Below, in pieces: positions 1 through 32,865 of a stretch of DNA of 32,865 nucleotides; position 1 is the stretch's first letter; each line of letters opens with the position of its first letter. The DNA is from a virus. The notes below the pieces were generated by a model. The model did no database searches and was not told the DNA's origin. It saw nothing but the letters and a program-made list of their open reading frames with translations. A program made the translations under genes and the position numbers. Where the stretch lies: the IMG/VR virus record IMGVR_UViG_3300043399_000218, positions 1-32,865 of that record; one strand, 5' to 3'.

Positions 1-51
1 TATCACTGGTTTTAGTTAAGATAGTGTGCCAGGTTCGACTCCTGGGTCTGC
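1..51 (+). tRNA. 3' part of a tRNA cut by the window edge
   Basis: A T-arm is clear (stem CCAGG, loop TTCGACT, stem CCTGG) followed by a seven-base acceptor strand GTCTGCT and A73. No CCA is encoded (AAAA follows). The 5' half must lie upstream of the window. The upstream anticodon arm is not convincing, so no amino acid is assigned; it may also be a degenerate tRNA. Confidence 0.5.
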
Positions 52-54
52 TAA

Positions 55-88
55 AAGACGCTGATGTGATAAGTCAGCAGCGTGTCTT
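55..88 (+). other. Hairpin after the first tRNA
   Basis: GCTGA (60-64) pairs with TCAGC (74-78) and AAGAC (55-59) with GTCTT (84-88), leaving a five-base bulge. It ends in a short T-rich run. It may be a weak terminator or a processing hairpin between tRNA units. Confidence 0.35.
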
Positions 89-118
89 ATTGTTCCGAAC
101 GGTAGCGCAAAGTAGGAG

Positions 119-217
119 ACCATATTGAAGTGCATTACATCAGGCTGGTCCTGCTAGACATATAGGTAACGCTTGCAACACAGCGTAGATTCCGATGGTA
201 GTGTGTTTCAATATGGT
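119..217 (+). ncRNA. Long-helix spacer RNA, copy A
   Basis: ACCATATTGAA at 119 and TTCAATATGGT at 207 are the outer ends of a helix of about 20 bp (119-138 with 198-217), several of whose inner pairs are G-U. The interior has small hairpins (CAGG/CCTG; ACGCT/AGCGT). The 3' strand runs into the first bases of the following tRNA. Same family as the copies at 463, 645, 851, 1137, 1443, 2815 and 7235. Function unknown; an RNase III-type processing site between tRNAs is one possibility. Confidence 0.6.
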
Positions 218-292
218 GACATAGTATAATTGGCGTGTACGCTTCCCTCATAAGGAAGAATGGTGTTGGTTCGATTCCAACTGTCACTACCA
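215..292 (+). tRNA. tRNA with CAT anticodon (Met or Ile2)
   Basis: Acceptor GGTGACA pairs with TGTCACT (G1-U72 wobble). The anticodon stem CTTCC/GGAAG closes the loop CTCATAA, so the anticodon is CAT. T-arm GTTGG/CCAAC with loop TTCGATT; ACCA encoded. No C1-A72 mismatch, so it is not an initiator. Because tilS is present at 4576, this or the CAT tRNA at 5166 could be tRNA-Ile2, whose C34 becomes lysidine. Confidence 0.9.
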
Positions 293-299
293 AATTTAT

Positions 300-375
300 T
301 CCGCAGAAGCAAACACGGTGTGGGCAGAGGACTGTTAATCCTTGAAGCTTGGTTCGATTCCAAGGTGCGGAGCCA
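300..375 (+). tRNA. tRNA-Asn (GTT)
   Basis: Acceptor TCCGCAG with GTGCGGA (last pair G-G), anticodon stem GAGGA/TCCTT around CTGTTAA, T-loop TTCGATT, GCCA end. Pairing in the D-arm is weak. A second, better formed tRNA-Asn lies at 6231. Confidence 0.8.
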
Positions 376-381
376 AACATA

Positions 382-465
382 GCGAGTGTGGTGGAATGGT
401 ATACACAGCAGACTTAAAATCTGCCGCCGAAAGGATTGAGGGTTCGACTCCCTCCACTCGCACCA
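382..465 (+). tRNA. tRNA-Leu (TAA)
   Basis: Class II tRNA with a long variable arm. Acceptor GCGAGTG/CACTCGC, anticodon stem GCAGA/TCTGC around CTTAAAA, ACCA encoded. The CCA forms the start of the helix of spacer copy B. Confidence 0.93.
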
Positions 466-552
466 TATTATAATACATTGCTTTACCTGGAGTGCGGTCA
501 CAGGACATCGAGTAACTTGGTGTGTTAGCCGTAGTAGTGTGTTACAATATGG
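463..552 (+). ncRNA. Long-helix spacer RNA, copy B
   Basis: CCATATTATAATAC (463-476) pairs with GTGTTACAATATGG (539-552) with one mismatch and one wobble. Its first three bases are the CCA of tRNA-Leu. The interior is about 60 nt with no open frame. This is the most degenerate copy of the family. Confidence 0.5.
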
Positions 553-644
553 AACAGGCGACTGATCACCGCAAACCCCAAATTCACTAACACATGTGTT
601 AGTAGTGGGAAGGGGCAATGTTTGCAGAGACCTCGGCAGACACT
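553..644 (+). ncRNA. Structured spacer RNA
   Basis: GCAAAC (571-576) pairs with GTTTGC (620-625), enclosing CCCC/GGGG and the 14-base perfect palindrome at 588-601. No gene is visible. It may be part of one longer RNA covering 463-1065 or a separate small RNA. Confidence 0.4.
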
Positions 645-727
645 ATATTGAAGTTTACTGGTTCAGCCAATCCCGGGAATAAAGACGTAGAGCGGTATGG
701 TACTCCGCATACAGTGAACTTCAATAT
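645..727 (+). ncRNA. Long-helix spacer RNA, copy C
   Basis: ATATTGAAGTTTACTG (645-660) pairs with CAGTGAACTTCAATAT (712-727): 16 bp with one wobble. The 51-nt interior holds a GCGG/CCGC hairpin. It is not preceded by a CCA, unlike most copies. Confidence 0.6.
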
Positions 728-730
728 GGT

Positions 731-850
731 AAATGCGCAGGCTGATGTGTAGTAGCTGGTTATACAGATCATATGCCCAGACCATCGTTAAGGGTAGCGT
801 CAGGAAACTGGACGTAGCAATGTGATCAAGCCGGAGATCAGCACCGGCTG
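731..850 (+). ncRNA. Structured spacer RNA with GNRA hairpin
   Basis: CAG-GAAA-CTG at 801-810 is a GNRA tetraloop hairpin extended by CGT/ACG with a bulged G. AGCCGG (829-834) pairs with CCGGCT (844-849) and is followed directly by GCCA, the start of copy D. The hairpin plus GCCA end resembles a minihelix mimic of a tRNA end. No ORF is credible here. Confidence 0.4.
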
Positions 851-942
851 CCATATTGAAGCAATTTCAACGTTTGTATCAGGGATGGTTTAACTTTGGG
901 GACGATATTCCCCGAGGGAACTGAGAGATTACTTCAATATGG
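851..942 (+). ncRNA. Long-helix spacer RNA, copy D
   Basis: CCATATTGAAGCAATTTC (851-868) pairs with 925-942 in an 18-bp helix with one A-C mismatch and one wobble. The interior contains GGGG/CCCC and TCAG/CTGA helices. Confidence 0.6.
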
Positions 943-1065
943 TAAGGTTCGAAACTTACGATAACGGAAGAGTAGTAATTCTAGATAAAACTACTCAAGG
1001 CACAAATTGGCGAAGATAGAGCGGATCTTCCCTTGCTGAACCTGACACTGGGAAAGACTAGGAAT
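942..1065 (+). ncRNA. Structured spacer RNA before tRNA-Val
   Basis: GTAAG (942-946) and CTTAC (955-959) close GTTCGAAA, resembling a T-arm. GAGTAGT (970-976) pairs perfectly with ACTACTC (990-996), and GAAGAT (1012-1017) with ATCTTC (1025-1030). It could be a small RNA or the relic of a tRNA. Confidence 0.4.
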
Positions 1066-1140
1066 GCATTCTTAGCTCAGCGGTAGAGCAACGCCCTTAC
1101 AAGGCGTGGGTCGTAGGTTCAATCCCTACAGGATGCACCA
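1066..1140 (+). tRNA. tRNA-Val (TAC)
   Basis: Acceptor GCATTCT/AGGATGC, D-arm GCTC/GAGC, anticodon stem ACGCC/GGCGT around CTTACAA, T-arm GTAGG/CCTAC, ACCA encoded. A near copy with a changed D-arm lies at 7395. Confidence 0.93.
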
Positions 1141-1226
1141 TATTGAAACGCACTAGGAAAAGGGTATCGACGGCTACTTCTAGTTAAAGCGTTAATCACT
1201 AGACGAATAGTGCGTTTCAATATGGT
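1137..1226 (+). ncRNA. Long-helix spacer RNA, copy E
   Basis: ACCATATTGAAACGCACTA (1137-1155) pairs perfectly over 19 bp with 1208-1226. The first four bases are the ACCA of tRNA-Val, so folding would sequester its 3' end. The interior carries a CTAGT/ACTAG hairpin. Confidence 0.65.
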
Positions 1227-1230
1227 AAAT

Positions 1231-1304
1231 GCGGGATTAGTATAATGGTATTATGACAGCCTTCCAAGCTGATGACGAGGGTTCGATTCCCTTATCCCGC
1301 TCCA
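1231..1304 (+). tRNA. tRNA-Gly (TCC)
   Basis: Acceptor GCGGGAT/ATCCCGC, anticodon stem ACAGC/GCTGA around CTTCCAA, T-loop TTCGATT, TCCA end. A second Gly(TCC) gene lies at 7315. Confidence 0.92.
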
Positions 1305-1311
1305 AGAATTT

Positions 1312-1369
1312 AGGATGCTTGCAGCAAATTTATATTTTATTATTGGAAATAAAAAACAGCATCCTGTTA
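1312..1369 (+). ncRNA. Pseudoknot-like RNA motif, copy 1
   Basis: GGATGC (1313-1318) pairs with GCATCC (1359-1364). Conserved GCAGCAAA follows the first strand and TGTTA (1365-1369) the second; GCA/TGT can pair across, forming an H-type pseudoknot. The insert is a small AU hairpin (TTTATT/AATAAA). It ends one base before tRNA-Arg. See copies at 1655, 4429, 6911, 8860, 9050 and 9296. Confidence 0.55.
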
Positions 1370-1370
1370 T

Positions 1371-1445
1371 ATCGCGTTCGTATAATGAATAATACGCTGG
1401 TCTACGAAACCAGAAATATAGGTTTGATTCCTGTACGCGGTACCA
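1371..1445 (+). tRNA. tRNA-Arg (ACG)
   Basis: Acceptor ATCGCGT/ACGCGGT with a U-G pair, anticodon stem CTGGT/ACCAG around CTACGAA, T-loop TTTGATT, ACCA encoded. A34 would need host TadA to become inosine. Confidence 0.88.
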
Positions 1446-1576
1446 TTTTAAAAACATACTGACCTATGCCCACTTTATCCCATCCAGTTATTGGACCAAA
1501 TCGTGGTTAAAGGTGCTCAGGGGCTAATATAATTAGGACTGAGTGAAAATTTGTCGGCAGTGTGTTTTTAAAATGG
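1443..1576 (+). ncRNA. Long-helix spacer RNA, copy F
   Basis: CCATTTTAAAAACATACTG (1443-1461) pairs with 1558-1576 over 19 bp with one wobble. The outer sequence differs from the ATATTGAA copies, but the architecture is the same. It begins in the CCA of tRNA-Arg and ends in the first two bases of tRNA-Ala. The interior has TCCA/TGGA and CTAAT/ATTAG hairpins. Confidence 0.65.
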
Positions 1577-1649
1577 GCTGATAGTGATAATGGGAGCACA
1601 GTGGCTTTGCAAGCCTCGGGTCGGGGTTCGATCCCCCGTCGGTCCACCA
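1575..1649 (+). tRNA. tRNA-Ala (TGC)
   Basis: Acceptor GGGCTGA/TCGGTCC includes the G3-U70 pair that marks tRNA-Ala. Anticodon stem GTGGC/GCCTC around TTTGCAA; ACCA encoded. A second Ala(TGC) gene is at 3725. Confidence 0.93.
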
Positions 1650-1654
1650 GTTTT

Positions 1655-1720
1655 AGGATGCTAACAGCAAATTTTTATACACTAGACTATTAATCTAACC
1701 AGTAAAAATGCATCCTGTGA
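1655..1720 (+). ncRNA. Pseudoknot-like RNA motif, copy 2
   Basis: GGATGC (1656-1661) and GCATCC (1710-1715) form P1. TAACA (1662-1666) can pair with TGTGA (1716-1720) in part. GCAAA follows TAACA. The insert is closed by ATTTTTA/TAAAAAT and contains TAGA/TCTA. tRNA-Lys starts six bases downstream. Confidence 0.6.
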
Positions 1721-1726
1721 TATGTT

Positions 1727-1803
1727 GGGGGTATAACTCAGTTGGCTAGAGTATCGGACTTTTAATCCGAGAGTCGTGAGTTCGAGTCTCACTACCCCTA
1801 CCA
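1727..1803 (+). tRNA. tRNA-Lys (TTT)
   Basis: Acceptor GGGGGTA/TACCCCT, anticodon stem TCGGA/TCCGA around CTTTTAA, T-loop TTCGAGT, ACCA encoded. Confidence 0.94.
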
Positions 1804-1822
1804 TTTATTAACCTAATATAGA

Positions 1823-1914
1823 CTTATTAGGTGTGACCTTAGTGTAAAGGTTTAGCACCTCACTCTGTGAAAGTGATAGAACGGGGTCAGTACCCGTAGG
1901 TCACCCCTAATAAG
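1823..1914 (+). tRNA. tRNA-His (GTG) inside an extended helix
   Basis: The tRNA body is 1833-1905: acceptor GTGACCT/AGGTCAC, anticodon stem TCACT/AGTGA around CTGTGAA, C73. Oddities: the base before position 1 is T rather than the G-1 expected of tRNA-His; the T-loop is GTCAGTA; no CCA is encoded. CTTATTAGG (1823-1831) pairs with CCTAATAAG (1906-1914), so the acceptor continues as a 9-bp helix after one U-C mismatch. It could be a functional tRNA released by processing or a tRNA-like RNA. Confidence 0.7.
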
Positions 1915-1922
1915 TTTAAAAC

Positions 1923-1998
1923 GCCGCGGTAGCTCATCAGGTAGAGCAGCAGACTGAAAATCTGTGTGTGGCTGGTTCGAGTCCAGCTCGTGGCACCA
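1923..1998 (+). tRNA. tRNA-Phe (GAA)
   Basis: Acceptor GCCGCGG/TCGTGGC, D-arm GCTC/GAGC, anticodon stem GCAGA/TCTGT around CTGAAAA, T-loop TTCGAGT, ACCA encoded. Confidence 0.93.
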
Positions 1999-2007
1999 AC
2001 TAATTTG

Positions 2008-2016
2008 TGTTATAAT
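2008..2016 (+). promoter_or_regulatory. Extended -10 promoter
   Basis: TGTTATAAT is an extended -10 element without a clear -35. It lies 25 bases before the next start codon, with an AAAGGA ribosome site between. The same TGnTATAAT box recurs at 4561, 10856, 13972, 14787, 16875, 18918 and 24455. Confidence 0.65.
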
Positions 2017-2040
2017 ACGCACACAAACAAAGGAACTTGA

Positions 2041-2259
2041 ATGAAAAAAGCAATTTTCGCAGCATTAGCTGCACTAGCTACATCTGCTGCATTTGCAGCA
2101 ACGTTTTACATAAACGGACTGTGGTATGGCACTGTTTGTCGTAGTGGTTATTACTATACTGTTTATCCGTCGCACATGGCACAGCCTGTTGGAACCACAT
2201 GTCCAGTTCGAGATGTTTACGGTAATATTATTGGTTACGGTGTAGTGACTAGCGAATAA
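2041..2259 (+). CDS. Small secreted protein with signal peptide
   Basis: 72 residues. The start MKKAIFAALAALATSAAFA is a typical Sec signal peptide (Lys-Lys, hydrophobic core, AxA-type cleavage near residue 19). The mature part is about 53 residues, rich in Tyr and Gly, with two Cys that could form a disulfide in the periplasm. AAAGGA precedes the ATG. It sits alone in the tRNA array with its own promoter. Family not recognised; a periplasmic or host-envelope function is an inference from the signal peptide only. Confidence 0.8.
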   Translation: MKKAIFAALAALATSAAFAATFYINGLWYGTVCRSGYYYTVYPSHMAQPVGTTCPVRDVYGNIIGYGVVTSE

Positions 2260-2268
2260 TTTTAATAT

Positions 2269-2345
2269 GCGATTGTAGCCCAATTGGTAGAGGCAATAGC
2301 TTGAGGGGTTATGCAGTAAGGGTTCGAATCCCTTCAATCGTACCA
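2269..2345 (+). tRNA. tRNA with GAG anticodon on a short-arm body
   Basis: Acceptor GCGATTG/CAATCGT, D-arm GCC/GGC, anticodon stem ATAGC/GTTAT around TTGAGGG, T-arm AAGGG/CCCTT, ACCA encoded. GAG reads Leu CUY codons, but bacterial tRNA-Leu has a long variable arm and this one has only about five bases. The amino acid identity is therefore uncertain. Confidence 0.75.
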
Positions 2346-2352
2346 AGATATC

Positions 2353-2471
2353 GACGCTGTAGTGTAATGGGAGCACGTTATAAACGGTGATCCTGCCAAG
2401 GATACAGACAGCAACTTTCTTTTTCCTCTGTTCAAGGAAAGGTCCGAGTTCGAATCTCGGCAGCGTCGCCA
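2353..2471 (+). tRNA. Oversized tRNA-like gene (119 nt), Gly(GCC)-like
   Basis: Acceptor GACGCTG/CAGCGTC with GCCA, a D-arm GTG/CAC and a T-arm CCGAG/CTCGG with TTCGAAT are all intact. Between D-arm and T-arm lie about 75 nt instead of about 25. A hairpin ATCC/GGAT presents TGCCAA (GCC, Gly); a second, TTTCCT/AGGAAA, presents CTGTTCA. It may hold an insertion, an abnormal variable arm or an intron. The stretch with CAGCAA followed by TCCTCTGTT faintly resembles the pseudoknot motif. Confidence 0.55.
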
Positions 2472-2479
2472 AAATAAAA

Positions 2480-2640
2480 GGATAGACGGCAAAATTGAGT
2501 CCCTGATAGCGTAGTACGCTATGGAGCGTATGAAGTCAGCAGTCCGCTGTCAAGGTAGTTAAACTCTTTTGTTCGAGACACCCTTGCGAGGCCTACTAAC
2601 ACTAGGATAGCAAGCTTCCTAACTATTTTCAAAATCAACT
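2480..2640 (+). ncRNA. Structured intergenic RNA
   Basis: GACGGC (2485-2490) pairs with GCTGTC (2546-2551), and a perfect hairpin ATAGCG-TAGTA-CGCTAT lies inside (2506-2522). The 5' end GGATAGACGGCAAAA is reminiscent of the pseudoknot motif, but no matching CTATCC-TGTTA is found. No ORF is credible. Confidence 0.4.
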
Positions 2641-2650
2641 CAGAAATGTG

Positions 2651-2679
2651 TTGACAAAGTGTAGAAAAAGATATATAAT
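2651..2679 (+). promoter_or_regulatory. Sigma70-type promoter for tRNA-Glu
   Basis: TTGACA (2651-2656), 17-base spacer, TATAAT (2674-2679). Transcription would start near 2686, just before a hairpin. Confidence 0.8.
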
Positions 2680-2690
2680 ACTACACATAC

Positions 2691-2707
2691 GCTAACAAAA
2701 AGTTAGC
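2691..2707 (+). other. 5' hairpin of the tRNA-Glu transcript
   Basis: GCTAAC (2691-2696), loop AAAAA, GTTAGC (2702-2707). It lies about 5 nt from the predicted 5' end, where such hairpins can protect a transcript. Confidence 0.45.
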
Positions 2708-2740
2708 ACTGTTCATTTAAAATTTAAAGAATAGCATTTA

Positions 2741-2817
2741 GTCCCTATAGATTACGTTGGTTAGATCATCACCCTTTCAAGGTGAAGAACCGGGATCGTC
2801 GCCCGGTAGGGACGCCA
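2741..2817 (+). tRNA. tRNA-Glu (TTC)
   Basis: Acceptor GTCCCTA/TAGGGAC, anticodon stem TCACC/GGTGA around CTTTCAA, T-stem CCGGG/CCCGG with an unusual loop ATCGTCG, GCCA encoded. Confidence 0.85.
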
Positions 2818-2927
2818 TATTAAAATGTACTTCGGCCTATATAACCGCAACCCGGCGGGGACTTAGTGAAGTATATAATACACGGTACTTAGAGCGTAAG
2901 GCACTCTAGGGGAGTACATTTTAATAT
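2815..2927 (+). ncRNA. Long-helix spacer RNA, copy G
   Basis: ATATTAAAATGTACTTC (2817-2833) pairs with 2911-2927 (16 of 17 positions). It begins in the CCA of tRNA-Glu and ends nine bases before the tRNA-Cys 5' half. Confidence 0.6.
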
Positions 2928-2935
2928 AGTTTTGC

Positions 2936-2971
2936 GGAGTATTGGCCGACCGGTTAAGGCAACGGATTGCA
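2936..2971 (+). tRNA. 5' half of a split tRNA-Cys (GCA)
   Basis: GGAGTAT (acceptor), D-arm GCC/GGC with CGGTTAA loop, ACGGA (anticodon stem) and TTGCA, ending exactly after the GCA anticodon at 2971. The matching acceptor strand ATACTCC-GCCA is at 3707-3717, more than 700 bases downstream. The expected TCCGT 3' anticodon strand is not found next to it. A nuclease gene and tRNA-Ser separate the halves. Confidence 0.65.
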
Positions 2972-2992
2972 GCATATTTGCTAAATAGATGT

Positions 2993-3577
2993 ATGAAAAC
3001 ATCTAAAAAATATGATTGGGTAGAAATACAAAAAGCATACGATTCCGGTCTTTCTCAAAGAGGATTAAATGAAAAGTATGGAGTTTCTACTAGAACTATG
3101 TATACTGCTGTAAAAAACGGAAACTTAGTTTGTAGATCAAGAAGCGATGCTGCCAAGGTACATAACTTAACTAAAGAGCCGGTTAAACATACTGAAGAGT
3201 TTAAAGCAAAACAGCGTAAACGCATTATTGCTCGTTACGAAACTGGATGGATGCCTAAAGCAGGACGTTGTAAAAAATACAAATATGTTTCGCCTATTGC
3301 AGGCGAAGTTTATTTAGATGGCACATGGGAGTTAGCTGTAGCTAAGTGGTTAGATTATAAAAAATATATCTGGACCAGAAATACTAAAAGATTTCAGTAT
3401 ATAAATTTAAAAGGAACAATAAGTCATTATGTTCCGGATTTTTGGGTAGAAGAATTAAATAGTTATTTAGAAATTAAAGGTTACGAAACTGAGTTAGATC
3501 GTTGTAAATGGTCTCAATTTAACGAACCTTTAATTGTTTGGAAGAAAAAAGAGTTAGTAGAACTAAAATTAATATAG
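2993..3577 (+). CDS. Putative PD-(D/E)xK homing endonuclease
   Basis: 194 residues from the ATG at 2993; a TTG at 2942 would give a longer product reading through the tRNA half, which is unlikely. Residues 1-40 look like a helix-turn-helix (GLSQRGLNEKYGVSTRTM). Residues about 140-165 hold YVPDFWV ... YLEIKGY, the P-D ... E-x-K pattern of the PD-(D/E)xK fold seen in phage homing nucleases. The middle is rich in Lys and Arg. It is inserted inside tRNA-Cys, a usual type of target, and its stop codon overlaps tRNA-Ser. It is more AT-rich than its neighbours, consistent with transfer. No intron core was recognised around it. Confidence 0.7.
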   Translation: MKTSKKYDWVEIQKAYDSGLSQRGLNEKYGVSTRTMYTAVKNGNLVCRSRSDAAKVHNLTKEPVKHTEEFKAKQRKRIIARYETGWMPKAGRCKKYKYVSPIAGEVYLDGTWELAVAKWLDYKKYIWTRNTKRFQYINLKGTISHYVPDFWVEELNSYLEIKGYETELDRCKWSQFNEPLIVWKKKELVELKLI

Positions 3578-3668
3578 TGACGTGGATGAGCTGGTTTAAA
3601 TCAGCACCCTGCTAAGGTGCCGCCCCCAGTAATGGGGGCCGTGGGTTCGAATCCCACCGTCACTGCCA
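3576..3668 (+). tRNA. tRNA-Ser (GCT)
   Basis: Acceptor AGTGACG/CGTCACT, anticodon stem GCACC/GGTGC around CTGCTAA, long variable arm (CCCCC/GGGGG), T-arm TGGG/CCCA with TTCGAAT, GCCA encoded. Its first two bases are the last two of the preceding stop codon. Confidence 0.93.
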
Positions 3669-3679
3669 GATAATTTCAG

Positions 3680-3717
3680 AAATGGGTGAGTAGGTTCGAT
3701 TCCTACATACTCCGCCA
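3680..3717 (+). tRNA. 3' half of the split tRNA-Cys
   Basis: T-arm GTAGG/CCTAC with TTCGATT, acceptor strand ATACTCC complementary to the GGAGTAT at 2936, then GCCA. The bases upstream (ATTTCAGAAAT) do not pair with the ACGGA of the 5' half, so either the anticodon 3' strand was lost or joining is not simple. Confidence 0.6.
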
Positions 3718-3724
3718 TTTATTT

Positions 3725-3799
3725 GGGCTGTTGGTATAGTTGGGAACACAGTAGCTTTGCAAGCTTCAGTCATCGGTTCGATTCCGATACGGTCCACCA
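3725..3799 (+). tRNA. tRNA-Ala (TGC), second copy
   Basis: Acceptor GGGCTGT/ACGGTCC with G3-U70, anticodon stem GTAGC/GCTTC around TTTGCAA, T-loop TTCGATT, ACCA encoded. Confidence 0.92.
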
Positions 3800-3819
3800 G
3801 AATTCTTGTTAGTTTAATA

Positions 3820-4243
3820 AAAACGCTACGCAGCCAGCGTAGAAATACTGATACAGTACAAGAAACCAAACCCATTCGGGATGGGAACGTCGGGTTAGGA
3901 AGCGACGTAAAACAAAAGAATACGTGAACGCAGAATGGACGGTACGAAAAGCCGTCGCTGGAGACATAACCAGCACGAACCCACCTTAGGGCCCGTTAGG
4001 CGTTAACGGTTATGCTGCGACAGTCGCGAGAGTCCCTTCCGCAGCAAGGCGTCCGAGTTGTAGCCGTAAGCTACTGGCGTAATTACACTGACTGGCCGTA
4101 AAAAACTAGTCCCCGTATAAAGTAAGCGGGCCTAACTTGCTGACACAAGGTGCTTTTACTGGTAGTGTGTCCAAGGTTGCAGAAAGAGCAAGGTGCGCTT
4201 ATCCGTACTAAGTTAGACTCTACCTAGCAACGGCGAACGTTTT
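3820..4243 (+). ncRNA. Large ornate structured RNA (about 424 nt)
   Basis: AAAACG (3820-3825) pairs with CGTTTT (4238-4243), closing the whole region. Inside are many perfect short hairpins: CTACGC/GCGTAG, CCCAT/ATGGG, ACGTCG/CGACGT, GACGG/CCGTC, GCTGG/CCAGC, CCGTT/AACGG, TGCTGCG/CGCAGCA, GTAGC/GCTAC, CCCG/CGGG and CTAACTT/AAGTTAG. No ORF. Size, density and place in a phage tRNA array recall the GOLLD and ROOL classes, but I cannot match it to either by eye. It lies between tRNA-Ala and tRNA-Asp. Confidence 0.65.
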
Positions 4244-4246
4244 AAT

Positions 4247-4322
4247 GCACCGTTAGCTCAATCGGGAGAGCACAGCACTGTCACTGCTGAGGTAAGGGGA
4301 TCGAAACCCCTACGGTGCGCCA
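4247..4322 (+). tRNA. tRNA-Asp (GTC)
   Basis: Acceptor GCACCGT/ACGGTGC, D-arm GCTC/GAGC, anticodon stem CAGCA/TGCTG around CTGTCAC, T-loop ATCGAAA, GCCA encoded. Confidence 0.92.
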
Positions 4323-4330
4323 AGATTCAA

Positions 4331-4422
4331 GGAAGGTCAATCAGATTGGCGACTGAAGCGGTCTTGAAAACCGTCGAGCTAGTGACCCTAGCCTTAGGAG
4401 TTCGACTCTCCTACCTTCCGCC
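4331..4422 (+). tRNA. tRNA-Ser (TGA)
   Basis: Acceptor GGAAGGT/ACCTTCC, anticodon stem GCGGT/ACCGT around CTTGAAA, long variable arm, T-loop TTCGACT. G73 is followed by CCG, so the final A of CCA is not encoded. Confidence 0.9.
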
Positions 4423-4428
4423 GAGCAT

Positions 4429-4554
4429 AGGATGCTAACAGCAAAATTTACTTATATAACCGGTTGGTCGTAGGTTCAAGTCCTACCTTCTGCGTGATGC
4501 GTGGAAGTAGCTCAGTTGGGAGAGCAGCTGGCACTCGAGTAATGCATCCTGTTA
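4429..4554 (+). ncRNA. Pseudoknot-like RNA motif, copy 3, carrying a permuted tRNA
   Basis: AGGATGC (4429-4435) pairs with GCATCCT (4544-4550). TAACA (4436-4440) is fully complementary to TGTTA (4550-4554), which makes this the clearest pseudoknot of the family. GCAAA follows. The variable domain is a tRNA in circularly permuted order joined through its anticodon stem (next entry). The 3' edge runs into the tilS promoter. Confidence 0.65.
4460..4531 (+). tRNA. Circularly permuted tRNA-like domain
   Basis: The 3' half comes first: CCGGT (anticodon stem 3' strand), TGGTC, T-arm GTAGG-TTCAAGT-CCTAC, acceptor strand CTTCTGC (4487-4493). After a seven-base linker GTGATGC the 5' half follows: acceptor GTGGAAG (4501-4507), TA, D-arm GCTC/GAGC, A, GCTGG (4527-4531). 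Acceptor strands pair over 7 bp and the anticodon stem over 5 bp with G-U pairs. The anticodon loop is interrupted by the flanking motif, so no anticodon can be read. No CCA is encoded. It may be a processed tRNA or a tRNA mimic such as that in bacterial Y RNA. Confidence 0.75.
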
Positions 4555-4560
4555 AATTTG

Positions 4561-4569
4561 TGTTATAAT
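4561..4569 (+). promoter_or_regulatory. Extended -10 promoter of tilS, in a palindrome
   Basis: TGTTATAAT lies inside the palindrome GTGTTATAATAACAC (4560-4574). The predicted transcription start is about 7 bases after the -10, at the A of the tilS ATG, so the mRNA would be leaderless. Confidence 0.65.
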
Positions 4570-4575
4570 AACACT

Positions 4576-5175
4576 ATGTTGAAATTGCTTGTTACATTAC
4601 CCAAACAACTAACTGTTGCGTTTAGCGGCGGTGTCGATAGTGTTGCAGTTGTAGATTTCCTTAGCCGCAAACATGATGTTAGCTGTGCATTTTTCCATCA
4701 CGGGACTGCAAACAGCGAACAGGCATTTCACTTTGTAACTGAATTTTGTCGTCAACGTGATATTGCACTGTTTATGGGTATAATGACACGAGAAAAAGAT
4801 AAAAAGACAAGTCTAGAAGAGCATTGGCGTAATGAACGCTATCGGTTTTTAGAAAGCCTCGATACACCAGTAATTACTGCACACAATTTAGATGACTGTG
4901 TGGAGACCTATGTATACAGTGCGTTACACGGTCAACCGAAAGTTATACCTGTAACGAGAAACAACATTATTCGACCCTTTCTCACCACTCCTAAACGTGA
5001 ATTTGTTAGCTGGTGTCAGCAACGAAGTATCGCATGGTGTGAAGATATAAGTAATCAAGATACAAAGTACATGCGTAACTATATTAGGCATGAGATTGTC
5101 CCTCGTGCGTTACATGTTAATCCAGGACTGCATAAAGTAGTTCGAAAAATTATTGAAAATAAGCTGCCTCTATAA
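4576..5175 (+). CDS. tilS: tRNA(Ile)-lysidine synthetase, short form
   Basis: 199 residues. TilS ligates lysine to C34 of tRNA-Ile2 (CAU), so that it reads AUA and is charged with Ile. The ATP-pyrophosphatase P-loop SGGVDS is at residues 17-22; an NLDDCVET stretch and the late RNYIRHEIVP motif, typical of TilS, follow. E. coli TilS is about 430 residues; this is only the catalytic N-terminal domain. The ATG at 4576 has no Shine-Dalgarno site and coincides with the predicted transcription start. The 3' end overlaps the CAT tRNA by 10 bases, so enzyme and likely substrate are encoded together. Confidence 0.9.
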   Translation: MLKLLVTLPKQLTVAFSGGVDSVAVVDFLSRKHDVSCAFFHHGTANSEQAFHFVTEFCRQRDIALFMGIMTREKDKKTSLEEHWRNERYRFLESLDTPVITAHNLDDCVETYVYSALHGQPKVIPVTRNNIIRPFLTTPKREFVSWCQQRSIAWCEDISNQDTKYMRNYIRHEIVPRALHVNPGLHKVVRKIIENKLPL

Positions 5176-5242
5176 CTCAATTGGTCAGAGTGGCGGCCTC
5201 ATAAGCCGTAAGTTCCTGGTTCGAGTCCAGGTGGAGGCACCA
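5166..5242 (+). tRNA. tRNA with CAT anticodon (probable Ile2 or Met)
   Basis: Acceptor GCCTCTA/TGGAGGC, D-arm ACTC/GAGT, anticodon stem GCGGC/GCCGT around CTCATAA, T-arm CCTGG/CCAGG, ACCA encoded. The first 10 bases are also the end of tilS. This placement makes it the best candidate for the lysidine-modified tRNA-Ile2, but identity elements were not proven. Confidence 0.92.
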
Positions 5243-5251
5243 AATAAATAA

Positions 5252-5336
5252 GCGGGTGTGGCGAAATTGGTAGACGCAGCAGGTTTAGGTCCTGCCGCCG
5301 CAAGGCGTGGGGGTTCGAGTCCCTTCATCCGCACCA
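5252..5336 (+). tRNA. tRNA-Leu (TAG)
   Basis: Class II. Acceptor GCGGGTG/CATCCGC, anticodon stem GCAGG/CCTGC around TTTAGGT, variable arm GCCGCAAGGC, ACCA encoded. Confidence 0.92.
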
Positions 5337-5344
5337 AAGATGTA

Positions 5345-5419
5345 GTCCTTGTAGTTCAACGGATAGAACAAGTTCCTCCTAAGAATTAGATATCAGTTCG
5401 ATTCTGGTCAAGGACACCA
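5345..5419 (+). tRNA. tRNA-Arg (CCT)
   Basis: Acceptor GTCCTTG/CAAGGAC, D-arm GTTC/GAAC, anticodon stem AGTTC/GAATT around CTCCTAA, T-loop TTCGATT, ACCA encoded. Reads AGG. Confidence 0.9.
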
Positions 5420-5433
5420 AAAAGAAGAATGTT

Positions 5434-5805
5434 ATGACTTTACGAACTTTTACAATAGACGAAGCTTACATTGCAGACGTAACAGTGCGTACAGAGTACG
5501 ATTACGTTAAAGATAGAAATAACCTCACTAACGAAGATCTTATTAAAATCTTAAAAGGATATGATAAAGGTATATGCATATCAAATAAAGATCACGATGA
5601 GTTTACTCGTTTGCGTAATCAGCTAGAAGAGCTAGGCTATATCAAAACTGAACGAGGCTGGTGGAATGGAGATCGTGTATTAAAATCATTTAAGCTAAAT
5701 GAATGGACATTCCGTAAAGGACATCGATTTCCTAGTGCAGGAGCAATGCGAGTAAGTATTACCTGTGCTCGAAAATATGGTTGGAAAACAATTTCAGATT
5801 TATAA
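5434..5805 (+). CDS. Hypothetical protein, 123 residues
   Basis: Not recognised. A charged soluble protein with Asp/Glu/Lys-rich stretches and no membrane segment or clear motif. The C-terminal WTFRKGHRFPSAGAM region is basic and might bind nucleic acid. A weak AAGAAG precedes the ATG. The stop codon is followed immediately, with no gap, by tRNA-Arg (5806), so gene and tRNA are likely cotranscribed. Confidence 0.7.
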   Translation: MTLRTFTIDEAYIADVTVRTEYDYVKDRNNLTNEDLIKILKGYDKGICISNKDHDEFTRLRNQLEELGYIKTERGWWNGDRVLKSFKLNEWTFRKGHRFPSAGAMRVSITCARKYGWKTISDL

Positions 5806-5880
5806 GGGCCTTTGGTGAAATGGATATCATCACTCGCTTCGAACGAGTAGTTAGGAGTTCGATCCTCTTAGGGCCCGCCA
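5806..5880 (+). tRNA. tRNA-Arg (TCG)
   Basis: Acceptor GGGCCTT/AGGGCCC, anticodon stem ACTCG/CGAGT around CTTCGAA, T-loop TTCGATC, GCCA encoded. Starts on the base after a stop codon. Confidence 0.9.
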
Positions 5881-5886
5881 GAACTA

Positions 5887-5914
5887 TTGACATAGTTACA
5901 TAAGAATGTATAAT
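5887..5914 (+). promoter_or_regulatory. Sigma70-type promoter for the tRNA at 5921
   Basis: TTGACA (5887-5892), 16-base spacer, TATAAT (5909-5914). The predicted start falls on or next to base 1 of the tRNA at 5921, so there may be no 5' leader for RNase P to remove. Confidence 0.75.
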
Positions 5915-5920
5915 TACTAT

Positions 5921-6030
5921 GTGACTGTGAGCAAATAGGCAAAGCTCTGCAAACACACTGTAATTAGTGTCAGCAGGATGGGTTCAGTTATTAACTACCT
6001 ATGCAGGTTCAAGTCCTGCCAGTCATACCA
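5921..6030 (+). tRNA. Oversized tRNA-like gene (110 nt), Tyr(GTA)-like
   Basis: Acceptor GTGACTG/CAGTCAT, D-arm GAGC/GCTC, T-arm GCAGG/CCTGC with TTCAAGT and ACCA are intact. The best anticodon loop is CTGTAAT (GTA, Tyr), closed by ACACA and TGTGT-like strands with a bulged A. Five extra bases follow the D-arm and the variable region is over 30 nt. tRNA-Tyr is class II in bacteria, which fits in part. It could be a damaged or intron-bearing tRNA. Confidence 0.6.
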
Positions 6031-6053
6031 AACAACTTAACTAAGTAAAACAT

Positions 6054-6218
6054 ATGAACAAACCGACATCAACTTTTAGGCTTTCTAAACCGACCAAGAC
6101 GCTGCTAGCCCTGGGTAAGTTTAAAACTGCTGACGCACGTAATCATTTCAAGCGTATGATGATTGACGCAGAGCTTGAAGCAAGTAAAAAAGTTAAGTCC
6201 GAAAAAACTAAAGACTAA
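6054..6218 (+). CDS. Small basic hypothetical protein, 54 residues
   Basis: ATG at 6054, stop at 6216. Very Lys/Arg-rich with a predicted helix in the middle (NHFKRMMIDAELEASKKVK). No clear Shine-Dalgarno. It lies between two tRNA genes. Possibly a small nucleic-acid-binding protein; no family recognised. Confidence 0.6.
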   Translation: MNKPTSTFRLSKPTKTLLALGKFKTADARNHFKRMMIDAELEASKKVKSEKTKD

Positions 6219-6230
6219 ATAGAAACATAT

Positions 6231-6306
6231 TCCCCAATAGCTCAGTTGGTAGAGTGCCGGACTGTTAATCCGTTGGTCCCTGGTTCGAGCCCAGGTTGGG
6301 GAGCCA
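6231..6306 (+). tRNA. tRNA-Asn (GTT), second copy
   Basis: Acceptor TCCCCAA/TTGGGGA, D-arm GCTC/GAGT, anticodon stem CCGGA/TCCGT around CTGTTAA, T-arm CCTGG/CCAGG, GCCA encoded. Better formed than the copy at 300. Confidence 0.94.
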
Positions 6307-6333
6307 ATTAACATTTAACACATAGAGGTAAAA

Positions 6334-6465
6334 ATGGCAAAAGCAAGTTCAGGTTCTAATCATAAAAGCGTAGTTAAAACTACCTGTCAAAACGGCGGCA
6401 AGACTAGTACAATGACTAAGACTGGCAAACGTAGTCACAAAGCATATCGAGGACAAGGGCGTTAA
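6334..6465 (+). CDS. Small basic protein, 43 residues
   Basis: Starts MAKASSGSNHKSVV after AGAGGTAAAA and ends KAYRGQGR. Ser/Thr/Lys/Gly-rich, about a quarter basic, probably disordered. Two bases separate it from the next gene, so the pair is translationally coupled. Function unknown. Confidence 0.65.
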   Translation: MAKASSGSNHKSVVKTTCQNGGKTSTMTKTGKRSHKAYRGQGR

Positions 6466-6467
6466 AA

Positions 6468-6764
6468 ATGGCAGGTAAAGGTTCTAAGCCTCGTCCATTT
6501 AGCGTGAGTCAAGCAGAATATGATTCACGATGGGATGCAATTTTTTGTAGAGATCTGAAAGAAGAAACTATGACCCCTAGTGTTGAACAAATGAAAAAAG
6601 GTACTTGCGGCTGCGGTCGCAGTCCAACTGGTGATTGCTGCGGTTGGCATAGTCTAACTGAAGAAGCATTCCAAGAAAAACTTCGAGCTTATGAGCTCGA
6701 ACAGTACAAGAACGAAGCTAAGGCATTATGGAATGATAGTTGCACTTCTGAACGTTCTAAATAA
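6468..6764 (+). CDS. Phage Cys-rich protein, 98 residues
   Basis: Begins MAGKGSKPRPFSVSQAEYDS, a start I associate with many phage hypothetical proteins. Residues about 47-60 hold CGCGRSPTGDCCGW, a cluster of four to five Cys that could bind zinc. The C-terminal half is helical and charged. It follows the 43-residue gene and ends just before a tRNA promoter. Biochemical role unknown. Confidence 0.75.
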   Translation: MAGKGSKPRPFSVSQAEYDSRWDAIFCRDLKEETMTPSVEQMKKGTCGCGRSPTGDCCGWHSLTEEAFQEKLRAYELEQYKNEAKALWNDSCTSERSK

Positions 6765-6782
6765 ATTTAGTCAAGAAAATGC

Positions 6783-6811
6783 TTGACATGTGGTGAAAAG
6801 ATAAATATAAT
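6783..6811 (+). promoter_or_regulatory. Sigma70-type promoter for tRNA-Thr
   Basis: TTGACA (6783-6788), 17-base spacer, TATAAT (6806-6811). Start expected near 6818, 12 bases before tRNA-Thr. It may also serve the RNA elements that follow. Confidence 0.82.
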
Positions 6812-6829
6812 AGTAACAGTTAATAAGAA

Positions 6830-6905
6830 GCCCTTTTAGCTCATTTGGTAGAGCAGCTGACTTGTAATCAGCAGGTGGTCAGTTCGAGTCCGACAAAGGG
6901 CACCA
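6830..6905 (+). tRNA. tRNA-Thr (TGT)
   Basis: Acceptor GCCCTTT/AAAGGGC, D-arm GCTC/GAGC, anticodon stem GCTGA/TCAGC around CTTGTAA, T-loop TTCGAGT, ACCA encoded. Confidence 0.94.
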
Positions 6906-6910
6906 AATTT

Positions 6911-7034
6911 AGGATAGGCGCAGCAAAATTTAATACTATGGATTGCTAATAAATACCTCGAAAGAGATTTTACTAGATAGAGGATTTTCGATATTTGCCT
7001 CGATAAAAACTAAAAGTAGATAACTATCCTGTTA
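6911..7034 (+). ncRNA. Pseudoknot-like RNA motif, copy 4
   Basis: GGATAG (6912-6917) pairs with CTATCC (7024-7029), a covarying version of the GGATGC/GCATCC stem. GCGCAGCAAAA follows the first strand and TGTTA (7030-7034) the second. The insert carries a TCGAAA/TTTCGA helix and CCTC/GAGG. Confidence 0.6.
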
Positions 7035-7234
7035 AAACCCGGTTTACACTTTTGCGTTAACTAAAGTGGGTATTGTAGTAATCCAGAACTACACGGTGCA
7101 TAAGGTCTACCGCAAGGTCCGCTTTACATGGACGACTTGAAAAATTCTTAGGTTGACGAATAGCTGGACCAAACTACAGTAACGTGGACAGAGTAACAGC
7201 TCAGTTTAAGGCTCTTGTGGTGAGAGTAGTTAAA
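7035..7234 (+). ncRNA. Structured RNA or spacer between motif copy 4 and copy H
   Basis: No gene. Several hairpins are visible (GTAGT/ACTAC, GTCC/GGAC). Probably part of the transcript starting at 6818; its role is not clear. Confidence 0.35.
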
Positions 7235-7315
7235 CATTTTAATAAAACACACTGAGTAGCTCAGATTTGAGAGCACTAGCATAGCAAGGGGTCGTAAGTG
7301 TGTTTTATTAAAATG
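7235..7315 (+). ncRNA. Long-helix RNA, copy H, with tRNA-like interior
   Basis: CATTTTAATAAAACACACT (7235-7253) pairs perfectly over 19 bp with 7297-7315. The 43-nt interior looks like a tRNA D-arm (TAGCTCAGATTTGAGAGCA) followed by CTAGCATAGCAAG and GGGTCGTA, as in a tRNA-Ala without T-arm. The inner seven pairs of the helix would be the acceptor stem. Its last base is the first of tRNA-Gly. Confidence 0.6.
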
Positions 7316-7388
7316 CGGGTGTAGTTCAATGGTAGAACTTCTGCCTTCCAAGCAGATAGCGTGGGTTCGATTCCCATCGCCCGCTCCA
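7315..7388 (+). tRNA. tRNA-Gly (TCC), second copy
   Basis: Acceptor GCGGGTG/CGCCCGC, D-arm GTTC/GAAC, anticodon stem TCTGC/GCAGA around CTTCCAA, T-loop TTCGATT, TCCA end. Confidence 0.93.
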
Positions 7389-7394
7389 AACATT

Positions 7395-7470
7395 GCATCC
7401 TTAGCTCAGCGGTAGAAGCGTCGCCCTTACAAGGCGAATGTCGTAGGTTCAATCCCTACAGGATGCACCA
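7395..7470 (+). tRNA. tRNA-Val (TAC), second copy with a D-arm insertion
   Basis: Nearly the same as the gene at 1066: acceptor GCATCCT/AGGATGC, anticodon loop CTTACAA, T-arm GTAGG/CCTAC, ACCA. The D-arm has an extra A (GTAGAAGC instead of GTAGAGC), which weakens the D-stem. It may be a functional variant or be decaying. Confidence 0.82.
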
Positions 7471-7485
7471 ACTTACAAGGTGTTT

Positions 7486-7680
7486 ATGAAAACTTTAATT
7501 AGTGATAATGGTGGCTATAAACTGTATGCAGAGCTTGTTAAGCCAATGCGAGACACAGGTCAAGTACAATTGAAGTTTTCAACACAATGGGAAGGTTCTA
7601 AAAACCCAGAAGAGTTTCAAAGCATGTTCGAAGCAATGCTTACAGCAGAGGAACTCGATAGGCTAAAGAACTTACTGTAA
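7486..7680 (+). CDS. Hypothetical protein, 64 residues
   Basis: ATG at 7486 is preceded by ACAAGG at good spacing; a GTG at 7480 is a weaker option. Sequence MKTLISDNGGYKLYAELVKP, then a helix-rich acidic C-terminus (EEFQSMFEAMLTAEELDRLK). Soluble, no motif recognised. Lies between tRNA-Val and tRNA-Pro. Confidence 0.7.
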   Translation: MKTLISDNGGYKLYAELVKPMRDTGQVQLKFSTQWEGSKNPEEFQSMFEAMLTAEELDRLKNLL

Positions 7681-7691
7681 AAAGAATAAAT

Positions 7692-7766
7692 CTCGGTGAG
7701 GTGTTGACGGCGACACACGTGCTTTGGGAGCATGAATGGCAGATTCGAGCTCTGCCACCGAGACCA
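7692..7766 (+). tRNA. tRNA-Pro (TGG)
   Basis: Acceptor CTCGGTG/CACCGAG, anticodon stem CGTGC/GCATG around TTTGGGA, T-loop TTCGAGC, ACCA encoded. Last tRNA of the array. Confidence 0.92.
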
Positions 7767-7770
7767 TAAC

Positions 7771-7778
7771 TATAAATA
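7771..7778 (+). promoter_or_regulatory. T4-type late promoter box
   Basis: TATAAATA matches the T4 late promoter consensus. The expected start, about six bases downstream, is the ATG at 7784, giving a leaderless late mRNA. Similar boxes lie at 22571 (minus strand) and 25859. Confidence 0.55.
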
Positions 7779-7783
7779 CGTTA

Positions 7784-8074
7784 ATGAAATCATTTAACGA
7801 TTATTTAACTGAAGAGCATAACCGAAAGACTTACTTTCGCGGGACTAACAATCCTAAAGAAGACGATCTGGTAAAACGTAAAGAGCTACGTCCTTCGCTT
7901 AATCATGTTACTAACAAACGAGAAATTGGAATATCAGTAAGCGACGTTCCGGATGTCGAAAAATATTTTGATTACATGTACAAAATAAGTGGCGTAGAAG
8001 TAGGAGAAGGGGCAGACGGAGAACCGTTGCTTGATCCAAAAACAATTAAGTTTGTTAAGTGGGTTAAGCGTTAA
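7784..8074 (+). CDS. Hypothetical protein, 96 residues
   Basis: Starts MKSFNDYLTEEHNRKTYFRG. A longer frame from 7736 would read through tRNA-Pro and is rejected. No Shine-Dalgarno; translation is probably leaderless from the TATAAATA box. The middle (SVSDVPDVEKYFDYMYKISG) is acidic and helical. Family not recognised; the late box suggests a virion or late role. Confidence 0.7.
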   Translation: MKSFNDYLTEEHNRKTYFRGTNNPKEDDLVKRKELRPSLNHVTNKREIGISVSDVPDVEKYFDYMYKISGVEVGEGADGEPLLDPKTIKFVKWVKR

Positions 8075-8105
8075 ATTTTAAACAATATTTTATAAGGAGA
8101 TTATC

Positions 8106-8117
8106 ATGCGATTATGA
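8106..8117 (+). CDS. Possible three-codon minigene (MRL)
   Basis: AAGGAGATTATC precedes ATG-CGA-TTA-TGA. The following real gene has a near-identical TTTTATAAGGAG site, so the site looks duplicated. A translated minigene could modulate initiation at 8136. It may equally be an accidental by-product of the duplication. Confidence 0.3.
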   Translation: MRL

Positions 8118-8135
8118 TTTTATAAGGAGCATGAT

Positions 8136-8480
8136 ATGTCTAGAACATATAAAGACCAGCCGAGTCGAGTTACACATCCAGAAAACGAATGGCGTTTCGG
8201 TGTTGAGCGTGTAGATTACACGTTTAAAGACAGCGAGGGCTACGAAGTTACATGGTTTCGTTATCTTGACTTGCCAGGAGTACATACTAAGAAGAAGCGT
8301 TCTTACCGAGAACGACATTGGATGACTACTCCGATGTGGTGGGTTCGACTGATGATGAATCAACCTCAGCGTGTAGCAACCAAACAATGGGAAAAGAAAG
8401 TAGTAAAAGTTAGAGTCGAAGACATAATCGATCTGGACACCCCTAGCGTAAGCAGGCGTCCTCACTGGTACTATTGGTAA
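8136..8480 (+). CDS. Hypothetical protein, 114 residues
   Basis: ATG after a strong AAGGAG. Rich in Arg, Trp and Tyr (ERHWMTTPMWWVRLMMNQP; RRPHWYYW at the end). No transmembrane segment. The aromatic and basic make-up suggests RNA or protein binding, but no family is recognised. A terminator follows directly. Confidence 0.75.
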   Translation: MSRTYKDQPSRVTHPENEWRFGVERVDYTFKDSEGYEVTWFRYLDLPGVHTKKKRSYRERHWMTTPMWWVRLMMNQPQRVATKQWEKKVVKVRVEDIIDLDTPSVSRRPHWYYW

Positions 8481-8483
8481 TTT

Positions 8484-8508
8484 ATAGGCACTGCAAGGTG
8501 CCTATTTC
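8484..8508 (+). terminator. Rho-independent terminator
   Basis: ATAGGCAC and GTGCCTAT form an 8-bp stem around TGCAAG, followed by a short T run. Ends the transcript of the gene at 8136. Confidence 0.65.
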
Positions 8509-8535
8509 ACTATATGCAACACATTAGACGCTAAC

Positions 8536-8577
8536 GCATAGCCAGTCAACTCTGCCTATTTGGCTGCTGGTCTATGC
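8536..8577 (+). promoter_or_regulatory. Leader hairpin before the 65-residue gene
   Basis: GCATAG-CCAG (8536-8545) pairs with CTGG-T-CTATGC (8567-8577), ten pairs with one bulge. It precedes AAAAGGAGATTGAT and the ATG at 8608. Possibly mRNA-stabilising or a translational operator. Confidence 0.4.
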
Positions 8578-8607
8578 TATATACAGTAGCTATAAAAGGA
8601 GATTGAT

Positions 8608-8805
8608 ATGACTACTTCGTTGAAGAAAAAACCACTTCAGTTGGTCAATAATAGGTCCGGTGAACGCTGGCTATGTGATGATTTTTCCACTGTTCGTAGT
8701 GTGGACGGTGTAGATTTTGTGGAAGTCTATAAAGAGTCCAGTACAAGAAGGTTTTGGATGAATAAATCTGTCTTAGTAAAAGAAAAGAAGTTGACAAGCA
8801 AGTAA
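8608..8805 (+). CDS. Hypothetical protein, 65 residues
   Basis: Good AAGGAG site. Basic at both ends, beta-rich middle (GERWLCDDFSTVRSVDGVDF). No family recognised. The promoter of the RNA cluster lies inside its last codons. Confidence 0.7.
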   Translation: MTTSLKKKPLQLVNNRSGERWLCDDFSTVRSVDGVDFVEVYKESSTRRFWMNKSVLVKEKKLTSK

Positions 8806-8819
8806 ACTTACACTATAAT
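8791..8819 (+). promoter_or_regulatory. Strong promoter of the RNA cluster and DUF2828 gene
   Basis: TTGACA (8791-8796), 17-base spacer, TATAAT (8814-8819): full consensus at both boxes. The start is expected near 8826. Downstream are four structured RNAs and then the Ro60-like gene, with no other terminator or promoter seen before 9371. Confidence 0.85.
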
Positions 8820-8859
8820 AGATACATGTTAAGCAATTAACACTGTTCTTTAAATTTTT

Positions 8860-8976
8860 AGGCTAGGTGCAGCAACTACTACATTAAAGTGGGCCTGGGC
8901 ATATAATCTTAGGATTATCCGGGCGAGGTGAGTTTGTATTCTCACTCGAAACAAAAATGCAAAAACTAGCCTGTTA
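8860..8976 (+). ncRNA. Pseudoknot-like RNA motif, copy 5
   Basis: GGCTAG (8861-8866) pairs with CTAGCC (8966-8971); GTGCAGCAAC follows the first strand and TGTTA (8972-8976) the second. The insert holds two strong hairpins: CCTGG ... ATAATC-TTAG-GATTAT ... CCGGG, and CGAG-GTGAG/CTCAC-TCG. First RNA of the cluster upstream of the Ro60-like gene. Confidence 0.65.
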
Positions 8977-9043
8977 TTTTGCTACTACAACTGACAGAAC
9001 TGCCGAACGGAGTTGAACATCAGAAGAACGTGTAGCATAAAAT
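8976..9043 (+). ncRNA. Compact hairpin RNA
   Basis: ATTTT-GCTAC (8976-8985) pairs with GTAGC-AT-AAAAT (9032-9043). Inside, CAACT (8988-8992) pairs with AGTTG (9011-9015). The long closing stem with a smaller internal hairpin recalls Y RNA shape in general terms only. Confidence 0.5.
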
Positions 9044-9049
9044 GTTTTT

Positions 9050-9281
9050 AGGATGGCTACTGCAAATCAAAAATTAAAGCCGTAAATTAGTAGATAGAGA
9101 CCCTACAGTAAGTTTTTCGAAACTTTCTTTGCCTGCAAAGACTCCTAGGAAACTAATGACATGTTGGAAAGACAGCATATGCGCTAGGGCAGACAAACCT
9201 TAGCTAGGGTCTTGAAACTGAACCAACATACAGGGGATTAAGGAGACCAGAAAATAAATTACTGTTTCGACCATCCTGTTA
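9050..9281 (+). ncRNA. Pseudoknot-like RNA motif, copy 6, with a large nested domain
   Basis: GGATGG (9051-9056) pairs with CCATCC (9271-9276), then TGTTA (9277-9281). GCAAA lies at 9062. The insert of about 200 nt contains nested perfect helices: ATTAGT/ACTAAT, AAGTTT-TTCG-AAACTT, CTTTG/CAAAG, ATGTTGG/CCAACAT enclosing AAGAC/GTCTT. Largest member of the family. Confidence 0.65.
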
Positions 9282-9295
9282 AATTAAATTAAGTT

Positions 9296-9354
9296 GAATG
9301 CTAACAGCAAACTTAAAAAATCTCAAATTGAAACTTTGATCTAAAAACGCATTC
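9296..9354 (+). promoter_or_regulatory. Pseudoknot-like motif, copy 7, in the DUF2828 leader
   Basis: GAATGC (9296-9301) pairs with GCATTC (9349-9354); TAACAGCAAA follows the first strand exactly as in copies 2 and 3. Instead of TGTTA the second strand is followed by AGAAAGGA, the ribosome site of the gene at 9371. Inside is a TCAAA/TTTGA hairpin. The position suggests feedback control by a protein that binds this motif. Confidence 0.55.
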
Positions 9355-9370
9355 AGAAAGGAAAAAACAA

Positions 9371-10783
9371 ATGAACGCTTTCGTTAACGCAATCCAAGAA
9401 CAAGAAACTGTTACTACAAACGGTATGAAGGCTCGTAAGAGCACTGCTGATTCCTGTGTTGATCTGTTTTTCAAGATCGGCGCATCAAGGGGCAAGAACA
9501 TTACAGCAGAGTTTACTGCTGCTTATGTACAAAACAGCGATTACGCATTGCGCATTGCACAGTGGGCAAGAGATGTCCGCGGAGGCGCAGGTGAGCGCCA
9601 AATCTTCCGAGATCTACTAGTCCATCTGGAAAAGCGTGATCCGGATGCTGCACTGGCTCTGCTAGGCAAGATTCCGGAAATCGGACGTTGGGACGACATC
9701 TTTGTATTCAAGACTCCGGCGCTTAAGAGCGCTGCATACACTATGCTAGGCGATGCGCTTCGCGCACAAAATGGCCTTGCTGCAAAATGGTGCCCGCGCA
9801 AAGGGCCGGTTGCTAACGAGATTCGTGCTTTCTTTGGCATGACTCCTAAGCAGTACCGCAAGAGTCTGGTTAATTTGACCAAGGTTGTTGAAACGCAAAT
9901 GTGCGCCAAGGATTGGGATAACATCAACTTCAGCCATGTTCCGAGCCAAGCATCTAAACTGTATCGTAAAGCATTCCATCGGAACACTCCGAAGTTTGCA
10001 GAGTACGTTGCAGCCCTTGTTAAGGGAGATCCGAGCGTCAAGGTTAATGCAAATGCAATTTTCCCGCATGATGTGATCAAGGGTGTCGGTGGGTATGGTT
10101 GGGATAAGACTCAAACCGATCACGTGATTGCACAATGGAATGCATTGCCTAACTATGTCGGAGAAGCAAACATTCTTCCTCTAGTTGATGTTAGCGGCTC
10201 TATGAGCTGCCCGGTTGGCGGCTACAGTAGTGGTAGTACTACCACTTGCATGGACGTTGCAGTCGGCCTTGGTCTGTATCTTGCAGATAAAAACAAAGGC
10301 GCGTTCAAGGACTCGTTCCTTACATTCAGTGCTTCTCCTCAGCTTGTTACTCTAAAGGGTAACATTGTGGAAAAGTTGGATCAAATGAAGAACAGCGATT
10401 GGGGTATGAACACCAATCTACACGCTGCATTTGATAAGATTCTTGCCACTGCAGTCAAGAATCGTGTTCCGCAAGAGGATATGCCAGCAATGCTGTTGAT
10501 CCTTAGCGACATGCAGTTCGACGCATGCATCAAGCACAACGACAGCGCGATGGAAATGATCGAGCGTAAGTACGCTAGCGCAGGCTATGCTGTTCCTCAA
10601 GTTATTTTCTGGAATCTTAATAGTTCAGACAACGTGCCTGTTAGGGCAGACAAGAGCGGTGCAGCACTGGTTAGCGGCTTTAGCCCAAGCATCATGAAGT
10701 CACTTCTTGCTGCAAACCTTGAGGAATTTACTCCACTAGGCATCATGATCGAAACAATCATGAATCCACGTTACGATCTGTAA
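9371..10783 (+). CDS. DUF2828/TROVE-type Ro60-like RNA-binding protein
   Basis: 470 residues. The N-terminal part (about 20-260) is helical-repeat-like with RDVRGGAGER (67-76) and AAKWCPRKG, features I know from DUF2828, a relative of the Ro60 TROVE ring. The C-terminal part is a von Willebrand A domain with the metal-site motif DVSGSMS (273-279) and LILSDMQFD. Ro60 rings bind Y RNAs and the 3' ends of misfolded RNAs, and take part in RNA quality control. Start chosen from AGAAAGG spacing. It ends in a strong terminator. Codon choice is richer in G and C than in neighbours. Family call is good; RNA binding in this phage is inferred. Confidence 0.8.
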   Translation: MNAFVNAIQEQETVTTNGMKARKSTADSCVDLFFKIGASRGKNITAEFTAAYVQNSDYALRIAQWARDVRGGAGERQIFRDLLVHLEKRDPDAALALLGKIPEIGRWDDIFVFKTPALKSAAYTMLGDALRAQNGLAAKWCPRKGPVANEIRAFFGMTPKQYRKSLVNLTKVVETQMCAKDWDNINFSHVPSQASKLYRKAFHRNTPKFAEYVAALVKGDPSVKVNANAIFPHDVIKGVGGYGWDKTQTDHVIAQWNALPNYVGEANILPLVDVSGSMSCPVGGYSSGSTTTCMDVAVGLGLYLADKNKGAFKDSFLTFSASPQLVTLKGNIVEKLDQMKNSDWGMNTNLHAAFDKILATAVKNRVPQEDMPAMLLILSDMQFDACIKHNDSAMEMIERKYASAGYAVPQVIFWNLNSSDNVPVRADKSGAALVSGFSPSIMKSLLAANLEEFTPLGIMIETIMNPRYDL

Positions 10784-10789
10784 CACAAA

Positions 10790-10814
10790 TGGGCCCTTCG
10801 GGGCCTATTTTTTT
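10790..10814 (+). terminator. Rho-independent terminator of the DUF2828 gene
   Basis: TGGGCCC, TTCG tetraloop, GGGCCTA, then seven T. A strong intrinsic terminator. Confidence 0.92.
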
Positions 10815-10855
10815 GACTATCTTTAATCAAAATCTATTTTATTTGTAAAGAACTG

Positions 10856-10864
10856 TGCTATAAT
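10856..10864 (+). promoter_or_regulatory. Extended -10 promoter
   Basis: TGCTATAAT with no good -35. Start expected near 10871, eight bases before the AUAGA hairpin. Confidence 0.65.
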
Positions 10865-10878
10865 AAATACATAACAAC

Positions 10879-10899
10879 GCAAAACGATAGACGTTTTGC
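10879..10899 (+). promoter_or_regulatory. AUAGA-pentaloop leader hairpin, copy 1
   Basis: GCAAAACG (10879-10886), loop ATAGA, CGTTTTGC (10892-10899): eight perfect pairs. The same loop closed by G-C recurs at 13985 and 14806 with different stems. Confidence 0.65.
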
Positions 10900-10923
10900 T
10901 AACTTCTTAGAAAGGATTTTTCT

Positions 10924-11283
10924 ATGTCATCTACTTTTCTTATCAGAAAAGCCTATGCACTGTCAGCAATCGACAAAGCTGGTAAGCGTGTTTATTACGA
11001 TACCGACGCCCATTCTGGCGGATACCCGTACTGGAGCTGGGTCTTTAATCAGTACAAGACATTCGACTCTTTAGATAAAGTTCCTGTATTCGGGCCTAAA
11101 GATTACATGGATTACATGCGTAATGATGTAACTTGTATCGAAGTACTCGAAGTTAAAGTACAAGCTAAAGTGGTCAGTTCAACCGAGCTAGTTAGCGAAG
11201 CTAAAGCAAAAGCAATGGCCGAGATTGATAAAATTCAAAAAGAACTTGCACTTAAAATTGCCAGCCTGGAGGAAATGAAATGA
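10924..11283 (+). CDS. Hypothetical protein, 119 residues
   Basis: AAAGGATTTTTCT precedes the ATG. N-terminal half aromatic-rich (YYDTDAHSGGYPYWSWVFNQY); the last 35 residues are a probable coiled coil (EAKAKAMAEIDKIQKELALKIASLEEM). Its stop overlaps the next ATG (ATGA), so it is coupled to the NMN adenylyltransferase gene. Function unknown; a partner or regulator of NAD synthesis is possible by context only. Confidence 0.75.
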   Translation: MSSTFLIRKAYALSAIDKAGKRVYYDTDAHSGGYPYWSWVFNQYKTFDSLDKVPVFGPKDYMDYMRNDVTCIEVLEVKVQAKVVSSTELVSEAKAKAMAEIDKIQKELALKIASLEEMK

Positions 11284-12305
11284 AAAAGTACGACACGCTA
11301 GTTTATATTTGCAGGGCGCAACCCTTGCACAACGCACACCTTGAAATTATTCGTCGAGCTACACAACTTGCACGACAACTGATTATTGTTGTCGGCAGTG
11401 CCAAGCAGCCGCGCACTTACAAAAACCCGTTTACTAGTCTTGAACGCGAACAAATGATTCGTGCAGCTACTGGCCGCATTGGAGATCAAACGTGTTCAAT
11501 TCGAATCGAACACAATACTGACACTATCTACAACGACCAGGCTTGGGCAGGCCGTGTACAAGAGCTTGTAGCTAAACACACTGCTGGACTAAAAACTACT
11601 GGAATTATCGGACACGACAAGGACTCTAGCACGTTTTACCTTAAGATGTTCCCGCAGTGGCAGCGTGAAGAAGTTGAGCTGATCGAGCCGCTTCACGCAA
11701 CTGATATTCGAGACTTGTATTTCCGCAAGGACTGCAACACTCGTTTCTTGAGTGGAGTTGTTCCTAACACTACCTTTGAGTTCTTGGAGAACTTCCAGCA
11801 CACTCCTGAGTTTGCGCAAATTATTTGCGAGCGCGAGTTTGTTGCTGCTTACAAGAAGCAATACGAGAGTTTGCCCTATCCGCCGACCTTTGTTACTACA
11901 GATGCAGTAGTTGTTTGCTCAGGCCACGTGCTTATGATCAAGCGTCGCGCAGAGCCCGGACGCGGACTTTGGGCACTACCGGGCGGGTTCTTGAATGCAG
12001 ACACTGACAAGAGTGTGCTAGATTGCGCAATCCGTGAACTGCGAGAAGAAACTGGCATCAAAGTTCCTGTACCTGTGCTGAAAGGTAGCGTTGCAGACAA
12101 CCGGGTGTTTGACGCAATCGAGCGCAGCACGCGGGGCAGAACGATTACTCACGCTTTTAAGTTTGTTTTGCCAGATGGCGAACTGCCCAAGGTTAGAGGA
12201 CAAGATGATGCAGAAAAAGCACGATGGGTTCCGATTGGAGAGCTAGATAGCTCTGTGTGCTACGAAGATCACTATGAAATGATTTCTTACTTTATCGGAG
12301 CCTAA
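11280..12305 (+). CDS. Bifunctional NMN adenylyltransferase / Nudix hydrolase
   Basis: 341 residues. Residues 1-180: nucleotidyltransferase with HNAH at 17-20 (the HxGH-type motif, Gly replaced by Ala) and TDIR (141-144) in the place of ISGTxxR; this domain makes NAD+ from NMN and ATP. Residues 200-341: Nudix domain with GGF and RELREETGI (252-260), probably acting on ADP-ribose or a related dinucleotide. Same architecture as NadM-Nudix proteins of cyanobacteria and phages. With NAMPT at 14849 it completes nicotinamide to NAD+. The AGGAGG-like CTGGAGGAA in the end of the upstream gene is its ribosome site. Confidence 0.9.
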   Translation: MKKYDTLVYICRAQPLHNAHLEIIRRATQLARQLIIVVGSAKQPRTYKNPFTSLEREQMIRAATGRIGDQTCSIRIEHNTDTIYNDQAWAGRVQELVAKHTAGLKTTGIIGHDKDSSTFYLKMFPQWQREEVELIEPLHATDIRDLYFRKDCNTRFLSGVVPNTTFEFLENFQHTPEFAQIICEREFVAAYKKQYESLPYPPTFVTTDAVVVCSGHVLMIKRRAEPGRGLWALPGGFLNADTDKSVLDCAIRELREETGIKVPVPVLKGSVADNRVFDAIERSTRGRTITHAFKFVLPDGELPKVRGQDDAEKARWVPIGELDSSVCYEDHYEMISYFIGA

Positions 12306-12306
12306 C

Positions 12307-12405
12307 ATGCACTTTGTTGAACGATTGATGTTTGCTGCTGTTGTAGGTAGCGTAGTTGTTGGCACTATTGTCGGCATTGTACTCGGTTACGTGATTTTCG
12401 GATAA
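12307..12405 (+). CDS. Single-span membrane microprotein, 32 residues
   Basis: Starts two bases after the previous stop: MHFVERLMFAAVVGSVVV, then GTIVGIVLGYVIFG. Almost the whole chain is one hydrophobic segment with small residues (G/A/V). Probably an inner-membrane peptide; no family known. Confidence 0.6.
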   Translation: MHFVERLMFAAVVGSVVVGTIVGIVLGYVIFG

Positions 12406-12411
12406 TATATT

Positions 12412-12594
12412 ATGAACGAACAGATTAAAGAACGCTATCTGCTTCGATTTCGAAGGAATGAACGGGATTACAGCCCAGATCAGGCAAAAAAGAAAAATGC
12501 AGATATTCGCAAAATTGTGATGACTGACGGCCCAGAAGAAAACAGAATTGCTATCAAGGCTGCTTGGAAAGAACACTTCGGAGTTAAAGAATGA
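12412..12594 (+). CDS. Hypothetical protein ending in HFGVKE, 60 residues
   Basis: Begins MNEQIKERY and ends AWKEHFGVKE, the same ends as the proteins at 12712 and 13479. The middle is Arg/Lys-rich. Its stop overlaps the next start (ATGA). Confidence 0.7.
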   Translation: MNEQIKERYLLRFRRNERDYSPDQAKKKNADIRKIVMTDGPEENRIAIKAAWKEHFGVKE

Positions 12595-12695
12595 GCTGCT
12601 TCTTTGGCTGTATTACCTATGGTACAAATCCAGTAACAGGTGAACGAGTTTGGTATAATCGTTGTCCGAAGTGCAATAGTAAGTTGGATCGTTGA
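12591..12695 (+). CDS. Tiny Cys-rich protein, 34 residues
   Basis: MSCFFGCITYGT ... RCPKCNSKLDR. Two CxxC-like pairs (Cys3-Cys7, Cys-Pro-Lys-Cys) could make a zinc knuckle. ATGA overlap with the gene before supports translation. Confidence 0.6.
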   Translation: MSCFFGCITYGTNPVTGERVWYNRCPKCNSKLDR

Positions 12696-12711
12696 AATTT
12701 AAGGATAAAGC

Positions 12712-12987
12712 ATGAACGAACGAATTTATGAACTTGCCAAAGAGGTTGGGCATTATGTTAAAACATATTGGACTAGCGATGACAACTATAAGACGCTGGC
12801 CCAAACGGAACATTATATGAAAGATCCAGGTTTGGAAAAGTTCGCTGAGTTGATTATCAAAGAATGTATTCAGTTTAGAACTGTGTTAACTCAGTTTGAC
12901 GGCACCACTCCTTATGGAGATGGATACGAAAACGGTCTTAGAGATATGGCTGAAGTTATAGCAGAACATTTCGGAGTTGAAGAATGA
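12712..12987 (+). CDS. MNER...HFGVEE family protein, 91 residues
   Basis: Starts MNERIYELAKEVGHYV and ends AEVIAEHFGVEE; contains KFAELIIKEC. Proteins with these ends occur as multiple paralogs in many phages; role unknown. AAGGATAAAGC precedes the ATG. ATGA overlap with the next gene. Confidence 0.8.
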   Translation: MNERIYELAKEVGHYVKTYWTSDDNYKTLAQTEHYMKDPGLEKFAELIIKECIQFRTVLTQFDGTTPYGDGYENGLRDMAEVIAEHFGVEE

Positions 12988-13475
12988 ACAATAATATACC
13001 AAAAGTTGGTGATACAGTCAGAATCGTTAGCATTTCTTTTGACTCATTAGATCAAATGTTTTCTGATCCCAACAACGAATTCTACGACGAATCCGAAAAG
13101 GGAACGTATAAGCAATATGTAGGCAAAGTAGGCATTGTTGATTATTCTGAATGTAATAATTACTTTAATTGTGTATTTGTTTGCGTAAAATTTGCGAACG
13201 ATAAAGTAATCACTGTAGTGTCGTATGATGTTAGGAAGACAGATGACGACCCAACAGACATTGAATTTCTTCCTACCGATAATATCGGTTCTGATGATGA
13301 ATACCTTCCACTGACGGAAGAAGAAAAGCAATTTGCAGATAAAGCAGTTATGGCAATGTTGTCGGCGGGTAAATTTGCTCATAGTGACAGTCGAGATATA
13401 ATGAATAAGGCAATTTCCTTATCCATTTGCCGTTCCAATATGTATAGTATGTTATGGGATAAAACTTATCACTGA
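12984..13475 (+). CDS. Hypothetical protein, 163 residues
   Basis: N-terminal PKVGDTVRIVSI and later YVGKVGIVDYSE suggest a small SH3-like beta barrel. C-terminal third helical. Many Asp and Glu. Coupled by ATGA to the gene before. No family recognised. Confidence 0.75.
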   Translation: MNNNIPKVGDTVRIVSISFDSLDQMFSDPNNEFYDESEKGTYKQYVGKVGIVDYSECNNYFNCVFVCVKFANDKVITVVSYDVRKTDDDPTDIEFLPTDNIGSDDEYLPLTEEEKQFADKAVMAMLSAGKFAHSDSRDIMNKAISLSICRSNMYSMLWDKTYH

Positions 13476-13478
13476 TGT

Positions 13479-13712
13479 ATGAACGAACAAATTGGAAAAC
13501 TATTGAGTCGGTCCGGTGGTGAATTTTATGAGGGATTTTTAGGTATTCCTAATACTATCAGATTTACCGAGGATGAATTGAAAACTTTCATCGAGTTGAT
13601 TGTGGAAGAGTGTGTTAGTCAATGCTGGACTGTATCGGAAATCGAACATAAAGGATATGTTATTTCTGAATGTTCTAAAAGGATGAGAAAACATTTCGGA
13701 GTTGAAGAATGA
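13479..13712 (+). CDS. MNEQ...HFGVEE family protein, 77 residues
   Basis: Paralog of 12712: MNEQIGKLLSRSGG at the start, TFIELIVEECVSQC in the middle, RMRKHFGVEE at the end. ATGA overlap with the gene after. Confidence 0.8.
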   Translation: MNEQIGKLLSRSGGEFYEGFLGIPNTIRFTEDELKTFIELIVEECVSQCWTVSEIEHKGYVISECSKRMRKHFGVEE

Positions 13713-13960
13713 AAAACTATCACGAAATGATCCAGTACGTATCGGATCAAATTGAAAACGGCACACTGCGATATGAGGGGTGGGTAGTAGCAATGCTGCT
13801 GTCAGAATCTTACGGTGTTACCCGCAAAACCGTTCAAGAAGATCTTGAGTTTGAAAAGACGCTACGATGGGAAAAGAAGAAAGAACAGCGCCGTGCCGAA
13901 AGCCGTGCAGCACACGAGCAACGTAGGCTAGCTAATCTTGCAAGTAAATCTGCCTCCTAA
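13709..13960 (+). CDS. Basic coiled-coil protein, 83 residues
   Basis: MKNYHEMIQYVSDQIENG, then GVTRKTVQEDLEFEK, then a long charged helix rich in Arg, Lys, Glu and Ala. The VTRKTVQEDL stretch could be part of a helix-turn-helix. No family recognised. Confidence 0.75.
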   Translation: MKNYHEMIQYVSDQIENGTLRYEGWVVAMLLSESYGVTRKTVQEDLEFEKTLRWEKKKEQRRAESRAAHEQRRLANLASKSAS

Positions 13961-13971
13961 CATAGAAAGTG

Positions 13972-13980
13972 TGTTATAAT
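13972..13980 (+). promoter_or_regulatory. Extended -10 promoter in a palindrome
   Basis: TGTTATAAT inside TGTTATAATAACA (13972-13984). The start should fall within the AUAGA hairpin's 5' edge, so the hairpin would be at the very 5' end of the mRNA. Confidence 0.65.
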
Positions 13981-13984
13981 AACA

Positions 13985-14007
13985 GCATAGCAGATAGACT
14001 GCTATGC
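13985..14007 (+). promoter_or_regulatory. AUAGA-pentaloop leader hairpin, copy 2
   Basis: GCATAGCAG (13985-13993), loop ATAGA, CTGCTATGC (13999-14007): nine perfect pairs. Followed by AAGGATTTTATC and the ATG at 14037. Confidence 0.7.
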
Positions 14008-14036
14008 AACACAAACTAACAGATAAGGATTTTATC

Positions 14037-14399
14037 ATGCCATGTAGAGATTATTACGACTATCATCCTGAAGAGTATTTTAAGAGTGTGACCGAGCCTG
14101 CGCTCAAGAAGCAGGTAGCTTTTGCAGAAAGCGCACTATGCGCAGCTCTTGCCGCGCTCGAACATGTTGACAGTCTTGTAGAAACGGTAAGCCCTAAGCA
14201 AGGCGATTATTATAATTGGCTAAACTTTGCAGAAGCAGGGATTTCTAAAGAAGAACTAGTTAAGTGGCACAAACGCCACAAGATCCTTGACGAGAAGCAT
14301 CGCTCCGAAGAACGAGAAAAGAAGCGTGTAGAGACTTTGAAGAAATCTGCATTGTCTAAGCTTACCGAAGAAGAAAAAAGAGTATTAGGCGTTAAGTAA
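14037..14399 (+). CDS. Hypothetical protein, 120 residues
   Basis: Start at 14037, after AAGGATTTTATC; an in-frame ATG at 14004 lies in the leader hairpin and is rejected. Starts MPCRDYYDYHPEEYF; Ala-rich helix in the middle; C-terminus is a charged helix (HRSEEREKKRVETLKKSAL) ending in KRVLGVK. Soluble, probably helical. Unknown function. Confidence 0.75.
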   Translation: MPCRDYYDYHPEEYFKSVTEPALKKQVAFAESALCAALAALEHVDSLVETVSPKQGDYYNWLNFAEAGISKEELVKWHKRHKILDEKHRSEEREKKRVETLKKSALSKLTEEEKRVLGVK

Positions 14400-14554
14400 T
14401 GGGCACTCTAAATTGGTTTTATTTGATTAACTTGGCTTGTGTTTTCTTCAGCTGGCATGTTGCACAACGCTGTGAACAATACAGCAGAGGTTGGTGGTTT
14501 AATATGATCGCAAGTGCATTAAACGGAGCAATTATTATTAGGGCGTTAATATGA
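14399..14554 (+). CDS. Small membrane protein, 51 residues
   Basis: TAATG overlap at the start and ATGA overlap at the end. Two hydrophobic segments: LNWFYLINLACVFFSWHV and WWFNMIASALNGAIIIRAL. Probably inserted in the inner membrane. A superinfection or lysis-control role would be a guess. Confidence 0.65.
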   Translation: MGTLNWFYLINLACVFFSWHVAQRCEQYSRGWWFNMIASALNGAIIIRALI

Positions 14555-14769
14555 GTAAGTACAATTTTAATCTTGCAGTTAGTGCAACCATTAACGCAAA
14601 AACTGTTGAAGACATGGTCAAAGCAGTTGTTGAAGAACAAACCGGACGCAAAGTTACTTCCGTTGATCTTAAAGTTAAAATGATAACCCAAGGATATCAG
14701 CGCGATGAGTACCAAACTCCGATTTTTGAAGGTGTAACAGTTCATTTTGAATCTACACCTGATCGTTGA
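14551..14769 (+). CDS. Hypothetical protein, 72 residues
   Basis: MSKYNFNLAVSATINAKTVE, a beta-alpha-beta look (VEDMVKAVVEEQTGRKVTSVDLKV). ATGA-coupled to the membrane protein before. The NAMPT -35 box overlaps its stop. Confidence 0.7.
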   Translation: MSKYNFNLAVSATINAKTVEDMVKAVVEEQTGRKVTSVDLKVKMITQGYQRDEYQTPIFEGVTVHFESTPDR

Positions 14770-14795
14770 CACTTAGATGGGCTAGGTGTTATAAT
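14766..14795 (+). promoter_or_regulatory. Promoter of the NAMPT gene
   Basis: TTGACA (14766-14771), 18-base spacer, TATAAT (14790-14795) with the extended TGT before it (14787-14789). Confidence 0.85.
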
Positions 14796-14805
14796 ATAAA
14801 CAAGT

Positions 14806-14824
14806 CCACTAGATAGACTGGTGG
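14806..14824 (+). promoter_or_regulatory. AUAGA-pentaloop leader hairpin, copy 3
   Basis: CCACTAG (14806-14812), loop ATAGA, CTGGTGG (14818-14824): seven pairs, one U-G. Followed by AAAGGATTTTTATC and the NAMPT start. Confidence 0.65.
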
Positions 14825-14848
14825 CATTTTAGATAAAGGATTTTTATC

Positions 14849-16243
14849 ATGAAACTAGCAAACAATCTCATTCTCAACACCGATTCTTACAAAGTTTCGA
14901 TGTTCAAACAGTACCCAGCAGGTACTACCGGTGTATATAGCTATATCGAAAGTCGCGGAGGTCGGTACAATCAAACTGTATTCTTCGGGCTGCAAGCCTT
15001 TATTAAAGAATATTTGCTTACTCCGATTACTTGGGACGATATCGAGATTGCAGACACTATCCTTGCTGCACACGGCGAACCTTTTAACCGTGCCGGTTGG
15101 GAATACATTATCAACAAGCATAACGGATATCTTCCGGTTGTTATTCGAGCAGTACCTGAAGGCACGGTAGTACCTGTTAAGAATGTACTTGCAACTATCG
15201 AAAACACCGATCCTGAGTGTTTCTGGCTAACTACTTGGCTTGAAACTGCCCTGCTTCGCGCCGTTTGGTATCCTACTACTGTTGCTACGCAAAGCTGGAC
15301 TATTAAACAAGTAATTAACGACTTCCTGGAGAAAACTGGTGATCCTTCCTCTATTAATTTTAAGCTACACGATTTTGGTGCTCGCGGTGTTAGCAGTTTG
15401 GAGAGTGCGGGCATTGGCGGAGCCGCTCACCTTGTCAACTTTATGGGCACGGATACAATTTCTGGTATCCTTTATGCTCGTGAGTACTATAACGCTGGGA
15501 TTGCTGGCTTTAGCATTCCTGCAGCTGAACACAGTACCATAACTAGTTGGGGACGCGACAACGAGGTAAAAGCATATGAAAATATGGTTCGACAATTTGC
15601 TAAGCCTGGATCTATTTTGGCTGTTGTTAGTGATAGCTACGATATTTTCAACGCCGTCAAGAATCTCTGGGGAACTGAGCTTCGTCAGATGGTTATTGAT
15701 AGTGGTGCTACTGTTGTTATTCGCCCCGACAGCGGTGACCCTGTTGTAGTTAATCGTCAGCTAGTTGAGATCCTGGGTGAAAAGTTTGGTTACACTGTAA
15801 ACAGCAAAGGGTTTAAGGTTCTTAACAACGTTCGACTGATTCAAGGTGACGGTGTTAATGAGCTGACTATCCGCAGCATCCTGGGAGCATTTATGGCCAT
15901 GGGTTGGAGTGCTGATAACATAGCCTTTGGAATGGGCGGTGCGCTACTTCAGGCAATTGATCGTGACACTCAACGATTTGCCATGAAATGCAGTTCAGCA
16001 TGTGTTAACAGTGAATGGATTGATGTCCAAAAGGATCCGATCACCGATAGTGGTAAAAAGAGTAAAGCAGGACGAGTAGAGCTTTGGAAGAGTGGTAATG
16101 AGTACGCTAGTGCAGTGTTTCGCCCGACTGGATGGACTGATAAAGGGGTTAACTGGGATCCTGTCCTACAGAAAGTATTTGAGAACGGTAAGCTCTACAA
16201 TGAAATCTCATTTGAAGAAGTCCGTAAAAACGCATCCAAGTAA
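14849..16243 (+). CDS. nadV: Nicotinamide phosphoribosyltransferase (NAMPT/NadV)
   Basis: 464 residues, the usual length of bacterial and phage NAMPT. It joins nicotinamide and PRPP to give NMN, which the enzyme encoded at 11280 turns into NAD+. Family motifs in order: TDSYKVSMFKQYP (near residue 11), YSYIESRGG, HDFGARGVSS, RPDSGDPV (phosphoribosyl site), IQGDGVNE and FGMGGALLQ. Own promoter, AUAGA leader hairpin, strong AAAGGA site and terminator. Homologs occur in vibriophage KVP40 and other large phages. The pair matches the NARP2 route by which phages rebuild NAD+ after host NAD-depleting defence. Confidence 0.95.
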   Translation: MKLANNLILNTDSYKVSMFKQYPAGTTGVYSYIESRGGRYNQTVFFGLQAFIKEYLLTPITWDDIEIADTILAAHGEPFNRAGWEYIINKHNGYLPVVIRAVPEGTVVPVKNVLATIENTDPECFWLTTWLETALLRAVWYPTTVATQSWTIKQVINDFLEKTGDPSSINFKLHDFGARGVSSLESAGIGGAAHLVNFMGTDTISGILYAREYYNAGIAGFSIPAAEHSTITSWGRDNEVKAYENMVRQFAKPGSILAVVSDSYDIFNAVKNLWGTELRQMVIDSGATVVIRPDSGDPVVVNRQLVEILGEKFGYTVNSKGFKVLNNVRLIQGDGVNELTIRSILGAFMAMGWSADNIAFGMGGALLQAIDRDTQRFAMKCSSACVNSEWIDVQKDPITDSGKKSKAGRVELWKSGNEYASAVFRPTGWTDKGVNWDPVLQKVFENGKLYNEISFEEVRKNASK

Positions 16244-16247
16244 GTAA

Positions 16248-16274
16248 GAGAAAGGCCTTTAAGGCCTTTCTCTT
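16248..16274 (+). terminator. Rho-independent terminator of NAMPT
   Basis: GAGAAAGGCC and GGCCTTTCTC form a 10-bp stem around TTTAA, followed by a short T-rich tail. Symmetric, so it can act both ways. Confidence 0.85.
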
Positions 16275-16303
16275 CATTTATATTTTGCACTAAGAATTTA
16301 AAT

Positions 16304-16332
16304 TTGACAATCGTAGCTTGATATGTTAAACT
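16304..16332 (+). promoter_or_regulatory. Promoter of the second structured RNA
   Basis: TTGACA (16304-16309), 17-base spacer, TAAACT (16327-16332, 4 of 6). No coding sequence follows for 600 bases; the structured RNA starts about 45 bases downstream. Confidence 0.55.
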
Positions 16333-16378
16333 ACAATCAGAGATTACGGTGATTAAACTAAGTCAAAAATAGTCTTTT

Positions 16379-16763
16379 AAACAGCACAACATAAGGTGTA
16401 GCGGCACCGGATAGTTTACCGCCGAGCAAGGTTCTGATGTGTGACCCGCTGTTCAATTCGCCTCTTTGTGCAGGCGGCCTTTATGCACTACCTCCTTTAT
16501 GGAGATGCCATTAAAATGACTCCCCTATGCGGAGATAACGTTTGCGTAATTGTATTGGTTGAGTTAGAAAAGATCTAACTAAATTGTCTAATGTTGCCAT
16601 AGACTCGAATGATGCCGCAGAGTCTTTAAAAGTCGCAAGTAGTGGGGTAAGGTGCAGAGCCCAGAGCAGCAGACAACCAAAATACTACTCATCAAGTGTG
16701 TGCGAAACACTCAGCGAATGTCTCTGACATTTTTTACGATGTCCCGGAAACGGGCATCGTATG
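16379..16763 (+). ncRNA. Second ornate structured RNA (about 385 nt)
   Basis: No ORF. Many perfect hairpins in a row: AACAGC/GCTGTT enclosing CACA-CAT/ATGTGTG and GCGG/CCGC; CGCC/GGCG; CTCC/GGAG twice; GTTAGA/TCTAAC; AGACTC/GAGTCT; AGTAGT/ACTACT enclosing GGG/CCC; AGTGT/ACACT; AATGTC/GACATT; ACGATG/CATCGT with CCCG-GAAA-CGGG (16736-16760). Not recognised as tmRNA, RNase P RNA or 6S RNA. No clear sequence likeness to 3820-4243. Confidence 0.6.
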
Positions 16764-16812
16764 GCTCAAGCATCTAGCGAAATATCTATTAAAAATTAAT
16801 AAAAGAAAAAAA

Positions 16813-16857
16813 GCTCTAAGCGATAGCGTAAGAGCAGTTGAGCGTTCGCTCAACTTT
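16813..16857 (+). terminator. Two hairpins ending the RNA region
   Basis: GCTCT/AGAGC (16813-16835) and TTGAGC-GTTC-GCTCAA (16838-16853) followed by CTTT. Likely end of the structured-RNA transcript; weak T tract. Confidence 0.45.
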
Positions 16858-16874
16858 AGATTAAAAGAATAATC

Positions 16875-16883
16875 TGCTATAAT
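16875..16883 (+). promoter_or_regulatory. Extended -10 promoter
   Basis: TGCTATAAT. A transcript from here includes AAGGAG at 16892 and the inverted repeat at 16907. Confidence 0.55.
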
Positions 16884-16906
16884 ACATACATAAGGAGTAT
16901 TACAAT

Positions 16907-16937
16907 CTTTCATGCAAGATAAATACCTGCATGAAAG
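16907..16937 (+). promoter_or_regulatory. Inverted repeat around a late-type box, covering a start codon
   Basis: CTTTCATGCA (16907-16916) and TGCATGAAAG (16928-16937) are perfect complements around AGATAAATACC. The ATG (16931) lies in the 3' arm. In a transcript from 16883 the start codon would be paired; a transcript starting after the TAAATA box would lack the 5' arm and be free. Confidence 0.5.
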
Positions 16938-17179
16938 TTAGAGAAATTATATCTGAATTGACTTACCAAGGGCGTAAATGCACTAAGGACTGCAGTGGAC
17001 ATGCTGCAGGATATCAGTGGGCTATGGCTAGGAATCACACAGCACCGTGTACTTCACATAGCCCAAGTTTTAATGGCGGATGCGACATAGCTGCAACACA
17101 ACTTAAGAACAAGAAAGTTGTTCGTCCTAAAGTTCGTGATACCAGCGGTCGTTTTATCCGTGCTACTTATCGAAGATAA
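16931..17179 (+). CDS. Phage hypothetical protein, 82 residues
   Basis: MKVREIISELTYQGRKCTKDCSGHAAGYQW; Cys, His and Trp in the first half may bind metal, and the C-terminus is basic (VRDTSGRFIRATYRR). I have seen similar openings in phage proteins, without a known function. Start codon in the hairpin described above; no separate Shine-Dalgarno. Confidence 0.75.
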   Translation: MKVREIISELTYQGRKCTKDCSGHAAGYQWAMARNHTAPCTSHSPSFNGGCDIAATQLKNKKVVRPKVRDTSGRFIRATYRR

Positions 17180-17193
17180 ACTAACTTTTAATT

Positions 17194-17499
17194 ATGTATA
17201 AAATATATTGGACAAATCCTGATAGCAATGACGCTTATTCAGGAGACTTTGAAGACTTAACCAAAGCTCTTAAAGAATGTGAGATGCTGCGGCGAGAAGG
17301 CCGCACTTTTGTCACAATGGTTAGCGAAAACCCTAATCATGTGGGGAAAACCGGAGCCGTAGGTGTAGTAGATGGAAAGCTTCCGGACGGAAGCCCATAC
17401 AGCTGGACCAAAGATGATCGGGTGGGCGCTGCTTTTAAAAATAAGAGCCCTGCTGTTAGTACAGATAACCTTGTAGTAAACTTAGATGATCCACGTTAA
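17194..17499 (+). CDS. Hypothetical protein, 101 residues
   Basis: MYKIYWTNPDSNDAYSGDFEDLTKALKECEMLRREGR: an alpha-beta start with a helix, then KLPDGSPYSWTKDDRVG. Soluble. Overlaps the next gene by 14 bases. Not assigned. Confidence 0.75.
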   Translation: MYKIYWTNPDSNDAYSGDFEDLTKALKECEMLRREGRTFVTMVSENPNHVGKTGAVGVVDGKLPDGSPYSWTKDDRVGAAFKNKSPAVSTDNLVVNLDDPR

Positions 17500-17770
17500 T
17501 CTACACGTTAAGAACCCATTTAAGTCTGAGCTATTTAGAAATATATGGACCAAGGCGTGGAATATAAGTAAAACTCGGACACTAGAGATTCAAACATATT
17601 ACTATTCCTGGAACATTTTTGAACTATCTCTTAATCTTGCATGTAAAGGATCCGACCATGCAGGGCCCAGTTTTGAAATTGGGATATTAGGGTGGTATTT
17701 TTCGGCAAGTCTGCCCGATAACCGACACTGGGATTACAAAACTAATTCGTGGATAAGCCACACAGACTAG
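17486..17770 (+). CDS. Phage hypothetical protein, 94 residues
   Basis: MIHVNLHVKNPFKSELFRNIW, many aromatic residues, and DHAGPSFEIGILGWYFSASL then DNRHWDY. The conserved look (GxDHAGPSFEI, RHWDY) is typical of a widespread small phage protein of unknown role. Overlap of 14 bases with the gene before. Confidence 0.75.
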   Translation: MIHVNLHVKNPFKSELFRNIWTKAWNISKTRTLEIQTYYYSWNIFELSLNLACKGSDHAGPSFEIGILGWYFSASLPDNRHWDYKTNSWISHTD

Positions 17771-17819
17771 TAAAATGATAGTATAATACTTGTATAGTAA
17801 CCTAACAAGAGATTATACA

Positions 17820-18002
17820 ATGGCTAAACAGGTAGTCTACAAGGGCTTAGAGCTGTCCAAAGGCAGCAAGGCTCTCGAACTCTGGCAAGAGTGGCAGCGT
17901 GAAACAAAAGATCGTAATGCTGCCCAAAAGAAACTTGACACCCATATGAAAGACGTTGAGCAACGATATGAATCCCTAATGAAGTGGTATCCTTCGGAGT
18001 AA
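17820..18002 (+). CDS. Hypothetical protein, 60 residues
   Basis: ATG at 17820; a TATAAT at 17782 is its likely -10. MAKQVVYKGLELSKGSKALEL followed by a charged helix (RETKDRNAAQKKLDTHMKD), probably a coiled coil. Confidence 0.7.
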   Translation: MAKQVVYKGLELSKGSKALELWQEWQRETKDRNAAQKKLDTHMKDVEQRYESLMKWYPSE

Positions 18003-18007
18003 TAATC

Positions 18008-18673
18008 ATGGGTCTTATTAAAGAAAAAATTATCCAAACTTATGGTCGAGAGCCTGAGACTCTGGATGAGCTTGCGCAATGCGTGATCAAAATCATTGAA
18101 TCTAAGGTTAACGGTGCACATTACGATCCTAACTATAAAGGAACCCGGTATCGTGTACTAGGTTTGGCTTGGGATATTTCTCATAGTTCTTTGGTTAGTA
18201 ACAGTCACTCGGCACCCGAAGGGCGCTTAGAAAATTGGTGCGGGCGAATTCCAGATGAACCACGTGGATATCCTGGCTGGGAAGGTCGGGTGTGGATCAG
18301 GCTTGAAGAGGAGTCTAAGGGTGCAGGATCTCACATGTTTCACGAAACACTAACTCACCCTGGGTCTGGTGGGTCTGGTGACTACAGTGGTCCCTGGCGA
18401 GAAATCAACATTGCTAGCTTCGACCTCAAATATAATGTTAAGAAGAAACCAGCTGCCAAGTCTAGGATACACCTCTATAGTTACGATTATCGAATCTATG
18501 ATCTTGACTGGCCGCTAATTGCAAAATGGGTGGAAAAGCAGAAAATGTGGAATGAAATAAAAGGACATAAGGTCAACCTGACACACAGCTTCTGTTGGGA
18601 AGATCCTGCTACTCTTGCAGCAGATGATGAGCTTCTAAAAGAGTATGCTGTAATAAAATCTAATCTCAAATAA
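18008..18673 (+). CDS. Hypothetical protein, 221 residues
   Basis: Start at 18008 (ATGGGTCTT), a few bases after the previous stop; the longer frame from 17984 overlaps that gene. Contains GYPGWEGRVWIRLEEE, Gly-rich HPGSGGSGDYSGPWREI and many Trp. No membrane segment. No family recognised. Confidence 0.75.
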   Translation: MGLIKEKIIQTYGREPETLDELAQCVIKIIESKVNGAHYDPNYKGTRYRVLGLAWDISHSSLVSNSHSAPEGRLENWCGRIPDEPRGYPGWEGRVWIRLEEESKGAGSHMFHETLTHPGSGGSGDYSGPWREINIASFDLKYNVKKKPAAKSRIHLYSYDYRIYDLDWPLIAKWVEKQKMWNEIKGHKVNLTHSFCWEDPATLAADDELLKEYAVIKSNLK

Positions 18674-18677
18674 CACC

Positions 18678-18902
18678 ATGATTCATTTTTTACAAATCGT
18701 AATACAATCTAAAGGCATAATTGCAAAAGGCAGTCCACAAGAAGATTTTCGGGCGTTTTTGCAATTTGCAGACTCGGAAACTATGAAAGTATACGAGCTT
18801 CGTGGTTACGGGGATACTGCAGGCGGTGCAGCAGACGATGCATGGCGTCGGTATAAAGAAGACCCTTTGTTTTACATAGAAGATAGTTGGGAATGGAAGT
18901 AG
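18678..18902 (+). CDS. Hypothetical protein, 74 residues
   Basis: MIHFLQIVIQSKGIIAKGSPQEDFRAF ... DAWRRYKEDPLFYIEDSWEWK. Amphipathic start, acidic aromatic end. Follows the previous gene by four bases. Confidence 0.7.
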   Translation: MIHFLQIVIQSKGIIAKGSPQEDFRAFLQFADSETMKVYELRGYGDTAGGAADDAWRRYKEDPLFYIEDSWEWK

Positions 18903-18916
18903 GAATAGCGAATACT

Positions 18917-18940
18917 ATGTTATAATAGTTAGCATAACAT
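18917..18940 (+). promoter_or_regulatory. Promoter with inverted repeat over the -10
   Basis: ATGTTAT (18917-18923) and ATAACAT (18934-18940) are perfect complements; the extended -10 TGTTATAAT (18918-18926) overlaps the first arm. It may be an operator or, if the start is upstream, a hairpin. Confidence 0.5.
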
Positions 18941-18955
18941 AACTAAGGAACACAA

Positions 18956-19402
18956 ATGACACCGTGGATTCAAAACGTATCAATGAGCGACATCAAGCAA
19001 GGATTTCATATAGATCCAGGCATTAACTGCATGTTGATTCAAATTTGCGACCCGCCTGGCGATTTTCCTGTGCCTAAGTATCAATTTCGAGAAGTACATC
19101 AATTTGATTTTCTTGACATCGAAGAAGATGGTATGACTAACTTTGGTGATGGAGAAATGGTAGATGTTAGTGAGTTTGCTGTTACACAAGATCAGGCTAA
19201 CGAGCTTGTACGTTTGCTACAGCATGCTATGGAAAACCGTATGAATGTGATTGTGCATTGTCATGCAGGTGTTTGCCGTAGCGGTGCTGTTTGCGAAGTT
19301 GGTGTTATGATGGGATTCCGTGATACCGAAGTATTTCGTAGTCCTAACTTACTAGTCAAGCATAAGATGATGAGAGCGTTAGGGTGGACATATTCAGATT
19401 GA
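18956..19402 (+). CDS. Cys-based protein phosphatase
   Basis: 148 residues. The signature HCHAGVCRSG (101-110) is the Cx5R catalytic loop of tyrosine/dual-specificity phosphatases: Cys102 nucleophile, Arg108 phosphate binding, Ser109. The acidic segment around 50-70 could supply the general acid. Substrate unknown (phosphoprotein, phospho-sugar or RNA 5' end are all possible in this superfamily). Own promoter and AAGGAACACAA site. A homing endonuclease gene follows. Confidence 0.85.
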   Translation: MTPWIQNVSMSDIKQGFHIDPGINCMLIQICDPPGDFPVPKYQFREVHQFDFLDIEEDGMTNFGDGEMVDVSEFAVTQDQANELVRLLQHAMENRMNVIVHCHAGVCRSGAVCEVGVMMGFRDTEVFRSPNLLVKHKMMRALGWTYSD

Positions 19403-19430
19403 GATAAATAAGTTTATGAATAATAAACTT
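19401..19430 (+). promoter_or_regulatory. Late-type box and start-codon hairpin of the homing endonuclease
   Basis: GATAAATA (19403-19410) is a late-promoter-like box. AAGTTTA (19410-19416), loop TGAATAA, TAAACTT (19424-19430) form a perfect 7-bp hairpin holding the start codon. T4 uses similar hairpins to silence early transcripts of homing nucleases. Confidence 0.5.
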
Positions 19431-20357
19431 TTTAACCCAACGAGATTGATGATAAAACGGCATACTAAAACTGGGCTGAGATATTTTTGTAAAACTCCTA
19501 GAAAAAATTACTTAAAATATCTCGGATCCGGCAGTCGTTGGACGCAGCATATTAAAAAGCACGGAATCGAGTATGTTGTTACAGATTGGGTCAGCGAACC
19601 GTTTAATGATCCTAATGACATTAAAGAATTTGCTGTTCTTTTTTCAGAATTTTTTGATATAGTAAATTCTAACGACTGGGCAAATTTAAAAATTGAAGAC
19701 GGCCTTGAAGGAGGAATGAGTAGTCAAACTGCTAAAGAAATGTGGCAAAAGCCCGGAGTAAAAGAAAGGCGTAGTGCTATTCAAAAAGAAGTACAAAACA
19801 GAGACGGTGTTAAGGCAGCTAAAAGAAAAAATACAAAAGACTCGTGGATTGACGAAAAGATACGAGTTTCCCGTATAAAAAAGATTAAAGAAAAACGTGC
19901 ATTACAAGTAATGGGCCCATCTCCCCTTAAGGGAAAAACACTAGATGACATCCATGGAGCTAATGCAGAAGAAGTTCGAGAAAAAATTTCAAAATCTTTA
20001 AAAGAGTCTGCAAATACTCCGGAAGAAAAAGAAAGAAGAAAACATAAAATGTTAGAGTTATGGAGTGACGAAACATTTAAACAGAATAGATCACAGTCTA
20101 TAAAAAGTGGTTGGGATAAAGGAAGAGAATCTCGGTCTGGGCTAAATCATGTTAAAGCTGATATGACAGTATATACATTTATACACGAATCTGGCGCAGT
20201 TGAAAACTGCACACGAGTTGAAATGAAACAAAAACATAAAATTGGAAATATTTCTAAATTAATATCGGGCACAATTAAAAGTTCTATGGGCTGGACTATT
20301 AACGGACACCCCATCCCAGATGACTGGTCTAGCAATTTACGAGACGGAGATATCTAA
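19416..20357 (+). CDS. Putative homing endonuclease, GIY-YIG-like
   Basis: 313 residues. The first 90 (TGLRYFCKTPRKNYLKYLGSGSRW, then HIKKHGIEYVV) match the N-terminal pattern of phage-borne mobile nucleases related to GIY-YIG enzymes. Lys/Arg-rich middle repeats (SDETFKQNRSQSIKSGWDKG; EEKERRKHKM) look like NUMOD3-type DNA-binding modules, and the end (GNISKLISGTIKSSMGWTI) like a NUMOD1 helix-turn-helix. Inserted between the phosphatase and the zinc-ribbon gene. AT-rich and Lys-rich compared with neighbours. Exact nuclease class is not certain. Confidence 0.7.
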   Translation: MNNKLFNPTRLMIKRHTKTGLRYFCKTPRKNYLKYLGSGSRWTQHIKKHGIEYVVTDWVSEPFNDPNDIKEFAVLFSEFFDIVNSNDWANLKIEDGLEGGMSSQTAKEMWQKPGVKERRSAIQKEVQNRDGVKAAKRKNTKDSWIDEKIRVSRIKKIKEKRALQVMGPSPLKGKTLDDIHGANAEEVREKISKSLKESANTPEEKERRKHKMLELWSDETFKQNRSQSIKSGWDKGRESRSGLNHVKADMTVYTFIHESGAVENCTRVEMKQKHKIGNISKLISGTIKSSMGWTINGHPIPDDWSSNLRDGDI

Positions 20358-20358
20358 T

Positions 20359-20616
20359 ATGAAACCTTGTCCGTTTTGTGGCAAAGAAGTCGACCTTGAA
20401 GATGCTGATACACTTTACCCAAACGGGTGTGGTTGGAAAGATCGGCCTGAAGGATTTCGATCCTATCACTCGCATCGAGAAGTTTCAGAAGAGCAGTGGT
20501 GTTGGAGCATGCACTGTCCTGAAACGTCGGGCGGATGCGGTGCTGAAATTAGTGGTGACTCTAAACAAGAGTGCATTGATAAGTGGAATAAACGAACAGG
20601 AGAAATTAATGCCTAA
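20359..20616 (+). CDS. Lar-like zinc-ribbon protein
   Basis: 85 residues from ATG 20359; the longer frame from 20320 lies in the upstream gene. MKPCPFCGKEVDLED at the start and later CPETSGGCGAEI ... KWNKR fit the restriction-alleviation (Lar) family pattern: two Cys pairs binding zinc and a terminal W-N-R. Overlaps the kinase gene by eight bases. Confidence 0.75.
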   Translation: MKPCPFCGKEVDLEDADTLYPNGCGWKDRPEGFRSYHSHREVSEEQWCWSMHCPETSGGCGAEISGDSKQECIDKWNKRTGEINA

Positions 20617-21073
20617 ATGTTATCAGTTGATCGGAGTTCCTGCAGCAGGAAAATCAACCTGGGTTGACGCACAAAACTGGACTGCTGAATGTGCTTATAT
20701 TAGCAGTGACAAGTGGGTTGACATGTTTGCACGAGAAGTAGGAAAGACTTACAATGAAGTATTCAAAGCAATTATGCCTACTGCTGTTGAACTTATGACT
20801 AAGGAAGTAGTCATGGCACGAGAAGCTGGCCGAGATATTATTTGGGATCAAACTAGTGTTTCCGTAAAGAGTCGATATCGAAAGTTCAGCATGCTACCGG
20901 ACTACGAACATATTGCGATTGTTTTTGCCACACCAGATCCGATTGAACATGCACAGCGTCTGGCTAGTCGCCCTGGAAAAACTATTCCTAAGCATGTGCT
21001 TGATAGCATGATCGAGAGCTTTGAAATGCCTACAGAAGCAGAAGGATTTAAGGAAATTTGGTACGCTAGCTAA
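20609..21073 (+). CDS. Polynucleotide-kinase-like P-loop kinase
   Basis: 154 residues. Walker A GVPAAGKS (9-16), helix, then DIIWDQTSVSVKSRYRK, the pattern of the kinase domain of T4 Pnkp-type enzymes, and a lid region SRPGKTIPKHV. Likely phosphorylates 5'-OH ends of RNA or DNA. T4 Pnkp also has a C-terminal phosphatase; that domain is missing. GGAGAAATTA precedes the ATG; a longer frame from 20378 is rejected. With the RNA ligase at 24499 it could repair tRNAs cut by host anticodon nucleases. Confidence 0.82.
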   Translation: MPKCYQLIGVPAAGKSTWVDAQNWTAECAYISSDKWVDMFAREVGKTYNEVFKAIMPTAVELMTKEVVMAREAGRDIIWDQTSVSVKSRYRKFSMLPDYEHIAIVFATPDPIEHAQRLASRPGKTIPKHVLDSMIESFEMPTEAEGFKEIWYAS

Positions 21074-21090
21074 TCAGCTAAACTATAACA

Positions 21091-21128
21091 AAGCACTGTT
21101 TGACAGTGCTTCCTTTTGACTATATAAT
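21091..21128 (+). promoter_or_regulatory. Terminator hairpin overlapping a promoter
   Basis: AAGCACTGT and ACAGTGCTT (21091-21111) form a 9-bp terminator stem with CCTTTT after it. TTGACA (21100-21105) in its loop and 3' arm, 17-base spacer, TATAAT (21123-21128) is a full promoter for the phosphoesterase gene. Confidence 0.75.
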
Positions 21129-21157
21129 AAGTATAATTAGACACAGAGAGAAAAAAC

Positions 21158-21697
21158 ATGACTATTTGGGTAACAAGTGATCTCCATCTGGGACACAAAA
21201 ATATTATAAAGTTTTGTCCGATTACTCGCGGCCGATTTACGGATGAGGCACATATGACTGCCGAGATTGTTAAAGAATGGAACGAAAAAGTCCAACCAGG
21301 CGATCTTGTCTACATACTCGGCGACGTAGCGTTTATGAATGCAGCTAAAGCTGCATCTGTTCTTGATTCTATGAACGGAGATAAGATTCTTATTGAAGGT
21401 AACCACGATCAGAAAGCAGTTGAAAACGCAAGCTTCCGCAGTGCATTCAAAGAGATACACAAGTATCTTGAGATTAAGCATAACGGACACCTGATTTGCA
21501 TGTTCCATTATCCTATTTTTGACCATAATCAAGCAGGCCGGGGTAGTATTATGTTACACGGTCATCGTCACGGAAATCCGCATAATCTTCCTGGAAGAAT
21601 TATGGATGTAGGGTTTGACGCAACCGGTAATCTTGTAACAAATTTAGATGATATTGTAGAGAAACTTACAAAAGTGGATCCTATGCATCATCACTAA
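21158..21697 (+). CDS. Calcineurin-like metallophosphoesterase
   Basis: 179 residues. Metal-site motifs in order: SDLHLGHKNII, LGDVAF, EGNHDQ, FHYPIF and HGHRHG. Family members cleave phosphomono- or diesters (nucleotides, RNA 2',3'-ends, proteins). Ends in KVDPMHHH. The 3' end overlaps the convergent HNH gene by 17 bases. A remnant of a second copy lies at 22581. Possible role in RNA end healing beside the kinase is a guess. Confidence 0.88.
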   Translation: MTIWVTSDLHLGHKNIIKFCPITRGRFTDEAHMTAEIVKEWNEKVQPGDLVYILGDVAFMNAAKAASVLDSMNGDKILIEGNHDQKAVENASFRSAFKEIHKYLEIKHNGHLICMFHYPIFDHNQAGRGSIMLHGHRHGNPHNLPGRIMDVGFDATGNLVTNLDDIVEKLTKVDPMHHH

Positions 21698-22547
21698 CTG
21701 TTATAAGGTTAACGCTAGATATTTTGTATTTAAGATTAACATGCTGTCCTTTGTTAAGCATCAATCTTAAAAGATTTCTCGGGAGCATCAGTGCGGCACA
21801 GGCATCTTTTATGGAGTTGTAAACAACTCCATTTACTTCTATTTTAGTTGAGCTTTTTTCAGATGCGTGTGCGGTATTAACATTTACTATTCTTTCGATC
21901 TTGTTAGGATTAGACAAGCAATACTTTCCATGCCATCTATTGTAATGTGCGGTTAACATAGTGGTATTACAGTATTCGCAAGTCACGCGAGGATAACTTT
22001 TACGAGATTCACGTAATCTTTGTTTAGTTTCCTCGCTTCTTTTTGATCCTAAATGTGCTTGCCTTACCTTTTCAATAGCATCTGCAGATTTTTTCTTACC
22101 TTTGCGACCCGCGCTCATTTTTGCTTTTGTTTCAGCTGAAAAAACTTGTAATGCACGTTTGGCTTTGATTTTTTCTCTTGCTTCTTGACTATGAGTTCTG
22201 CCTTTTAATGCAGCTGATCGAGAAATATTTGCTTCGATTTTTAATTTCTCAAAAACACGAGAATTGATCTTAATGTCTTTTGAAGTCCGCATTTTCATTG
22301 CAGTTATAGCATAAAGCATTTTAGCTCGATATTTCGGATTTACACATTTTATCAAAAGAAGATGAGCAATATAGTGTTCTCGAGGTGTTAGCGCTACAAG
22401 GTTGTTGTTTGGAACAATTGATTTTGGAACTATGTGATGCTTCTCTAAAATCGGACCAGTTGACGGTGTTGATGTAAGACTTTCGTACCATGTTAGATAT
22501 TTGTTTTTGCAGAACACGTCTGGATAATTGTTAAGTAGTATTGACAT
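21681..22547 (-). CDS. HNH homing endonuclease with NUMOD repeats
   Basis: 288 residues from the ATG at 22547 (GGAG before it; late box TATAAATA upstream); a longer frame from 22649 is less likely. HNH core: EKHHIVPKSIVPNNNLVAL then EHYIAHLLL. NUMOD3-type modules (RTHSQEAREKIKAKRA; FSAETKAKMSAGRKG; RSEETKQRLRESRKS), a CEYC zinc pair, and a NUMOD1-type end (SIKDACAALMLPRNLLRLM). Only gene on the minus strand here besides the last. It sits between an intact phosphoesterase and the tail of another. Confidence 0.9.
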   Translation of the reverse strand: MSILLNNYPDVFCKNKYLTWYESLTSTPSTGPILEKHHIVPKSIVPNNNLVALTPREHYIAHLLLIKCVNPKYRAKMLYAITAMKMRTSKDIKINSRVFEKLKIEANISRSAALKGRTHSQEAREKIKAKRALQVFSAETKAKMSAGRKGKKKSADAIEKVRQAHLGSKRSEETKQRLRESRKSYPRVTCEYCNTTMLTAHYNRWHGKYCLSNPNKIERIVNVNTAHASEKSSTKIEVNGVVYNSIKDACAALMLPRNLLRLMLNKGQHVNLKYKISSVNLITVSDDA

Positions 22548-22570
22548 TTTGAAAAGCTCCGTGTATAATG

Positions 22571-22578
22571 TATTTATA
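22571..22578 (-). promoter_or_regulatory. T4-type late promoter of the HNH gene
   Basis: On the minus strand this reads TATAAATA, about 23 bases before the ATG with a GGAG site in between. Confidence 0.55.
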
Positions 22579-22580
22579 CA

Positions 22581-22775
22581 AGAAGTCCAATTAGCGAGTG
22601 GAACTGCATGCATAGAGGTTCTATTCATTTTTACGGTCACCTTCATCAAGGAGCTAGCGGACTTGAGCAGTATCGGGCACGTAACGTAGGGTGGGACTGT
22701 ACCGGTAACATTGTTACATCAATTGATGACATGATTGCAGACGCCCTTAATGGGGAAATCAAGCACCATCACTAA
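22581..22775 (+). pseudogene. C-terminal remnant of a second phosphoesterase
   Basis: The frame reads RSPISEWNCMHRGSIHFYGH, then LHQGASG, and ends in GEIKHHH. It aligns with the end of the gene at 21158 (HYPIFDHNQAGRGSIMLHGH ... DPMHHH), including the final GHxH metal motif and TGNIVTSIDD. The catalytic N-terminus is missing. An internal ATG at 22608 could still give 55 residues. Probably left by insertion of the HNH gene. Confidence 0.7.
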
Positions 22776-22802
22776 CATGCTCTATATACGGTAAATACAT
22801 GC

Positions 22803-23357
22803 ATGAAAATTAATGAACTTACTGGAATTAAACACCATATCTCTAAATTAGAACCCGGTGCCGGGCACGAACAGTGGCAAGAGTTGTTAGCTAAACAAGG
22901 TTTTCGGCCGATTGGACAAGGGCTTAGTGCACAGGTATATATGCATCCTAAACTACCATATGTTCTTAAAGTATTCACAGTAGAAGATACGGCATATCCA
23001 TATTGGGTTAAGCTTTGCAAAACCGTTTTATTAGGAAATCCGTATGTTCCGGTATTTAGGGGAAACCTTGTTCGAATAAATGCCGACGCATCTGCGGTTA
23101 GGATGGAGAGGTTATCTCCTGCTACTGAAGAACAAAAACAATTAGCCCGTGATCTACACCGGGCTATTTTAGGAATTAGAAGAACTGGTACACCTTGGCA
23201 GAACTACGACGCATTTAATGGTAAGAAATTTGATGATCAGTTAGTAGAAGCAGTTAACTATATTGTTAAGGGATCCGCCGAGCATACATTGGATTTAAAA
23301 GCTGCAAATGTCATGAGCAGAAATGGGCAATTAGTGTTTACCGATCCACTAGCATAG
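22803..23357 (+). CDS. Protein-kinase-fold-like protein
   Basis: 184 residues. GQGLSAQVYMHPKLPYVLKVF resembles a Gly-rich loop followed by the ATP-binding Lys; TLDLKAANVMSRNGQLVFTDP resembles the catalytic loop (D-x-K-x-x-N) and the metal-binding D-P. Short for a kinase, so activity is uncertain. Preceded by GGTAAATAC, a late-type box; the ATG is 11 bases after it and there is no Shine-Dalgarno. Possible substrates unknown. Confidence 0.7.
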   Translation: MKINELTGIKHHISKLEPGAGHEQWQELLAKQGFRPIGQGLSAQVYMHPKLPYVLKVFTVEDTAYPYWVKLCKTVLLGNPYVPVFRGNLVRINADASAVRMERLSPATEEQKQLARDLHRAILGIRRTGTPWQNYDAFNGKKFDDQLVEAVNYIVKGSAEHTLDLKAANVMSRNGQLVFTDPLA

Positions 23358-23365
23358 GTAAACAG

Positions 23366-23394
23366 TTGATTTCTAAGTAGATCTAGTGTATAAT
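23366..23394 (+). promoter_or_regulatory. Promoter of the HD-domain gene
   Basis: TTGATT (23366-23371), 17-base spacer, TATAAT (23389-23394). Confidence 0.7.
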
Positions 23395-23426
23395 ATAAAC
23401 AAATACAGTTACACAGAAAGATTAAA

Positions 23427-23930
23427 ATGGATTTAGTTGACCGAGCCCGAGTTTATGCTACAGCAGCACACTCTGCTGTAAAACAATTACGAAAGTACAC
23501 AAATGAGCCTTATTGGGTGCATCCTGCTGAAGTTGCAGAGATGGTATCTACTCGTCCGCACGATCCTGAAATGATTGCAGCAGCCTGGCTGCACGATGTT
23601 GTCGAAGACACTGGAGTAACCATTACTGATATTCACCGAGAATTTGGACCCGTAGTTGCAAGTTATGTACATTGGTTAACCAATCCCAGTAAGATCGAAG
23701 ATGGCAACAGGGAGCAACGAAAAGAGCTAGATCGAGCGTTTATTCGTAACGCACCTGCTGAAGTCAAAACTGTTAAGCTAGCTGATTTAATTTCAAACTG
23801 TTCTAGTATTGTAAAGCACGATCCAAATTTTGCAAGAACGTATCTCGAAGAAAAGCGTCTTATGCTTGAGGTCCTTCGAGACGGAGACCCTGTTTTATGG
23901 AAACTTGCTGCTAGTATTGTAATGGAGTAA
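23427..23930 (+). CDS. ppGpp-hydrolase-like HD protein
   Basis: 167 residues, only the HD domain of RelA/SpoT. Metal and catalytic residues: His32 (YWVHP), His56-Asp57 with Glu60-Asp61 (HDVVEDT) and Asp120 with Asn124 (KLADLISN). Stand-alone proteins like this (MESH1/SAH type) remove the 3' pyrophosphate of (p)ppGpp, or act on related nucleotides. In a phage it would keep translation and growth on during the stringent response. No synthetase domain is present. Confidence 0.85.
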   Translation: MDLVDRARVYATAAHSAVKQLRKYTNEPYWVHPAEVAEMVSTRPHDPEMIAAAWLHDVVEDTGVTITDIHREFGPVVASYVHWLTNPSKIEDGNREQRKELDRAFIRNAPAEVKTVKLADLISNCSSIVKHDPNFARTYLEEKRLMLEVLRDGDPVLWKLAASIVME

Positions 23931-23934
23931 TAAA

Positions 23935-24180
23935 ATGAGAATTGAAACTGTAAATGGTCGTAAAATTGTTTGTGGTCACATCTATCCTAAAGACGAACTA
24001 GCTGTGGGCCAAACGTGGGCACAAGCAGACGGCGGTAATCGAGTAGTTGTTATTCGAGAACTAGACGAGCGTACAAACGGTGCCTTGTGGGTTAAGTACG
24101 GCGAGCACGGCAATGATCGGACCCTTGAAAAAGATTGGTTCACTTTCCAAACACGATACTGTCGTGTAATAGAGGATTAA
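23935..24180 (+). CDS. Hypothetical protein, 81 residues
   Basis: MRIETVNGRKIVCGHIYPKDELAVGQTW: beta-rich, perhaps an SH3-like barrel. Starts five bases after the HD gene and is followed after one base by the next gene, so part of that operon. Confidence 0.7.
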   Translation: MRIETVNGRKIVCGHIYPKDELAVGQTWAQADGGNRVVVIRELDERTNGALWVKYGEHGNDRTLEKDWFTFQTRYCRVIED

Positions 24181-24181
24181 T

Positions 24182-24436
24182 ATGAGTGGCAAATTTATGT
24201 CCCGCAAGGATCTACACGAAGCACGACGAGAACAAGAGATTTGGAACTCCATGCTCAAACGCGGCGAAATAGATCCTACTAAGTTTGTACGTACCGCTTA
24301 CGTAGTTTGCGGATGCGGTGCAGAAGGATGTGGTTTCATTACACGATGGATGAAAGACTATCCTGACGTAGTAGACCTTGAACAACAAAAAGCTTTGTAT
24401 CAAAAATGGCTTGAAGAACACCCAACACTAGTCTAA
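24182..24436 (+). CDS. Hypothetical Cys-containing protein, 84 residues
   Basis: Charged N-terminal helix (SRKDLHEARREQEIWNSML), then VVCGCGAEGCGF, a cluster of three Cys that may bind metal, then an acidic helix. No family recognised. Confidence 0.7.
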   Translation: MSGKFMSRKDLHEARREQEIWNSMLKRGEIDPTKFVRTAYVVCGCGAEGCGFITRWMKDYPDVVDLEQQKALYQKWLEEHPTLV

Positions 24437-24454
24437 GAAACTAGATGTCATGTA

Positions 24455-24463
24455 TGTTATAAT
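24455..24463 (+). promoter_or_regulatory. Extended -10 promoter of the RNA ligase
   Basis: TGTTATAAT, followed 23 bases later by a CTGGAGTTAT ribosome site. Confidence 0.65.
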
Positions 24464-24498
24464 AGTTACTAGCAACACACAACACACTGGAGTTATAA

Positions 24499-25410
24499 AT
24501 GTTTAAAGAAAAACTGAAACAGTTTGTCCTGGATAATCCTAAGTTGGTTTCTATGAAGCCAGCCGGTAATGAGTTGTTTGTACTTAAATATACTCGCCGA
24601 GTGTTTTTTGATAACCTGTGGAATGACTTTCTTGAGGAATGCCGTGGCACCATCGTAGATAAAGATTTCAATGTGGTTTCCCGACCATTTACCAAAGTTT
24701 ATAATTATGGCGTCGAAGATCGGTGTCCGGTATTTGATAAAAAGACATTGGTTACCGCATATCGTAAAGTCAACGGATTTATGGTTTGTGTGACTTGGCA
24801 TAATGGGGACATTCTAGTATCCACTACAGGATCCACCGATTCTGACTATGTGTGTATGGCTAAAGAAATGATGCTCAAACATATGAAATGGGAAGATTGG
24901 CAGATTGAAGTTTGCGGTAGTCAGGGGTTGTCTTTGATGTTTGAATGTGTTCATCCAGAAGATCCGCATATTATTCCGGAAATTCCGGGCATGTATTTTC
25001 TAGGCTGGCGTGAAAACTCTTGGGAAAGTACTGTCAAGGGGTTTGGTGTTAATATGGCCAACCACTGGAAAGATTATGCAGAAAATGTTCTGAATTGCTA
25101 TGCTGCAGAGGCAGTGGTATTGCCCCTTGATGAGTTGCAAGGCATCGTTCGGCAAGTCAAGCACGAGGGGTTCGTTGCTTATACTTCGGATAATCAGTCT
25201 TTTAAAATTAAGAGTCCTTATTACCTAACTTCAAAGTGGGTTGCAAGGAATCCAAAAACTGATAAGTTAACGGATTTGAAGAACGACATCAAGAAAACAA
25301 TTGACGAAGAGTACTACGGACTTATCGATTCAATTCGCGAGAATATAGATCGATATACTGCAATGGACGAACAAGCTCGCCTTTCTTGGGTAAGAGAGCA
25401 GCTGGCATGA
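24499..25410 (+). CDS. RNA ligase of the T4 Rnl1-like family
   Basis: 303 residues. Nucleotidyltransferase motifs in order: ECRGTIVD (47-54), motif I KVNG with AMP-accepting Lys90, motif III MFECVHPEDPHII (147-159), motif IV EGFVAY (223-228), motif V SFKIKSPYYL (234-243). Seals 3'-OH to 5'-phosphate RNA ends using ATP. In T4 the partner is Pnkp, here the kinase-like protein at 20609. Context of many tRNAs suggests tRNA repair. ATGA overlap with the next gene. Confidence 0.92.
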   Translation: MFKEKLKQFVLDNPKLVSMKPAGNELFVLKYTRRVFFDNLWNDFLEECRGTIVDKDFNVVSRPFTKVYNYGVEDRCPVFDKKTLVTAYRKVNGFMVCVTWHNGDILVSTTGSTDSDYVCMAKEMMLKHMKWEDWQIEVCGSQGLSLMFECVHPEDPHIIPEIPGMYFLGWRENSWESTVKGFGVNMANHWKDYAENVLNCYAAEAVVLPLDELQGIVRQVKHEGFVAYTSDNQSFKIKSPYYLTSKWVARNPKTDKLTDLKNDIKKTIDEEYYGLIDSIRENIDRYTAMDEQARLSWVREQLA

Positions 25411-25652
25411 ATCAAACAAGGCTAGAGTCTTTAACTGAAGTTAGTATTAACGTAGCTATTGGATGGGTAACAGGAATTGTGACTCAACTGATGTTGTTTC
25501 CTATGTTTAATATTAATGTACCGTTGGGTGATCAATTTTGGATTAGTATAGTGTTCACAGTGGTTAGCATTGTTAGAAGCTATGCAATTCGACGCTGGTT
25601 TAATGCCGGAATTCACAAGTTAGCTGTAGAGTTCATAAGGAAAATTGCATGA
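25407..25652 (+). CDS. Small membrane protein, DUF7220-like
   Basis: 81 residues from ATG 25407. Two hydrophobic segments: TEVSINVAIGWVTGIVTQL and FWISIVFTVVSIVRSYAI, then a conserved-looking RSYAIRRWFNAGIH. Proteins of this look are common in phages and annotated DUF7220. ATGA coupling on both sides. Confidence 0.78.
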   Translation: MNQTRLESLTEVSINVAIGWVTGIVTQLMLFPMFNINVPLGDQFWISIVFTVVSIVRSYAIRRWFNAGIHKLAVEFIRKIA

Positions 25653-25837
25653 TCGATGAAAGTAATTTGCCAGTTTCTGAACAGAGTCTGGTGTATAGGT
25701 TACGTAAGCGTGCTGAGATACGTAGACAAATTCCACACCGAAAAAGTGTACAGGAAGGTAGCCCTGACCGAATTGCAGATTTGCTAGAAGAAGCAGCCGC
25801 AGAAATAGAAAAGCTTCTATCACTACAGTCTAGGTAA
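25649..25837 (+). CDS. Hypothetical protein, 62 residues
   Basis: Two helices: EQSLVYRLRKRAEIRRQIPH and DRIADLLEEAAAEIEKLLSL. Resembles phage accessory proteins with a terminal helix of this type. ATGA-coupled to the membrane protein. Confidence 0.7.
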   Translation: MIDESNLPVSEQSLVYRLRKRAEIRRQIPHRKSVQEGSPDRIADLLEEAAAEIEKLLSLQSR

Positions 25838-25858
25838 CCGTTAAATAGTGCTCCTGTG

Positions 25859-25866
25859 TATAAATA
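25859..25866 (+). promoter_or_regulatory. T4-type late promoter of the tail gene
   Basis: TATAAATA 31 bases before the start of the structural gene, with CCAGGAG as ribosome site. Confidence 0.65.
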
Positions 25867-25896
25867 TAATAAAGGTATATACCAGGAGTTATTAAT

Positions 25897-27096
25897 ATGG
25901 CATTGCAAATTCGCAGGGGCACCAATTTAGAACGGATGTTAATCACGCCTGTTCAAGGTGAATTGATTTACACAACTGACACAAAAAAGTTGTACGTAGG
26001 AGATGGGGTAACAGTTGGTGGTATTGCAGTCGACACCGACACCATACCATCTATTACACAATTGAATAATGTAGCAATTAGTTCACCTGTTTCGGGGCAA
26101 GTTTTAAAGTTTGATGGAGCCAACTGGATTAACGGACCTGACTTGTCATCTGCTATTAATACCATAGCAGGATTAGATGACGCATCAATTAATCAACCAA
26201 CTGTTGACCAATTTTTAAAATTTAACGGCGCCAAATGGGCGAATCATACGCTAACATTAAATAACATATTCAACGTTAATGTTAGTTCAACACCTTCCAA
26301 TGGACAAGTACTAACGTTTAACGGTAGTGACTGGGTTAACCAGTTGTTATCCTTAACTGACATTACCAGTGTGGCTAATCCTTCAGTTGGGCAAGCATTA
26401 AAGTTTGATGGATCTAATTGGGTTAACCAATCTGTTTCACTGAGTGAAATATCTGGCATTACGGTTACTTCACCAACAACAGGGCAGGTTTTGAAATTCA
26501 ACGGAACTAGCTGGACTAACATGGCAGATGATGTTGCTACAAGTATTGGTAGCATCAGTAATATCGGAGATGTTACTCTTACAGGTTCTCCTGCTGCAGG
26601 TGAAGTACTAAAATTTAATGGCACCAAGTGGACTAACAATAATTTTGTAGAAGAAATACAAGATGTAGTTGCCTCCATGTTCTCAGGCGCACAGACTAAC
26701 ATTAGTGTGTCATATGATGATGCAGCAGGTAAACTTACTTTGGTTGTTACAGACCTAACCGGAATTACTTCTGTTCAACAAGATCCTGGGCCTACATTAG
26801 GCGGTAATTTAACTTTAAATGGAAATAACATTAGCGGAACTGGCGATATATCTATAACTGGGTCCATTTCGAATAATAGTTTAACCTTAAGCAATAATGA
26901 GATACAAACTGTAACAGGACCGGTTATTATGCCGTCGGGTGTGGTAGTAGCTCCAACAGATGCCCCACCACTTGACCCAGTCAGTGGACAGTTATCAGTT
27001 GCTGATGGAATAACTTGGACCCCTGCAGGTGCAGGTAAAGAAGCACTAATGGTTTATTTAGGTGGCGGCTGGAGAATAGTAGCTCAACAACCTTGA
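25897..27096 (+). CDS. Tail-fibre-like structural protein with MTD-type N-terminus
   Basis: 399 residues. The start MALQIRRGTNLERMLITPVQ, then GELIYTTDTKKLYVGDG, is the N-terminal pattern of the major-tropism-determinant fold found in phage tail proteins. Residues about 60-260 hold at least six repeats built on GQVLKFDGxxWxN, each followed by a Ser/Thr-rich strand. The C-terminal third (LGGNLTLNGNNISGTGDIS; MVYLGGGWRIVAQ) fits a beta-structured fibre. Own late promoter and terminator. Probably a fibre or baseplate decoration protein for host contact. Confidence 0.85.
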   Translation: MALQIRRGTNLERMLITPVQGELIYTTDTKKLYVGDGVTVGGIAVDTDTIPSITQLNNVAISSPVSGQVLKFDGANWINGPDLSSAINTIAGLDDASINQPTVDQFLKFNGAKWANHTLTLNNIFNVNVSSTPSNGQVLTFNGSDWVNQLLSLTDITSVANPSVGQALKFDGSNWVNQSVSLSEISGITVTSPTTGQVLKFNGTSWTNMADDVATSIGSISNIGDVTLTGSPAAGEVLKFNGTKWTNNNFVEEIQDVVASMFSGAQTNISVSYDDAAGKLTLVVTDLTGITSVQQDPGPTLGGNLTLNGNNISGTGDISITGSISNNSLTLSNNEIQTVTGPVIMPSGVVVAPTDAPPLDPVSGQLSVADGITWTPAGAGKEALMVYLGGGWRIVAQQP

Positions 27097-27109
27097 TGCA
27101 TTTATACAG

Positions 27110-27136
27110 AAAATGCACCTTAACGGTGCATTTTTC
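27110..27136 (+). terminator. Rho-independent terminator of the tail gene
   Basis: AAAATGCACC, loop TTAAC, GGTGCATTTT then TC. Ten pairs with a U-rich 3' arm. Confidence 0.85.
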
Positions 27137-27165
27137 TTGACTAAGTACTAACTAACGTATATAAT
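27137..27165 (+). promoter_or_regulatory. Promoter giving a leaderless mRNA
   Basis: TTGACT (27137-27142), 17-base spacer, TATAAT (27160-27165). The expected start is at or next to the ATG at 27171. Confidence 0.75.
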
Positions 27166-27170
27166 AAGTT

Positions 27171-27686
27171 ATGATTAGCAAAAGCCCTGACAGATTCAGC
27201 TTTCAAAAAGAAAGCTATTTGTCTCATTGTCAGATTAATAATACTGAACCGGAGCAGGAACATTTAGAGCTCTATCAGAAAATGATAGATCAACATACAA
27301 ATAGATGGGGTGATCCGCATACTAGAAAAAATAACTTAGAGTATGATCTATTGACTACCGATTGGATTTTACAAAAAGTTAGGACTAGTAAGTCTTATGC
27401 GCAAAATCTATACGCCGCTATGTGCAATAATGACTTTATTAAACGTGATCTTTGGCCAATTTTAAAAGAAGAGAAATGGGGATGCAGTTGGAGATATGCC
27501 GGGGGCATAATAGCTGATATGCGTGAACAAGGCGACTATATTGATTGGTATTGTTCAGGAATACAAGACGTTAACCAATCGAATCTAAATTCTGACTATG
27601 TTTCGGAAATGACCGTAACAGATGAAATTGAACAAGATTTATTTAACCTAGGATGGCTTGTTGTTAAATACAGCAATGAAAAATAA
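27171..27686 (+). CDS. Hypothetical protein, 171 residues
   Basis: MISKSPDRFSFQKESYLSHC; EYDLLTTDWILQKVR; WGCSWRYAGGIIADMREQGDY then IDWYCSG. The last motif region is one I have seen in phage hypothetical proteins; no function known. No Shine-Dalgarno; predicted leaderless. First gene of a run containing IF-1. Confidence 0.78.
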   Translation: MISKSPDRFSFQKESYLSHCQINNTEPEQEHLELYQKMIDQHTNRWGDPHTRKNNLEYDLLTTDWILQKVRTSKSYAQNLYAAMCNNDFIKRDLWPILKEEKWGCSWRYAGGIIADMREQGDYIDWYCSGIQDVNQSNLNSDYVSEMTVTDEIEQDLFNLGWLVVKYSNEK

Positions 27687-27856
27687 TGGTATTAACATTT
27701 AACTCAGAAGATATATTTAAAGAAATTCCGGGAGACCCGGATAACGTAACGTTAGAATTCCCGCCAGAAGTCATAAAAAGCACTGGTTGGCAAGTAGGGG
27801 ATTTATTAACTGTTACAATTAAAGACAATGCAATCGTTATAAAAAAGAATGGCTAA
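27686..27856 (+). CDS. AbrB/MazE-like small protein, 56 residues
   Basis: TAATG overlap with the gene before. MVLTFNSEDIFKEIPGDPDN then VTLEFPPEVIK and STGWQVGDLLTVTIKDNAIV: the beta-strand pattern P-P-E-(V/I)-x6-W-x-x-G-D of AbrB/SpoVT-type swapped-hairpin DNA-binding domains. May be a regulator of its own operon. Overlaps the IF-1 gene by eight bases. Confidence 0.7.
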   Translation: MVLTFNSEDIFKEIPGDPDNVTLEFPPEVIKSTGWQVGDLLTVTIKDNAIVIKKNG

Positions 27857-28070
27857 AAACTCAGAACTAATTGAACTAACTGGTAAAGTTGTAGAGGTAC
27901 TTCCTAATAGTACATTTCGTGTAATACCTGAAGGTATGCAAGCAGAAATACTTTGTTATATGGGCGGAAGGCTTAAAAAAAATAAAATTAAAGTAATTTT
28001 AGGTGATCCAGTTAGAATTGAAATGAGCCCTTATGACCTAAGCAAAGGCCGAATTACATATCGGATATAA
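27849..28070 (+). CDS. infA: Translation initiation factor IF-1
   Basis: 73 residues, the length of bacterial IF-1 (about 72). MAKNSELIELTGKVVEVLPN then FRVIPEG fits the OB-fold start, and LKKNKIKVILGDPVRIEMSP with YDLSKGRITYR is the IF-1 end (E. coli has SPYDL-like TPYDLSKGRIVFR). IF-1 binds the ribosomal A site of the 30S subunit with IF-2 and IF-3. A phage copy could bias initiation toward phage or leaderless messages. Confidence 0.92.
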   Translation: MAKNSELIELTGKVVEVLPNSTFRVIPEGMQAEILCYMGGRLKKNKIKVILGDPVRIEMSPYDLSKGRITYRI

Positions 28071-28071
28071 A

Positions 28072-28722
28072 ATGAATTTGGTTCTCAACTGCGTGTATAG
28101 AGTATGTAATTCTGTTAAGCAGCAGCATAGAGAACCTATCAGCTTCAGGAAGCTTGTTGCAAATACACGCAAAACATTTAATGAACATGGGGTTAACTTA
28201 GTAATACGATCGGTATTATGTCGAGAACTAATAGTTAATCAATTTTATGTTGAGGCGTATTACTACGAGGATCAAGGACATCCGCCTATGGAAATCATTG
28301 TTTACCATAGGTTTAGAAGATGCCAAAAGTTTGAAACTACACAAATAACTAACTTTTTGATACAAATTTATGATGCAGTTGTTCACGAGTTTCGGCATCA
28401 GTATCAGTCTCAACATAGAAATTATGAGCATTTTAGCACCAACAAATCAGGATATGCTGCATACCTTGCAGACCCAGATGAATTGGATGCATATGCACTC
28501 AGTATAGCAATCGAACTACTACGACACCTGCCTAAATTTCGAGCAAAAATCTACATGACTAGGTTGCAAACATTGTCCAAAATGAAGGGGCATGGTGTTC
28601 TCATAAGCCCAATCCTAAATAGTTATGTGGGTCAGTTCAAAAATAATCCCCTTCTTAAACGACTGTCTAAGAAGGTATACCTTCACATGGAAAACATTGA
28701 CAGTGCACTGATTTTTAAGTAA
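28072..28722 (+). CDS. Zincin-like putative metalloprotease
   Basis: 216 residues. VVHEFRHQYQ holds HExxH (here HEFRH), the zinc motif of zincins; a Glu/Asp-rich stretch DPDELDAYALSIAIELL lies about 35 residues later and may give the third ligand. No signal peptide. Starts two bases after IF-1. Target unknown; processing of phage proteins is one option. Confidence 0.7.
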   Translation: MNLVLNCVYRVCNSVKQQHREPISFRKLVANTRKTFNEHGVNLVIRSVLCRELIVNQFYVEAYYYEDQGHPPMEIIVYHRFRRCQKFETTQITNFLIQIYDAVVHEFRHQYQSQHRNYEHFSTNKSGYAAYLADPDELDAYALSIAIELLRHLPKFRAKIYMTRLQTLSKMKGHGVLISPILNSYVGQFKNNPLLKRLSKKVYLHMENIDSALIFK

Positions 28723-28757
28723 AATATACGTATTGCAGTGTTTAAAGGTAGACAACA

Positions 28758-29447
28758 ATGTCAGTATACGATACACAGAAAGTCCTTGAACTGTCCTGTG
28801 CAGCTTTTCGAACTTACGGTTCTTATATTAAGGATAATGAGTTTGTCTACGACAGTGATGGCAAATTCTTGTTTGTTAAACACTCCAATAAAGATTTGGT
28901 TAAGTATGCGTTGGGTATTTTAAATTTTAGCAATACAGAACAAGAGTTTCGACCTATAAACTTAATTCTAATGCCCGAAGATGCGGTTCAGGCAGAGATA
29001 ATTAAAAATTATTTTAAAAGGTTGATGTTTAGCGCGGTCAAGGGAACAAACGAGTTCGAAACAGAAATAAACGCGTTATTGGAAAGCGACGCAATACCTA
29101 GCAATAAAGTTGGATATATTGCCTGTTTGCCTAGCGTTTATGACAAAGAGATAGCCAAAAAAACTATTAAAAAAGGACTTGCGTCATGCGAAGATATCCG
29201 ACTTGCAGAAGAAGGCGAATCTTTAACTGATAAAGATTGTGAAATCTTACGTGTGACTCGTTCGAAGAATTTCCCTGCGTGGAACACCCTTGCCATAATC
29301 GATAACAGAATTGTTAGCTGGATGTCTAATAAAGAACCTACAGTAGGACCAGCGGTAGTTGTTAAAGCCAAGGTAAAAGGCTTTGGTACAAACTATCAAA
29401 CTGGCAAAACTGAAACACGTCTTAATTATGTAAAGATTGCACAATGA
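28758..29447 (+). CDS. Hypothetical protein, 229 residues
   Basis: MSVYDTQKVLELSCAAFRTY; later FPAWNTLAIIDNRIVSWMSN and GTNYQTGKTETRLNYVKIAQ. Mixed alpha/beta, soluble, no motif I recognise. AAAGGTAGACAACA precedes the ATG. ATGA overlap with the gene after. Confidence 0.78.
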   Translation: MSVYDTQKVLELSCAAFRTYGSYIKDNEFVYDSDGKFLFVKHSNKDLVKYALGILNFSNTEQEFRPINLILMPEDAVQAEIIKNYFKRLMFSAVKGTNEFETEINALLESDAIPSNKVGYIACLPSVYDKEIAKKTIKKGLASCEDIRLAEEGESLTDKDCEILRVTRSKNFPAWNTLAIIDNRIVSWMSNKEPTVGPAVVVKAKVKGFGTNYQTGKTETRLNYVKIAQ

Positions 29448-29902
29448 GTTACACAGAACAAGAATACGAAGATTTTGAGAAACGTATGCACCAACGTTTT
29501 CCTGGTATGTTTAGTAATCCCTACGGAGGATTTGCAATAGGAAAAGGGTGGTGGCCTATTATTGAAACTCTTTGCGAGAATATACAACGTCATATAGACT
29601 GGAAAAATAGTACACGATCAAATCTGTTAAAAAATAACCCGTATGATATCAAGGTGCCCGATGAAGTTGAGCAAGTTGTTGTTGCACAAATAAAGGAAAA
29701 ATTCGGAACTCTTCGATTCTATTATGATGGCGGCGACGACGTAATTCGTGGCATGGTGCAAATGGCAGAAGCCTGGGCAGATTCTAGTTGTGAAGAGTGT
29801 AGAGCACCTGGATCTCGCCGAAGTGGAGGTTGGGTTCGAACACTGTGCGACACACATGAAGAAATTCATCAGAAACAAATAAATGAAAGATTTAAAAAAT
29901 GA
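29444..29902 (+). CDS. Phage zinc-binding-like protein, 152 residues
   Basis: Contains QIKEKFGTLRFYYDGGDDV then GMVQMAEAWADSSCEEC and GWVRTLCDTHE. This conserved pattern (KFGxLRFYY, CxxC, CxxH) occurs in many phage hypothetical proteins; the Cys/His set should bind zinc. Function unknown. ATGA overlaps on both sides. Confidence 0.82.
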   Translation: MSYTEQEYEDFEKRMHQRFPGMFSNPYGGFAIGKGWWPIIETLCENIQRHIDWKNSTRSNLLKNNPYDIKVPDEVEQVVVAQIKEKFGTLRFYYDGGDDVIRGMVQMAEAWADSSCEECRAPGSRRSGGWVRTLCDTHEEIHQKQINERFKK

Positions 29903-30753
29903 CCTTAAAGATTAAAGTTGTTTCAGACTTACATCTTGAATTTGGTGACATCACTATTCAAAATGCTGAAGGCGCAGATGTTCTAATTCTAAGTGGCGAC
30001 ATCTGTATTGCAGAAGATCTCTATGACTTTCCTGTTGAAAAATACCTTTTGTCGGATGCAATGCGTAAACAATCGGAAAGTCATAGAAAAAGTAGTGCAT
30101 ACCGATATAGAGAATTCTTAAAAAGAGTCAGTGCAGATTTTCCTAATGTAATTTACGTAGCTGGAAATCATGAATTCTATCATGGAAAATGGGTTAAATC
30201 GTTGCAAGTTCTGCGTGACGAATGCGCTAAATTTGAAAACATTCATTTTTTAGAAATGGATTCGTTAAAAATTGACGACGTTACTTTTATTGGAGGTACG
30301 TTGTGGACTGACATGAATAATAACGATCCGCTAACACTACATGCAGTTAGTGGTATGCTCAACGACTTTACGTTAATACGTAACGATGATGCCGGATTTA
30401 CCAAGCTTCGTCCAGCTCATACTACAGTTCGAAATCGAAAAATGCTAGAGTATATTCGTGCAACAGTTGAAAGTAAGCCCGATGAAAAATATGTTATAGT
30501 CGGACACCACGCACCTTGTAGGCTTAGTATTCATGAAAACTATAAAAGCGATTACATCATGAATGGGGCATATGCTAGTGATTTCAGCGAGTTTATTTTA
30601 GACCATCCACAGATTAAATTATGGACACATGGGCATATGCATACGCCTAGCGATTACATAATTGGCGAAACACGTATAATTTGCAACCCTAGGGGGTATG
30701 CAACTGAAGAACACCTGAGTAAATTTGATCCCAAACTAATAGTGGAGGTATAA
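29899..30753 (+). CDS. Calcineurin-like phosphoesterase, second type
   Basis: 284 residues. Motifs: SDLHLEFGD, LILSGDI, VAGNHEFY, VGHHAP, THGHMHTP. This is a longer relative than the enzyme at 21158, with a helical insert at 45-75. Probably a cytosolic metal-dependent phosphohydrolase; substrate unknown. Confidence 0.88.
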   Translation: MTLKIKVVSDLHLEFGDITIQNAEGADVLILSGDICIAEDLYDFPVEKYLLSDAMRKQSESHRKSSAYRYREFLKRVSADFPNVIYVAGNHEFYHGKWVKSLQVLRDECAKFENIHFLEMDSLKIDDVTFIGGTLWTDMNNNDPLTLHAVSGMLNDFTLIRNDDAGFTKLRPAHTTVRNRKMLEYIRATVESKPDEKYVIVGHHAPCRLSIHENYKSDYIMNGAYASDFSEFILDHPQIKLWTHGHMHTPSDYIIGETRIICNPRGYATEEHLSKFDPKLIVEV

Positions 30754-30899
30754 TGGAACAACAAACAATCCCAGATATTATACGATCTTCAGCAAAAAAC
30801 ATGTATAATTTGTTGTTAGAATTAGCAAATCACATAGAACAACTTGAAACTGAAAATGCCGACCTTAAAAGCAGAATTAAACCAGAAAGCAACCAATAG
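30753..30899 (+). CDS. Short coiled-coil protein, 48 residues
   Basis: TAATG overlap with the gene before and a GTGGAGG site. MEQQTIPDIIRSSAKNMYNL followed by a leucine-rich heptad-like helix (LELANHIEQLETENADLKS). It overlaps the next gene by 44 bases in another frame, so one of the two starts may differ. Confidence 0.6.
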   Translation: MEQQTIPDIIRSSAKNMYNLLLELANHIEQLETENADLKSRIKPESNQ

Positions 30900-31179
30900 C
30901 ACCGTTAGTATGCTTGAGCGATGGCTCAGAAGCGTACTCAGTGAAGGTGTAGTTACTGTGACTTTTACAAAAAAGGACGGTGCAGAACGAATTATGGTCT
31001 GCACTACTAGCGACAAAATTGTACCAAAGACAGTACATCAAACAAATACGGATTTTCCAGTAACGAAAAAAGAAAGAAAACGCAATCCGTCAGTTGCCGC
31101 GGTATACGACATCGAGGCAAAGGCATGGAAGAGCTTTCGATGGGATAGTATTAAACAAGTGAGTTTTGAATTAAAATGA
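30856..31179 (+). CDS. DUF2693-like small protein, 107 residues
   Basis: Start taken at ATG 30856 (MPTLKAELNQKATN). SVLSEGVVTVTFTKKDGAER then VYDIEAKAWKSFRWDSIKQV matches the pattern I know from DUF2693 phage proteins. Likely a small beta-barrel; function unknown. ATGA overlap with the next gene. Confidence 0.75.
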   Translation: MPTLKAELNQKATNSTVSMLERWLRSVLSEGVVTVTFTKKDGAERIMVCTTSDKIVPKTVHQTNTDFPVTKKERKRNPSVAAVYDIEAKAWKSFRWDSIKQVSFELK

Positions 31180-31406
31180 AACAAATTGTAGAAAGTACCT
31201 GCGAAGTCATGTGCGAAGACAACGGGCGTCGTATGGTAGGCGAAATCCTAAGTTTTAGGGAACATGACCATGTGGCTGTAAGCGTTAACCGTCAAATTAA
31301 ACTTGACATGAAATGGAACGGACACGTTTACGAAGCCAAGTCTGCGAAGCTTAGTTTTGTTACTGACGGCCCACTAATTAGGATCATTAAAACTGGAAGA
31401 AAATGA
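31176..31406 (+). CDS. Hypothetical protein, 76 residues
   Basis: MKQIVESTCEVMCEDNGRRM, beta-rich, ends RIIKTGRK. Looks like a small barrel domain. ATGA overlaps on both sides. Confidence 0.7.
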   Translation: MKQIVESTCEVMCEDNGRRMVGEILSFREHDHVAVSVNRQIKLDMKWNGHVYEAKSAKLSFVTDGPLIRIIKTGRK

Positions 31407-32101
31407 GCACACAAACACTTAGCCAAATTTTTCAATCCATTCCTGTTGGTACTGTAGAATGGAACGACGATCATACCACTGATTACTCTGTCGACCCTCT
31501 AGCATGCGCTGTAGCTATGTATCGCAATAGCACAAGCTACGGGTTACTCAGAGCTGCTAACGCTATCACTGATGAGGATCAAGCGCAAGCTAACGCTATT
31601 AGGAATTACTACAGTAAAAAATATTTCTGGGATAGCCTTAAGGCACAGCGGCCTCAAAGTGAATATCGACAGAATGCAGTTCGACTATTGTCAATCACCA
31701 AAGACTGGAAGCTCACTGATCGAGATGCCGGGCTATTTGTCAAACTACCATGGTTTTATGCAGAAGACCAGATATATGACGAATTTCGATCCACACTTAA
31801 AGTAAACCGAGACAGTTATGTGGGCCCAAATGCCTTTGACAGTGTAAGTAAAAAACTTACGTATCTTAAAAAGACTATACGTTGGCAAGGTAGTAAAAGA
31901 GCAGTCAGCTTTTGGTTTAAAGATGATGACAGCAAACTATCTGCAGTGACTGTTTATGCCGACAATCCGTTTAACGACATTTTTGAAGAACAGATACAAG
32001 TTCCTCGAGTATTTGAATTCACTCCTAAAGTTGACAGACTAGTTGACATGTGGTATAATACTATTAAATCATTTAAAATTATAAAGGAACCCAATGCCTA
32101 A
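31403..32101 (+). CDS. Hypothetical protein, 232 residues
   Basis: [60 protein letters not shown]. Soluble alpha/beta protein, not recognised. Overlaps the clpP start by eight bases; the clpP promoter lies in its 3' end. Confidence 0.78.
32031..32059 (+). promoter_or_regulatory. Full-consensus promoter of clpP
   Basis: TTGACA (32031-32036), 17-base spacer, TATAAT (32054-32059). Lies inside the end of the upstream gene, so clpP can be expressed alone. Confidence 0.85.
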
Positions 32102-32714
32102 TCTTATCCCCACCGTTATCGAAACTGAACCTCGCGGTGAACGCGCATACGACATTTATTCTCGTCTCCTTAAAGACAGGATCGTTATGCTTGACACAGA
32201 TGTTAACGAACACAGCTCAAGTATTATTGTTGCGCAGCTACTTTTTCTTGAGAGTCAAGGCAACGATGATATTCAGTTCTTTATTAACAGCCCGGGAGGT
32301 AGTGTAACTGCGGGCTTGGCAATTTATGACACGATGCAGTTTATCAAGCCGGATATTCAAACGATTGTGCTGGGACAGGCATGCAGCATGGGTAGCTTCC
32401 TTGCACAAGCAGGCACTCCGGGCAAACGATTTGTTCTTCCTGAAAGTCGTACTATGATTCACCGTGTTAGTTCAGGAACTCCTGGTACTCGCGGTAGTGT
32501 TCATGTTCAAGAACTTCAGTTTGAAGATGCAGTTCGTGCCATGGAGGAATCTAAGCGTCTTAACGAACGGTTAACTCAGCTGTATGTTAAGCACAATACC
32601 GCTGGAAAAACATACGAAGAACTTTTTAATACAATGAAGTTTGATACATTCCTTAGTGCAGAAGAAGCTGTAGCATATGGACTTGCTGATAAAGTAATTA
32701 CAAAACGTCCTTAA
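32094..32714 (+). CDS. clpP: ClpP-type serine protease
   Basis: 206 residues, normal ClpP length. Catalytic triad: Ser98 (GQACSMGSF), His123 ([10 protein letters not shown]), Asp184 ([11 protein letters not shown]). [20 protein letters not shown] gives the oxyanion-hole region. ClpP forms a 14-mer working with AAA+ unfoldases; the phage may use host ClpX or ClpA, since none is in this window. Could trim phage virion proteins or remove host factors. AAGGAACCCA precedes the ATG. Ends in a terminator. Confidence 0.95.
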
Positions 32715-32716
32715 AG

Positions 32717-32746
32717 AAAAAGACTGCATATGCAGTCTTTTTTTTA
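32717..32746. terminator. Bidirectional terminator after clpP
   Basis: The palindrome AAAAAGACTGCA/TGCAGTCTTTTT with T tracts on both strands separates clpP from the convergent gene. Confidence 0.9.
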
Positions 32747-32865
32747 CGAAGTCGATGATTGACGACGTTTTAATACTTCTTGCGCAATGTCATTAGCCAT
32801 GTATTCAGGCGCATGCGCCAACATTCTAGGGCTTTCGATTACGGCAATTATCCATCTCTCCAAAG
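32744..32865 (-). CDS. C-terminal end of a minus-strand gene
   Basis: The minus strand reads FGERWIIAVIESPRMLAHAP, then EYMANDIAQEVLKRRQSSTS and stop. Only about 40 residues are visible; the rest lies beyond the window. No family can be assigned. Confidence 0.6.
   Translation of the reverse strand, partial: LERWIIAVIESPRMLAHAPEYMANDIAQEVLKRRQSSTS

What the first reader, a model, noticed from the sequence alone, without database searches (positions are those of the whole stretch)
1312..9354. A repeated pseudoknot-like RNA motif with seven copies and variable cargo domains
Copies at 1312, 1655, 4429, 6911, 8860, 9050 and 9296 share: GGnTnn (GAATGC in the last), then nnRC(A/T)GCAAA, a variable domain of about 30-205 nt, the complement of the first strand, and TGTTA (TGTGA once). 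The stem covaries: GGATGC/GCATCC, GGATAG/CTATCC, GGCTAG/CTAGCC, GGATGG/CCATCC, GAATGC/GCATTC. RCA next to strand one can pair with TGT after strand two, giving an H-type pseudoknot. Each copy has its own cargo hairpin, so it looks like a constant binding platform plus exchangeable module. I know no published class with this signature.
Basis: seen in the sequence. Interest (0 to 1): 0.88.

Follow-up and report, generated by a model that had tools for sequence, protein, structure and literature searches.

The report
Phage Y-RNA-like tRNA-mimic RNA family
A large phage carries a set of small RNAs that share one short docking stem but display different imitation pieces of tRNA; the same RNAs occur in most examined phages that encode a Ro60-type ring protein, so they look like the RNA partners of that protein, and they resemble RNAs so far reported only from social amoebae.

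Summary
The repeated element is real and much larger than the seven copies. It is a covarying 6-bp stem with an unpaired NNNC(A/T)GCAA after its 5' strand, A before it and UG after it. An unbiased test gives 92% complementarity where about 6% is expected. The pseudoknot is not supported.

The flanking gene 9371-10783 (DUF2828/DUF7788) has the Ro60 fold: the top eight PDB matches are all Ro60/TROVE. A covariance model of the element finds copies in 20 of 24 genomes with this gene and in 0 of 5 without it, from KVP40 and Felix O1-like phages to Listeria, Staphylococcus and Campylobacter phages.

The "cargo" is often tRNA mimicry: circularly permuted tRNAs (window copy 3, a weak Rfam YrlA match), acceptor-less tRNAs, and anticodon stem-loops (19 of 62 short copies against 0.8 expected). 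The element is also inserted, closed by a 6-nt loop, in some tRNA genes. A leader copy ends at the Ro gene's Shine-Dalgarno site in the window and all 27 close relatives examined.

Best reading: Y-RNA-like ligands of a phage Ro60 protein, autoregulated and presenting tRNA-like modules. Stem and motif also match Dictyostelium Class I RNAs, described as unique to dictyostelids. RNA-protein binding is inferred, not shown.

The parts
1313..1369 (+). copy 1: platform GGATGC/GCATCC, short hairpin cargo, TGTTA
   Evidence: Rfam Dicty_Class_I_RNA 28.8 bits; R1 56.2 bits (member of the training set)
1656..1720 (+). copy 2: platform GGATGC/GCATCC, short cargo with 4-bp anticodon-stem-loop-like hairpin (loop CTATTAA), TGTGA
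4430..4554 (+). copy 3: platform GGATGC/GCATCC, cargo = circularly permuted tRNA (T-arm, 7-bp acceptor hairpin CTTCTGC/GTGGAAG, D-arm), TGTTA
   Evidence: (YrlA RF02553 31.2 bits)
6912..7034 (+). copy 4: platform GGATAG/CTATCC, 118 nt, TGTTA; follows tRNA-Thr
   Evidence: 30.1 bits
8861..8976 (+). copy 5: platform GGCTAG/CTAGCC, 111 nt, TGTTA
   Evidence: 26.4 bits
9051..9281 (+). copy 6: platform GGATGG/CCATCC (CTGCAA variant), 226 nt, TGTTA
9296..9354 (+). copy 7: leader copy GAATGC/GCATTC in the 5' UTR of the Ro60-like gene; its 3' flank is the Shine-Dalgarno site AGAAAGGA
   Evidence: 35.2 bits
2353..2468 (+). tRNA-like gene with a degenerate closed platform (ATCC-TGCCAA-GGATAC-AGA-CAGCAA at 2390-2414) between D-arm and anticodon arm
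   Evidence: clearer homologues in L016, L038, L082, L198
9371..10783 (+). Ro60-fold protein (DUF2828/DUF7788; PHROG 850 RNA-binding protein)
8791..8819 (+). 12/12 sigma-70 promoter match upstream of copies 5-7 and the Ro60-like gene
215..7766 (+). tRNA array of 25 ARAGORN genes in which copies 1-4 are embedded

Best explanation
The repeats are genes for small noncoding RNAs that act as Y-RNA-like partners of the phage's own Ro60-type ring protein (DUF2828/DUF7788). The shared part (A, 6-bp stem starting with G, NNN, C(A/T)GCAA, and UG after the stem) is the docking element for the ring. The exchangeable interior often displays tRNA modules: an anticodon stem-loop, or a permuted elbow plus acceptor without an anticodon, or a tRNA body without an acceptor. 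Docked RNAs therefore present tRNA pieces on the Ro ring, either to tether tRNA- or RNA-handling enzymes (as YrlA tethers PNPase) or as decoys for tRNA-directed nucleases during infection. The last copy, which ends at the Ro gene's Shine-Dalgarno site, lets free Ro protein repress its own translation. Shown here: family, architecture, covariation, tRNA mimicry, co-occurrence with the gene, Ro60 fold, leader geometry. Inferred: direct binding, autoregulation, tether or decoy role. My odds: RNA partner of the Ro-like protein 0.8; leader autoregulation 0.6; tether or processing role 0.45 against nuclease decoy 0.3.
For: Ro60 fold: AF2 model with pLDDT 92 and pTM 0.91; the first eight PDB matches are all Ro60/TROVE (9kop, 1yvr, 2i91, 9nfa, 9nep, 2nvo, 9nen; E 1e-9 to 3e-6); invariant MIDAS residues D273, S275, S277, T348, D380. 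Co-occurrence: covariance model R1 matches (E<=0.01) in 20/24 genomes with the gene and 0/5 without (T4, T5, CcrColossus, phiKZ, P-SSM2), including Staphylococcus, Enterococcus, Fusobacterium and Campylobacter phages next to the gene. Conversely, contigs chosen only by the RNA pattern carry the gene in 4/4 large genomes and 21/36 fragments, against 682 of 50,697 phage records. Strand bias 50:0 and 31:0. Stem covariation 110/119. tRNA mimicry: 46 copies with a perfect 7-bp acceptor hairpin between T-arm and D-arm, YrlA match, 19/62 anticodon stem-loops against 0.8 in shuffles, acceptor-less tRNAs, closed platforms in tRNA genes. Leader copy at the Shine-Dalgarno site in the window and all 27 close relatives examined.
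Against: No binding or expression data for these RNAs. In several phages (Ochrobactrum OC, Serratia BF, DLP6, KVP40) the copies lie 7-200 kb from the Ro gene, in or near tRNA arrays, so proximity is not universal. phiM12 and LeBron give only weak matches, and Lak-A1 and FADO miss the threshold. The YrlA match is far below its gathering score (31.2 vs 69) and aligns over the cargo, not the platform. Most of the 50-60 nt copies have no recognised tRNA module.
Confidence: 0.78

Rival explanations
1. Processing or stability elements of the tRNA array: stem plus CAGCAA is a cleavage or protection signal that helps mature tRNAs from long transcripts, and the Ro60-like gene is only a frequent neighbour.
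For: Copies 1-4 sit directly 3' of tRNA genes; distant copies in other phages lie in tRNA arrays.
Against: Phages with tRNA genes but no Ro60-like gene (T4, T5) have none; Gram-positive and Campylobacter phages have copies adjacent to the Ro gene; many interiors are themselves tRNA mimics.
Confidence: 0.1
2. Decoys for anticodon nucleases: the RNAs present anticodon stem-loops and tRNA bodies to absorb host defence nucleases, with the Ro60-like protein as carrier. This is a functional sub-case of the main reading.
For: 19/62 short copies carry canonical anticodon stem-loops with varied anticodons; a competitive-inhibitor role was proposed for the YrlA tRNA-like domain (PMC7790460).
Against: The permuted class lacks an anticodon arm; no nuclease was tested; many copies have no such loop.
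Confidence: 0.3
3. Cis-regulatory elements only: each copy is a leader or terminator-like structure regulating the adjacent gene.
For: The leader copy overlaps the Shine-Dalgarno site in the window and all 27 close relatives examined.
Against: Most copies are not in gene leaders; several lie 3' of the gene or between tRNAs; interiors up to about 300 nt, many with tRNA-like folds.
Confidence: 0.07
4. Mobile DNA element or recombination site with variable cargo (attC-like or transposon ends).
For: Inverted-repeat arms with variable interiors in tandem.
Against: Arms covary, the sequence is strand-oriented relative to the gene (50:0), no transposase was seen beside the copies, and the order TAACA...TGTTA is not that of attC.
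Confidence: 0.02

Closest known systems
Bacterial Y RNA YrlA (Rfam RF02553) with Rsr
   Same: Encoded with a Ro60-type protein; terminal stem joins both ends; interior = permuted tRNA (T-arm, capped acceptor stem, D-arm). Window copy 3 cargo aligns to the model (31.2 bits).
   Different: Terminal stem and motif differ (CAGCAA platform); score below gathering (69); here one phage has many RNAs with different modules, including anticodon stem-loops and acceptor-less tRNAs, and the protein is DUF2828/DUF7788, with no Pfam TROVE match in the window.
Dictyostelium Class I RNAs (Rfam RF01414)
   Same: 5' G preceded by A, 6-bp covarying end stem, conserved ..T..C..CAA motif directly after the 5' strand (CCUUACAGCAA), variable interior, 3' CUGU, about 60 nt (PMC7919456). 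15 of 19 model matches in phage genomes fall exactly on platform copies; 5 of 5.
   Different: Never reaches the gathering score (28.8 on a window copy, 33.7 in Lak-A1, against 41.5); reported as unique to dictyostelids; known binder is the RRM protein Rnp1A, and no Ro60 link is reported in the paper read; promoter element DUSE not expected in phage.
Metazoan Y RNAs / Ro60
   Same: Small RNA with an end stem, partner of a ring-shaped HEAT plus vWA protein (fold match).
   Different: No sequence similarity seen; no Rfam Y_RNA match in the window.
ROOL RNA (RF03087)
   Same: Structured phage RNA beside tRNA genes.
   Different: A different RNA. It is what Listeria phage cka15 expresses at CKA15_059-061 (L346:3120-3671, 90.1 bits), which PMC12282133 suggested might be Y RNAs; the platform copies are separate (L346:4315, 4404, 4473).

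Membership tests
Ro60/TROVE superfamily (the protein) | HEAT-repeat ring plus vWA domain | tested here: met
   AF2 + Foldseek, top eight hits Ro60/TROVE over the whole length
Ro60/TROVE superfamily (the protein) | Pfam TROVE (PF05731) match | tested here: not met
   no match; DUF2828/DUF7788 instead
Ro60/TROVE superfamily (the protein) | MIDAS residues DxSxS, T, D | tested here: met
   invariant in 31 phage proteins
YrlA Y RNA (RF02553) | curated gathering score 69 | tested here: not met
   31.2 bits for copy 3, 26.4 in L053
YrlA Y RNA (RF02553) | tRNA-like domain with T-, acceptor and D-arms | tested here: met
   46 copies with a 7-bp acceptor hairpin; a subset only, not all copies
YrlA Y RNA (RF02553) | gene beside a Ro60-type gene | tested here: met
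   not in all phages
YrlA Y RNA (RF02553) | binds Rsr through the end stem | not testable with these tools
   needs biochemistry
Dictyostelium Class I RNA (RF01414) | curated gathering score 41.5 | tested here: not met
   0 of 29 genomes over the cut-off
Dictyostelium Class I RNA (RF01414) | 5' G, 6-bp covarying stem, ..T..C..CAA motif, 3' CUGU | tested here: met
   against PMC7919456; the motif is 3 nt + C(A/T)GCAA here, and UGU is frequent, not invariant
Dictyostelium Class I RNA (RF01414) | binds Rnp1A; DUSE promoter | not tested
   eukaryotic features, not applicable to phage
H-type pseudoknot | covarying second stem RCA/TGT | tested here: not met

The most novel reading that the evidence does not exclude
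Phage platform RNAs and Dictyostelium Class I RNAs are one ancient ligand family of Ro60-like (DUF2828-type) proteins, so Class I RNAs are Y-RNA-like ligands and not a dictyostelid invention; phages use the platform as a general mount for tRNA-fragment mimics.
Probability: 0.3. Interest if true: 0.95.

Novelty: new variant of a known kind. Interest (0 to 1): 0.86.

Why it matters
The DUF2828 phage protein is in at least 682 phage records and is usually called hypothetical or RNA-binding, with no RNA partner identified in the papers found here. This work proposes its RNA partners, with a motif simple enough to test, in phages that grow on laboratory hosts (KVP40, Felix O1-like). It shows tRNA mimicry in several topologies on one mount, suggests autoregulation, and offers a partner hypothesis for Dictyostelium Class I RNAs, whose mode of action is unknown.

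Tried and rejected
H-type pseudoknot: not supported. attC or transposon ends: arm order and strand bias argue against. CKA15_059-061 as platform RNAs: rejected, they are ROOL. One-sequence PDB search found nothing; a profile gave only weak Ro60 vWA hits (E 0.08), and fold comparison settled it. The strict descriptor missed copies in Gram-positive phages that the covariance model found. Stem covariation in A3 is biased because copies were picked by complementarity; only one search is an unbiased test. Control phages were few (five) and lack the gene. Literature searches found no description of these phage RNAs, but the library lacks most subscription journals, including the main bacterial Y RNA papers.
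Full report
WHAT IS THERE. The window is a fragment of a phage genome (a 32,865-base virus record) with a dense tRNA array (25 ARAGORN genes) followed by protein genes. Their common part is A, a 6-bp stem whose first base is G, three variable bases, C(A/T)GCAA, a variable interior, the other stem strand, and usually UGUUA. Copies 1-4 are interleaved with tRNA genes. Copies 5-7 follow a perfect sigma-70 consensus (8791-8819) and lead directly into the gene 9371-10783.

THE GENE. Pfam places 9371-10783 in DUF2828 and DUF7788, and PHROGs calls it an RNA-binding protein. An AlphaFold2 model from 53 related phage proteins (pLDDT 92, pTM 0.91) has as its first eight PDB matches only Ro60/TROVE proteins: Xenopus Ro60 with RNA, human Ro60, Deinococcus Rsr and a TROVE-domain crystal structure, E 1e-9 to 3e-6. 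The metal-site residues D-x-S-x-S, T and D are invariant. Pfam's TROVE model itself does not match, so it is a Ro60-fold protein of a separate sequence family. Annotators of several phages already call it Ro-like or Rsr-like, and at least 682 phage records hold a relative.

THE RNA FAMILY IS WIDE AND FOLLOWS THE GENE. In 80 loci around close relatives of the gene plus the window, the descriptor occurs 208 times in the sense direction and 8 times antisense; in 79 loci around distant relatives, 50 to 0. In the first group the order upstream of the gene is largely conserved: a 100-165 nt copy, often a 190-260 nt copy, and a 50-nt copy in the leader. In other clades copies lie just 3' of the gene. 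A covariance model (R1) built from 43 diverse short copies matches 20 of 24 genomes that have the gene and none of five that lack it (T4, T5, CcrColossus, phiKZ, P-SSM2). R1 found copies next to the gene in Staphylococcus, Enterococcus, Bacillus, Fusobacterium and Campylobacter phages that the letter pattern had partly missed, and all 31 matches in a further set were sense. The reverse test also holds: contigs taken only because they contain the 5' half of the RNA carry the gene in 4 of 4 large genomes and 21 of 36 fragments, against 1.3% of phage records. In some phages (Ochrobactrum OC, Serratia BF, KVP40, DLP6) the copies are far from the gene but in or near tRNA arrays.

STRUCTURE. The stem is supported without selection bias: of 119 5' halves followed by any NNATCCTG, 110 have exactly the complementary NN, in at least nine combinations. 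In the 43-sequence alignment each of the five variable pairs has double changes (these copies were chosen by complementarity, so this only illustrates the variety). The published probing of a Dictyostelium Class I RNA also found the corresponding motif unpaired (PMC7919456).

THE CARGO IS OFTEN tRNA MIMICRY. Of 448 distinct copies, 95 contain tRNA arm signatures. In 46 of 79 copies whose T-arm comes first, the T-arm is followed by a perfect 7-bp acceptor stem closed by a loop, then a D-arm; that is a circularly permuted tRNA mounted at the anticodon end, the arrangement of YrlA. Window copy 3 is one of them and is a weak match to the YrlA model. A few copies have D-arm, anticodon arm and T-arm in normal order with the acceptor stem replaced by the platform (L164, L165, L430). 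Of 62 dissimilar short copies, 19 contain a canonical anticodon stem-loop (5 bp, loop YUnnnRn) against 0.8 in dinucleotide shuffles, with many different anticodons. Finally, the platform occurs in inside-out order, closed by a 6-nt loop TGnnAA, inserted between D-arm and anticodon arm of tRNA genes in several phages, including the annotated tRNA-Pseudo of Citrobacter phage Ci1; the window's 2353-2468 gene carries a degenerate example.

LEADER COPY. In the window and all 27 close relatives examined, the last stem strand ends 12-18 nt before the Ro gene's ATG, with the Shine-Dalgarno sequence in place of UGUUA; in KVP40 the stem strand contains the ATG. Protein bound there would block initiation. 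This is an inference from position.

MECHANISM. The most economical reading is a Ro60-type RNP: the platform docks on the ring and the interior presents a tRNA module. In bacteria YrlA is bound by Rsr through its end stem while the tRNA-like domain binds PNPase (PMC8394870), and a decoy role against an anticodon nuclease has been proposed (PMC7790460). Either could apply here; the presence of anticodon stem-loops favours interaction with tRNA-directed enzymes. Binding, autoregulation and either function are untested.

RELATION TO KNOWN CLASSES. It works like a Y RNA but does not meet the YrlA family threshold. The platform matches the published features of Dictyostelium Class I RNAs, and the Rfam Class I model picks platform copies out of phage genomes: 5 of 5 matches in 63 kb, 15 of 19 in 29 genomes (the others include one weak hit in T4 and a Lak-A1 hit that on inspection is one of two tandem platform-like copies). 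It never reaches the curated score, so I do not file it as Class I. Common descent or convergence on one binding surface cannot be separated here. The Class I paper reports no such RNAs outside dictyostelids.

A CORRECTION. PMC12282133 suggests that the very abundant RNAs CKA15_059-061 of Listeria phage cka15 may be Y RNAs for its Rsr-like protein CKA15_055. Rfam identifies that locus as ROOL (90.1 bits, just under the 99.1 gathering score). The platform RNAs are three other, unannotated copies directly upstream of CKA15_055. That paper also found CKA15_055 in purified virions.

Noticed in passing
window 121-217, 641-731, 851-943, 1137-1227, 1443-1577, 2815-2931, 7232-7314: Seven other inter-tRNA elements with long closing stems (about 15-19 bp, e.g. 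CATATTGAA...TTCAATATG), several starting at a tRNA CCA end, with unrelated interiors. No Rfam match; function unknown.
   Followed up: partly
L346:3120-3671 (Listeria phage cka15): ROOL RNA (90.1 bits, slightly below gathering) is the locus reported as up to 67% of phage transcripts, previously annotated as ORFs CKA15_059-061.
   Followed up: yes
window 2651-2679, 5887-5914, 6783-6811, 8791-8819: Four 12/12 sigma-70 promoters in the array; at least two are followed by a boxA-like CTGTTCTTTAAA/CTGTTCATTTAAA sequence (about 2709, 8842), as in antiterminated tRNA/rRNA operons.
   Followed up: no
window 5921-6027: A further tRNA-like gene with an insert in the anticodon region (30.6 bits, not called by ARAGORN); relation to the platform unclear.
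   Followed up: no
window 4558-5175: PP-loop ATPase ORF (ATP_bind_3; the family includes TilS-like tRNA lysidine synthases) between tRNA genes, directly after copy 3; may modify phage tRNAs.
   Followed up: no
window 11280-12305 and 14849-16243: NAD salvage pair: nucleotidyltransferase-NUDIX fusion and nicotinamide phosphoribosyltransferase, also near the Ro gene in Synechococcus phage BUCT-ZZ01.
   Followed up: no
L433 (Lak-A1 110700-110900): Two tandem platform-like copies in a Lak megaphage, one with an anticodon-loop-like CTTTTAA hairpin; highest Rfam Class I score found (33.7 bits).
   Followed up: partly
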